Shown: piece by piece, positions 1-64,000 of the stretch | How positions within the stretch are numbered: the first letter of the stretch is position 1 | Layout: every line of letters starts with the position of its first letter | DNA from: Pocillopora verrucosa | Taxonomy: Eukaryota > Cnidaria > Anthozoa > Scleractinia > Pocilloporidae | Direction of reading: 5' to 3' | Assembly: GCF_036669915.1 (NCBI RefSeq) | Contig: NC_089321.1 | Location: forward strand, 17,503,598 to 17,567,597 | DNA length: 64,000 bases | The notes under the pieces: model-generated | The model's input: only the letters and a program-made list of their open reading frames with translations | Told to the model about the DNA's origin: nothing | The model's database searches: none | Made by a program: the position numbers and the translations under genes

Positions 1-82
1 TGTGCGAAATAATCTGCGAATTCAAGAACGTCCTTAAATCCTTCGGTATCTGGAACTGAAGCTTCGGTATCTATGAAGTCAT
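1..82 (-). CDS. Non-repeat exon at the left edge of the acidic repeat gene (partial)
   Basis: Left of the last repeat unit the minus strand changes character. After an AGAG acceptor (83-86) the phase-1 frame stays open to the window edge and reads DDFIDTEASVPDTEGFKDV, then LEFADYF. It is acidic but not the repeat motif, and the end looks like an amphipathic helix. It fits the first exon of a C-terminal domain, with the rest outside the window. The reading is short, so the boundary is tentative. Confidence 0.45.
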
Positions 83-3000
83 CTCTAGCAACGAGTGAAT
101 CTCCCTGCTAAGTTTCAGGGGGCTTACCTCCACCATCGATAGATTCAAGATCATCACCGTCGCTCCAGTCGTCTCCTTCATCGTCATCTAACTCACCTTT
201 AGTATAAAGAAGGTCATAAGTATCATTTTTATTCTGCTGTGAATTTCCGTGATAGGCTTCTTGGAGTTTACCTTTACTATTGACAGATTCAAGATCATCG
301 CCGCCTAACCACAGGGTTTCCTCGTCGTCATCCATCTCACCTTTAGCACAAAGAGAGTTATTAGTATCGTGTTAATTCTGCTGTTTATCTCCATGATAAC
401 TTCATGGGACTTACCTTCAGTGTCGGCTTCTTTGTCATCATCTAGCCCGCCTTTAGCGCAAAGAGAGTCATTAGTATAATCTTAATCCTCAATAAACATC
501 CATGTCACGTTGCATGGGGCTTACCTTCACTTTACCGATAGAATCATTCCCTAATTAAGTTCTGCGATCCTCCCATTAGCGAAAATAAGGCGTGAAAAAA
601 TTCAGGCCTGTACGGGATTTGAGCCCATGATCTGTGCGTTAACGGTTCAGCGCTCTACACAAATATGATCTTAGTTATTTATTCATCACTTCACGGGTTT
701 ATCACGAACCAACATAATGGCCGGCTCCCAGTTGGCTTGTTAGCTCAGTTGCTAGAGCGCTGCTAAAGTACTGTTCATTGCTGCAAAGATCGCTTCCATA
801 TTTAGAATCATTATTGTCACTTTCTCTCCACTCGGCTTCTTTAGAGCAATTGAGGTCACCTCCAGCAAAAATAATGCACTTAGTACTATTTTAATTCGAC
901 TGTGAATCTCCATGATAAGTTTTATGGGACCTACCTTCACTATCAATAGATTCATAATCATCACTGTCTCTCCAGTCGGCTTCTTCATCGTCATCCAGCT
1001 TACCTTTCGCAGAAAGAAAGTCGTTCGTATCATTTAAATTCCGTTGGGAATAATCTCCATGATAATGAATATAGAAACGATCCTGGCAATTATGAACACT
1101 ACTCAACTAGTAGTTGAAACAAGGCTTCATTATCAATAGATTCATTATCATCACCGTCCCTCCATTCATCTTCATCATCGTCATCTAACTCACCTTTAGC
1201 ACAAAAAGGGTTATAAGTAATCATTTAAATGTGCTGCAAATCTCCATAATTGCTTCATGAGGCTTACCTTCACCATTAATATATTTTTGATCATCATAGT
1301 CTCTCCATTCAGCTTCTACATCGTCATCCGACTCACCTTTAGCACGAAGAGAGTCGTTAGTATCATCTTCATTCTGCTATGAATCTCCATGGTAAGTTTT
1401 ATGGGGCTTACCCTCACTGTCGCTGGCATCATCATTATCACTGAATCTCCACTCTGCGTCTTCATCGTTATTTTCATAATCATCACTGTCTCTCCAGTCG
1501 GCTTCTTCATCGTCATCCAGCTCACCTTTCGTAGAAAGAGAGTCGTACGTATCATTTTAATTCCGTTATGAATCTCCATGATAAGTTTCTTGGGGCTTAC
1601 CTCCACTATCGACAGATTCAAGATCATCAGCGTCTCCCCACTCATCTTCTCCATTGAAATCCAACTCACCTTTAGCACAAAGAGGGTCATAAGTATCATT
1701 TTAAATATGCTTTAAATCTACATGATAGGTTCCATGAGGTTTACCTTCATTATCGATAGATTTATTATCATCACCGTTTTTCCATTCATCTTCATCATCG
1801 TCATCCAACTCACCTTCAGCACAAAGAGGGTCATTAGTATCATTTTAAATGTGTTGCGAATCTTCATGATATGTTTCATGAGGTTTACCTTCACTATCAA
1901 TAGTTTTTTTATCATCACCGTCTCTCCATTCGGCTTCTGTATCGTCATCCAACTCACCTTTAGCACAAAGAGAGTCGTTAGTATCATCTTCATTCTGCTT
2001 TAAATCTCCATGATAAGTTTCATGGGGCTTACCCTCACTGTCGCTGGTATCATGATTATCACTGAATCTCCACTCTGCGTCTTCATCGTTATCGGGCTCA
2101 CCTTTGAGACAAAGACAGTCCTTAGTATCGTCTTAGTTAAGCTGTGAATTTCTGTGTTGCGAATCTCCATATGTTTTATGAACCTTACCTTCACTATCAA
2201 TATCATTTTAAATGTGTTGCGACTCTTCGTGATAAGTTTCATGAGGCTTACCTTCACTTTCGTTAGCTTCAATATCATAACCGTCCCTCCATTCATCATC
2301 ATTATCATCATCCAACCCACCTTAAACACAATAGGGCACATTACTATCATATTAAATGTTTATGAATCTCCATGATATGTTTTATGAAGCTTACCTTCAC
2401 TATCAATAGATTTTTGATCATCATAGTCTCTCCATTCAGCTTCCACATCCTCATCCAACTCACCTTTAACACGAAGAGAGTCGTTAGTATCATCTTCATT
2501 CTGCTTTGAATGCCCATGATAAGTTTCATGGGGCTTACCCTCACTGTCGCTGGTATCATGATTATAACTGAATCTCCACCCTGCGTCTTCATCGTTATCG
2601 GGCTCACCTTTGAGACAAAGACAGTCCTTAGTATCGTCTTAGTTAAGCTGTGAATTTCTGTGTTGCGAATCTCCATATGTTTTATGAAGCTTACCTTCAC
2701 TATCAATATGTTTTTCATCATTACCGCCTCTTCTTCCGGCTTCGTCATCGTCATCCAGCTCACCTTTAGCACAAAGAGGCTTATAAGTAACATTTAAATA
2801 TTCTTTAAATCTATAATGATAGGTTTCATGAGGTTTACCTTCACTATCGATAGAAACATTATCATCACCATCCCTCCACTCATCTTCATCATCGTCATCC
2901 AACTCACCTTTAGCACGAAGAGAGTCGTTAGTATCATCTTGATTCTGCTATGAATCTCTACTTACTAAACCAACTACTGACCTTTAGCACATAGAGAGTC

Positions 3001-6000
3001 ATAAGTATAATTTTAAAGGTGCCGTATATCTGCATGATACGTTTAACGAGGCTTACCTTCACTATCGCTTGATTCACTATCATCACCGTCCCTCCATTCA
3101 TCTTCATCATCGTCATCCAACTCACCTTTTGCACAAAGAGGGTAATAAATATCATATTGAATGTGTTGCGAATCCCTATGACAAGTTCCACGGGGCCTAC
3201 CTTCACTATCGATAGATTCATTATCATCAGCGTCCCTCCACTCATCTTCATCATCGTCATCCAACTCATCTTAAGCAAGAAGAGAGTGGTTAGTATCATC
3301 TTGATTCCGCAATGAATCTCCATAATAAGTTTCATGAGGCTTACCCTCACTATCGCTAGTATCATGATTATCACTGAATCTCCACTCTGCATCTTCATCG
3401 TGATCGGGTTCACCTTTGAGACAAAGACAGTCCTTAGTGTCGTCTTAGTTAAGCTGTATATTTCCATAATATGTTTAATGTGGCATACCTTCATTATCGA
3501 TAGACTTAAGACCATCACCGTCTCGCCACTCAACCTCTTTATAATCATCAGGCTCGCCTTTAACAAATAAAAAGAAAGACTTTAGTTCCTCCTATTTTAA
3601 ATGTGTTGAGAATCTCCATGATATGTTTTATGAGGTTTACCTTCACTATCGATAGACTCATTATCATCACCGTCACTCCACTCTTCATCATCGTCATCCA
3701 ACTCACCTTCAGCACGAAGAGAGTCGTTAGTATCATCTTGATTCTGCTATGAATCTCCATGATAACTCTCATGGGCTTACCCTCACTATCGATGAAATCA
3801 TCATTATCTCCCTCTCTCCACTCTGCATCTTCAACGTTATCAGGCTCACCTTTAGGACAGACATTTTATCTTAGTATCGTCTTAGTTAAGCTGGAAATCT
3901 CCATGATAGCTTTCACAAGGCATACCTTCCTTATCGATAGATTCAAGATCATCACCTTCTCCCCGTTGGGCTTCTTTATATTCATACGGCTCGCCCGTAG
4001 CAGGTAGGAAGTGAGATACTGGTATCTCTTATTCTAGAATGGGTCTCCATGATACGCTATATGTGGCAAACCATCACTTTTGATCGATTCGTGATCATCT
4101 CTGTCTCTCCACTCATCTTCTTCATCATTAGAAAACTCACATTTCATACAAATAGAGTCATTTTAATAATCCTAATTCTACTGCAAATTTCTATGATAAG
4201 TTTTATGAAGTTTACCCTCACTATCAATAGATTCATAACCATCGCCGTCTCTTCATTCGGCTTATTCATCGTGATCCTACTCGTCACCTTTAGCACATAA
4301 AGAGTCATAAGTATAATTTTAAAGGTGCCGTATATCTACATGATACGTTTAACGAGCCTTACCATCACTATCACTTGATTCAGTATCATCACCGTCCCTC
4401 CATTCATCTTCATCATCGTCATCCAACTCACCTTTAGCAAAAAGAGGGTAATAAGTATCATTTTAAATGTGTTGCGAATCCCTATGACAAGTTTCCCGGA
4501 GCCTACCTTCACTATCGATAGATTCAATATCATCAGCGTCCCTCCACTCATCTTCATCATCGTCATCCAACTCATCTTTAGCAAGAAGAGAGTGGTTAGT
4601 ATCATCTTGATTCCGCAATGAATCTCCATAATAAGTTTCATGAGGCTTACCCTCAATGTGGCTGGTATCATGATTATCACTGAATCTCCACTCGGCATCT
4701 TCATCGTGATCGGGTTCACCTTTGAGACAAAGACAGTCCTTAGTGTCGTCTTAGTTAAGCTGTATATTTCCATAATATGATTCATGGGGCATACCTTCCT
4801 TATCGATAGATTCAAGATCATCACTTTCTCGCCACTCGGCTTCTTTATAATCATACGGCTCGCCTTTAGCAAATACAAAGCGTGACATCAGTATCTCTTA
4901 TTCTTGAATGGGTCTCCATGATACGCTATATGTGGCAAACCATCACTTTTGATCGATTCGTGATCATCTCTGTCTCTCCACTCATCTTCTTCATAATTAG
5001 AAAACTCACATTTCATACAAATAGAGTCATTTTAATAATCCTAATTCTACTGCAAATTTCCATGATAAGTTTTATGAAGTTTACCCTCACTATCAATAGA
5101 TTCATAACCATCGCCGTCTCTTCATTCGGCTTTTTCATCGTGATCCTACTAGTCACCTTTAGCACATAAAGAGTCATAAGTATAATTTTAAAGGTGCCGT
5201 ATATCTACATGATACGTTTAACGAGCCTTACCTTCACTATCACTTGATTCAGTATCATCACCGTCCCTCCATTCATCTTCATCATCGTCATCCAACTCAC
5301 CTTTAGCACAAAGAGGGTAATAAGTATCATTGTAAATGTGTTGCGAATCCCTATGACAAGTTTCCCGGAGCCTACCTTCACTATCGATAGATTCATTATC
5401 ATCAGCGTCCCTCCACTCATCTTCATCATCGTCATCCAACTCATCTTTAGCATCGTGATTGGGTTCACCTTTGAGACAAAGACAGTCCTTAGTGTCGTTG
5501 TAGTTAAGCTGTATATTTTTATAATATGATTCATGGGGCATACCTTCCTTATCGATAGATTCAAGATCATCATTTTCTCGCCACTCGGCTTCTTTATAAT
5601 CATAAGGCTCGCCTTTAGCAAATACAAAGCGTGACATCAGTATCTCTTATTCTAGAATGGGTCCCAATGATACGCTATATGTGGCAAACTATTACTTTTG
5701 ATCGATTCGTGATCATCTCTGTCTTTCCACTCATTTTCTTCATAATTAGAAAACTCACATTTCATACAAAGGGAGTCATTACAGTAATCTTATTTCTACT
5801 GCAAATCTGCATGATACGTTTTATGAAGTTTACCCTTACTATCAATAGATTCATAACCATCGCCGTCTCTTCATTCGGCATATTCATCATGATCCAACTC
5901 ACCTTTAGCACATAGAGAGTCATAAGTATTATTTTAAAGGTGCCGTATATCTACATGATACGTTTAACGAGGCTTACCTTCACTATCGCTATATTCATAA

Positions 6001-9000
6001 CCATTACCGTCCCTCCATTCATCTTCATCATCGTCATCCAACTCACCTTTAGCACGAAGAGATTTGTCAGTATCATCTTGATTCTGCTATGAATCTCCAT
6101 GATAACTCTCATGGGGCTTACCCTCACTATCGCTGAGATTATCATTATCCCCCTCTCTCCTCTCTGCCTCTTCAACGTTATCCGGTTCACCTTTGGGACA
6201 AAGACAGTCGATCCTTAGAATCGTCTTAGTTAAGCTGTGAATCTCCATGATAGTTTTTTACGAGGCATACCTTCCTTATCGATAGATTCAAGATCATCAC
6301 CGTCTCGCCACTCGGCTTCTTTATAATCATCCGGCTTGCCTTTAGCAAATACAAAGTGAGATATTAGTATCTCTTATTCTAGAATGGGTCTCCATGATAC
6401 GCTATATGTGGCAAACTATCACTTTTGATCGATTTGTATCATCTCTGTCTCTCCACTAAATCTTCTTCATCATTAGAAAACTCACATTTCATACAAATAG
6501 AGTCATTACAATAACCCTGATTCTACTGCGAATCTCAACGATAAGTTTTATAGGGTTTACCCTCACTATCAATAGATTCAAAACCATCACCGTCTCTTCG
6601 TTCGGCTTGTTCATCGTGATCCAACTACTCACCTTTAGCACTAAGAGAGTCATAAGTATAATTTTGAAGGTGCTGTATATCTATATGATACGTTTAACGA
6701 GGCTTACCTTCACTATCGCTTGATTCACTATCATCACCGTCCCTCCATTCATCTTCATCATCGTCATCCAACTCCCCTTTAGCACAAAGAGGGTAATAAG
6801 TATCATTTTAAATGTGTTGCGAATCCCTATGACAAGTTCCACGGGGCTTACCTTCACTATCGATAGATTCATTATTATCATGGTCCTTCCTCTCATCTTC
6901 ATCATCGTCATCCAACTCATCTTAAGCAAGAAGAGAGTGGTTAGTATCATCTTGATTCCGCAATAAATCTCCATGATAAGTTTCATGGGGCTTACCCTCA
7001 CTGTCGCTGGTATCATGATTATCACTGAATCTCCACTCGGCATCTTCATCGTGATCGGGTTCACCTTTGAGACAAACACAGTTCTTAGTATCGTCTTAGT
7101 TGAGCGGTATATTTCCATAACATGTTTCATGGGGCATACCTTCGTTATCGATAGATTTAAGATCATCACCGTCTCGCCACTCGGTTTCTTTATAATCATC
7201 CGGCTCGCCTTAAGCAAATACAAAGTAAGACATTAGTATCTCCTATTTTAAATGTGTTGCGAATCTCCATGATATGTTTTATAAGGTTTACCTTCACTAT
7301 CAATAGTTTTCTTATCACCACCGTCTCTCCATTCGACTTCTGCATCGTCATCTAACTCACCTTTAGCACAAAGAGAGTAAAAGTATCATTTTAAATGTGT
7401 CGCAAATCTCCGTCTCTCCACTCATCTTCTCCATCGAAACCCAACTCACCTTTAGCACAAAGAGGCTCATAAGTATCATTTTAAATATTCTTTAAATCTA
7501 CATGATATGTTTCATGAGGTTTACCTCCACTATCGATAGACTCATTATCATCACCATCCCTCCACTCATCTTCATCATCGTCATCCAACTCACCTTTAGC
7601 GCGAAGAGAGTCGTTAGTATCATCTTGATTCTGCTATGAATCTCCATGATAATTCTCATGGGGCTTACCCTCACTATCGATGAAATCATCATTATCTCCC
7701 TCTCTCCACTCTGCATCTTCAACGTTATCAGGCTCACCTTTAGGACAGACAGTTTATCTTAGTATCGTCTTAGTTAAGCTGGAAATTTCCATGATAGCTT
7801 TCACGAGGCATACCTTCCTTATCGATAGATTCAAGATCATCACCTTCTCCCCGCTCGGCTTTTTTATAATCATACGGCTCGCCCGTAGCAGGTAAGAAGT
7901 GAGATATTAGTATCTCTTATTCTAGAATGGGTCTCCATGATACGCTATATGTGGCAAACCACCACTTTTGATCGATTCGTGATCATCTCTGTCTCTCCAC
8001 TCATCTTCTTCATAATTAGAAAACTCACATTTCATACAAAGAGAGTCATTACAATAATCTTAATTCTACTGCAAATCTCCATGATGAGTTTTATGAGGTT
8101 TACCCTCACTACCAATAGATTCATAACCATCGCCGTCTCTTCATTCGGCTTATTCATCGTGATCCAACTTTAGCACATAGAGAGTCATAAGTATTATTTT
8201 TAAAGGTGCCGTATATCTACATGATACGTTTAACGGGGCTGACCTTCACTATCATAACCGTCTCTCCACTCATCTTCATCATCGTCATCCAACTCACCTT
8301 TAGCAAAAAGAGGGTAATAAGTATCATTTTAAATGTGTTGCGAATCCCTATGACAAGTTTCCCGGAGCCTACCTTCACTATCGATAGATTCAATATCATC
8401 AGCATCCCTCCACTCATCTTCATCATCGTCATCCAACTCATCTTAAGCAAGAAGAGAGTCGTTAGTATCATCTTGATTCCGAAATAAATCTCCATGATAA
8501 GTTTTATGAGGCTTACCCTCACTATCGCTAGAGTCATCGTTATCACCGTCTCTCCACTGTACATCTTCATCGTTATCGGGTTCACCTTTAGCACAAAGAG
8601 AGCACTTAGTATCGTCTTTATTAGGCTGTGAATCTCGGGAGTTTCATGGGGATACCTTTATTGTCGATAGATTCAAGATCATCACTGTCTCTCCAATCGG
8701 CTTCTTTATCATCATCCAGATCACCTACAGCGAATACAACGAGTTATTAATACCTCTTGAATTCTAGTATGAGCTTCCATGATGAGTTTCATGGGGCATA
8801 CCATAGCCATTGATAGACTCGTTATAATCTCTCACTTCAATCATCATCATCGTCATACAACTAACCTTTCATACAAAGAGAGTCATGAATATCGTTCTAA
8901 TCCTGCTCTGAATCTCCATGATAAGTTTTATAGGGCCTACCTTCACTATCAATAGATTCATAGTCCTCAGAGCCTCTCCATTTGGCTTCTTGATGGTCAT

Positions 9001-11141
9001 CCAGCTCACCTTTCACTGAAAGAGAGTCGTACTTATCATTTCAATTCCGCTGTGAATCTCCGTGATAAGTTTCTTTGGGGCTTACCTTCACCACCGACAG
9101 ACTCAAGATCATCACCGTCTCTCCACACGGCTTCTTTACTGCCATCCGCCTCACCTTAAACACAAACAGAGTCCTTAAAATCGGCTTAATTTGGCTGTGA
9201 ATCTTCATGATAACTTTCACGGGACCTACCTTCACTACCCATAGAATCGTTATCAATACGGTCACTCCACTCATCTTCTTCGTCGTCTTCCAACTCACCT
9301 TAAGCACAATGAGAGTAATTACCATGTTGTTAATTCTGATGTAAATTTCCATGATCAGTTTCATCGGATTTACCTTTACTATCGCTGGAGTCATCATCAA
9401 TATCGCCTATCCTTTCGGCTTCTTCATCGTCGTATACTTCACCTTTAGCAAAAATAGTTGGATTAGAATCATTTTCATTGCGCTTGTGATATGCATGATT
9501 TGTTCCATGGGGCTTAGCTTTACTATCGATAGAATCATTATCCTCACTTTCTCTCCACTCAGCTTCTGCATCATCATTTGGCTCACCTTTAGCGCAAAGA
9601 GAATTATTTGTATCAGCTTAATTCTGTTGTTAATCTCAAGCATATGTTTTTATGGGGTTTACCTTTACTTTCGCTAGATTCATCATCACCGTCTCTCCAT
9701 TTAGCTTCCTCTTCGTCTTCTGGCTCACCTTACGTACAAAGAGATTCATTAGTATCATCTCAATTCCACTGTGAATCTCCATAATACACTTCATGGGGCT
9801 TATCTTTATCATCGATAAAGTCATTATCATCACTGTCTCCCCATTCGACCTCTTCATCGTTTTCAAGCCCACCTTTAGGACAAAGAGAGTCTTAGTATTA
9901 TCTTAATTTCGTTGTAAATATCCATGATACGTTTCGTAGGGCTCACCGTCACTATCGATAAAGTCCTTATTGTTGTTGTCTCTCCACTCGGCTTCTTCAT
10001 CGTCATCTAACTCACCTTTGGCAAAAACAGAGTCATTAGCATCACCTTAATTGCGCTGTGAATCTTCATGACACGTTTCATGGGGTTACCTTCAATATCG
10101 ATAGATTCATCATCATCATTGTCTCTCCTGACGACTTCTTCATGGTGCACTAGTTCTCCTTTAACACAAAAAGATTCATAAGTATCAATTTTTATATTAA
10201 AATTCCTCCATGAGTCGCAACCTAATCGCCAGTAAAAATTTTCGCAAAATTACCTTAGTTTTACCATTAGTACTAAAGGAGTCATTAATATTAGAGTCAT
10301 TCTGGTGTAAAACTTCCGTTTCGGAATGGTTATTTTCAGAATCAAGAGCTTCATCTTTACTCTTTGAATTTTTGATAAATTATCGTTGAGAACTGACTTT
10401 TCCTTAGCTTAAGTTTAATTTGCTCAATGCTCCTAAAACTAAAAAAATTCGCGCGCATGACCTAAATGGATCACGAACTGTACAACTTAGAAAGATGGAG
10501 CTGAAATACGCTTGCACGCGTCACGGACTTTCGCGGGCTCACTCAGGGAAACCGTGAAAATGTAGGACATAAAGTAGTGAAAGTGCAGACTCGTCAAAGA
10601 AAAAGCGAAGTTTTTGAAAACTTTAGGTGCCTGAAATTTCATTCAGGGTTTATGGTTGCCGACATTCAACTAACGCGGATACACAACATATCCTTTGAAC
10701 ACTTCTGTTCCACGGTTTCACTCCAAATCAAACGACGAAAGCTGGCACCTAAGTACTTAAAACTCGGTAAAAACTCCTTTGTCCCATTTTTTATGCAATC
10801 ACTGACGCGCACAGGCGTTTCTCAACAATCGTCGCTTTGAAGTAGGTTACGTCTGGCAGCTCTGTGCTAATTACTTTCTTGTTGTTATAAGTTAGGTTAC
10901 ATTGTAATCACTCAATCGAAACAGATTCTAAATTTGATTAATAGAACTTCAGTTATCTGTTGGCCAGTGATGCGACAAGACGGCATTCTCGGTTCATCGG
11001 TTAACTAGGACATAATTCAGGAACGGACAAGAATGTTTACCTACCATCACTCATTAGTGGTCTTAATCTTGGAATGGGCCGAGCATTGATTCCTAGTTGT
11101 GCGTACACAACCAAGAACACAATCCCGACCCACAATTTCAT
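1..11141 (-). CDS. Secreted acidic repeat protein, multi-exon, 3' end beyond the window
   Basis: No homologue recognised. Seen: an upstream exon (11141-11045) encodes a typical signal peptide and ends in phase 1. The region 10158-128 carries tandem 144-bp units in which a 69-nt block encodes a 23-residue motif like ELDDDDEDEWRDGDD then ESIDSEG. Each block is preceded by an AAAG acceptor with a TACTAAC-like branch site about 20 nt upstream and followed by GTAAGC or a similar donor. All blocks are phase 1-1. I traced 49 blocks that are bounded by splice motifs, have lengths divisible by 3 (69, 66, 54, 36 or 114 nt) and are open where translated. Spacers often hold in-frame TAA and have lengths such as 70, 74, 76, 80 and 83 nt. 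Inference: an extracellular Asp/Glu-rich protein of more than 1,100 residues, possibly calcium-binding or part of skeletal or mucus matrix. The join between the signal exon and the first repeat is unresolved. Confidence 0.6.
577..763. mobile_element. tRNA-derived SINE pieces inserted in the array
   Basis: The plus strand at 733-763 has a tRNA A-box context (ttagctcagttgctagagcg). The minus strand of 606-660 has the matching middle of a tRNA head with a B box (GGCTCAAATCC) followed by a T-run. Head and tail point in opposite directions, so at least two fragments or an inversion are present. The neighbouring repeat units (525-575 and 780-859) are the degenerate ones. Confidence 0.6.
1066..1128 (-). 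mobile_element. SINE tail fragment
   Basis: This stretch replaces the normal spacer between repeat exons at 935-1003 and 1125-1193. It contains the palindrome caactagtagttg and removes the donor of the 1125-1193 exon. I recognise it as similar to the body of the tRNA-derived SINE at 577-763, from general knowledge of coral repeats rather than an alignment. Confidence 0.4.
3926..8160 (-). repeat. Higher-order repeat inside the acidic array, with a dead A/B unit pair
   Basis: A block of about five to six 144-bp units recurs. Its marker, a type A unit starting with gggtctccatgatacgctat or a close variant, lies at 4041, 4910, 5659, 6386 and 7929, spaced 869, 749, 727 and 1543 bp. Type A units have lost both the AG acceptor (AAAG became AAATG) and the GTAAG donor (now GTTTGC). 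The adjacent type B unit carries in-frame stops (the Trp codon is TGA, with extra TAG/TAA). The A/B pair would be skipped as one long intron without changing frame. Confidence 0.6.
10159..11044. other. Spacer between the repeat array and the signal exon
   Basis: The minus strand of about 10355-10265 is open and acidic (KDEALDSENNHSETEV, then LHQNDSNINDSFSTN) and ends at a phase-1 donor (G|GTAAAA at 10265/10264). It is probably a diverged first repeat or a linker exon, but its only plausible acceptor (CAAAG|AG) is phase 0, which does not match the signal exon. I see no other convincing exon between 10400 and 11044. Confidence 0.35.
11045..11141 (-). CDS. Signal-peptide exon of the acidic repeat gene
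   Basis: Reading the minus strand from the ATG at 11141 gives MKLWVGIVFLVVYAQLGINA, then RPIPRLRPLMSD, then a G followed by GTAGGT. This is a short basic start, a hydrophobic core and an Ala-X-Ala-like cleavage site (after INA), followed by an Arg/Pro-rich stretch. The exon is 97 nt and ends in phase 1, matching the phase of every repeat exon downstream. A second possible donor (TAG|GTAAAC, 4 nt further on) would give phase 2. No other downstream gene on this strand could take a signal exon, so I assign it to the repeat gene. That link is inference. Confidence 0.6.
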
Positions 11142-11266
11142 TTCTTGTCGTAAAAAAATTTCTCTTGAAAGAAAATTTGTTTCCGCACTGCAACTCAACT
11201 CCTAATATGAAGAAAAGCTCCGCAATACTGATTCTACGTCACAATTAGGAATTACTAAATTTGCAA

Positions 11267-11930
11267 TCATACGTCAGTAATTAGTATTGGTAACAACATG
11301 ATTTCGGGTGCAATTTGGTGCAAATAAGCACGAGTAAAGTTTTCAAAGACAACAAAATTGAGCGAGCCCGTAGGGCGAGTGCAGCTTTTAATCCTTGAAA
11401 AAGCATCACAGAGAGTCGAGACGGACGCAATTTTGGCAGCGCGCGCGCTATTTGTAATTTGCACTTGTGTTACAACTTTGCACCCGAGTTACATGAAAAT
11501 GTACTCGTATTGTTAGTATAGGTAATCACATAATTTCGAGCGCAATTCGGAATAAATAATTACGAGTAACTATTTTAAAAGACTAAAAAAAAACATGAAA
11601 AAATACGAGATAGCTTATAAAAATTTTGCAGAAGCAAAGCGCGCGCATCAAGTGCAAAAATAATTTATTCATACCCTGCAAGTGACGTGCGTTCGGTCAA
11701 AACAACCGCGTGCGTTCAAAACAATAATATACAATGATATTTTCACATCTTTAAGGAGGAAAAAGGTTCAAAGTTCGGCTAAACAATTCAAGGAATTTTT
11801 CAGTTTGGTTTATCACTTCTTTGCACTGAATTAACCCTCTTCTGCATTGAATTACCTGAAAACTGCATTTATCTCAACCAATAAGAATTTAGTAATTTTT
11901 TCATGTATCTTATTAATTAAATAATTACAC
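11267..11930. repeat. Dispersed repeat with internal direct duplication
   Basis: Two related segments lie about 240 bp apart in the same direction (near 11280-11365 and 11515-11590; both carry a ttggtaacaacatgattt / taggtaatcacataattt core, then cacgagtaa or tacgagtaa and a run ending aaagac). The flanks hold a gcacttgtgttac motif and an attagtaattttttcatgta motif of a type I associate with non-autonomous coral repeats. No ORF of note. The 11142-11266 flank holds nothing I recognise. Confidence 0.4.
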
Positions 11931-12118
11931 TGCAATTACAATTACAGAAGATGTTAGCTTTTCAGTCTTGAAACTAAAGAAATACCCTACTGTTTTATTT
12001 TAAAAGTAGAACGCTGCGCGTGCAATATAAAGTTACTCTCTAAAACTTACGCGGAGCAAGAGTTCTCGCTCAGTTCTTTAGAGTAATGTTACTTCCATAA
12101 AGAAGAACTTTTGTCGGG

Positions 12119-12131
12119 TTATAAAAGGGGT
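12119..12131 (+). promoter_or_regulatory. TATA box (TATAAAAGGGG) upstream of ATP6V1F
   Basis: A strong TATA element stands alone about 410 bp before the ATP6V1F start codon, in a stretch (11931-12533) with no other gene. It could drive ATP6V1F with a long 5' UTR or a small RNA in 12150-12300. That stretch has a GATGATC and a later CTGA that loosely resemble C/D boxes, but I could not match a known snoRNA. Confidence 0.3.
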
Positions 12132-12533
12132 ATGGATCTTTTCGCTATTCATTCATTCCCATAATTAATGGATGTGATCCTTTATCGATAAGTCTGCCGA
12201 TGATCTTGTTCGATTCACTGCAGGTGAAGATGAAATAGTCTGGAAATGAGTAGTGCAGCCGTTCAGCCGGTTTGCCCCAAACTCTGAGCGGTATTCATAC
12301 AAACAAATAATTTTTACACCAAGAATATAAATTCAGTGTTATTGCCTCGATGCTGATCATTTAGTGGCTCTCCTCCTTTACTACGATTACTCGAGGCATC
12401 GTTGTAGTTGTTGAAATATCCTATATAAAGTCTCACACACCTCAGGATTACGACAAAGGTTGTCGGCGATGAGGAAATCATGTGTACACTACAATTCTCC
12501 ATACACGACGTTCGACTCAAACGAGAATCCAAG

Positions 12534-15500
12534 ATGGCGCACTCAGGTATTTCTGCTGGTGCGAAGGGAAGACTTGTTGCTGTGATAGGAGACGAGGTAA
12601 GGACCAATTCTCTTCATAATCTTGTCTAGTTATCGTCAGAATGACTTAGGTTCACTTTTCTTGGTTAAGGACACTTGCACTGGTTTTCTATTGGGAGGAA
12701 TAGGAGAAATTAACGCCAAGAGACAGAAAAATTTCCTGGTTGTGACTAAAGGTAAGAAATTTCTCTTTGATTGCTGGGAATTGTGTTTATTAACTCGATT
12801 AAAAAAAAGAGTAAGCTTAAGACATAAATCAGACTTAGTAGGAGGAGCAAATTGCATTCTTTTGCAGTCTCAGGAACTTGCAACCAGGAAGCGGCAATCA
12901 TACAACTGATATGGGGGAGTGTGAAATAATTCCCTCCATTCTACAAAAATCCTTAAAGAGGCGGTTTTTTTTAAAAATAATGAAGTGCTAAGAATGTATC
13001 CCAAGTGCTTTTGTTTTGCTCAGTATCGATAGGGTGGCAACCCCAATTGACTCGTAGCAGAAATTTACAAATTAATATGCAACTTTTGCTTCTGACTATG
13101 TACCGGTAAATATTTTTTTTTCGTTTAGTTTGGATCCAGTTTCGCAACCGAAAAAGAGGGGTTATTGCTAGTTTTTTAGCGTCGTGGTCGTGATCAACCC
13201 TTACACTCACAAGAGCGATCAGGAAATAATTCCTCGTTTTAATATTATACACTTTTACGGATATAAGTGAAGAGAGTTGAGGAAATTATCACATAAAAAG
13301 CATCATCTTGCAATAGCAGCAACTTCTTGCATAAGAGATAAACAACCCATGTCAGTTCTTTCAATAACACCCGGCACCCGCTGGAGCTCTGGCAGGTATT
13401 CTGTTGTGAATCGCCGCGTATACTTTGCCATGTCCAAGTCAAATTTACAGAACAAAAAGGTTAATAAATAATATAGAAAATAACAGTCAAGTTAGTACTG
13501 GAGTATTCACCCCAGTTATTCTTTTAATTCTATAGCCTTTGTTAGATTCATTCTTTCACTGGCAGTTTTCTTTCTCTGCTTGTTTTACTTGTTCTATAAA
13601 AGTTAATCGTGCTCAAAGTAGAAGTGTACATTGTCAGTTACCTAAATAATTTTCAAACAAATTTGTGCTGAACTAAAATCATTAAATACTTTTAGATAAA
13701 TAAAACAAAAGCAGTTCTTCTCAACTGCTGGTTAGAAAACAAACTTGAAAATCAAAGTTAGTTAAAACAGCTTGCTTGTTAATAGCACATGTAAATCAAA
13801 TTTGAAATTTTTTTGGAAAGATGTTGACCTTGCCAATAGACACTTAACCTAGGCTTGGCTGTGAAGAGAACTACAAAAAGGCTATTAAACAATTAGTGTC
13901 TAAACTTTAATGTATAAAAAAAAAAACTGTAATTGCTGAAAAATCGAAGAAGACCTTGTTCTACGTTAACACGAAGATTGTTTATGATCCGATATGAAAC
14001 ATGAGTTGTAGGAACAACTAAAATTCATTGGCTGATTGATTTAATTCAATTATCCTATGTAAATATTAAATGAACAATTCTGCAGAAAAGAATAATTCTG
14101 AGGTTTTCCCAGGAAATAAAACTGGTGAAATTCACTGCCGCAAATCTTTAATTTCACCCAGTAACAAAAAAAAAAAAAGGAAAAAAACACAACACATTAA
14201 AAAACAAAACAAAAACTAAACAAAAACCTGCAATCAAAAAAAAATTTGTTCAGTGTTTGAAGCAGGAGACTGAGAGGTTTGTTTCCAATTGCAAGCAGAA
14301 GAAACCTCTGTAAACAAAGATCAGGTGAAGAAAGGTTTGGATCGTAGCCTCAAAATTTGAGAACATATGCAGACGGAAATTTGATTCACACTGGATATTA
14401 TCTAGTTTTGATTTTTGTTGACTGCTTGTTAGAAGTGTTTAGTTTTATGCGATTTTGGATCGTTAACACCATTCTGGATCTTTCTGTGCATTTTTGGAAG
14501 CTGAAGTGAGACCTCAAACACCTGGAGGTCTTTTAGATTTCTTTCAGGTGACTTGTATCTTTATAAACGAGTTTTGAGTAAAAAACTATTGGTATTGTCT
14601 TATCATACCATAAACCAAATTTCCTGGAAAATAAGATTTTGATTTTACAACATAGTGACTAAAATTTCAGTAACCAGTTACTACATGTCCTTTCAGAGGA
14701 CTTCTTGTGTGAAACTCAGGCAGCAGGTTTGCAACTCAGCAAATTGAAGATTTTTAATAGAAATAAACAATCAGTTAGACAAATGTTACAAAGGAAGAGA
14801 GTAATATTAAATGATCATTTACCAAAGTTCACCACAGAAAATTCTGTTTGAGGCAATTTTACTCTAGTGGAACCAATGGGCTAACAAGATCGAAATTGTT
14901 TTTCACATTATCCTCTGGCAGATGCTTTACGGAGGTCTTGAAAGCACTGCATTTATGTATGTTATTTGCCAGCTGAGAGGTTCATGTTGGACCTTGAGAC
15001 AGAGGGCTCAGTTTTTCCCAATTTGGACCTCCATGCTGGTGATTAACATTTTTATTTTGTTCTAAATCTTCATGAAATTACTGCTAAAATGACTGGAATG
15101 CTTTAGGGCTGTAATTATGGCAAGATCCTCCTGAAACTGAACAATTTTTGAGTGAGAAAATGTTAGTTAAAACAGAGATAACACAAATTAAAGAGAGAGA
15201 CTTCACCAAGATAAGTTTATTTGTGTAGTGCCGCTAAAAGTTGTTTAAAAGGCTTCCAAACAAACTTTGAAACATTATTTATACAAGTATCTGTCACAAT
15301 CTGACACCTGACAATTAGAAAGTGTGTTAGAAAAAACAGCATGTACACTTTCGAAAACAAAACAAAAAACAAACAGTACTGATTTGGCAAACAAACTCAA
15401 GTTCAATGACTATCAAGACAATGTTTTCTTCAAAACCATTAATTATCTTACAGAAAGTATTATTATTTACTTCCATTGATGATTATTGTACAAAGAATAG

Positions 15501-18250
15501 CTCTGTAAATTCTGTATTTGTAAGTAAATTCAAATGTATTTTTTGAAGTTGTGGGGGTTTGCTTATGTGTTTGCTGCAATGGCGCAAATCTGGCCTGTTT
15601 CCACCAAATAACTGAAGTCAAATGAGACACTTTAACTAGACCCAGGGGGAACTTAATTTAGCTTTTTCTTGTGGAATTCATTTGTCTTTTTTTGTGCAAT
15701 TCATGGTTTAACTGCACAAGTTGACTTGCAAAGACTTACCGAAAGTGTATTTAAAGTAGGACTAAAAACTTTGCTATAAGGAAAAAAATTGATTGAGAGA
15801 ATTCAGATGTTAAATGGATGAAAGTTCCATTGACTGATTCGATTGTAAACAAATATCTCATAGGTTTAACTTTCTGAGTTAGTGTTTATGAAAGACAAAA
15901 GTTAATTGAAAACTTTTTTTTAGGCTGTGTGTCAACCCATTTAATGACACATTTGCTGCAAATTCATTTTGAAAAGAATTTTCAGCTGGCAACCAAAATG
16001 ATTTGAGAGTGAGAGAAGAGACAACTAATAAGTTATTAATTGGCTTGATTTGCTTTGAAATACTTTGCTTGAAAATAATGCCCAGCTGGGAAAAAAAATT
16101 ATTTATGGAGAATGGCAACAAAGCAAGGGATGTTCTTGGTATGGACCATGCTAAGAACCAGTCAGATTGTAAGATTTGTTACCGTGCCCTCTGAGATAAA
16201 ACTAAATATATTTATGAGTCAAGATTTCTACTTTTCAGGTCTTCGCAGTGGAAGGATAAACTTTTTTATTATCTTGTATCTTTTTCTTGTTTGAATAACT
16301 TTTCATTTGTTCTCTACAGAAACTTCAGTTAGCGAACTTGAAGAAGCCTTTCAGCAGTTTACAAATAGAAGTGATATTGCCATTCTTTTGATCAATCAAA
16401 ATGTAAGAAGTTGATTTTTTTTCTTTAAGAGGTTAAATCAAGATAGTGACAAAGTTCTACTATTGACAATGCTTCTTATTTGGTCCTTAGAAAAAGTGGC
16501 ATGAAACTGCTATATTCCACAAACTAATTGGGCAACAGCACCACAACTTTTCTTACTTTCTGTGGCATAAAGCAACAAGAACTTTTGCCACTTTTCTAGG
16601 ATGGGATGCTACTTCACTGTAGACTACTCCATCAACAGCACTTAATTAGCTTATTAGTGTAGAAACCCTTTTAAAACTCAAACCTGGGTATTTCAATTCA
16701 GAGGCCATCCCTGCCAACAGGCTCCCTTAGCATCCCAGTCTTTTCTGGCATTAAATAGACAGTTTGATTTACACTTTATTTTTTTGTGACATGTTGTTTA
16801 GCTCAAGCTGTTCTGTTTGATTAAAAGGTGTGATAAAATGAAATAATGAATTTCAGCTGGTGGTTTTATAGGCAGGCAGCTCTGTTTCTTATTTTGTTAG
16901 TTCCACTGCCTTCATTTTGTTGATCAAACTTTTCCCAAAAAACCCATCAGCTTTTAAGGCTACTAATCATTAGGGTGAAGCACCTCCAAGTTAAAAGAGG
17001 ACATTGATTACCATTGTATCTATGTATTGTTTGTTCTCCTGATCATGTATTTTTTTTCATTGTTCATTTTGTTGTAAGATTGCTGAGGAGATCAGGCATA
17101 TTCTTGATAATTATGATAAAGCTATTCCAGCTATTCTTGAGATTCCATCCAAGGAGCATCCATACGACCCATCTAAGGACTCAATATTAAGAAGAGCAAA
17201 GGTATCTAGTTGACGCATTTTCTCCTCAATTTTGGAACGTATTTTTGTTAGTTATTATCTGCTTATGTGCATATTGTGCCAAAATTTATAATCACTCAAT
17301 GCTTTTTCATGCAAAATGTCCTCCCCTTTCTCTTTTGTTAGAAAAATATCCTCATTAACTTTCATAAACACTGATTTATGTACTGTCAGAAACATGTTTA
17401 TGTATGATACTTAAAATGGTTCAAAGTAAACTTTGGAAATAAACCCATGAATAAGAATTTCATGGTTATTTCCTGTTAGCTGACAATATAGTAAAAAAAA
17501 AATGCATAGTTTGGGACTTTCCGCAATTCATTGTTGTTTGAGAAAGAAATAACAAGCTTGTTAAAAACAACAACAAAAACTTCTAGATGACATATGTATG
17601 TATCAGGAAATCAACTCAGCTATAATCTCTTTGATGGCTAATGGGCAATTCTTAAAGGCATTTTAAAAGCAAGTCATGTAAGTAAACATCATTACTTTGA
17701 AAGGGAAGTCAGACTGAGAGAAAAATCTAAGTTTGCTCTGATTTAGTTGACACTGAGCACAGCTGTGTGCTGTATTTAGAATATAATAAATGATCCTTTG
17801 CCAATTTCAACATTTCATAATCCAATTTACTCTAACTGTCAAACTTTATCAACTTGTGGGTCTCCCAATTTCATTATTGAGCCTACTATAATACGCAGGG
17901 GCTATATGGACACATGAGCCAAACTGTAAACAAGCAATTTTTCCTTTTTGCTTTTCAAAAGTCTCAGTACCACCAAACTAGACGACTCAGATCAGTGTAT
18001 AAAAAATGCTTTGTTTATGACATTCTGTGCCTCATTCAATACTTACCTAAGAAAAGCAGCCCACTCACTGCATTTATTCATTCTACTTAATTTAAAAGTG
18101 AAAATTGTTTTTGTGCATTTCCCATGGTGTAATCTGTACATCTGAACAACAGTTTGTGTCAGATTGAAGCTGAAATCTCAGGTCATGTAGTAATCAAGTA
18201 CTTTCTCTCTTCACTGTTAGGGTTTATTCAGTGCAGAGGACTTCAAGTAG
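12534..18250 (+). CDS. ATP6V1F: V-type proton ATPase subunit F, five exons
   Basis: Encodes the small F subunit of the V1 sector, part of the central stalk that couples ATP hydrolysis to proton pumping in endomembranes. Exons: 12534-12596, 12670-12751, 16320-16402, 17079-17201 and 18221-18250, all with GT-AG borders, adding to 126 residues (human about 119). Recognisable blocks are VAVIGDE joined to [15 protein letters not shown] in exon 2, ILLINQN at the end of exon 3, [17 protein letters not shown] in exon 4 and a final exon encoding only GLFSAEDFK and the stop. The N-terminus is a few residues longer than in mammals. Intron 2 is 3.6 kb and has no other gene. The last exon and its flanks were copied to 24685-25120 with the histone duplication. 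Confidence 0.95.
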
Positions 18251-18649
18251 TTATCCTGAAATGCTGCTTACAAGAACCAGTTATGAAGAGAATGAATTAG
18301 GAAAATTTGTGGAAAACTTAATTGTTATTTAACTATCAATAATCTTATTATTTTGATGGGAAGCTTGGAATTTGTATCTCTAAAAAGGTACAGTTTCTGA
18401 ATGGTGTGAAAATATCAGTTAGATGGATCTCAGTCAAAGTATATTGCAATAACTCTAGGAATGGAATACTTACTGATGGACTAACACCTTTGGCTGAAAA
18501 TGCAAGACCTAAATAGGAAATGGGAAAGAAAATCTGAGAGTAAAACAATCAGAAACAGCAGAAAACAGATGAAAATGAGAGATCATGAACAGACTGTCAA
18601 AGATATGCTGTGTTTCTTATACCAGTCCCAATAAGTGTTCAGTGAAAAC

Positions 18650-19085
18650 TTAACGGTTTAACTCCCTTGAGTTGCTGAGACAAAAATTGCGCTTAGAATA
18701 CCAATACACTGTCAAGTACACAATTGATGAGAATAAAGAAATTTATCAATATGGGGAATTTATATTTATTTCCACCTGTGTTTCCTACTCCATCAATGTT
18801 TTCCACTAGATCATAAACGTGCGAGGAAAACCACAATGCTTCTTAGACAATTTCGTTCGAAGGTCCCAAGAAAATTAACTTCACGAACCACTGAATAGCA
18901 TCTTATTTTAAAGCTCTTCCAACTGTAATTAGTCTTAACCCTTTAACTTCCATGAGTGACCAAAAGAGAATTTCTCCGTACAATATCAGTACAATATCAA
19001 GCAGACAAGTGATAAGAGTAAAGAGAAATATCAATTTGGGGATCAATTTGGGGATAATTAGTTGATCCAATACTAAATTCTCAAA
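18650..19085. repeat. Partial copies of a short TTAACTCCC-type dispersed repeat
   Basis: Stretches at about 18655-18770 and 18930-19080 share phrases with 25145-25352, 33935-34142 and 36048-36250 (ttaactcycatgag, aatatcaat-tgggg, agttgatcyagtacyaaattct). They look like decayed copies of one small inverted-repeat element. Confidence 0.45.
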
Positions 19086-19177
19086 ACCTTTTTTTTCAAA
19101 GCTTTTCTTTTTTTTTTTTTTACCCAAAATAAGGGGGGACCCGGGCCCTTCCAGCCCCTCCCCTAGATCCGCCACTG
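19085..19177 (-). mobile_element. Terminus of a cut-and-paste or MITE-like element
   Basis: On the minus strand the end reads CAGTGGCGGATCTAGGGG, followed by a G/C-rich block and a poly-A run. A CAGTGGCGGATC start is common at ends of hAT-like and related non-autonomous elements. Only one end is visible. Confidence 0.35.
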
Positions 19178-19630
19178 ATAACAAATATACGTTGCTCGTC
19201 GAACTTCATGTGGTTTTAGGTCAGTTGTCGGGTGTTTATGTGCGACAGTTGGCGTACATTTAATGGCTCACCGCTCGGAAGTGTTTGTGCAAAGAATTCT
19301 GCAAACTTCGGAGATCTACCGCAGACGTTTCAGGAATATTAACCCGCGGTTGGCCAGAGAATTGAGATTAGGAAGAGGGTATCGTTTACATTAAAAAAAA
19401 AAGGAAGTTAATGATACGAATTATAGTCTTCGTGGCTTATACATGACTCATTGTTGTATGTGCATCATTCATCACATTCTCCTTCGTCTCAATAAGACGG
19501 TCAGTTTTAAACAGAACATACATAAAACTCTTTTTTCTAGGTTACGGGAACATCGCAATCGACAGAAATGAAATTTAAGGGAAAAATTTTCATTTAGGCT
19601 CATATTGCATCGACTTTCATGACATTTGGT

Positions 19631-19646
19631 GGCTCCTAAAGGAGCC
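19631..19646 (-). terminator. Histone 3' stem-loop of H2B copy A
   Basis: Minus strand GGCTCCTTTAGGAGCC, 33 nt past the stop: six-base stem and TTTA loop, the site bound by SLBP for replication-dependent histone mRNA 3' processing. Confidence 0.95.
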
Positions 19647-19679
19647 GTTTGTTTTAGGCGGGAAACCCACAGAGTGAGT

Positions 19680-20051
19680 TTACTTGCTGCTGGTGTACTT
19701 GGTCACAGCCTTGGTTCCTTCACTAACGGCGTGTTTAGCCAGTTCGCCGGGCAGAAGCAGCCTAATGGCGGTCTGGATCTCGCGAGAGCTGATGGTTGAT
19801 TTCTTGTTGTAGTGAGCGAGACGGGATGCTTCGGTGGCGATGCGCTCGAAGATGTCGTTAACGAACGAGTTCATGATGCCCATGGCTTTGCTGGAGATAC
19901 CAGTGTCAGGGTGAACTTGCTTCAACACTTTGTAGATGTAGATGGCATAGCTTTCTCTTCTCTTTCCTCTCCTCTTTTTCTTTCCATCAACAATAGCCTT
20001 CGCCTTTCCGGCTTTCTTCTCGCCCTTCTTTCCTGCAACTTTAGCTGGCAT
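19680..20051 (-). CDS. H2B: Histone H2B, copy A
   Basis: Core histone that dimerises with H2A in the nucleosome. 123 residues, intronless: a Lys-rich tail ([19 protein letters not shown]), then the histone fold with [19 protein letters not shown] and the conserved C-terminal helix ending [10 protein letters not shown] start at the Met of MPAKV. The frame is open a further 57 codons upstream, but a TATA box (20099-20106) lies inside that stretch, so it is 5' flank. It is divergent from H2A, with 318 bp between start codons. Copy B differs at one residue that I see (Val or Ala in the tail). The stem-loop downstream marks it as replication-dependent. Confidence 0.97.
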
Positions 20052-20369
20052 ATTGTTAAATAACGAAGATTGATGGTTGTGAAGCGTTGTTCGGTTTGTA
20101 TTTATATCGGAATTGTGAAAGGATCTATTACCATACGGATCGAAATTCTCGATCGATGATTGGCTTATTCTTATACTGACCCCGGGGGTTAATTTCCATG
20201 TCATTCTCTCTTTGTTCAACAATATTGCGATGACATTTAATTATACGAAACTTGCTACTGATTGGTGCTTTTCGATCCTTCCAGCATAATAAACCAACTA
20301 TAAATATCAGAACTAGTAAAAAGTTCACTATTCACTCTTGTTGAAAGCAATTAAACAAGTCGTATCGAC
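20052..20369. promoter_or_regulatory. Shared H2B/H2A divergent promoter, copy A
   Basis: Two TATA boxes face outward: TATAAATA on the minus strand at 20099-20106 for H2B and on the plus strand at 20299-20306 for H2A. Inverted CCAAT motifs (attgg) lie at about 20159 and 20261. This is the usual arrangement for a replication-dependent H2A/H2B pair. Confidence 0.8.
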
Positions 20370-20750
20370 ATGTCAGGTCGCGGTAAAGGTAAAGCTAAGG
20401 GTACCAAGTCCAAGAGCCGCTCATCCCGAGCAGGGCTTCAATTCCCAGTTGGTCGTATCCATCGTCTTCTCCGCAAAGGCAATTACGCGGAGCGTGTTGG
20501 CGCTGGTGCTCCTGTGTATTTGGCTGCTGTGCTCGAATATCTGAGCGCTGAAATCCTCGAGTTGGCAGGTAACGCTGCGCGTGACAACAAAAAGACAAGA
20601 ATCATTCCCCGTCACCTTCAGCTGGCTGTCCGTAATGACGAGGAGTTGAACAAACTGCTCGCCGGGGTCACCATCGCACAGGGAGGTGTTCTTCCCAACA
20701 TCCAGGCCGTACTTCTGCCTAAGAAGACTGAGAAGAAACCCAAGGCCTAA
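20370..20750 (+). CDS. H2A: Histone H2A
   Basis: Canonical H2A of 126 residues, intronless: [20 protein letters not shown] tail, [20 protein letters not shown], the acidic-patch segment [18 protein letters not shown] and a C-terminus ending [12 protein letters not shown]. The end lacks the SQ[E/D] motif of H2A.X and the features of H2A.Z. It shares a divergent promoter with H2B, and a stem-loop follows at 20775. It is the only H2A in the window, because the copy B equivalent has been deleted. Confidence 0.97.
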
Positions 20751-20774
20751 ATCAGCTTTAACACGTTTAAAAAC

Positions 20775-20790
20775 GGCTCCTTTAGGAGCC
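20775..20790 (+). terminator. Histone 3' stem-loop of H2A
   Basis: GGCTCCTTTAGGAGCC, 25 nt after the H2A stop; standard SLBP site. Confidence 0.95.
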
Positions 20791-20974
20791 ACCAAATATT
20801 ACAAAAGTCTTAACCAACTAGATACGATAGAGTGAACATGAATAAGGAGAACTATCAAGTAATGATTAACCAGTATATCACTTAAAAACCCTTCCTCTCT
20901 AGTTTCTAGTTTATAAAATCTGCAGTATCTCGGAAAATGAATGTTGTTAAAAGACCAAATGCATTTTATAAAGC

Positions 20975-21047
20975 TTTCGCGCGCCAAAATCTAGCCCCAT
21001 CGAAAATTTACCCGACCCAAATGCGTGTGAGAACTTTCGCGCCTAAA
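20975..21047 (+). promoter_or_regulatory. Pair of E2F-like sites, copy A
   Basis: TTTCGCGCGCCAAAA at 20975-20989 and TTTCGCGCCTAAA at 21035-21047 resemble the E2F consensus TTTSGCGCSAAA. Both have counterparts in copy B (27029-27043, 27089-27101). They lie between H2A and H4, more than 800 bp from the H4 start, so their target is unclear. Confidence 0.5.
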
Positions 21048-21530
21048 TCGTTAGTCGTTACACTTCTGTTATGTCGACGTCACAGGCGATTATAAGAAAC
21101 TACGCCTGAATATGATGATTGGGATTTACACATGTATTGCTCAGTATCTATTCATGAGAGAAACAAAAAGAAACTCGGAATGGAAAAAAAGCTAACAGTG
21201 ATCTTAAGCACGTTCCTAACAAGCGGGCTCAGTGGTTGCAACTGAGAAAAATTGGTACAAATAATTCACATGTAAAGCACAAGGTTAGAGAACGAATAGA
21301 GAAGGCGAAGCCAGGCTTCAAACCTTGCACGCTAGGGAGATTTCATTTATCACTCCTATGTGGGCAAACTCCTTTTATTTTTCCTGCGCCACTTAAACCT
21401 TTCCGTGACGCGCGCAGATTATGCGATCATTTCTTTTTGTAAGTAAGAAGTAGGAGCGAAGTATATAGAATCTAAATGGACTGCAAAAAAGCAAACTTAT
21501 TTATTGGTCAGGACTTCCCTTAGATTTGGT
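21048..21530. other. H2A-H4 spacer, copy A
   Basis: No gene. A stretch near 21228-21335 has weak tRNA-like A- and B-box words (gggctcagtggttg and ggcttcaaacc), but copy B does not preserve them and there is no clover-leaf. I do not call an RNA gene. Confidence 0.4.
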
Positions 21531-21546
21531 GGCTCCTAAAAGAGCC
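21531..21546 (-). terminator. Histone 3' stem-loop of H4 copy A
   Basis: Minus strand GGCTCTTTTAGGAGCC, 26 nt past the H4 stop. One G-U pair in the RNA stem, otherwise standard. Confidence 0.95.
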
Positions 21547-21572
21547 GTTTGTTTTTTGTCAGTGGTGCCTGT

Positions 21573-22787
<1,215 letters not shown>

Positions 22788-22812
22788 GCAGACTCCACTT
22801 CAAATCACAAAC

Positions 22813-22828
22813 GGCTCTTTTAGGAGCC
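22813..22828 (+). terminator. Histone 3' stem-loop of H3 copy A
   Basis: GGCTCTTTTAGGAGCC, 25 nt after the stop. Confidence 0.95.
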
Positions 22829-23698
22829 ACCACATAAATAAAAGCAATGACCAATTTACGAGCTCCTAACTAAAAGAAATTAGCCCAACCTTTCTTCATT
22901 TACACTATGTGCATGTTATTTTGTTGTTTTGTTGTTTTATTATGCAAATATGTCGTTCTTCCTGATACATTTTGACACCTTTCGGATGTTATAGTTTTGT
23001 TCTTCTTATTCGAGGCCACCCTTCCTTTGAATATGCGCCACTTTTTTCATACAAAAGTTACTCCCAAACATTTTGTAAGATTTTACGCCGTTAACTAACG
23101 AACGACTGCTTTAGTGTTAGCCCCATGACTTGTTAGCCCCATCTCCAAGTCATTTTCTTCGTTCGAGACATTAAGGATACCTTTTATCAAGGTCACGTAT
23201 TAAATAGTGGAGGCTATAGTTTTGTTCTTCCATTTCGAGTTTAGAGGCTGCTCTGCCTTTGAATATGCATCAAAAACTGATTTTTTTTCATATTAATGAA
23301 AATTTAGTTATTGATATTTCCTATAATATCTAAAATGTTCATAACAAGTGACTGAAACTGAACTTCTTTGCGCATTTTCCAAAGTTTTCTTCGTAATCTC
23401 ACTGCTCTAGAGAATTTTGAGACTAAAATGTCATTCATGATTTGAGTAATTCAAAGTAAATTTTACATACACATTTTGTGAGAGAACTTATCTAAGCTCT
23501 GTATAGTTAGGTAAGATCTGAAGTTATTGAATGGGCTCGTTATCGACCAAAATGTCAAACAAACTAACACAGTTCGGACGACGCCATTTTGATATAACCC
23601 TGTTTCCTCAGTGGTCCGTACACAATGGATAATTTCTTCCTTGCGCGCTCTAAGTAATCATTTCTTGTCTTTGTTCCGAAGGTTCTGTGGCACCCAAC
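22829..23698. other. H3-H1 spacer, copy A, with a repeated ~95-bp element
   Basis: A motif containing ttatagttttgttcttctt, then a gaggc block and cctttgaatatgc, occurs at about 22985-23047 and 23186-23280. It recurs at 29307-29400 and 29930-30025 in copy B. The 150 bp before H1 hold an actaacacagtt word and a gacgacgcc block kept in both copies, plausible H1 promoter elements. Confidence 0.45.
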
Positions 23699-24241
23699 AT
23701 GTCCAAAGAAAAGACCTCAGCTAAAAAAAAGCCAGCCGAGCATCCACCTTATGCAGACATGATCAAAGCTGCTCTCTTAGCGTTGAAAGAGCGAAATGGT
23801 TCTTCCCGCCAAGCCATCGAGAAGTACATCAAAGCCAACTACAAGGTTGGTGAGGTCAGCTCGCACTTGAAGATGGCTTTGAAAAGGGGCGCCACTAGTG
23901 GAAAGTTTGTCCACACCAAGGGAGTCGGTGCTTCTGGTTCGTTTAAGTTAGCTAAGGAGGGAATGAAGGAGAAGAAGCCGATGAAAAAGCCAGCTGCAAA
24001 GAAGAAGCCTGCAGCCAAGCCAAAGAAACCCGCCGCCAAGAAGACAGCAAAGAAACCAGCGGCAAAGAAGGCTGCAAAGAAACCTGCCGTTAAAAAGACA
24101 GCAGCGAATAAACCTGTGGCCGAAAAGCCAGCGGCAAAGAAACCCGTTGCCAAAAAGCCAGCTGCTGCAAAGAAGACCGCAGCTAAAAAGCCCGCTAAGA
24201 AAGCAGCGAAGAAATCGCCAAAGAAGACCGCCAAGAAATAA
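23699..24241 (+). CDS. H1: Linker histone H1, copy A
   Basis: Linker histone of 180 residues that binds nucleosome entry/exit DNA. A short Lys-rich N-tail ([16 protein letters not shown]) leads into the winged-helix globular domain (about residues 15-85: [55 protein letters not shown]). The long basic C-tail consists of [12 protein letters not shown] repeats. I start at the ATG at 23699; the GTG 12 nt upstream is in frame but is not the start seen in copy B. Copy B is 185 residues, differing mainly by tail repeat number and in the N-tail. Confidence 0.96.
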
Positions 24242-24279
24242 AACCCCAAGGAGGGAAACAACTTTTCATTTCACCAAAC

Positions 24280-24295
24280 GGCTCCTATAGGAGCC
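24280..24295 (+). terminator. Histone 3' stem-loop of H1 copy A, loop variant
   Basis: GGCTCCTATAGGAGCC: the stem is perfect but the loop is TATA instead of TTTA. All other eight stem-loops here keep TTTA. The SLBP loop consensus is UYUN, so the second loop base is off consensus. Confidence 0.9.
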
Positions 24296-24684
24296 ACCAC
24301 ATTTGAGAAAAAGTTATGACCAACTGAGTATTGATATCGTCTTCGGTAATTCAGTTTAACTTATTATATTTTCAAATGTAGCTCATGATAACTATAAGCA
24401 GTACAGAGCGGGTTCGCACTAAGCCCGCTGAAAAGTCTAAGCCCTGATAGTGACCAAAATCTCAGTTCTTTCTGCACTGAAATCTTGAACCGTTTATTAA
24501 GCTCACGAGAAGAGAGTAAATTATTTCCAATCTTAGACGCTTTGATAATTAAACAAATTATCCTTGTCAGTACTTCCCAAGGAAAATGATCGAGAAGTGT
24601 AAGGAGAATATGGATGCTTTAACCCTTTAACTCCCAGTTCAAATTTTTAATTCTCCTTACTGTCAGCCATACATTTCTTATGAT
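24296..24684. other. Post-H1 tail and duplication junction
   Basis: The tail after H1 matches 31051-31375 after copy B's H1. From about 24618 a TTAACCCTTTAACTCCCA inverted-repeat end begins, so a small dispersed repeat sits at or near the junction with copy B (24685). Confidence 0.5.
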
Positions 24685-24854
24685 GAAAAGCAGCCCACTC
24701 ACTGCATCTGTTCATTCTACTTAATTCATAACTGAAAATTGTTTGTGCGCATTTTCCATGGCGTAATCTGTACGTCTGAACAGCAGTTTATGTCAGATTG
24801 AAGCTTGAATCTTAGGCTATGTAGTAATTAAGTACTTTCTATCTTCACTGTTAG

Positions 24855-24881
24855 GGTTTATTCAGTGCTGAGGACTTCAAG
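24855..24881 (+). pseudogene. Duplicated last exon of ATP6V1F, stop lost
   Basis: After a kept acceptor (ttcactgttag) the block encodes GLFSAEDFK exactly as the true last exon (18221-18250), with one synonymous change (GCA to GCT). The stop codon is missing because about 40 bp downstream were deleted, so the frame runs into former 3' flank (AAG then AAT GAA). Flanking similarity spans about 24685-25120 versus 18050-18635. It lies 6.6 kb past the real gene on the same strand and has no other ATP6V1F exons. Confidence 0.85.
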
Positions 24882-25144
24882 AATGAATTTGGAAAATTTG
24901 TACAAAATTTATTTGATATGTAACTAATCCTAATCTTATTATTTTGATTGGAAGCTTGAATTTCAATTTTTTAGACCTTTGGCTGAAAATGCCGGACGTA
25001 AATAGGAAATGGAAAAGAAAATCTGAGAGTAAACAATCAGAAACAACAGAAAACAGATGAAAATGAGAGATCATGAACAGACTGTCAAAGATATGCTGTG
25101 TTTCTTATACCAGCCCTAATTAAGGTTCAAACGCTCTGTATTTA

Positions 25145-25352
25145 CTTAAAATTTTAACTCTCATGAGTAGCTAAGACAGAAATTCCACAGACTATCAATG
25201 TCAAGCACTCAGTGGATGAAATAAAAAAAAATATCAATGTGGGGATTACTAGTTGATCTAGTACCAAATTCTCCAAACTGACACTATAAGAATTGTATAA
25301 CAGACAGCAAGGAGAATTGCCAATGAGATGTTGGGAGTGAAAGGGTAAAGGC
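25145..25352. mobile_element. Small inverted-repeat element (MITE-like)
   Basis: Begins with aattttaactctcatgag and ends with tgttgggagtgaaagggt; internal phrases match the copies at 33935-34142 and 36048-36250. No coding capacity. The rest of 25353-26214 has no gene, only spacer that matches copy A in patches. Confidence 0.5.
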
Positions 25353-26214
25353 TAAATTTTAAATTATAAATAAACCACAGAGGAATTTGATTTGGCCAAA
25401 ACAAAAGTGACATAGTGGAAAGCAGAAACCCAATGCTACTTATGACTCCGCCGCTTATGATTCACTGGAAACCAGATTGAAAAAGGTTTGTGCCATCAGA
25501 GGACCTCAAGTCCTGCTTCGTGATTTAGGTTCATTTCCGTCTTTGCCTTTTTACTCCATCAATGCTTTGCATAGATTATAGGCATGTGAAATTTAAGGAA
25601 AACCGAAATACTTCTTAGATAATTTCATGCTTAGGCTTCTAGAAAATTAAGTTCATAAACTATTCCATTGCATCGTATGTTAAAGCCTCACTGTAATAAA
25701 GCATTTAAAGGTTCTGATAAGACTTATTGCTTGGTGAATTTAAAAACATAGAGCGCTGTACAAGTCCTTGGTGGCTGTAGGGGATGAAGTTGACTTATTT
25801 TATATGTGACTTTCACAGATGAATATTTTGGGTCTAGATTGGTACCTAACAACAATTATTAGCTCGTCTAACTATCGCTTCGGGAATATTTAACCGCGGT
25901 TGGTCAGAGATTAGGAAGAAGCTACCGTTGGCAATTAAAAAACCTGGCTCATCAGAGTATTTTTTTGTGGAAAAAAAAAGTTAACGATAGTAATTGTGGT
26001 TTATCCATGACCCATACGTGCTTCATCATTTCTGACATTCTTTTGGATAAAAGGAAATTTACGCGGTCAGTTTAAAAACGGAAAATACAAAAACACTTTG
26101 CTAAAAGAAAACTTTAGGTCAACGGGAACATTATATTTGATAGAAACGATATTCAGGGGAAAATTTTCTTTTAGTCTCCTATTGCGTCGATAATTGACTT
26201 TCATGACATTTGGT

Positions 26215-26230
26215 GGCTCCTAAAGGAGCC
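26215..26230 (-). terminator. Histone 3' stem-loop of H2B copy B
   Basis: Minus strand GGCTCCTTTAGGAGCC, 33 nt past the stop as in copy A. Confidence 0.95.
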
Positions 26231-26263
26231 GTTTGTTTTAGGCGGGAAACCCACTGGGTGAGT

Positions 26264-26635
26264 TTACTTGCTGCTGGTGTACTTGGTCACAGCCTTGGTT
26301 CCTTCACTGACGGCGTGTTTAGCCAGTTCACCAGGCAGAAGCAGCCTAATGGCAGTCTGGATCTCGCGAGAGCTGATGGTTGATTTCTTGTTGTAGTGAG
26401 CGAGACGGGATGCTTCGGTGGCGATGCGCTCGAAGATGTCGTTAACGAACGAGTTCATGATGCCCATGGCTTTGCTGGAGATACCAGTGTCAGGGTGAAC
26501 TTGCTTCAACACTTTGTAGATGTAGATGGCATAGCTTTCTCTTCTCTTGCCTCTCCTCTTTTTCTTTCCATCAGCAATAGCCTTCGCCTTTCCGGCTTTC
26601 TTCTCGCCCTTCTTTCCTGCAACTTTAGCTGGCAT
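26264..26635 (-). CDS. H2B: Histone H2B, copy B
   Basis: 123 residues, intronless, the same protein as copy A except Ala for Val in the N-tail (KAIADGKKK). The histone fold and the AVTKYTSSK end are intact, and the TATA and stem-loop are kept. Its former divergent partner H2A is gone, so it is now fired from a promoter whose other side is orphaned. As in copy A, the frame upstream of the Met is open by chance through the TATA region. Confidence 0.97.
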
Positions 26636-26975
26636 CTTGTTAAATAACGAAGATTGATGGTTGTGTAGCGTTGTTGGGTTTGTATTTATATCGGAATCGT
26701 GAAAGGATCTATTACCATACGGATCGAAATTCTCGATCGTTAATTGGCTTATTCTTATATTGACCCCAGGGGTCAATTTGCATGACATTCTCTCTTTATT
26801 CAAATATATTACTAGGATATTAAATATATGAAACTTGCTACTGATTGGTGCTTTTCGATCCTTCTAGCATAATAAACGAACTATAAATATCAAAAGTGGT
26901 AAAAAGTTTACCATTCACTCTTGCTGAAAGCACTCAAAGCAGTTCGTAGTTTGATGCCATAAAGGTAAAAAATCT
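26636..26975. promoter_or_regulatory. H2B promoter with orphan H2A promoter, copy B
   Basis: Collinear with 20052-20380. The H2A-side TATAAATA is kept at 26882-26889, and the start-region remnant (gatgccataaaggtaaaa) is at 26953-26970. It then jumps to sequence equal to copy A 20917 onward (aatctacggtatctcgg). The H2A coding region and its stem-loop, about 540 bp, are missing. Confidence 0.85.
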
Positions 26976-27028
26976 ACGGTATCTCGGGAAATGAATGTTG
27001 ACAAACGACCAAATGCATTTGAAAAAGC

Positions 27029-27101
27029 TTTCGCGCACCAAAATCTAGCTCCATCGGAAAATTTCTCGACCCAAATGTGTGTATTAACTTTCGCGCCAAA
27101 A
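27029..27101 (+). promoter_or_regulatory. Pair of E2F-like sites, copy B
   Basis: TTTCGCGCACCAAAA at 27029-27043 and TTTCGCGCCAAAA at 27089-27101. The second is a perfect match to TTTSGCGCSAAA. They are conserved in place relative to copy A while much of the nearby spacer changed. Confidence 0.55.
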
Positions 27102-27557
27102 TCGTTAGTCGTTACACTCTTGTTATGTCGACGTCACTGGCGGTAATTAATAAATTGCGCCTGAATATGATGATTTTGATTTATACATTTGCTGCACGTT
27201 ACACTTATGCGAGAAACGAAACGAAACTCGGAATGAAAAGAAAGCCGACAGTGATCTCATGCGGGTGACTAACAAGTGGGCCCATTGATTGCAACTAAAA
27301 AAAATGGTACTTATAATTCATATGTAAAAAACAATAAGAACAAATAGAGAAGGCTTTCAATCGTGTATGCCAGGTATATTTTATCCTTCCTATGCGGGCT
27401 TTTTTTTTTCTTGCGCCACTTAGACCCTACCATGACGCGCGCAGATAATGCGATCATTTTCTTTTGTAAACAAGAAGTATGAGCGAAGCATATAGAATCT
27501 AAATGGACTGCAAAAAAGCAAACACATTTATTGGTCAGGACTTTCCTTATATTTGGT

Positions 27558-27573
27558 GGCTCCTAAAAGAGCC
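27558..27573 (-). terminator. Histone 3' stem-loop of H4 copy B
   Basis: Minus strand GGCTCTTTTAGGAGCC, 26 nt past the stop. Confidence 0.95.
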
Positions 27574-27599
27574 GTTTGTTTGTTGTTAGTGGTGCCTGT

Positions 27600-28825
<1,226 letters not shown>

Positions 28826-28850
28826 GCAGACTCCACTTCAAATCACAAAC

Positions 28851-28866
28851 GGCTCTTTTAGGAGCC
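28851..28866 (+). terminator. Histone 3' stem-loop of H3 copy B
   Basis: GGCTCTTTTAGGAGCC, 25 nt after the stop. Confidence 0.95.
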
Positions 28867-30443
28867 ACCACATAAAGAAAAGCAATGACCAATCTATGAG
28901 CCCCTGTTGACCTAAATAAATTCTTAAAATATAAAATGCGACACTGAAGAGAAGTTGAATCCATTGAAATTGTTACACCATGTTTGCTCGGTGCGCGTCT
29001 TGGCGACAATACAGACATATAAGTTATGTCTGGCCTATATCCGTGCTTAGGAACACACCATGTCTTCATTTCTTAAGTAACCTAAAGAAACTAACCTTAC
29101 CTTTCTTCATTTACACTTCGTGCATGTTATTTTGGCGCTAATCATTATATGAATATGCCGCGATAACTGATACATTTTGCCATCTTTTGGATCTGTTTCT
29201 TACATCACGATACTTGTTTTCTCACGCTTGACTTACATGATGCATGAAATGTAAAATTGCAATGTAAACTACACTTACTTCTTTCGAATTAGCACACCGC
29301 TTATCAAGTCAAGTATGAAAAGGCGGAAGTCATAGGTTTGTTCTTCTTGTTCGAATTTAGAGGCCGGCCTTCCTTTGAATATGCATCATTTTTTCATACA
29401 AAAGCGAAATTAAGGACCCTTTCCATCCTGCCGTAACGTTATGATGTAACTAAACTTAAATTTTCTTTTCTGGGGTAGTTGGTCTGACTGGAATCCGGTA
29501 CCTACTAAATTGTGTCGGACAAATTATTCCCATTCGATCGATAATTAAATAAACTGGATATTCGCAAATAGTCTGCTGTTTCGCGTCCCTCTAAATCGCA
29601 CACCTCACCTCAGAGGAAGCCTACTGCAGCGTTTAGCAAAAAGATTACATTGCCAACTAATTATAAGTTTTTTTTTCGTGAATGAATTTGCCACATTTTG
29701 AGAAAATATTCTCTCTAACTTAACTCCGCTCTTGGCATGAAAATCTGATAAGAAGTCGACAGCGCGCAACCGTCAACCGGTTCATACAAAACTGTCTCTT
29801 CAGTAAAGCAAGGCAAATCCACCAAAATAACATCAAAGCGTTTTTCAATCGCCCTTCGTTTCAAACGATTGCTTCAATGTTACCCCATCTCTAAGTCTTT
29901 TTCTTTGTTCGAGACATTTAGCATACCTCTTATTAAGGTCACGTATGAAATGGCGGACGTTATAGTTTTGTTCTTCTTGTTCAAGTTTAGAGGCTTCTCT
30001 GCCTTTGAATATGCATCGAAAGGCTATGTATTTCATACAAAAAAAAAATTAAGGAATCAATCTTGCTGATAATTCTTAAAATGCTGATAAAAGGTGACTT
30101 AAACTGAAGTTCTTTGCGCATTTTTCCAAAGTTCTTTCGTAGTCTTACCGCGTTGTAGATTTTTGAGCCTTAAATGTCATTCTTAATTTGAGTAATTTAA
30201 AGTAAATTTTACATCCACATTTTATGAGAGAACGTAGCTAAGTTCTCTATAAATAGAAAAGATCTGAAGTAATTGAATAAGCTCGTTATCGACCAAAATG
30301 TCAAGCAAACTAACACAGTTTAGACGACGCCATTTTAGTCTAACCCTGTTTCCTCAGTGGTCCGTACGTGAGGCATAATATTTCTTTGCGCGCTCTAAGC
30401 AGTCATTACTTGTCTTAGTTCCGAAGGTTTTACAGCACACAAC
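28867..30443. other. H3-H1 spacer, copy B
   Basis: About 1.58 kb against 0.87 kb in copy A. No gene. It holds two copies of the cctttgaatatgc element (29307-29400, 29930-30025) and the conserved block before H1. The extra length (about 28905-29100 and 29400-29850) has no counterpart in copy A and no recognisable element. Confidence 0.4.
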
Positions 30444-31001
30444 ATGTCCGAAGCAAAGTCACCATCTAAGAAGAAGCCAGCTGCGCCCAAAAAGCCAGCC
30501 GAGCATCCACCTTACGCAGACATGATCAAAGCTGCTATCTTAGCGTTGAAAGAGCGAAATGGTTCTTCCCGCCAAGCCATCGAGAAGTACATCAAAGCCA
30601 ACTACAAGGTGGATGAGGTTGGCTCGCACTTGAAGATGGCTTTGAAGAGGGGCGCCACCAGTGGAAAGTTTGTCCACACCAAGGGAGTCGGTGCTTCTGG
30701 TTCGTTTAAGTTAGCTAAGGAGGAAAAGAAGGAGAAGAAGCCAAAGAAAAAGCCAGCCGCAAAGAAGAAGCCTGCAGCCAAGCCAAAGAAACCCGCCGCC
30801 AAGAAGACAGCGAAGAAACCAGCGGCGAAGAAGGTTGCAAAGAAACCCGCCGCTAAAAAGCCAGTAGCGAAGAAACCAGTGGCTAAAAAACCAGCGGCAA
30901 AGAAGCCTGCGGCTAAAAAACCAGCTATAAAGAAGCCCGCAGCTAAAAAGCCCGCCAAGAAAGCAGCGAAGAAATCGCCAAAGAAGACCACCAAGAAATA
31001 A
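30444..31001 (+). CDS. H1: Linker histone H1, copy B
   Basis: 185 residues: N-tail [20 protein letters not shown], winged-helix globular domain ([20 protein letters not shown] and following, with [10 protein letters not shown] where copy A has [10 protein letters not shown]), then a C-tail of [14 protein letters not shown] repeats. The tail repeats differ in number and order from copy A, as expected from slippage or unequal exchange in a repetitive coding tract. Stem-loop at 31035 with the standard loop. Confidence 0.96.
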
Positions 31002-31034
31002 AAACCCAAGGAGGGAAGCAACTCTTCACCAAAC

Positions 31035-31050
31035 GGCTCCTTTAGGAGCC
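31035..31050 (+). terminator. Histone 3' stem-loop of H1 copy B
   Basis: GGCTCCTTTAGGAGCC, 33 nt after the stop, standard TTTA loop unlike copy A. Confidence 0.95.
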
Positions 31051-31375
31051 ACCACATTTAAGAAAAAGTTATTATCAACTGAGTGTTGATGTAGCCTTCG
31101 GTAATCCAGTGTAAATTCACGATATTTTCAATCGTGGACCATGATAAATGCAGTAGAGAGCAGATTCGCATTGAACCCGCTGACAAATCTTTAAACTCTT
31201 GCAGTAACCCCCATTTCATTTCCTTTCACAGTAATATCCAAAAAAAAACCATAAAATCTTGAGAAGAAAGTTCATTGTCTCCAACCTTGAAATTTGATTG
31301 TTGAACAAATTGTTCTTGTCAGTACTACCAAAGGAAATATATTAAGAAGTATATGGAGAATGTGGATGCTTTAGG

Positions 31376-33533
31376 CGAGTTTGAGACGCAAGTTTTAATA
31401 AGAATATTTAATTTTCTCCCACCAAACATCCCATTTCAATGTAAAACGATTTTAAGTTACCAAGAAACATACCGTCTCGAATTTGGATTTAACCTGTTTT
31501 GAAAAAAAAAACATTTAACCCGTTAAAAAAAAAAACAAAACAAAAAAAAAAACCCACAACTCGTTTTTAAGGACTTCTGTTTAGATTGGAAATAGACAGC
31601 TGACTTCAGAAGACTTGTCCGTTAGCTTCTGCTCTCTTTCATAAACCATATTTCAATTTAATTGGGTCTTATGCAGATTAGCATATAAAACAATGGGTGT
31701 AACCCCTTGCAGCCCCATGACATTTGCTTGTGAAATTTGCCCATAACATTTATGTTGATTTTATGAACTGGCAGTTACAGTGTTTGCAAACAACCAATTT
31801 CTTCTTGGTAGCTGCAATTGAGAGAGGCGAAATGGTTATGTCTACCTGCAGGATCAAGACTTATGTGTCGATTAATTGGCAGCTTTAACATTCTCCCTCT
31901 GCATAATTCCTGGCTATTTGAATTTTTGAGGATTGGTTTGATAAATTCCCGCTCCAGGACCAAAATTGTGTTCAAATGCCTTACCCAAGTGCTGGATTTG
32001 ATGGTCAACTTTTTTTGTAAAAGGGAAAAATTAGCAACCATGACAACTCTTGCAGACATTATTTTCTGAGCCATTTGCTCGCAAAAGTGAACTCTTTACC
32101 TTTAAACACTTAACACCTCTAGTTCAATGTCCCCAACCCGGCCAGCTAAGGTTCAAATTTTCACCCCCCAGGGCATGGCAACGGTCAATTACCTGTGGGT
32201 AGGATGTTGAAGCTTCAAAGTGATAGGCTTGTTAGTCAATCCCTTCAAGTTGACAAGTGATTAACATGTAACTTCTCTCTATAATAACCTTACACAATCA
32301 AACAGACAGGTAATGAGAATACCACACCACATTATCCTCACTAATTTACAAGGAAATGTGTAGCAACGGGGGGGGGGGGATTTAATAATCCAATTTTGGG
32401 AGTAAGAAAATTCATGCTTGAAATTCCTTGATTTTTAATGACTGAATACAAAGAGGTTTGTTCTAAAAAAGTAAAAGTTATCACTCAATCAAGGTGTTTC
32501 TTGATTTCCTGTTGCTACCATCATTGATGACCTTCTGAGCATGGAAAGCAGTACTGTAGCCTATGCAGCTGGCAGTTTTTTGCTCCCTTAAGAGATGAGC
32601 ACCATGCAAAAGGCTTTGGACAGAAGATAGTTGCTTGCACCTCCACCACTCATCTCTTAGCCCACCAAAAATGGCCAACGGTGCCCGTTATTTTACAAGG
32701 AAAATATGTTCTGCTAATAAAACTTAGAAAACTAAGTATACAGGTAGGTTAAAATGCCGATTTATTTGATGGAAATGACACCAAATACATTCCAAATACA
32801 CAAGTGTATTATTCATAGATAATTCATCCATTCTGGTTTTACAACAAATGATTGCCAGCAACTTGCAGGAACAAAAGTGGGGGGGGGGGGGGGGGTTTGA
32901 ATGGGGGGAGAGACTCAGTGGGCTTTTATAAAAATATAGTAAGTTCTAGGAATTTTTAAAATTTTCCTTAAATGGTCCCTTGGTAAATGACAAAACAATG
33001 ACCTTTCTGGGAACAATGAGAAACACTCAGAATTTTTTGAAAATACCACCAAACCAAAACAAAGCCATTAACAAAAATAGACCAGACTTGACAAAGTAAA
33101 CTCTTCCTAGGCAAAGTAGCTTCAATCTGTATAATGGCAATAACAACCTTTGTTGTGAGGTGAAATTTGAATCCTGGGCTATTCAAGCCTAAAATACACA
33201 TAAATAACCCAGTTGACTCTTTAAAATGATTAGAAAGAATGTATAATTTTGTCCAACATTCGTATCAATTGATAAAAAACATTTTTAAAAGCTTTTAATT
33301 TCAATATTGAAAATGCACTATAATTTTGTTCACTTCTGTGTTTGTGATCATGGAACTATCTTTCAGCAAAAATTGGATATTTACAAATCTGGTTTTTTTG
33401 TCTGTTAACAACCAAGATTGTGCTGTTAAGATATGAAATTTATAAAAGTTTAGCAGATCACAATAAATACATAGCGTTTTAGCAAAATTGTTAACATTGG
33501 GACTTTTCAACTAAGTTAAGGAAGTTACAGCAA
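31376..33533. other. Intergenic region between the histone cluster and the kinase gene
   Basis: No gene supported. Homopolymers: A-rich at 31500-31555, G runs at 32367-32378 and 32879-32896. A decayed dispersed-repeat copy is at about 32235-32410 (aagtgattaacatgtaacttct to ttgggagtaagaa). Confidence 0.4.
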
Positions 33534-36500
33534 TTAACTTTCCAAATATGACTCTAACTTCTGTGATGAACTTGCATTTGATGTCTCACTGATTTGCTTT
33601 GATTTACATGTAGGCTGGGATTGTGGTTCTACTGTTGAAGTATCATCCTAAAAAAAAAAACCCTTACTTAAATAACTGATCAAAGAAAAACACTGGAAAA
33701 GGCATGCATTAAGAGTAAATAAAGGTAAGTAACAAGCAAACAAAAGTTTAACCTAAGAGAAGAGATTACCACGAAACAAAATGCACAAAAATGGATAGAA
33801 ATGTCTTATTTGCAGTCTAGTTTAAAAGTAACTGCTTGTCACTCAAAAGTTGAGAGTTTCTTGTATCAGTGAAAGCCACTCATACTTCATTGGATCTACT
33901 GAAACCCCAGTAGCCCAGATGAAAAAACACTTCAGCCCTTAACTCCTAGAAGTGATTAACATGAAACTTCCCCCTATGATATTCATGCATTATCCAGCAA
34001 ACAGGCAATGATAGTATTCAAGTGTACCAGGTAGAATTTTTATCCTGATCTAACACCAAATTCTCATAACTAATCTACAAGGAAATGTGAAGCAGCAGGA
34101 AGGGAGAATTATCAATCAGATCTTGGGAGTTAAAGGGTTTAAGGGCACCTTTCTTTTAAAGATGCAGTACTTCAAACCACTCTTTCAATTCCCTGAATTT
34201 AATTCCATGGTAACACCCTCATACAACTTTCCTTTTTTACTACTCAGCCAATCCCAGCATGGCCTAGCTCATCATCAATTTGCCTGTAAATCAGTGGCAG
34301 GACATTGAAGGGCAAAGCATAAAGGCTGCAGTTTTATTCCTAATGGGGAACAAAATGCTTTTTTAAGTGTTCCAGACCTGACAGACACAAAGATCTTTCC
34401 TTTTCTCATAGCTAAGCTCAAAATTCACCATCTTCCTTATTCAATAATTTTGTTTTGTGATCTGCCAATACATTGCAGTGGTTCTGATTTATTGATTGCT
34501 GTAAACTGTTGTAAAAAGCAGATGATAGAAAAAAGTTATGCAAACCTCTTCTTCCTCACTGATATCAGCCTCTGGAACAAAATGATTTAGCATCAATGCT
34601 TCCTTGATGAGTGATTCATCTGATACTCTGAAGTAGAATAATGCAAACCTTAAATACTCTATACCTCAGCAAAGTAATTTTAAAACATTATCATACCTTT
34701 TCTCTTTCTTACCTTTCAATCAAATTTAAATGTATGTGTTGATATTACCTCCTCAAAAAAATTAAGCAAAACTTACAGTTTGTTAAAGACATATAGATCT
34801 TCTTCCTTCCAGCTTGAAACAACACCATTTTTAATATCTTCTGCAACCTAATGGAACACAAAACCATAATACTTAAGCCAAATAAAAAAAAGTGACAGGC
34901 AATTAAACAACATAGTTTCACAACAAGTTTCATTTGAACTTTACATCCTTGCAAAGAAAGAACAACTTACTGATTTAGGGGTTGAGATCATCATTAAAAT
35001 GTGGTTAAATAATAACTTATTTCTTACATGGAACTGATACAATTTAAATATGCTCTCATTCTCCTGATAAAGAGGTGCATTTAAAGCAACTTTTTTTTTC
35101 CCCTTAGTCCTTTTATTGCAAAGCAAGGCACAAGTCCAGTAACATACATACAGTATGAAGTACATCAACTATTATACTCACTTCAAAGTTATATCCAAAA
35201 TCTGTCCAGTTATATTCCAAAACTCTGGATCTAACATTTCTGCAAATATAGAGACAGTCATCCCTTTCTCATGTGAATAACCTTAGTGCAAATAAGAGTG
35301 ACCTTACAATAGAAAATTCAACACAATAGGCCTAAAAGGATGCAGATCTACCATTATTATTATTATCTCTTGTCTTGAATTTAAATTAACAACATAAAAA
35401 AATTTGTTTGTTAAATTACATAACTGCACGACTAAGGACAAAGATTGGAGGCACTGGTGTAACTCACATGGAATAGGAATTCCTTATCATTTTCTTCAAA
35501 CTACTTTCAAAACTTTGAGAGCCAAATTACTGTTTCCAATGTATTAACAAAGGGCACTATGTCACATGTGAGTAATGCAATGATTTTGTAACAGTCTCCT
35601 GGGTACTTGGCTTCAAAAGTGGTTACAGTGGCTTAATAATTTTGAGACTTATTGAAATTAAATATCTATGCTCTTTCTAGGGTTTCAACTGACAATTATC
35701 AGCAAGACTGCTTGTTTATGTACGTTAAACTTCCTAAAAAGAAAAAAACAAGACAAACATCATTTGAAAGGTTTCATCTAACCTCATTTCCTCCAAGAAC
35801 TTTTTATAGGATGCATCAAGTCCTTTAAGGTATTCTAGGGGAATCCCACTTTCATAATCCTATGGAGTATGTTTGTGAAAATGGTTGAGTTGAAAAAAAA
35901 AGCACAATGAGTGGCAAGGGGTCTGTTAACTGGGTTACATTAATAAACATAATGAGACAAATTTGTGATTGCACCTTTTGGTAAAAATTCCAAGCCTGGA
36001 AAATAGAACACTACAACAAATCTAGGATAATCAAGGCTGATTGAACCCTTTCACTCCCAAGATCTCATCACTTAGTGATTCTCTTTGCTGTCTGCCATAC
36101 ACTTCTCATGATGTCACTTCAGAGAATTTTGAATTGGATCAACCAGTAATCTGCTCACTGAGATTTGTCCTTATTGTCATCACTTGTCTACTTGATATTA
36201 TTTAGATGTTGTAAGGAGAAATGGTCTTGGTTACCCATAAGGGTTGAAGGGCTAATGCTGATCACTTTGAGAAAATGATCAAACAGAAGTTCTCTTCTCC
36301 CAGAAAGGGAAAGGATGGATAGAAAAAGTAAAATCTACAGACTTCTTTAAGTTGCTGCTATAACTTTGTGAACAACTGGTAGTTACCATAAAAAAATAAA
36401 AAAATAAAAAATTTAATAAGTTCCACAACTATCTCATTCAATTATAAGATTAATTAAGATGCATTTTTAGGAAGAGAAAGTTATTTCAGGTTTGGTTAAC

Positions 36501-38628
36501 AAGTCAGAGGGTCTTTTTCCTCTCAACTCTGCTATGAGAAATAAATGTTAATATAGAAATTTACTGTTCAATACCCTTCCTCGTCTACGGATGCGCTCAT
36601 GGCAAGTCTCAGGAGAGACATCAAGATACAGGGTGGTGTGAGGAACTGGAACTGACTGTAAAGCTTTTTTCTTCAAGTCCTTGTAATATTCATAACCTAT
36701 CACAAAATGAAATTTAAGATGTCAAAAATTATCAATCTCTGGTGATGCAATGATTAATAAAACAATTTTAATTGTATTCCACTTAAATTCAGGACCCAAT
36801 TAAACACTGAATTACCACCTCTTCACTTTTTTCAAAAACCACTTGTAAAATTTATGTTTGACCCAACTTTTTATCATGCTAAGTTACAATCTACATGGTT
36901 TCATGGAAATCCATGCACAACAGCATCAAAGTGGTCTGATTATGAACATGTACTGCCTAAAGCTGTGTTTCAATTATAAATAACACCTTTCAATCATTCC
37001 CTCTTAGCGGCAGTTTAATATACTGTTTTTAGCTAATTAATCTAAACTATAGATCATGTACAGAAGGATTACCAGTTATTACAAGACCACAGATTAAAAA
37101 CAATTTAAAATCTCATCAATTTCTTGTAGCTAGTTACACAAATAAGATTTAGTAAACGTTTGACTGCATTTGGATTGACATTCACAACCAATCAGCTTTG
37201 CTGTATACCATAGACATTATGCATAAATGGTGGACTTGATTAGTATTCTTTTGTATTCATGAAGATTAGCCCACCTGGCCTAGTCAGTATCTTTGAGAGA
37301 CATTAAAACCACAACCCAAAGATGAGGTAGTTGGGCTAATTTACATGAGTACAAAAGAATACAATTGAATGTACAATTTATACAATTATTATTAACCTGA
37401 GCTAATTCTACTTTAATTGAAGCTTAGAAAGGTAAAAGTAAAGTGGTAATAGAAATGGGTTTTCCTTGTATCTCTTCCAATTAAGAGAGTGACAGAAGAA
37501 GGGGGACACTTACTTGACACGGAGCACTTGTTTGATATTAAGGCCTAAGGGGGTGGGTGCTTAATCAGGGGAAGGCACTTGTTAGAGCATGGGTGCTTAC
37601 TGGAGGAAAGTTATAACATTCTCCACATAAGGAGTGAGGCCTAAGAGACTTTATACCTTCTAGAGATATGGTCCCTTGTTGAAAATTCACGTCAGCAAAT
37701 ACTGTATCACTGAAAACTGATCTATCTAACAGCACTCCTTGGCCTGTAAAAAATATTGACATAATGAGATTTATCACATTCACATGTTAGTGAATTCAAT
37801 TTCATGGCACATATGAGACTGATGTGAGTGATTAAATGACAAACAAATACATTTATTGCCTGTGGAATAAAATATAAGTTTCACAGGGCATATTCAACCA
37901 TAGTGTGAAGATTTTTGAGTCCATTCTTACACCTAAAAAAGCTTTTATATGCTGATAACTAAGGACCTTTTATTTGCTGCCTCTCTAGGCGACATGTTAA
38001 CAACAATTGAATGAGAGATTCATCACATGCTACAGCTAAAGGTGAGTATCTCCTGGCTTTCCTGAACAAGGGTTTAAGCTCCAAAGATATTTTAGAGTTC
38101 TGAAAAAGATCAAAATGTTTTCTTCTTACAAAATGGAGATCTATAACGATCCAATTTCTTTAATTTGTTAATAAATAGCAGTTCTCAAAAAAAAAAATCA
38201 GGTAAAATTGCTCTGATAGCATAGAAAGTTTGACTGAACAGAAGCTACCCACCGGTTTGAAGGACATGTTTGGTTGCTGCAATGTAAGTCCTGAATCGTT
38301 GTTTGAAGATCCATAACTGTAGTTTCAAAGCATATCTCTTCGGATCCTTGTAGAACTTTTCCAGGTAAGGATTCTTCGTTGTGGGTTCCAAAAAGACGCG
38401 ATAGTTGAGCTTTCTAGCTAACTGACAAGACAGAGTGGATTTGCCAACCCCGATGTTTCCTTCCACAATAATAAGTTGTGGTGCACATGTCGTCGATGTG
38501 TTACGTTCGTTCGACCTCAATCCAATCATTGCTGTGTTTAAAGCCGAATTTGACAGGAAAAACTTGCCGGACTGATATCTGCTGTGGAAACGAAAACAAC
38601 GCCATAGTACTGTAGGAGACTGACACAT
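33534..38628 (-). CDS. Deoxynucleoside kinase (dGK/dAK-like), eight exons, probably mitochondrial
   Basis: Phosphorylates deoxynucleosides in the salvage pathway. Exons (plus coordinates): 38253-38628, 37657-37743, 36575-36696, 35783-35859, 35182-35239, 34777-34847, 34546-34627 and 33534-33647, all GT-AG, total 328 residues. Motifs: P-loop IIVEGNIGVGKSTL, the EP motif FLEPTTKNPYLEKFYKDP, the DRS motif GVLLDRSVFSD, and an Arg-rich lid (CHERIRRRGRDYE). The first 40 residues are Arg- and hydroxyl-rich without acids, like a mitochondrial presequence. The start is the ATG at 38628; an in-frame GTG precedes it. NPYLEKFY and DRS are closer to bacterial-type dAdo/dGuo kinases than to TK2. NDUFA10 shares the fold but lacks this P-loop. 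The acidic, Ser-rich C-terminal 60 residues are not typical of the family. Confidence 0.88.
33935..34142 (+). mobile_element. MITE-like element with TTAACTCC inverted ends
   Basis: Starts cagcccttaactcctagaag and ends cagatcttgggagttaaagg, giving short inverted ends; 208 bp, no ORF, within an intron of the kinase gene. Members also at 25145-25352 and 36048-36250. Confidence 0.5.
36048..36250 (-). mobile_element. MITE-like element, opposite orientation
   Basis: Starts gaaccctttcactcccaaga and ends acccataagggttgaagggc. The same family as 33935-34142 in reverse, in another intron of the kinase gene. Confidence 0.5.
37244..37361. repeat. Long inverted repeat in intron 1 of the kinase gene
   Basis: Arms of about 30 bp at 37244-37273 and 37332-37361 match as reverse complements in about 27 of 30 positions, separated by 58 bp. 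It could be a tiny foldback transposon or a structured intronic RNA. Confidence 0.65.
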
Positions 38629-40687
38629 CACAATTCAACTCTTGCCTTCAAGCTAAACTACTTGATATGAAACATCGCTCGCTTGATTTTGAAAAGCGCG
38701 CCCATAAGGATTCCATGCAGAGACTGACAGAGTTGAATATTTCGTTTGATTAACGAACATCTATTAAATTCCCAATTAGTTTGCTCTCTGCTGCAGTATT
38801 TTGAATTCGGTGCTGTGCTTTACCGAAAGAGACTGGATAAAAGATTCAAGATTTCACTCTCACCTTTTAACTGGCAGACTTCTCGTTCGAAAATAATTCC
38901 CGCCAACAATTCAGTCCCAAGAGACTTTGCGAGCTAAAAAAGCGCGGAAAGTTTGAGTAGCGCTGTTTCTGTCACGTCGCAAGCCAGAAAAAGTTGATGT
39001 TTGCAGAGAAACGTCGCTGAAATAGCCATAATTACCACGGTAGGTCTCACAAATATAACAATCATTTGCTGCGATGAGTGTGCCGTCCAAGTTTTATGAC
39101 TTTGCGGATGACAGCGAAGCGCTACGTTTGTTTGCACAGCCAATAGTTTTTTTTTTGTCTTTTAATTTCTTTCGTTATATTTTCGGTAGAAGATGATTAC
39201 AAGTGTAAACTAGTGTCAATTATGTTTCTCATTTCGTTGTTTTTTTAAACGTGAGAATTAATCTGGATCAACAAAAGTTTACTTTAAGGAAAGTTTGAAG
39301 CACAAGCGTCACAAATTAGAAGGTCGTTAATCCAAATTGTTATTTTATTGAATTGTTGGCTGTTCCTGTTTACTCGAACTCTATTATAATTCTAAACAAA
39401 ACTTTTATGGCTTGAGTGGGGAAAAAGGTATAGACATGCGGAGTTTATTGTTGGATGATATTTTCCCGTAAAGTTCATCAGTAATTAAGCCTCCAATTCA
39501 TTTACTTGACCAAGTTTTCCGGCCCTGGTGTTTTTTCAAACACATCAAATGGGTAAGTGGCAAGCTATTACAGGCTCGAGAATTTGTTTGGATAAGTAAA
39601 TACTACTTTAGTGACTTATAGGTTCTCATTCATTTTACAAATTTTGAACAGAAGTTGGTAGATAAATTGTGCCACTAAACTAACAAAACACAATAACTAA
39701 AATTGTTGATGGAAACTTTGAATTTATGATTTCAGCTTGTGTCTGAAGACGGGTAATATTTCTACGATGAGTGTTGTGGATGGTTTCATGGAGGATGTCT
39801 TTTTGTATCAATATGTTAAAATTGCTTTGGTAAGTAACTGTAAATCTGTGTAACTATACTTCCAATATTTTGCCAGAAGCTCTAGTTTTTAGTGATTCAA
39901 CAGACGTTTTGTGGCTCTGGTGTAGTTTAAATGGATAAATTACTCGAAGGAATTGTCAAAGTGCTTTAATTGCATGTGTAACATGTAAATTTCTACTAGC
40001 AGTGTTCTCCAAAATATTATAACAAAAACCTTTATTTGTGTTCTGAGAAGTGTAACGAGAGTGATGGCTGCCTTTAATAATCAATTAGGCTAGCAGAGCT
40101 AGGCAGGCAAGTAAATTTATGTATTTAAAAAAAATAGTACACTGCTGGTTTGTGGGATGTCAAAACTTGTTACTTTCACACAAGAGACGGAAAAAAAATA
40201 AAAGAAAAATACAGACGTAAACGAGGATGGAAAAAGTGATCAAATGTGGATGATTACAGCTTAAAACTTTCAACTTATTGCATTATCTAGAAAGGTTAAT
40301 ATCATAATGTAAACAGAATGGTGAAGCTAATCAAAATTAAAATGTGAAAAATAGCAGTACAATCAAATATCTTTATTAGAACTCTCTGATGGGGATCTTC
40401 CTACGTCATTACAACAATGATTAAAAAGATTCTCATGAGAAAAATAATTTACTCTACATTACATATGTAAAATCTGACATAAACAAGATGTCAACTGCCA
40501 GACAAAACTCTATAAAGGGATAAATTTCTACATACAAAACTCTCTAGATGGTGATTCCTTGTGTTGTGTTTAAAAGTTAAAAAAAGAAATGATGGCTGTA
40601 TCTACAGATAACTAACAAACTAAAAGTGAAGGCTATATGTCAGATGTTACATGAACATGAAGGTCAGAAATAAATTTGGTTGGTGAG
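38629..40687. other. Intergenic region upstream of the kinase
   Basis: Possibly a bidirectional promoter. An ATG at 39075 on the plus strand opens a short reading (MSVPSKFYDFADDSEALR) that looks protein-like, but it runs into a T-rich stretch without a clear donor, so I do not call a gene. The rest is AT-rich with no recognisable element. Confidence 0.3.
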
Positions 40688-41393
40688 TTATCTATTGGTT
40701 TCACAGTTTTTTGTAAAGGTGCTTGAATTAGACCACCTTTCACTTTTCAAAATCTCTGGAATGTTTAGTCTTTTAGCGTTACAGAAGAATGTAGATGCAG
40801 CTCTGCTGCTATGGGCAGAATAATTTGTTATGTCCATGCCATATGTTACACAGAGTATCCACATGGTTTTAGGTTTTCCACATGTATTCTTTACCAAGTG
40901 AACATAAGATTATCCTCACAACTTTTTTATTGCTAGGTTCTCTCTAGCACAAGGTTTTTTTTCTTATGTCATATGACATCTACCAGGATGTCCAGTCCTT
41001 TCTATGTGAACGCCTGACACTTAACATAAATTCCTCTATGAAACAACGTGATTTCACTACTTAACATATAATTCAAATACTTGTTTAAATTAATTCATCT
41101 GGAGATGATCTCCTTAGACACAGAGGAAAATTGCTTGGCAGAGCCAAGTATTAATCAAGAGGTATCTTCTGATTCTACTTTGTTTGTTCCAGAGAGTCTG
41201 TTGGGTATTCTACTACACAAAATTTCTTGTCATGTTTAAAGGCAACTAGATCTTTGGGTGCTAAATGTCTTTTGGGTATAGTTTTCTTCAATTTCTCCAG
41301 GACCATTACTCTGAATCTATCCTCCATGTCATGAGTATAGTTTATGTCAAAGTTGTGAACTGTTTGGCATTGCTGTCCAGTGAGGCATAACAA
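40688..41393 (-). pseudogene. Tyrosine recombinase fragment (DIRS/Ngaro- or Crypton-type element)
   Basis: Two open pieces on the minus strand in N-to-C order. 41393-41175 contains CLTGQQCQTVHNFDINY, as in the core of eukaryotic tyrosine recombinases. 40897-40688 contains YSAHSSRAASTFFCNAK, the H-x-x-R box, then an SERWSNSSTF stretch near where the catalytic Tyr should follow. The expected Tyr after STF is replaced (TKNCETNR). The link between the pieces is broken by stops. No terminal repeats found. A dead remnant. Confidence 0.65.
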
Positions 41394-43449
41394 CAGTGTA
41401 ACAATTAGCTATTCAGCAAAAGAAATGACAGAATACTGGAACAAGAAGAGCTCAAACATATATTATCTTCAAAAGCACATGGTTACAAAACAAAAGCTAT
41501 GGGGGGGGGGGGTACATACAGGATACTACACATGTCACCCAACATGTCACGAACATAGTGAGGTTTAAAATGAGATCCTAGAGTGGCAGCCAGGCTGAAG
41601 ATAAGGAAAGAGTCTGCCAGCTAAGATCATAAATGAGCAGGCTTAAAAAGAGATCTAGTTTCTTGATTTTGTTCTGGTCTTTTGTAACCCTGGTTGAAAA
41701 ACAGCCTGCTACACCTGTTTCTCAGCTGGCAGCTGGCACATAGTGAAAAACTGTGGTAGTAAACTTAACACTAAGCACAACTTTTGCATCCCAATTTCTG
41801 CTATGGGAGGAGATGGCTTTCAATAAAAAATTCCTTGAAAGCATCAAATGACTAAAGGATGCTCTCTAAATTTCTCCTTGTCATGTAACACAAGTCTGAT
41901 GAAAGCTCTGAATATGGAGTATTTATAGCACTTTAACCTAAGCCATATTTGTACAATGTGTGACTGAGGCAGGTTCTGATGTTGTTATTTGAACAACGAG
42001 ACAGACTTATAGCCACAAATAAATTTATTTATTCAGGGAAGTACAAGAAAAGAAAAGGGTGATTGCAAGCTAAAAGAAATAAATAACAAATAGCAAATCA
42101 CTAACAAATAATTTACAATAAAATAATTAAAATAAAACAACCAGAAAAAGTACAATAGATTGTCATGGAAATGCACTAAATTTAATAAACAAGACAATTT
42201 CAAAGTATTGCATGACAGAACAGTGATCATTGTGTGGCACTTAATAAAATACTTATCCTCTTATCCAAACATGACTATTGAATAGTGAGCTATTTTTAGA
42301 ATTAAACATGAAATAACCGAAAACAAGTAAATACTGATAAAACAGTAGCTCAGAACAACATAATATTAAATAAAACTAATCTCAATAGCATTTTCATATT
42401 TTCCTTTTGACATAAAACTAGGAAAACTGGCAACATATTCTGTGACAGGACAACATCTGTCATTACTGATGAACTAAACAATGAAAACTACAATGAAATA
42501 ACTGATTTCACCAATGAACTCCGCCTACTACAGTGTTGTATAACATGTTTAGTGAATGAAAGGTACAGGTTAATACAATGTTCTGAAAGCTGACTACACT
42601 CTACACAAATTTTGAACATGAATCAAGTAAGGATTCAAGCAAAGACTAGACAATTGGATTGAGATAAGTACATATGAACTGTATTATTCTTGAACTTAAA
42701 CTCTAAGACGTAATAACAAAGTCAAATGTGACATACCAAATCCTTAGTCAAATAGGTCACCAACTTGCAGTTACAATGGAGTTACTTTCTGTGACCAAGA
42801 GGTCCTGAACTTGTAAGTGCAGGTCTTGACACTCTGAACTACTGAATTAAACTAACTGTACTTCTTTTAGAAGGAATCAAACAATAGCTGGAAATTCTTA
42901 TGATTTTGAAGCTAGGCATGATAGTGTGACATACAGGAAATTTATGATGCACATCCTGTGTGTATGATGATTTGATTATCAATCGGAAATAGTTTCTGCA
43001 GAAGTAACTCTAAAACTATGACAAAAATGTCATGCATTTTGTGAGCCTGGCCACAAATGAAACTAGAAATTCAATGCCATTGTTCGTTCAGGTATGATTT
43101 AGTCCCATGTGATATGGGAGATTGATTCTGTAACTTGCAGTTGCATTGATAACTGAGTGGCCATTGATATTTGCTCGTCCTCTTTTCCAGTTGTGGGAGG
43201 CAAATTCATTAAACTTAAACTTTCTGTTCAGGTATGATTTAGTCTCATGCGAAATGAGATATTGATTCTGTAACTTGCAAGGTAACCTCCTAGGGTCTCT
43301 TTAGCTGCTGATAGATTGCATGGTTTTTCTATGCACTACTCTTCATGTTAAGATTTTGTTCCATTCAGAGATGAACCATTCTTCTCGTCAGAAGTGAGGA
43401 GTTCTTTTGCTACATGAGACCTGGCATTTTTGTGGATCGTGTAGTATCG
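41394..43449. other. Gene-free stretch before the first Gypsy element
   Basis: AT-rich, no ORF with recognisable content. It holds a G-run (41501-41512) and a 54-bp direct duplication (43086-43139 and 43226-43279, gttcaggtatgatttagtc to attctgtaacttgca) with a few differences. Confidence 0.4.
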
Positions 43450-43454
43450 GGTTC

Positions 43455-43566
43455 TGTAGTATTGGGCGAAGAAGAAAGGAGACTTTAAGTAAACACAAGC
43501 TAGCATGAGGTTTATTCAAGATGACTGACCTTCAACCCAGCATGCAATGTAAAGCCTAATCCTACA
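43455..43566 (-). repeat. 3' LTR of the first Gypsy
   Basis: 112 bp, TGTAG...CTACA, flanked outside by GGTTC. Unusually short for a Gypsy LTR. Confidence 0.9.
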
Positions 43567-44260
43567 TCTCCCCCTAAAGGGGAAAGCTATGTAAATACAA
43601 CAAACAAACAACAAGAGGAATAATAATGACAAATCAAAATGTTCATGTGAAGTACTGAGGCCTCACAGTTCTTCCTGACCAAGTTGTCAGGACTGCAGGG
43701 TTTGGACTTTTTGTGGAGGTATGCACTCTTCCAGTGTCATTCGGAGAGTGGCTACTGGCACAGCTGTCTGGTGATGGGAGCACCTGCAGAGTCTGATGCC
43801 TCAGCAGAGTGCTGGGCACTGGCAATACTGGGGTGACTGGTACTGGTGAGGCAGGATTGACATCACCGACTGGCATAGCTGAGTGTTGTTCGGTCTCAGT
43901 GAGTTTTGCTGCAGCTACTAAGGCCGAGCGGTTTCTTTGGAGTGTACCCCTTTCTGTAGTGACAAGGTAAGATCAGGGTTTCTAAGTTTTCTCTTTCACC
44001 AGGCCATACTGAACTTGATCTCTTATCCAAACCCAGTCACCTGGTTCAAGTGTTGGCAGTTCCTTTGCTCTATGACGCTTGTCAAAGTTGCACTGTCGGT
44101 TTCTTCTACCAACTGGTGGCCTTTTATCTGCACATTAGGGTACAGTTGAGAAGGCCTCTACATCTTCAAGAAGCAGCTTATCTTCTAGCCTGGGCAGGCC
44201 AACAGGAGCACATGAGAGTGTATCTGCAGTGACTTGATGTTTTCCTGGTACATATTGGAC

Positions 44261-44497
44261 TTAATAGTTGTATCTCATAAGTCTCGGGTGGAAAGAAAGG
44301 ATATGGAGGGGCATCTTTGAGAATTCTGATGTATTCAGGAGTACAGTAAGTGGTTTGTGATCTGTTTCTAGGGAGAAAGAGATGCCGAGCACGTAATCAG
44401 AGAACCTCTCACCAGCCCTTGTTGTTACAAGGGCTTCTTTTTCAACTATGGCATAATGTTTCTCTGTGTCACTGAGAGATCTTGATGCATAACACAC
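44261..44497 (-). pseudogene. RNase H part of the first Gypsy pol
   Basis: Reads CYASRSLSDTEKHYAIVEKE, then a segment with the ETDHKPLTVLL motif, typical of Ty3/Gypsy RNase H after the connection domain. The first catalytic segment lies upstream across stops and a 15-bp hairpin (44518-44553). Confidence 0.75.
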
Positions 44498-44920
44498 TGG
44501 GCAGTGTTATTATTATTCTTATTTCAAGTTCATCATCCTGAACTTGAAATAAGACCACACCAAGTCCTGTGTTGGAAGCATCTGCTGAAATGATCGTTGG
44601 GCAGTTTGGACTGTCGGTGACACTCGTGCTTGCTTGATCTACTCAAAGGCTTTTTGCTGGGGTTTACCCCAAACCCAAATCCAAACACTTTTTGTGTAAT
44701 AATTGACAAAGGGGGTCACTGAGGTCAGCCAGGTGGGAAATAAACTTTCCAAGATGGTTTACCATCCCCATGAATCGCTGCATCCTGGTGACATCTGAAG
44801 GGACTGGGAATTGGGCCACAGCAGTGGTCTTCTGTGGGTCTGCGTGGAGTCCAGAGCTATCGATGATGTGAGCCAGGAATCGAATTGAAGATCATGAAAA
44901 CTCATGTTTGTCATGAAGGT

Positions 44921-45382
44921 TCAACCCAGCTTGTAGGTGGTGAAGAACAGCTTGTACGTGTTCATCATGTTCCGACTGGTCCACCCCATGAATGAGGACA
45001 TTATCCGTCTGACAGAGTGTCCCTTTAGTGCGTTGGGAGATCTCTGGGCGGAGCTGATACCAAATGGTAGTCTGTTAAAACAATAACATCCAAATGGTGT
45101 GACAAAGGTTGTGAGCAATTTTAATTTGTCATTCAAGGGAATCTGCCAAAACCCACTGTTGGCGTTGAGTTTGGAGAAGATCTTCCTGTCTCCAAGTTAA
45201 GCAAGGTTCTCATCCACTGAAGGCGTTGGGTGTATCTCATGTTGGACAGCTTTGTTAAGGTGAGTCAAGTCAACACAGATATGCACACTGCCATTTGGTC
45301 TAAGGACAGAGACAATACCTGCACACCTTTCAGTTGGCACTGTTGCGGGCAAGATCACTCCTTGCTGAAGCATTGTCTCCAT
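44921..45382 (-). pseudogene. Reverse transcriptase pieces of the first Gypsy
   Basis: 45382-45197 carries METMLQQGVILPATVPTERC then SVLRPNGSVHICVDLTHLNK, RT motifs 1-2. 45136-44921 carries TPFGCYCFNRLPFGISSAQ, the motif before the catalytic YADD region. They are separated by stops. Part of the catalytic palm is lost. Confidence 0.75.
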
Positions 45383-45846
45383 CTGACTTTTTACTTTTGG
45401 AATCAGTGGATGGGGAATCTTTCTTGGATTGTAGAGACAGAAAGGCTTAGCTTCAGGGTGAAGTGTTATGTGGCATTCACACCTATCTGTGCAGGCAAGT
45501 AGTTCTTATCACTGCCAATCTCACCAAGGAAGTGTATGTATTCTTCCTCTTCTTCTTCTACTGCATGTACCTTTCTTGAATAAGGTTTCTTGCTGAGACA
45601 GACAAAATGGAAATGGCCCTTTTTGTTGCAGTTACTACAAATAGTGTCTCAAGCTGGGTACTACTTCCTGTCATGGTTCTGGCGTCCACACCAAAAACAG
45701 GGACTGTCATTCTTGGAGGGCTCTTTCATGAATCCTTTGTTTCAGTTACGTACAGGTTGGTTGTTTGTTGCCTTTTGCTTGTTGTGAGAGCATGGCTGAC
45801 TAATGCAATCAACTTCATTTTGAGTTTCTACCCCACACACAATGGT

Positions 45847-46212
45847 TCAATTTTGTTTAATTGCTTTGGCTTGTCTGCTCATATGAGCAGCATCCGTGAA
45901 AGTGAGGTCAGATTTAGCTTGTAGGCGGTCAGACAGTGTATCATCGAGGACTCCAATAATAATTCTGTCGTCCCTTAGAGTTCTGTACTCACAATTTTTG
46001 GCAAGGCGGTGTAAGTCTTGAATAAAGGTGTCCATGGATTCACTGGGGTTTTGTCTTTGTCTATTGAACTGTGCTCGTTCAACGATAACATTCTGGCAGG
46101 CTGTAAAACAATCATTGAGGGCTGTTTTGACTTTGTCAAAGGAAGTAGTTGCTTCGTTTATGCTTAGCATTTTGACAATGTCAACTGCACAATAACACTC
46201 AATAACACTCAA
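45847..46212 (-). pseudogene. Gag fragment of the first Gypsy
   Basis: Contains FNRQRQNPSESMDTFIQDLH, then LAKNCEYRTLRDDRIIIGV, a pattern common in Gypsy gag proteins just before the zinc knuckle. It is truncated at both ends. Confidence 0.7.
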
Positions 46213-46418
46213 AATGTTGAAGCCATTTGGGCCACATGTCTGCTTGATTCAGGTTGTTCACTCCTTCGAACTTGCTTGGGAGTGGGAGAGAATTTACAGG
46301 CTGTGTAGGCTATATATGCGGATAAAGGGGTGGAGGTGGATTTTCAACTACAGGCGCATCTTCAAGTTGGACTCCATTCTGTTTTATGGCGTTGGAAGGG
46401 ATCCCACCACTGCCACCA

Positions 46419-46530
46419 TGTAGTATCAGGTGAAGAAGAAAGGAGACTTCGAATAAACACAAACTAGAACAAGGTTTATTCAAGATGATCGACCTTCAAC
46501 CCAGCATGCAATGCAAAGCCTAATCCTACA
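46419..46530 (-). repeat. 5' LTR of the first Gypsy
   Basis: 112 bp, same ends as the 3' LTR, followed outside by GGTTC. About 13 differences from its partner mark an old insertion. Confidence 0.9.
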
Positions 46531-46535
46531 GGTTC

Positions 46536-46718
46536 TTTCTGTTTGTTTTTCTTGTGGGTGTTGCACATGTCACATTTTGATTTTGAGTCCAGGTTAGTAG
46601 GTTGCAATGACCACTGAGTGGCCTGTCCAGGCCAGTAAAGGACATCACATGCCTTTCGCAAAAAACCCTTGAACCAGTGTGGCTTCAGGGTACTTTCTCC
46701 ACCAGGTATGACCTTCAA
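46536..46718 (-). pseudogene. Older Gypsy integrase zinc-domain fragment outside the LTR
   Basis: The minus strand reads LRKACDVLYWPGQATQW, then SKCDMCNTHKKNKQKEPVG: the H2C2 zinc-binding domain that precedes a Gypsy integrase core. It lies beyond the 5' LTR of the 43455-46530 element, so that element inserted into or next to an older Gypsy remnant. Confidence 0.6.
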
Positions 46719-47941
46719 CCTACTGAATTTTTATGTTAAAACATGTTAAACTAGAGAGGAGATTAGACCATTAGAGTGCACCAAAAGTTTAATTCAAGAG
46801 TAATCAAACACTGAACTTACAAATGGCCAATTGAAAGAATTGAGAATGAAAGCCAAATTAGGAGGAAAAAAGATCAGAAAAAATAACGCTGCAGTTTTAG
46901 GGCTTGGTTGTGTCACATAATAGCCATGCGTGTGATGTCGAATGCTAGAACCTTCTGAAATTTTATTATATTTCTTCACAACTTGTTCACTTGTGACTAC
47001 TTCATTGCCTCATTTTTTGTTGTTTACTATTGCATACTGGATGCATGTTTTTTTGCACCTTTATCCTGTCAAGTGGTGTTTCTTTTGATTGCCTGTTACA
47101 TGCTACTTCAAGCTGTATGTAATAGGTCCACCTAACAAATCTGTTAAGTTGTAGTTATCAAATTCTATACGTACAGTAAGTCTTACTAAAGAGACAAATA
47201 ACATCGTCTACCCAGTTGAAACAAAATAAAAGCAAGTCCAAAGTCCACAATAACACTTCAACTGATAAAAAATGGCTGGTTATCAGTCTCAAAATTCTAA
47301 CAATGGGTTAAAGCCTATAAGTACATTGGTATGGTTGTTCATGGACAGTGTTAGTCATTCAGGTACACTGGTAGTCATCTGTTGTGATGTAGTCTCTGGT
47401 GCTGATCAATACTGCTGTCATCTGAAGTTGATGCCAATTATTTGTTAGCTGGTTCTGCAGTTAAGTTAGGGTTGTTAGGCATGGCTGACTTGGGAATGTT
47501 GAGGTCATCCACCTGATCTGATTGAATGGGATAAATTGGTGACTAAGTCTTTTCAGATGCTGGCTATTTCTCCAGTACACCATTATATTCTTGGTCTCCA
47601 CCTTGTGTGGGCCAGTAGATGCACAGCCTTAATTTTCTTAGACAGAGCTCTTCCGAAAAGGGTAAGCATTGGATTGGTTTATTCTTCCGCTTTCGCTTCC
47701 GACTCCGACAATGCAGTTTTCACTAGATCGTAAGCGACGGAGTCATTAGTCATTGGGTGGAGCAGTCCTGGTTTGAGCACTTAGGGCAGGGTCATTGTAT
47801 AGTGTTCTTGGGCTTGTTTGGACAAAAAATTTACTATGTTATTATTATGTAAACACAAGTTTCTAAGTCAAAACTTTATATAGTATTTGTAAATTGATGA
47901 AATTACACATTTAGCCTCTTTCGAATTGTGGTGTCTTCGTC
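46719..47941. other. Gene-free stretch
   Basis: No supportable gene, RNA or element. Short ORFs here have no protein-like pattern I recognise. Confidence 0.4.
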
Positions 47942-48584
47942 CTAATATACTAAACAACTCGCTTCATAACAACAACATGTTTTTAATCGTTTGACCTCTC
48001 GAGACCACATGCTCCTACTACATATCCTATAATAATAAAAACAGTCACAATGAACATACAGGACACTACAGGAATCTGTTTGAATCTGTTTGCTAAATGG
48101 CAAATGAAACTTCTGTTTGAAGTTGCCACCAACCCTACACTTTTGGTCAATGCACTGTAGAGGAACAGCAGCAACCTTTGTTGTCTCCGCAGCCTTAATG
48201 ATATGATCAATCACAATTGTTCCCTTGAGATAGGGTAGCTGTTCTTTGTGCTTAACCAGAATTCTGAGTAGTGCATAGTAGTTAATGCTAGTTAGCAGTC
48301 ACAATGCGTATCTCTACAAGATGCCTGTTAACACTTCCCCTGAACTTTACATAATTCAGGACAAAGCCATTTTCTGATCGTTTCTTTCCTGAGAAGTTCA
48401 CTGTGAAATTGTTTCTTGCTATTACTTTGTAGCTCTTGCTGTAGTATACTGTCCCATTGATTTGACATTGTTTAAAAGACCACACCTTCCCCCAACTTAG
48501 TACTTCTCTTCTTAAATGGTCACACGGTCCACTCGGCTTGTGAGGGAGTCTCCGAGTTGTTGGAAATTTTCTCCATAGCTCCAA
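47942..48584 (-). other. Possible remnant of a transposon-encoded protein
   Basis: Two open readings on the minus strand (48584-48288 and 48214-47942) look protein-like: FKQCQINGTVYYSKSYKVI, then NFTVNFSGKKRSENGFVLNY, and PLQCIDQKCRVGGNF. I have an impression of similar uncharacterised coral proteins that occur in many copies, but no family name can be supported. Frames are broken between them. Confidence 0.25.
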
Positions 48585-48789
48585 TCACAAAGACCCCTGA
48601 TGCAATCTCTTCAGTTTTCGACCTGGAACACCAATCATACAGAACAAAATAGGGATATATATCAAATTCTTGCTGGCTTGTAAGAGAAAGGGTCAGTCAA
48701 ATAATCAAAAAAATATCAGGTGGCTATCTTGTGAGGCCTGAAAATTTAAATCAATTGCTGCCTCATCATTCATTTATTACTCTAAAACA

Positions 48790-49765
48790 AAGATTAGACA
48801 TTATTAATGGAATTAAAAAAGGTCAAGGTATTCATATAAACCAACAAAAACCCAGTTTGGAGGCTTTTTGATCACCACCCTTTTCAGGTGATTGACCAAG
48901 AAAAACTATCGGTATGGGAGCTTAATAAAACAAAAAAAAAAGGGAGAAGTCTTATTGCTAAGCAAAAACAGCCCATTCAATGGCATACCATTACTGGGAG
49001 CAATACTTTAAAACCCAAATTTTATAAAAACATACTATTGAGCAACTACGATTTAATGAAATGATGTGAATATTTGAAAATACGAAGAACAAGTGTGTTA
49101 TCAAGAGATGGATTAATTCCACATAACCACAAGCAATCATTTATCTATAATTTAAATCCTTCTTATATGAGTAGATTACATTGGGTTGCTATATGTTAAA
49201 AATTGTATGATAAATTACTTTGATAGTTTTGGAATGCCACCCTTTGAAGAGATTGTTAACCATGCCAACAAAAAAAATTTGATACTATTACATCAAAACA
49301 ATCAAATTAAAAATTTAAGTACAACAACATTTGTTTATTTTTTATCGTACTTTTTAAATGAGAAATACAAAGGTGGAGCTGTTGATATCCACAAAATGAT
49401 TGGTGTGATCTCAAAACCCCATAAAAGGTTGGGTATTACCTGGAAATAACTACACAGGCCTTTAAAATAATCTTGAGAAAAAAATTGAAATATGATCCAA
49501 AAACAGGAGAAGTTCTTGGAAATGGCCCTCCAACAGGCAAAACAGATGCAATAGCAATGCAACACAATGTTGATTATTCTGTGTATAAAGATGATGAAAA
49601 ATGCAAAAAATATAGCAGATATATAAGTGATAAAAGGTTTATATGATTCACCTCATAATGAAAGACATTGGGGTCGTTGGTTGGCAAGAAATATGATCAA
49701 CTCAAAACAAAAACCTGGACTTGGTGTTAAAATGTCAAAAATGGGAAAAGCAATTAAGAGATAGT
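48790..49765 (+). mobile_element. Polinton (Maverick) fragment: decayed protease and PLA2-like protein
   Basis: 49020-49450 reads like the adenain-type cysteine protease of Polintons: SNYDLMK, SRDGLIPHNHKQSFIYNL, LHWVA with the catalytic His, and NYFDSFGMPPFEEIVNHA. The motif that should hold the catalytic Cys is now TTTFVYFLSYFLNE, so the Cys is lost. 49480-49765 resembles the Polinton phospholipase-A2-like protein (PPTGKTDAIAMQHN and a conserved WARWLARNMINSKQKPG-like end, here GRWLARNMINSKQKPGLGVK). Several stops and frameshifts. Not functional. Confidence 0.65.
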
Positions 49766-49949
49766 ATAAGTTGTCGATAACAATTTGCAGATTGATTACA
49801 TCGACTGATTAAGCGGAAAGTTACTCAGCACGTGATATTGTGAATCATATTGATGAAATATGGTAATCCGACATTGTTGAAATGTAACAGTTAAGTAAAT
49901 GGAATAAGTACCAAAGATGTATTCTCATGGTTTTAGACATGTTCAGCGA

Positions 49950-50318
49950 CTATGGATGAATTGTGTCATCGATTATTTCCAAATCTTTGTTACTGGTGTC
50001 AGTTCCACCATCTCCCATTATGGTGAAAAAGCGTGGCTGAGCATTATTCATTGTCTCCTTTTGATCCCGTTTCATCACCTCAGCAATCGCTTCTGTAAAC
50101 TCACGACATCTTTTGTCATTTAGATAAGTTTCTCCCAATGTAACACCATTCTTAACTTGAAGAATGCACAATTGATTGAAGTCTGAAAACGGTCTTCCGC
50201 TCTTAGCATTGTAATAGGTAGTACTATCTAGGTTCTTCTTATTAAGACTTCTAGTTCTAATATGTATTGGCGTTGCGTCTGGTACTTCTCTTGCTTTTTT
50301 CGCTTCTACACACCTCAC
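49950..50318 (-). pseudogene. hAT-like transposase / ZNF862-like fragment
   Basis: 122 open codons with YYNAKSGRPFSDFNQLCIL, LGETYLNDKRCREF and RFFTIMGDGGTDTSNKDLEI. The last is the conserved MGDG(S/G)TD segment around the first catalytic Asp of hAT-related transposases and domesticated ZNF862/KIAA1586-like proteins. Only this N-central part is present. Confidence 0.6.
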
Positions 50319-51194
50319 ATGTCAACGGCTTTGATCGTGGCCTTTGATATTGCCGAAATGAAAACTGTTATTTCCGTTGAAGAAAGAGCTAATCACGTTA
50401 AAAAGAAGCACTTGGATTAATCTTCCCGTTTGATTAATAATCATAATAATGATAATAAATAATAATTTATCAAACTTCTATTACGCTAACAATATGAAAT
50501 TTTCATATGCGCATTACAGTATGTTTATACATCTATACACAAGTTTAAAATAATACATGTGAAACTAAAAATACGATAAAAATCAAATAATAATTACAAT
50601 AACAGAATAAATTATTGATGTGGATTACGCTTGTGACTACTGGAGAAATCTCTGACAGTATTGCAAATGAACATGCTCCCATGAGAAAGAAACGAGTTCG
50701 TGAAAGAGATGTATGTTGCAGCCCCAACTTTGTCCTTACGATATGTGATAGCGTATAAACAAAATGCTAGGACAGCGACAAATAATTTCCCAGAGCCATA
50801 TCGAGAACGTCTCAGCTCCATGATTGTTATATAATAGAGATTCTACCGATTAAATACAATCAGAGGCACAATGACGAGGCATTAATTCTTGGTTACCTAC
50901 AACGAAAGTAAAAGCCAGCTTTTTACACACCTTATACAATGATGCTTTCTTTCCGTTAACTTAAATTTCTTCCCACAGCTTCCATCAGCACAGTGAGTAC
51001 GTTCTAGAAGAGCAAACTCAAAAGGTTTTTCTTTAATGTTGTTTAAAATTGGTTTTCATTTACATTTTTCTGTTCGTGAGGTCAAGTCTTGATAAATAAT
51101 AAGTAACCTACCAAATGAAGCATTTAAATATACAAAAAATAATTTGAAGATGAACGGTTTAAGGTTATAAAACAAGAATTTTTTTGATAAATTT
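50319..51194. other. AT-rich stretch with a possible LINE scrap
   Basis: 50629-50725 on the plus strand reads GEISDSIANEHAPMRKKRVR, a pattern seen just upstream of RT in some non-LTR elements. It is too short for a confident call. Nothing else seen. Confidence 0.25.
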
Positions 51195-51321
51195 GATGAA
51201 TAATAATTACCAAAGAAAAATGTCTTACGATATCATCAATGATGAATATATCTCAGATGAAGATTATAAACATGCTAAAACTGTTTGGAATGGATTAAAT
51301 CTTAAAATGAAAGGTGACTGT
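51195..51321 (+). mobile_element. Polinton DNA polymerase B, left piece
   Basis: One frame reads YDIINDEYISDEDYKHAKTV, then WNGLNLKMKGD, a family B (protein-primed type) polymerase segment of Polintons. It breaks off at ACTGT (51317-51321), and the same gene resumes after ACTGT at 60896-60900. The Gypsy stack lies between. Confidence 0.7.
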
Positions 51322-51475
51322 TATGCCAGCGAGGGTCCGAAATCCAAAACACCCATTTGACTTGAACAGATTATCATAGCTTTAATCACAAATCCACAGG
51401 CGTAATACATCTCCAAATCGCTAAAGAAGTGAATCTGTCAAACTAGATATACAGATGTACAGTTGGTATACAGAA

Positions 51476-51584
51476 TGTTGTAGTTTAGATAAGCAATGTA
51501 ACAGACATTTTTTATTCGAACCCCAAACATACGAAGGACATCCTCCTGCGCATGCGCCAATACATTTGTGTTGCGTAAGAAGAA
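51476..51584 (-). repeat. Partial 3' LTR of the second Gypsy
   Basis: About 107 bp nearly identical to the start of 60619-60895 (TGTTGTAGTTTAGATAAGCA to TGTTGCGTAAGAA). The remaining ~170 bp of the LTR is absent. Confidence 0.8.
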
Positions 51585-51747
51585 ACTTTTCCAAATGAGG
51601 AAGGAGAAGAACAACTATGTAAAACAAAATACGCACAACAGAACTAACGAGATTAACAAAAATTAAGCAATGTTCACGGTTCATGCAAATGTTCATGATC
51701 CTAAACTGCAACAATAACTTGGTAAGAAAGTCAGTTTTGAGTTCAGT

Positions 51748-52738
51748 TCATAGGTTCAACTTGGCAGGGGGTTTGATCACCCTGGTGGAACGACGCAGTG
51801 TAGTCTCTCTGGTCACAGGTCCTGGTGTGGTTGCCGGGCTAGGTGCCAGGGAGGTTGGTGTGGCCTGCTCGCTTGTGGGGGTGCTTTCATTAGATAGTGC
51901 GCTTGGTGGAGTGGTGCTGGTTCCGGGTTGTGGCGCTAGCGGGGGCTCTGCAGTTTCAACGTGGCTGCCATTCTGCAACGTTATGGTCTCTCCTGTAGGG
52001 TGGATGTGGCGGCGGTTACGCTGGCGGACACTGCCATTTGCCATGTCGACGAGGTGAGAGCGAGGGGTCTGCATGTTGCATTTGACAACACCTGGTTCCC
52101 ACTTGTGGCTGTGGGGATTGAAGACACGCACAGGATCTCCAGGGTGTACCGCAGGGAGAGGTTTGGATGTTTTGTCGTATTGCAACTGTTGCTTTTCCAG
52201 CCTTGCTTGGAGTTTGGAGTTGGTATCGTCATCTGCTGATAGGGAGAGGCTTGGTTTGGATATTGCTGGAAGGTTGGCTTGATAAACTCTTGAGTTCAAG
52301 AGTTCTGCTGGCGACAGAATACTGTGGTCAAGAGGAGTGCTTCGCAGGCATAGCATGGCGAGATGAGGATCTGCACCAGATTCCTTGCACTTTTGTAGAA
52401 TGTTCTTTACTGTTTGCACAGTTCTCTCGATAAAACCATTGGCCTGTGGAAAGTATGGGCTAGTGGTTGTGTGGACAAATCCATAGCTACTGCTAAACTC
52501 CTGGAATATGGTGGAAGTGAACTGAGTATCATTGCCAGTGACGAGTTTGCTTGGAATGCCATGCTCCTCAAATATGGATTTCAGGTGGGCAATTGTTGTA
52601 TCTGATCGGATGTTGCTCAACTTCCTCATTATAGGGAATTTGCTATAGTAATCAGATACTAGCAAATAGGGCGAATTGTTCCAAAAGAACAGGTCGGATC
52701 CAAGAGTGTGCCATGGTTTCTGAGGAACATCATGGGGC
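51748..52738 (-). pseudogene. pol: Integrase of the second Gypsy, N-terminus removed
   Basis: Open from 52738 to 51748. It reads VPQKPWHTLGSDLFFWNNSP (first catalytic Asp in GSD), VTGNDTQFTS (second Asp), SPYFPQANGFIERTVQTVKN (catalytic Glu), a GDPVRVFNPHSHKWEPGVV C-terminal domain and a Pro/Thr/Ser-rich tail ending RSTRVIKPPAKLNL. The H2C2 zinc-binding domain and the link to RNase H are missing, deleted at the BEL/Pao junction. DDE residues remain. Confidence 0.85.
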
Positions 52739-52857
52739 TGTCATAAATTGTGTAATTATGACGTCACAATGCTTGCGATGTACTTCTAAGTTATGAATAA
52801 AACAACACAGCTGTCTTGACCATCGCGTGATACTTCGTAGTTACAATAGTTGTAACA
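52739..52857 (+). repeat. 5' LTR of the BEL/Pao element
   Basis: 119 bp, begins TGTCATAAATTGTG, ends GTTGTAACA. The primer-binding site starts at 52858. Confidence 0.75.
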
Positions 52858-52874
52858 TTGGTGCCGTGACCAGG

Positions 52875-53258
52875 ATGACAGAGGATATAACCAAAATGAT
52901 ATCGATCCGAGGAGCCTACAAAGGACACTGTACGCAAGACTTTAAAAAAGCAGAAAAACTCATAGCTGCAAAGGATTCAGATCCCGTTGAATTAGAGGCA
53001 CTTGTGGACAGACTCACACGAAGAGCTGGGGAAATAGCGCACATGGATGCTAAAATTGTAATGGCTTTGGAGACAGAGCCAGAAATGCTAAAAGACACAG
53101 AATCAGCACTATTGTTTCAAGACAATATATCGGACTGGCAATTCCGAATCAAACGATTTCTCAAGAGTAAACAAGAAACGCCGGTGAGTCAGTTCCATAA
53201 CAGTAGTTTCAAACAAACACCAACGCCTCGAATGCACATTAATCTACCTAGCCATTAG
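52875..53258 (+). CDS. gag: BEL/Pao gag, N-terminal part
   Basis: 127 codons from the ATG directly behind the primer-binding site (MTEDITKMISIRGAYKGHCT). Helical, basic/acidic, as in BEL gag (LEALVDRLTRRAGEIAHMDA). BEL elements usually encode a single gag-pol ORF. Here the frame ends at 53258, and the zinc-knuckle and pol part continues in a different frame, so there is a frameshift at about 53240-53290 or a large internal deletion, since gag is short. Confidence 0.7.
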   Translation: MTEDITKMISIRGAYKGHCTQDFKKAEKLIAAKDSDPVELEALVDRLTRRAGEIAHMDAKIVMALETEPEMLKDTESALLFQDNISDWQFRIKRFLKSKQETPVSQFHNSSFKQTPTPRMHINLPSH

Positions 53259-53304
53259 CCAATGCTCAGCAAAAACAAAGAATTTTTAACAGAAAATCGA
53301 AAGT

Positions 53305-56065
53305 AACACGCCCATGCACTTACTGCGCGGAAACACACCGCCCAGAGAGATGCGATAAAATCGCATCAGTAGAAGAACGCAGATCTATCCTTCAACGCCA
53401 ACAAAGATGTCTAAACTGTCTTGGACTCAAACACACGAAAAGTCAATGCTACTCAAAAGGTCGTTGTATGAAATGTAAGAGAAAACACCATACTTCAATC
53501 TGCGAAGAAAAACAAGAGAATCCAAACCAAAGTTCATCATATCAGATGAAAGAAAACAGCAATTCAAACAGTAGTCAGCCACCTACACATACCACAGCAA
53601 AAAACACAACCCACATGGGAGCAACACATTCCCTTCATCCTACCAATCATATCCTGATGCAATCCGCCGTCACAAAGATACGTGGAGCCGGCAAACAATA
53701 TCGTCAAGCTCGCATCCTGTTCGATACGGGATCACAAAGAACCTTTATTACTCAAGATATGACGCACAAACTTGAATTGAAACCAACGGGAAAAGAACTC
53801 CTGGATGTAACTACTTTCGGCTCATTTCAAAGTACCAGGAAAACATATGATATTGTCTCATTCTCGATATCGACAGAAACAGAGAATATCACAATAAAAG
53901 CACTAGTAACTCCAATTATTTGCCCACCGCTATCAGTCATGGAAAAACTTAAGATACCTCCTGCATTGAAAGGACTAAAACTTGCAGATCGTCTGCAATC
54001 ACCAGAAAATCTTGACGTTGATATCATCATTGGAAACGACTATTACGGTCAGCTGATTACTGGAAAAATAATCAAAACTGAAAACGAAGCCTTGATTGCT
54101 ATAGAAAGCAAATTCGGATGGCTCCTGTCCGGACCCGTTCAAAACGAGAGCAACCACGAGAACGACTTAAACACACTGTGCCAAAGGATCGAAATAACGC
54201 CAGTACAAGAGTCAAAACTCGATAACCTATTAACCAAGTTCTGGGAAATCAGCAAGATACCAGAAGAAAGCGACAAAAACGACGATATCATAACAGACTT
54301 TCAGAAAACCATCCGATTTAACGAAGCGACCGGTAGATACAACGTAAGACTCCCATGGAAGCAAAACAAACAAGATCTACCAACAAACTTCGTTTTAAGC
54401 AAAAGACGGTTAAACAGTCTACTAAACAGCCTCAACAAGAAGGACCCAGGACTTATTGAGAAATACAACGAACAACTCCTTGAACAAGTCAATCTTGGTT
54501 TCATAGAGAAAGTGAGGAACCTCAATCTTCACGAAGGTATTTTACATTACATCCCGCACTTTCCTGTTTTTAAAACGGATAGCGCGACAACTAAGATGAG
54601 AATAGTTTATGACGCATCTGCCAGAGTGTCATCAAAAGCATTGAGTTTAAATGACTGTCTACATACAGGTCCAAATCTAATGCAGGATCTAACTGGTATC
54701 CTATTAAAGTTCAGGACCCACAGAGTTGCCTTCACGGCAGACATAGAAAACGCTTTCCTTCAAATCGAACTAAACAACCAAGACAGAGACGCTACTAGAT
54801 TCTTATGGCTAAAAGATACGAACAAATCCGTTAACAGTGCAGACAATTTGGAAGCTTACAGATTTTGCCGCGTTCTATTTGGAGCAGCTCCCTCACCCTT
54901 TCTACTAAACGCGACAATACGATATCACCTTAACGAAAACGATAACTGGATAATGAAAGACTTAACAGAGAACATGTATATGGACAATGTGGTCACAGGA
55001 ACTAATTGCCACGATAAAGCCTTAGAATATTATTCTTTGTCGCGAAATTATCTACAAAAAGCAGGCATGAATTTACGACAGTGGACCTCTAACTCAATCG
55101 CTTTAAATCGCAGAGCACAAGATGATAATGCACATGCAGCTCAAACAACAAAAATTCTAGGACTCACGTGGAACTCAACGAACGATACGCTATCACTTTC
55201 ACTCGAAAACATGATCAAAAAATCGGAAGCTATCACAAAACTTACTAAAAGATCCACGATCAGCTTTGCATCAAGGTTGTTTGATTCCCTGGGATATGTT
55301 GAACCCATTACAGTCAAAGCAAAGATCATGATCCAAGATCTATGGAAACAGAACTTAAGCTGGGATGAGGATGTCCCAAGCGATCATGAGAACCAATGGC
55401 TAAACTGGATCAGCGATATCAGCAATTTGACGTCGATTGAAATACCCAGACCATACTTCCTCACAGACATTTCTACACGGCAACTTCATATATTTTGCGA
55501 CAGCAGCCAACTAGCTTACGGAGCAGTGGCTTACCTAAGAGGAAAATCAGGAGCTGAAGTATACACTGCGTTCGTTATGGCTAAAACCAAAGTTGCACCT
55601 ATTAAAACACAGACCCTTCCACGACTGGAACTGTTAGCAGCACTCTTAGGAGCGCAGTTATCTGAATATCTGACCAAGACACTACAACTTACAAAAACCA
55701 AATGCGAAGTCACATACTGGAGTGATTCCCAAATAGTATTATCGTGGATATCGTCTACTAAACAATTACCACCATTTGTTAGTACACGAGTCCACAAGAT
55801 AAAAGAAATAACATCCCCGAGTACATGGCGATTTTGCCCAACATCGATGAATCCAGCCGACTTGTTGACTCGGGGACTTGATACCAAAATGTTCAACGAG
55901 AAGAAACAACTATGGTTTCAAGGGCCTCCATGGCTGAGAAACCCAGAGGACACATGGCCTCCACAACCCGAACCATCATCAATCTTCACGAGAACCGAGA
56001 GTACGAGAACCCACAATTGGCAGTTACAATTATGGCAGATATTAAAGAAAATCCCAACATACTGA
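53305..56065 (+). pseudogene. pol: BEL/Pao pol: zinc knuckles, protease, RT, RNase H
   Basis: Zinc-binding Cys/His runs at 53312-53515 (CTYCAETHRPERC, CLNCLGLKHTKSQCYSKGRC, CMKCKRKHHTSIC). Protease active site ILFDTGSQRTFI near 53720. RT at about 54550-55150 with ADIENAFLQIELNN and the MYMDNVV box, where the usual second Asp is Asn; some Pao lineages show YVDN. RNase H at about 55450-55900 with IFCDSSQLAYGAVAY and YWSDSQIVLSWISS. 865 codons are open from 53468, and a frameshift near 56050 shifts the C-terminal part to the next frame (55912-56358). Confidence 0.85.
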
Positions 56066-57716
56066 ACATCATTGAGTTAACAAAATACAGCACCCTAACA
56101 CGTGTAGTCAGAATTACTGCCCTTCTTGTCCTCTTTGCAAGAAAGTGGAAAACACCTGAAGCGTATAATGATAACATTCTCACCACAAAAGAAATGCTGG
56201 AAGCCAGAAATTTGTTACTAAAAGCAACTCAACAAATAACTTATCAAAAAGAAATATCATACCTAAAGAACGGGGATAAATTCAAAGAACCTGCCATCGT
56301 ACGACAACCCAACCTTTATCTTGACGATGAGGACCTACTTCGCTGTCGTGGACGGTAAAGTACACAGATCTACCCCATGATACAAAGTTTCCCATTCTCA
56401 TGCCAAAAGACAATTATTTGACTTCACTGATAGTCCAATCTATGCACAAGACGGTTATGCATGGTGGAGTTTGTGAAACATTAACTCAGCTAAGACAAAC
56501 ATATTGGATTCCACAAGGTCGACAGTTGGTTAAAAGAATCATCTCCAAGTGCACAACATGCAGAAAAATCCAAGGACCACCATCTCGATCTGTACCTACA
56601 CCACCTCTACCCAAACCGAGAGTTCTACAATCACAGGCCTTTCAATTTACTGGCATCGATTACGCAGGTCCTCTTTATGTTCGCGACCAAGGAAATCGAA
56701 CTTCATCCAAAGTTTACGTTTGTCTGTTCACTTGTGCCGCAATACGAGCCGTACACCTCGAGTTAGTAGAAGATCAGACAACCCAAGCCTTTCTTAGGGC
56801 ATTCAGAAGATTTATCAGTCGACGTGGAGTTCCTGAATGTATCATTTCTGACAACGCAAAAACCTTTAAAGCTGGAGCTCAAGAACTCCAAACGATGAAA
56901 AATCAGGTCCTCAAGCCAGATGCATCACAACAGTTCCTCGCCAACCATAACATAACATGGAAGTTCATAACAGAACGAGCCCCGTGGTGGGGAGGATTCT
57001 ACGAAAGACTTGTTGGACTAGTAAAAAGATGTCTCAAAAAAACTATAGGCAAAGCCTGTCTAAACATTATTGAACTTAACACAATACTCATTGAGGTTGA
57101 GGCAGTGTTAAACAGCCGTCCCTTGACATACCCTTACGTGGATATTAACGATGCCTCTCCTTTGACCCCATCACGTTTCTTATGTGGACAGCGTCTTCTG
57201 GCATTACCAGACACAAGAGTTAGCGTCCAAGAATCAGATCCAGACTATATTCTGCCTGATGTTTCTACAAAAGAGCTAACAAAGAGAGCAAAATATCATG
57301 AGAAAACGATACAGGCTTTCTGGACACGTTGGCAAAAGGAGTATCTGACAAGTCTACGTGAATATAACGCTCATCAAAGGAAAGTGTCAAACAACACCAC
57401 AGTTTCTATAGGAGACGTTGTTCTCATACATGATAATATGCCACGTAATCAGTGGAAAATAGGTGTCGTTACTGATTTACATAAAGGGAAAGACGGATTA
57501 GTCAGATCTGTATCTTTAAGAATAAGTTCTGGTAATACACTGTTAAGACCTATAGAGAAACTTTACCCATTGGAGTTATCCAGCGAGAACAATACACAAA
57601 GTATTGAAAAGGAAGACAAAGAAGCTATAACCGATAAACAACGCCCCCCAGTACGACTTGCCGCTCAGAAAGCAATTCACAGAATCCGGGAACAATCAAA
57701 GGAATACTTGACCTGA
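56066..57716 (+). pseudogene. pol: BEL/Pao integrase region
   Basis: 56066-56358 (frame +1 relative to RT) carries the linker ending DEDLLRCRGR. A further shift leads to 56400-57716, 438 codons: zinc domain (MHKTVMHGGVCETL to CTTCRKIQG), core with FTGIDYAGPLYV, RGVPECIISDNAKTF and WWGGFYERLVG (the D, D, E triad), and a C-terminal domain GDVVLIHDNMPRNQWKIGVV. The integrase itself looks intact. Two frameshifts disconnect it from RT. Confidence 0.85.
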
Positions 57717-57726
57717 AAGATATTTA

Positions 57727-59292
57727 TTACGAAACTATTCTTAAATATTTCAGGTGGAGGTGCAGTTCATGGACTGATACATCAAGACCTTCGATTGTGT
57801 CGCCTGGGAGTGGGTTAATTCGAGACAGCGCGTCAGCCAGTGGAACGTTCTTTCCTGGAACATACTTAATTTCCACATCATACTTTTGAATCCTAAGCAT
57901 CATTCTTGTGATGCGTGGCGGAGAGGACGAGAGATGTTTCTTGAAAATCGCCTCTAACGGCTTATGGTCTGTCTCCACAGTGACATGTCGGCCATATGCA
58001 TAGTAGTGAAACTTCTCAAGGCCATGTACAATAGCAAGCATTTCTCTTTCAATGTTTGAATAACGGGTTTCAGTTTCAGTTAGAAGCTTGCTTCTGTATT
58101 CAATAGGGCCTTTGTCCTGAAAGAGAGTCGCACCAAGACCACGCGTGGATGCATCAACTTGGATGGTGACTGGTTTCGTACTGTCGAAGTACTGGAGTGA
58201 GCTGGTAGAAGTGACTGCCTCCTTGACCTTGTCGACGGCTGACTGGTGTTCTGGGCCCCACTGGAATTCGCTGCTCTTTGCCAGATCCCAGAGGTTAGCT
58301 GATAGGGAGGCTAGGTTGGGTACAAAACGACTGAGAAACTGTACCATGCCGAGAAAGGTTTGTAGGTCAGCAAGGCTCGCTGAAGGATCCATGTTAAGGA
58401 TCGTTTCCGTCTTCTGTGGGTCTGGTCTGAGACCGCTGTCGCTGATAATATTTCCAAAGAAGGGTATTTCAGTACACCTTATCTTGCACTTGTCTGGGTT
58501 GAAGCGGAGGCCAGTTTCGCGTGCTCGTTCCATGACAGCTCTCAGGTTAGCGTCGTGGTCACTCTGGTCACGCCCATAGATAACTATGTCGTCGGCAATA
58601 CCTGTGACACCAGGGAGATCACCGAATGCCTCGTCAACCTTCTTCTGAAAGATGTCTTGGGCACAGATGAGGCCGAACGGGAGCCTCAAGAATCTGTATC
58701 GCCCATGAGGTGAGTTGAAGGTGGTGTACAAGGAGCTCTCGTGGTCGAGTTGGATGTTCCAGTAGCCGCTGCGGGCGTCAACAATAGAGAAGTATTTGGC
58801 GTCACTTAACCTTGGTAAGACCTCATCGAGTGTTGGGGTGCAGTGGTGTGGTCACTTGATGGCACGGTGGAGGTCCTTGGGGTCGAGACACAGCCGAAGT
58901 GTGCCGTTGCTCTTTGCAACGCAGACCAATGAATTAACCCAGTCAGTGGGTTCATCCACTTTGATAATGATGCCTTGCTGGACAAGGGCATCAAGTTCCT
59001 TTTTAAGTGGTTCACGTAGTGCCTCGGGTACTCTCCGTGGGGGGTGGATGACTGGTGGAACTGTAGGATCCAGAGTAATGTGAAACTCCCCCGGAAAACA
59101 GCCAACGCCCTTAAAGCAGTCTTCATACTGGATGAGTAGCTCCTTCTCTGCATCTGCATCGCAAGAGGGTTTTGGTGTGGGCTTTGTTGCCCCTGGCGAG
59201 GTGGCAGTGGTGAGGCTGTAGTTGAGGGTGACGAGTTTCATATCTCTACAGGTAGGGAGACCCAGGATCGTTGGCCCAGTTGTGTTCACCAC
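57727..59292 (-). pseudogene. pol: Reverse transcriptase-RNase H of the second Gypsy, one nonsense mutation
   Basis: 59292-58855 holds the end of protease (TTGPTILGLPTCRDMKLV) and the RT N-part (LDALVQQGIIIKVDEPTDWV, SNGTLRLCLDP). A single TGA at 58854-58852 interrupts it. The same frame then continues through SIVDARSGYWNIQLDHES, LPFGLICAQDIFQ and the catalytic IADDIVIYG. RNase H follows with VDASTRGLGATLFQDKGP, ETDHKPLEAIF and PGKNVPLADALSR. The frame stops at 57727, where the BEL insertion and deletion cut it off. The catalytic residues of RT (ADD) and RNase H look intact. Confidence 0.85.
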
Positions 59293-59685
59293 GTGGAAAG
59301 GGTACGGCTTGGAGTGTCCGTTGTGTGATAAGTTAAGTTCGCAAGTTCCATAGTGCTGTATAGTGTGACCACCGAAAGCGGTAATTGTTGTGTTAGAAGT
59401 TCACAAACCGAGAGGTGCGCCATCTGGGCTGTACGCTGACTGTGGATACAGCTGTTTATATGTGTTGACAGGAATGACATTTCCCTCGGCTCCTGTGTCG
59501 ATTTTGCACAGTAAGGGCATAGTGCTCTGACCTGCGTCCACTTCTATCTGTAACAAGGCTTGAGTGTCCCTTTCGACAACACTGTCTATATATAAGGAGT
59601 GGAAATACAGTTGCGGGGGAATCCAGCGTGTGTGGAATATCGATACTCTGTACTGTTGGACAGTCGGTGTTGGGCTCTGTGATGT

Positions 59686-60486
59686 CTATGGCTTGTACAA
59701 CTTGTGGTCTGTGCTGTTTATCCCTGGTTTTGGCCCTTGGGCGGGAACGGCAAACGGATCTCCAGTGGCCAAACTTGCCACAGGCATCACATTTTGTTCC
59801 ATATGCTGGGCACGATCTACGGGGTGGATCGTGGAAGGTGCCACAATTTCCACACCTTTCGCCTTGGGTGCCTGTGCTGGTGGTGTGTTCATGTGTTGCG
59901 TGTTTCGGCCATGTTGCAGAGCATCGACTGTGGTGATTTGGCTACCTCTGATGTCCTGTAATTGATTACTCGTGGCTTCCTGGGTTCTTGCGATGCTCAC
60001 TGCTTTGTTAAGTGTCAGACTGGCATCATACTCGAGGAGTTTTGACTGAACGCGCGGATTGTTCGATCCGAAGATAAGAGCGTCGATAATATGTTCATCG
60101 GGGTTTGTGAACTTGCACTCGTTTACAAAAATCCGTACTTTCTTTAGGAATGAATCGACTGATTCGCCAGCTTCCTGCTTCAGGGTGCGGAGTTTGTAGC
60201 GTGCAAGCCTGAAGTTGCTTCTCGGCGCCACGAAGTCCTCGAACTTTTCCCAGTATGTGCTGAGTTTTTTCTTTTCGTCGGTTGTTAGCGACCACGTGGA
60301 AACCAGTTCGATTCCTTCTTCGCCTGACCATATTAAGAGGTAGCTGACTTGCTCTTCCTCACTTTTGTCCTTTAGCGGACCAGCGAAATAAAGCTGACAG
60401 AGGCTTTTGAACTTCTTAAGGGCTTGCGGCGCGTCGGTTGAAGACCAGTCCATTCGGGGAATCGGTAGTCCGGCGAGCGCTGCCAT
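59686..60486 (-). CDS. gag: Gag of the second Gypsy
   Basis: Retrotransposon capsid protein, open over 266 codons from MAALAGLPIPRMDWSSTDAP. The capsid-like part contains YLLIWSGEEGIELVSTW and VDSFLKKVRIFVNECKF, then LIFGSNNPRVQSKLLEYD and a Gln/Pro-rich linker. An upstream in-frame start (60573) is possible. A zinc knuckle (CGKFGHWRSVC-like) is readable in another frame near 59780, so a frameshift has occurred before it. It lies just inside the 5' LTR, as expected. Confidence 0.8.
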   Translation of the reverse strand: MAALAGLPIPRMDWSSTDAPQALKKFKSLCQLYFAGPLKDKSEEEQVSYLLIWSGEEGIELVSTWSLTTDEKKKLSTYWEKFEDFVAPRSNFRLARYKLRTLKQEAGESVDSFLKKVRIFVNECKFTNPDEHIIDALIFGSNNPRVQSKLLEYDASLTLNKAVSIARTQEATSNQLQDIRGSQITTVDALQHGRNTQHMNTPPAQAPKAKGVEIVAPSTIHPVDRAQHMEQNVMPVASLATGDPFAVPAQGPKPGINSTDHKLYKP

Positions 60487-60618
60487 GATATCTGCTTGCG
60501 ACGTAGCGTTTCGAGGCGAACGAGTGGCATGAAGAAGAAGGACGAACGGTGGGTAAACGTTGAACGAAGACAAGAAACCGACTTGGTTTCTGGATTCGTT
60601 ATCCCACTCCTGACACCA

Positions 60619-60895
60619 TGTTGTAGTTCAGATAAGCAACGTAACAGACATTTTTTATTCGAACCCCAAACATACGAAGGACATCCTCCTGCGCATGCGC
60701 CAATACATTTGTGTTGCGTAAGAAACTATGACACAGAAAAACTGGAAAACGGCAAGCAGAAAGGTAAAAACTTAGGCCTTTCCGGGCTCTAGCATCGGAC
60801 CGCGTGGTCAATAACATAACAAAACTAGCGCGCATGAGCAGAAATCCGCGACGCATACATGACGTAAAAAAGGGCGGAACACGGGTGCCGCTACA
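60619..60895 (-). repeat. 5' LTR of the second Gypsy
   Basis: 277 bp, starts TGTTGTAGTTCAG and ends GCCGCTACA, followed by ACTGT. On its inner side the minus strand has a primer-binding-like TGGTGTCAGGAGTGGG. Confidence 0.75.
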
Positions 60896-60900
60896 ACTGT

Positions 60901-62500
60901 CATGATTTATATCTAAAATCGGACATCGTTCTTCTGGCTGATGTATTTGAAAACTTAAGAAAGACATACATGCAATATTGCAAATTAGATCCATGTCACT
61001 ATTTCACTAATCTTGGTTTGTCTTAGGCTGCTATGTTAAAAATGACTGATATAAAACTTGAATTGATGACATTTTTTAGTTCATTAAAAAAGGAATGAGA
61101 GGTGGTATTTCATACATTGCTAACTGATATGGAAAAGCTAATAATAAATACATGAAAAATTATGAAGAGGGTACACCCTCAAAGTATATCATGTATCTAG
61201 ACGCTAATAACCTTTATGGTTGGGCTATGAGTCAATATTTACCAACTGGGGGAATTTAAATGTATGACTGAAAAAAAGATTCACAAACTAGATCCTGCAA
61301 AATATACTAGCAACAATGAAAAAGGATTAATATTAGAGGTTGATCCTGAGTATCCTAATGAATTGCATGATATTCATAATGATTATCCATCGCTCCTGAA
61401 AAAGTAAAGTGACAAAAACATGTTAACAAATTATTGTGAGAAAATAAGAAGTAAATATAATTTAGCTATCGGAAAAGTTGAAAAATTAAATCCAACCTTA
61501 AGGAAGAAAGAGAAACACGTATTACATTATATAAATTTCCAATTATTTCTTGATTTAGGATTAAAAATAAAAGAGATTCATCGAGTATTAGAATTCAATT
61601 AGTCTCCATAGCTAAAACAGTACATAGATGTAGAAACCAATCCCCCTCTTAGCCCCAGTCCGCGCGGCTATCCGTTTCAGTTTGAATTCGCGGATCATGC
61701 AAATATAACGGTGTTGGCTCGAGTAGCAATCGCAAGTACGTTCTTATGCAGCCTTATTTCAAAATCCTCAGGTAAATTGCTCTTTCTTCTAGTGTCCCGT
61801 GCTCCCTATGTTATTAGTATTGCCCGTGTTATACGTATTTCTTGTTATTTCCAATCTTGTAATTAGTCGTTCCGTTCTTGATGTATTATGTTCGTAATAC
61901 TCTACTTAGAAACCACTGGCAATGGGGTATAAATAGGAGAGTTCGATGGTCTCATCAAAAATTAAACTCCTCTTAAATTTATTGCTGGTGCGTTGGTCAC
62001 AATAGATTTCAATTTTGGAAAAGAACTAATGCTAAAAATCCAGTTGAAAAGACTTATTGAAACTAATGAATAACTCAATATTTGGTAAGACCATGGAAAA
62101 TATAAGAAAGCGAACATGCCGGCCCAGTGAGAGTTAGTGTTTCTTTGATCTTATGAACTGCTATTAAATTTATTGAAGACTTCACTGCTCACATGAGAAT
62201 ACACAACAGTGTGTATTCTTGATCTTTCTAAGACCTTAATGTATGATTTTCTCTATAAGAGAAAAGAGAGGAAGCAAAAGGAATCAAGGAAAATGTTGTT
62301 AAAAAGAACATCAAACATAAAGACTATAAAAATGTATTATCAATTAACAAACAATTGTATCATGAAATGAAAGCAATAAGAAGTCAAAATCATCAGATTG
62401 GAAGTTATGAAATGAAAAAAATATCATGCTTGCCAATAAGTGTCATATTCTTTAAGACAGAATGACACGTTATGCTTACGGTCAGTACAAAATCTGAAAA
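60901..62500 (+). pseudogene. Polinton DNA polymerase B, right piece
   Basis: From 60901 the polymerase resumes ([50 protein letters not shown], the motif A region). It continues with NDYPSLLKK, NYCEKIRSKYN, HRVLEF and, after the solo LTR, QYIDFNFGKEL and FGKTMENIRKR. Farther on VVKKNIKHKDYKNVL, IRSQNHQIGSYE and MTRYAYGQYKI mark the C-terminus. Protein-primed family B polymerase of Polintons. Many stops and frameshifts; dead. Confidence 0.75.
61629..62001. mobile_element. Solo LTR in the Polinton polymerase
   Basis: 373 bp starting TGTAGAAACC and ending GGTTCGTTGGTCACA-like (GTTGGTCACA), flanked by a perfect 5-bp duplication ATAGA (61624-61628, 62002-62006). It contains a TATA box (GGTATAAATAGGAG near 61926). 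Removing it rejoins the polymerase reading across the site. No internal retroelement sequence, so a solo LTR from recombination. It is a different family from both Gypsy elements here. Confidence 0.85.
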
Positions 62501-63171
62501 GATGTGATGTCACGACGCAGCTGTGGCCATGGTGGTGATGCATTAACCTTTCTTTACTTTTTGAGTTATTAAATATTGGTTAAATGGAGAAGATGTCATC
62601 TATCTTTATTTCAGGATTCCAAAAGTGTCTAGGTAAAATCAAACACACTTTAAATTTAAAAAAATATATAGTTTATATCAAAATTATGCATCTAGTATAT
62701 GAAGCCAGTATATTAAGCTGGTAAATGAAACCAGTAAATGAATTCAGTATATGGAAAGTAGTATGAAGTTGGCTTGTTACGAGATCAGTTTTGAAAAACT
62801 GATTTGGTACCGCCAACTCCTTTTATACTGTGGCTCTCATCTATCCTCGTACGTTTAGAGGCTGAAATGCCTTTGAGCCTTAAAAACATTTTAGTGGAAT
62901 CATTTAATAGTATGACTAGTCGAAAGTGAAATTTCAATGCGACTGTTTACATCCCGGACACACTTATACAAATCTTAAACCAGCCCCGGCTCAGCACATT
63001 GTTTCGTTCTGCCATATGCAAACTACAGGTACAAAATACTACATTTAATAGCGTCTAAATCGCACAATAAGAGATTGTTTTCTTCTGTTTACTTGTTGTC
63101 TTTCCTTGCTCGTTTGGTATTTCTTTGTGTTGGTGCGCAACTAGGTACTCTTGTGAAATTGTGTCTTGCAG
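62501..63171. other. Intergenic region with a short 13-bp tandem repeat
   Basis: 62695-62760 holds about five 13-bp units (gtatatgaagcca, gtatattaagctg, gtaaatgaaacca, gtaaatgaattca, gtatatgg...). 62845-62880 shares the gtttagaggc and gcctttga words of the histone-spacer element. No gene. Confidence 0.45.
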
Positions 63172-63276
63172 GCTGTCACAGTGATCAAAAGAAAGCCCAA
63201 TGATTTGAAAGTGAAACCATATGTCAGTGGACTTTTAGAGCAACTGCAGTTGCAGGATAGCAATTGGAACAAGAAG
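63172..63276 (+). CDS. Internal exon of an unidentified host gene
   Basis: 105 nt (35 codons, phase 0-0) between an acceptor (tgtgtcttgcag) and a donor (aag|gtaaaac). It reads AVTVIKRKPNDLKVKPYVSG, then LLEQLQLQDSNWNKK, a plausible soluble, helix-rich protein segment. I do not recognise the family. No neighbouring exon is evident in 62900-63171 or 63277-64000, so most of the gene must lie outside to the right, with introns longer than 700 bp. Confidence 0.5.
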
Positions 63277-64000
63277 GTAAAACATAAACTGATTTTATTG
63301 CTGTTATTTTCAATGAAGAAAAATTGAACGCAGACTTCGGTAGTATGGGGTAATAAATACCGCTTTACTGTTAAAGGTAATCAAATGATTTATCCTGCTC
63401 TCTTTTGTCGCGTTTATTTTCGTGTCATGGCTCACTGGTGTCGCCTACATTAACATTATTGCAATTTTGGAAACTTAAAGACCAAAAATATCTTACCACT
63501 GAACAAACGTCAAGTTCTTGTAGCATGTATCGTTCAAAGCTTTTTCATTTTGTGGATCTTTAAGAGAAAAGAGGTTTGAAAAGACAGTCAAAACATGTTT
63601 ATTTTATGAACTCAACTTGTCAATGTTTGAAGTTGGTTCTTGTTGAAACGAAATTGATCAACATGTTTAAAACTTGAAGCTTTTCGAAGTATGAGTCACT
63701 TAGAAATACTCTTCTTCTCGTACGATGTAACTGGCTGTGGCTTTTCAGAAGCTGCTGTGTTTCTCATGTTAAAAGTGAATCGAACGAAGTGAAGCTGTTT
63801 TCTCGGGTTAGCTGGTTGTCGATGTTTCTAGTTAGGCTGATGTGCGCTGTTCTGTTTCATCTCCTTCTCCATAATCATCCAATGACTTGTTTCTGTGGAC
63901 CGTTACTTTAAAATTGAACATCGCTTTAGACCAGCTGTCTTCAAAATCTCTACAACAGTTTTTTTCGGAGATATCAATCAGACTGAACTGTGTGTGATCT
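63277..64000. other. Right-edge sequence, probably intron
   Basis: No ORF or element recognised. If 63172-63276 is an exon, this is its downstream intron. Confidence 0.35.

Follow-up and report, generated by a model that had tools for sequence, protein, structure and literature searches.

A predicted mini-exon gene on the minus strand

The window, i.e., the whole stretch of 64,000 nucleotides of Pocillopora verrucosa DNA that was analysed, carries on its minus strand a predicted gene that runs from position 11141 to 128, the extent first noted, and then into a terminal exon (Table 1). The original prediction of tandem mini exon-intron units along this stretch was borne out, as 64 exon-spacer blocks and a signal exon were placed in it. 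The signal peptide of exon 1 was called by eye, and 29 of 33 residues of this exon (four changes) are identical to a protein of Stylophora pistillata, P0001. The terminal exon begins after TTCATAG with the phase kept, and it was followed into the neighbouring 10 kb (L001), where AATAAA is present at L001 9615, after the stop codon; 30 of 46 aligned residues of this exon are identical to the C-terminus of P0001. The terminal exon completes the predicted gene, which thus comprises a start, an array and an end. For candidate exon 2, homology was found to the tail of the unit's exon together with the following spacer (nhmmer E 5.8e-8), with a local score of 58 that exceeds those of all 2000 shuffles (19.3 ± 3.4). 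Its donor is gone, it is without a stop at the spacer's usual stop position, the pyrimidine tract (by eye) and the acceptor context are weak, and the region gave no match to P0001 at E 0.01; it may be a dead unit instead of an exon.

Table 1. Features of the window, in window coordinates.
Feature	Position	Strand	Description
Exon 1	11045..11141	−	97 nt; start codon; putative signal peptide MKLWVGIVFLVVYAQLGINARPIPRLRPLMSDG; ends in phase 1 (ATG/GTAGGT)
Candidate exon 2	10265..10354	−	90 nt; open; phase 1-1
Mini-exon array	128..10158	−	64 exon-spacer blocks placed, 49 of them intact; most have a 69-nt exon and a 75-nt spacer
First array mini-exon	10090..10158	−	69 nt
Broken block 11	8802..8865	−	Stops; length 64; AG/GT present; the 5′-most block of this kind
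Stop-bearing class, example	6561..6632	−	Class of blocks 16, 28, 33, 38, 44; AG/GT present; donor AGG/GTAAAC
Lost-acceptor class, example	4941..5009	−	AAAT for AAAG; blocks 17, 29, 34, 39, 45; open in 4 of 5
Fused exon	1412..1525	−	114 nt; two mini-exons joined in frame, spacer lost
Insertion in 3′ part of array	590..700	−	Contains tRNA-3′-half-like stretch GGCTCAAATCCCGT... (by eye)
Short mini-exon	415..450	−	36 nt; open; phase 1-1
Terminal exon start	1..70	−	DTEASVPDTEGFKDVLEFADYF...; extends out of the window by 91 bases, as far as L001 9910; ends EIAW-stop
Histone clusters	19680..31075		Two copies
Deoxynucleoside kinase gene, part	38245..38634	−	Pfam dNK, E 8e-19
PNMA/gag-like match	45847..46248	−	Weak; E 1.4e-4, below the Pfam cut-off
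LTR-type retroelements	51748..60627	+ and −	Two, on opposite strands, adjoining or nested
Retroelement (+)	~52.8-57.7 kb	+	DUF5641 and integrase matches

To segment the array, a unit profile was scanned along the minus strand, where it matched 75 times with E values of up to 10; the 64 blocks are those with both borders placed by homology, and six remnants (rows 21, 53, 59, 67, 69, and 70 of the segmentation list) are excluded from every count. Tandem Repeats Finder reports a 144-bp period over most of 1.5-10.2 kb. A block is termed intact, or usable, if it is preceded by AG, followed by GT, divisible by 3 in length and open in phase 1-1. There are 49 such blocks (48 by script and the 36-nt exon, whose frame was read by eye), which is the number of exon blocks traced in the original prediction. 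The usable exons span 36-114 nt and are mostly of 69 nt, the length of 54 of the 64 blocks. Block lengths had been described as divisible by 3, which is true for 62 of 64 and fails for two, vs. 38 of 58 spacers of up to 130 nt (Fisher p 7e-6; the copies are not independent). The blocks had also been described as open where translated, which fails for seven of the 64, where stops are present. In-frame stops were said to recur in the spacers, and a stop in the exon frame is indeed found in 47 of these 58. The proposed TACTAAC-like branch site was confirmed in part: a TACT-type site lies at −26 to −30 for 32 of the 48 intact window exons, and is found in only 24 of the 62 short introns of the second gene, on C1, described below. 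Invariance of the branch point was considered and dropped as evidence, since the last A of TACTAA is invariant in the 36 window spacers of 75 nt and fails across both arrays (in the window, 33/33 between intact blocks and 56/57 overall).

The array has been duplicated block-wise, with pairs of ~200-1200 bp at 90-96% identity, and stretches without units occur in its 3′ part, e.g., 256 bases near 803-547. The insertion at 590-700 is possibly a SINE; ARAGORN reported no tRNA for it. Elsewhere in the window, H2B, H4, H3, and H1 were recognized by eye in the histone clusters, along with five histone 3′ stem-loops, and the ORF list has H2A (110 aa or more) for the first copy alone. The retroelement on the plus strand is one that we take to be BEL/Pao-like, and the element on the minus strand has an integrase-core ORF and RT-like ORFs.

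Broken blocks amount to 15 of 64 in the window: six are without the acceptor AG, one is without AG and carries a stop, two are without the donor GT, four carry a stop, and two carry a stop and a frameshift. Many of these losses recur as two adjoining classes that were copied along with the block duplications. The frame would survive the blocks with a dead splice site, provided that these are skipped. Six stop-bearing blocks (11, 16, 28, 33, 38, and 44; two also frameshifted) keep AG and GT, so that if all competent blocks are spliced in, the frame ends after seven array repeats. The donors of these blocks match the consensus at 6 of 9 positions in all six cases, while donors as weak are present in only 2 of the 48 intact exons. 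Five of the six look, however, like copies of one ancestor, which leaves about two independent events, and in terms of U1 pairing energy 7 of the 48 intact donors are weaker than the −6.2 of the stop-bearing class. For the stop-bearing blocks this leaves skipping, a role as poison exons, or a failing window copy.

The Stylophora protein and the C1 paralog

The Stylophora protein ("protein PFC0760c-like isoform X9," 822 aa, E 2e-64) was the sole match among the best 7987 candidates, i.e., those with the most shared words, of 5.8 billion proteins. Further general protein searches, by a method that needs shared 5-residue words, gave nothing beyond it, and it has 0 Pfam families and 0 PDB sequence matches. 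Among five papers naming PFC0760c none was on corals, judged by title, and among the papers listed by the literature searches none was seen to describe this protein in corals. P0001 contains fifteen contiguous repeats of 21-23 aa that are joined as ...SEG/ELD... without spacer residues, and these repeats meet where the predicted splice junctions of the window gene fall. They consist of Asp and Glu in 54% and have Trp in 14 of 15. The two share the signal exon, acidic Trp repeats and C-terminal exon; P0001 differs in having 15 contiguous repeats instead of 49, and roughly 370 residues between the signal and the repeats. Neither the window nor its 230 kb of flanks matched residues 34-400 of P0001, part of which is found on C1. 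P0001 is a predicted model, known here as a protein only, and its repeats could share one exon. RefSeq isoforms are usually backed by RNA-seq.

Translated, the consensus exon of the window array reads GELDDDEEAEWRDGDDNESIDSE; the G that follows is completed over the splice junction. The predicted repeats are of ~23 residues each, with Trp in 43 of 48 and few Lys or Arg, and peptide types are GELDDDDEDEWR, GEPDGDEDVEWR, and ESIDSEG. The repeat region has 49% Asp+Glu and a computed pI of 4.05, which is probably the program's floor; both values come from a 48-exon product in which a cryptic donor was used for block 6 and which is without the fused and the 36-nt exons. Acid-conserving replacement was considered and dropped: of the 154 changed cells at Asp/Glu sites, 49 remain acidic vs. 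20% expected, but 21 turn basic vs. 9%, with no clear signal.

A second gene of the same build was found by whole-genome search at ~C1:19,410,000-19,423,500. All 98 candidates of this search were scored, and the counts are lower bounds: at least 32 matches, of which at least 29 are in the window gene and at least 3 at C1:19,411,302-19,423,428. No nearby paralog was found at E 1e-3 in the 230 kb of flanks or in the rest of the window. In the C1 stretch analysed (C1:19,404,001-19,424,000, L024 and L025) 66 of 69 placed blocks are intact, 65 of these being consecutive in the list, and 68 of 69 block lengths are divisible by 3; five partial matches, one of them inside the 65-block run, are excluded, and the picking of borders favoured AG and GT, not length or open frame. 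The C1 paralog is similar to the window gene in its signal exon (26/33 vs. P0001), phase 1-1 mini-exons, short spacers, mostly of 74 or 75 nt, and terminal exon, which is a downstream ORF that by eye resembles the C-terminus of P0001. It differs in its almost intact array, in being largely a 287-bp dimer (19.3 copies with 93% matches in L024; 10.8 copies with 79% in L025), and in keeping Stylophora-like N-terminal stretches, as parts of it match P0001 within residues 34-100 and 353-432. Its short introns have an exon-frame stop in 31 of 62 and are divisible by 3 in 30 of 62. Across both arrays, in 73 distinct spacers of 73-76 nt only the starting G and T and the ending A and G reach 98% identity, which is partly due to the selection of blocks for GT and, on C1, for AG.

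Probable coding function and the weighing of other readings

We consider it highly probable that the window gene is one of two paralogous stony-coral genes whose predicted product, a repeat protein, is encoded by tandem phase 1-1 mini-exons. With similarly high probability this product would be secreted and hyper-acidic, and it is probably disordered. The secreted Asp/Glu repeat protein put forward in the original prediction is in agreement with the Stylophora protein, the terminal exon and the C1 array, all at the level of sequence. In the proposed mechanism pre-mRNA splicing would remove the ~75-nt spacers. With phase 1 at both borders of each exon, units could be added or removed by gain, loss, fusion or skipping without a frameshift; unequal exchange would change the protein length freely, and blocks with a lost splice site would be left out of the mRNA. 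Outside the cell the product might serve as a long polyanion of the calcium- or mineral-binding kind.

To assess selection, changes were counted by parsimony over a tree that comprises 47 units of the window, and were treated as independent. The branches of intact blocks carry 176 nonsynonymous and 67 synonymous changes along with 273 in the spacers, which gives dN/dS of 0.70 (z −2.5, p 0.013) vs. 0.93 for broken blocks; relative to the spacer rate, nonsynonymous changes stand at 0.92 and synonymous at 1.32. The original prediction would be contradicted by exon blocks that evolve as rapidly as spacers; overall they change about as rapidly, and this check goes partly against it. In our judgement P0001 and the C1 array outweigh this unfavourable comparison. 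Pairwise NG86 dN/dS is 0.44 between the two arrays, 0.35 among the window units, and 0.58 among those of C1; this method ignores transition bias and tends to read lower. Constraint on the exon blocks exists and is slight, which might be expected of redundant acidic repeats. Position 3 of the exon codons is the most variable (entropy 0.86 vs. 0.68 and 0.59), while the spacers, read in the same register, peak at position 1 (0.93 vs. 0.63 and 0.67). Over all branches of the tree six stops arose vs. 13.6 expected (p 0.018), but since the tree omits the stop-bearing blocks 11, 16, 28, 38, and 44, the window copy avoids stops only weakly; the same comparison on intact branches (3 vs. 10.0) is circular, as intact blocks were selected for having no stop, and was discarded.

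The block-wise duplications of a tandem array, and the about equal divergence of exons and spacers, are what a non-coding satellite with blocks open by chance would present. We regard this as highly improbable, because the Stylophora protein uses the same frame, the signal and terminal exons match it, 66 of 69 placed blocks on C1 are intact, and the excess of third-position variation in exons is absent from spacers; also for the C1 array taken alone, a satellite without coding function is very unlikely. Still less credible, and close to being dismissed, is a single unspliced ORF of 48-residue repeats, although parts of the window have a +1 frame that stays open across both exon and spacer, with ORFs of up to 207 aa, and the 75-nt spacers carry a stop in this frame in 13 of 36 vs. 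28 of 36 in the exon frame. In the 69-nt blocks the order is reversed (8/54 with a stop in the +1 frame vs. 2/54 in the exon frame), 20 of the 58 short spacers are not divisible by 3, and codon periodicity as well as the Stylophora protein use the exon frame; C1 spacers of 74/75 nt make a 287-nt dimer that is not divisible by 3, and this counts against one long ORF. Both a satellite and a long decayed ORF had been called poor fits already in the original prediction, and the nearly intact C1 array, its 74/75-nt introns and the frame of P0001 uphold that opinion. A different question, which is compatible with the mini-exon gene, is the origin of the spacers. They might have begun as coding sequence, by intronization or by tandem duplication of an AGGT-bordered coding piece; tandem duplication is reportedly a described route to introns (PMC4974935). 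The modal spacer length of 75 nt, the nine of 58 short spacers that are divisible by 3 and wholly open, and the homology of candidate exon 2 to exon tail plus spacer speak for it: as exon 2 and these open spacers show, spacers either can serve as coding sequence or did so in the past. The consensus sequences of exon and spacer are also slightly alike (29 of 2000 shuffles as good), but the likeness is marginal (95 of 2000 in a local test), exon 2 may be a dead unit or a spacer that was exonized later, and the polarity needs outgroup DNA. On balance a coding origin is rather doubtful.

Somewhat short of an even chance, and the likeliest of the readings set beside the mini-exon gene, is that the window copy is a decaying paralog and C1 the working gene, the transcripts of the former being cut short or destroyed. 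This does not conflict with the mini-exon model for the gene family as a whole. The 15 of 64 broken blocks vs. 3 of 69 on C1, the stop block that keeps AG and GT after only seven good repeats, the weak constraint, and the unit-free stretches in the 3′ part all point to decay. However, the signal and terminal exons are open and conserved with Stylophora, 49 exons are still usable, and the weak consensus donors of the stop-bearing blocks would favour their skipping, an argument itself limited by the near-common ancestry of these blocks and by U1 energies that are not the weakest. Dead units are present in the window copy, which may be weakening.

The mini-exons also start like donors (AAG/GTGAGT): GTRAG opens 28 of 48 intact exons in the window and 60 of 66 on C1, so that a new 5′ splice site would form on splicing to the previous exon. 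In 28 of the 48 window exons the U1 pairing of this site equals or exceeds that of the exon's own donor, with equal mean energies (−8.2 and −8.2), and on C1 its consensus match is at least as good in 37 of 65. Such a design is that of RS-exons, in which, likewise, the exon start recreates a donor after splicing (PMC6224609); what sets the present case apart is that most of an array of paralogous exons would be of this type, the recreated sites being putative. In recursive splicing the recreated donors would let some exons go in a second step, giving many lengths and clearing stop units. Besides GTRAG starts in the majority of both arrays, the name "isoform X9," which suggests several isoforms, favours it, as does the rarity of human putative RS-exons, which make up only 3.6% of exons by a MaxEntScan threshold (PMC6224609; here consensus and U1 pairing were used). 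At Drosophila Bx, donor competition decided exon inclusion (PMC8605326). Yet of the human putative RS-exons 93.8% are constitutive, and re-splicing is under repression by the exon junction complex (PMC6224609), and in synonymous conservation codons 1 and 2 rank only 11th and 12th of 22. An excess of GAG at codon 2 (35/42 vs. 43/164 elsewhere in the window array, p 1.5e-11; 35/37 vs. 29/107 on C1) had been a candidate sign of selection for a donor-like start and was dropped as evidence, as the control by position ranks these codons in the middle. We find it unlikely that recursive splicing operates here, and equally so that the two coral genes are arrays of ~50-66 recursive-splicing exons, with protein length stochastic at the RNA level and spacers that are maybe intronized coding repeats. 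If it were true, the spliceosome would keep or discard any repeat without a frame shift, and dead or stop-bearing units would be cleared in a second step.

Significance and comparison with known systems

With the whole exon-intron cassette as the repeat unit, the genome could lengthen, shorten or fuse the protein with the reading frame safe. The two paralogs offer a natural comparison of a nearly intact, homogenized array with one that has dead units, and the gene family makes testable how 50-66 near-identical splice sites in 10 kb are spliced, whether the exon junction complex represses recreated donors in a cnidarian, and how fast the length of an acidic, possibly mineral-binding protein changes.

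Many small symmetrical exons are known from the genes of titin and collagen. The micro-exon genes (MEGs) of schistosomes encode a secreted product mostly in very small symmetrical exons (PMC4350168). The window gene, as a predicted model, is like them in secretion and in having most of its coding sequence in small symmetrical exons, 49 of them in phase 1-1; its exons are not of micro-size, since 54 of 64 blocks are of 69 nt. Micro-exons of MEGs are of up to about 36 nt, and thus shorter, and mostly unlike each other, in contrast to the similar tandem copies and the hyper-acidic product of the window gene; alternative splicing yielding many variants is a further mark of MEGs. By composition the predicted protein resembles coral acid-rich proteins (CARPs/SAARPs), which are described as secreted, with above 30% acidic residues and very low pI (PMC8086859). 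Occlusion in the skeleton and precipitation of aragonite are further marks of that class. Its 49% Asp+Glu and its computed pI of 4.05, probably a floor value, lie within the range of such proteins (about 30% or more; pI 3-4.5), and it differs from them in its long regular repeats with Trp. What looks new here, by scale and regularity, is an exon-plus-intron cassette amplified satellite-like in two paralogs.
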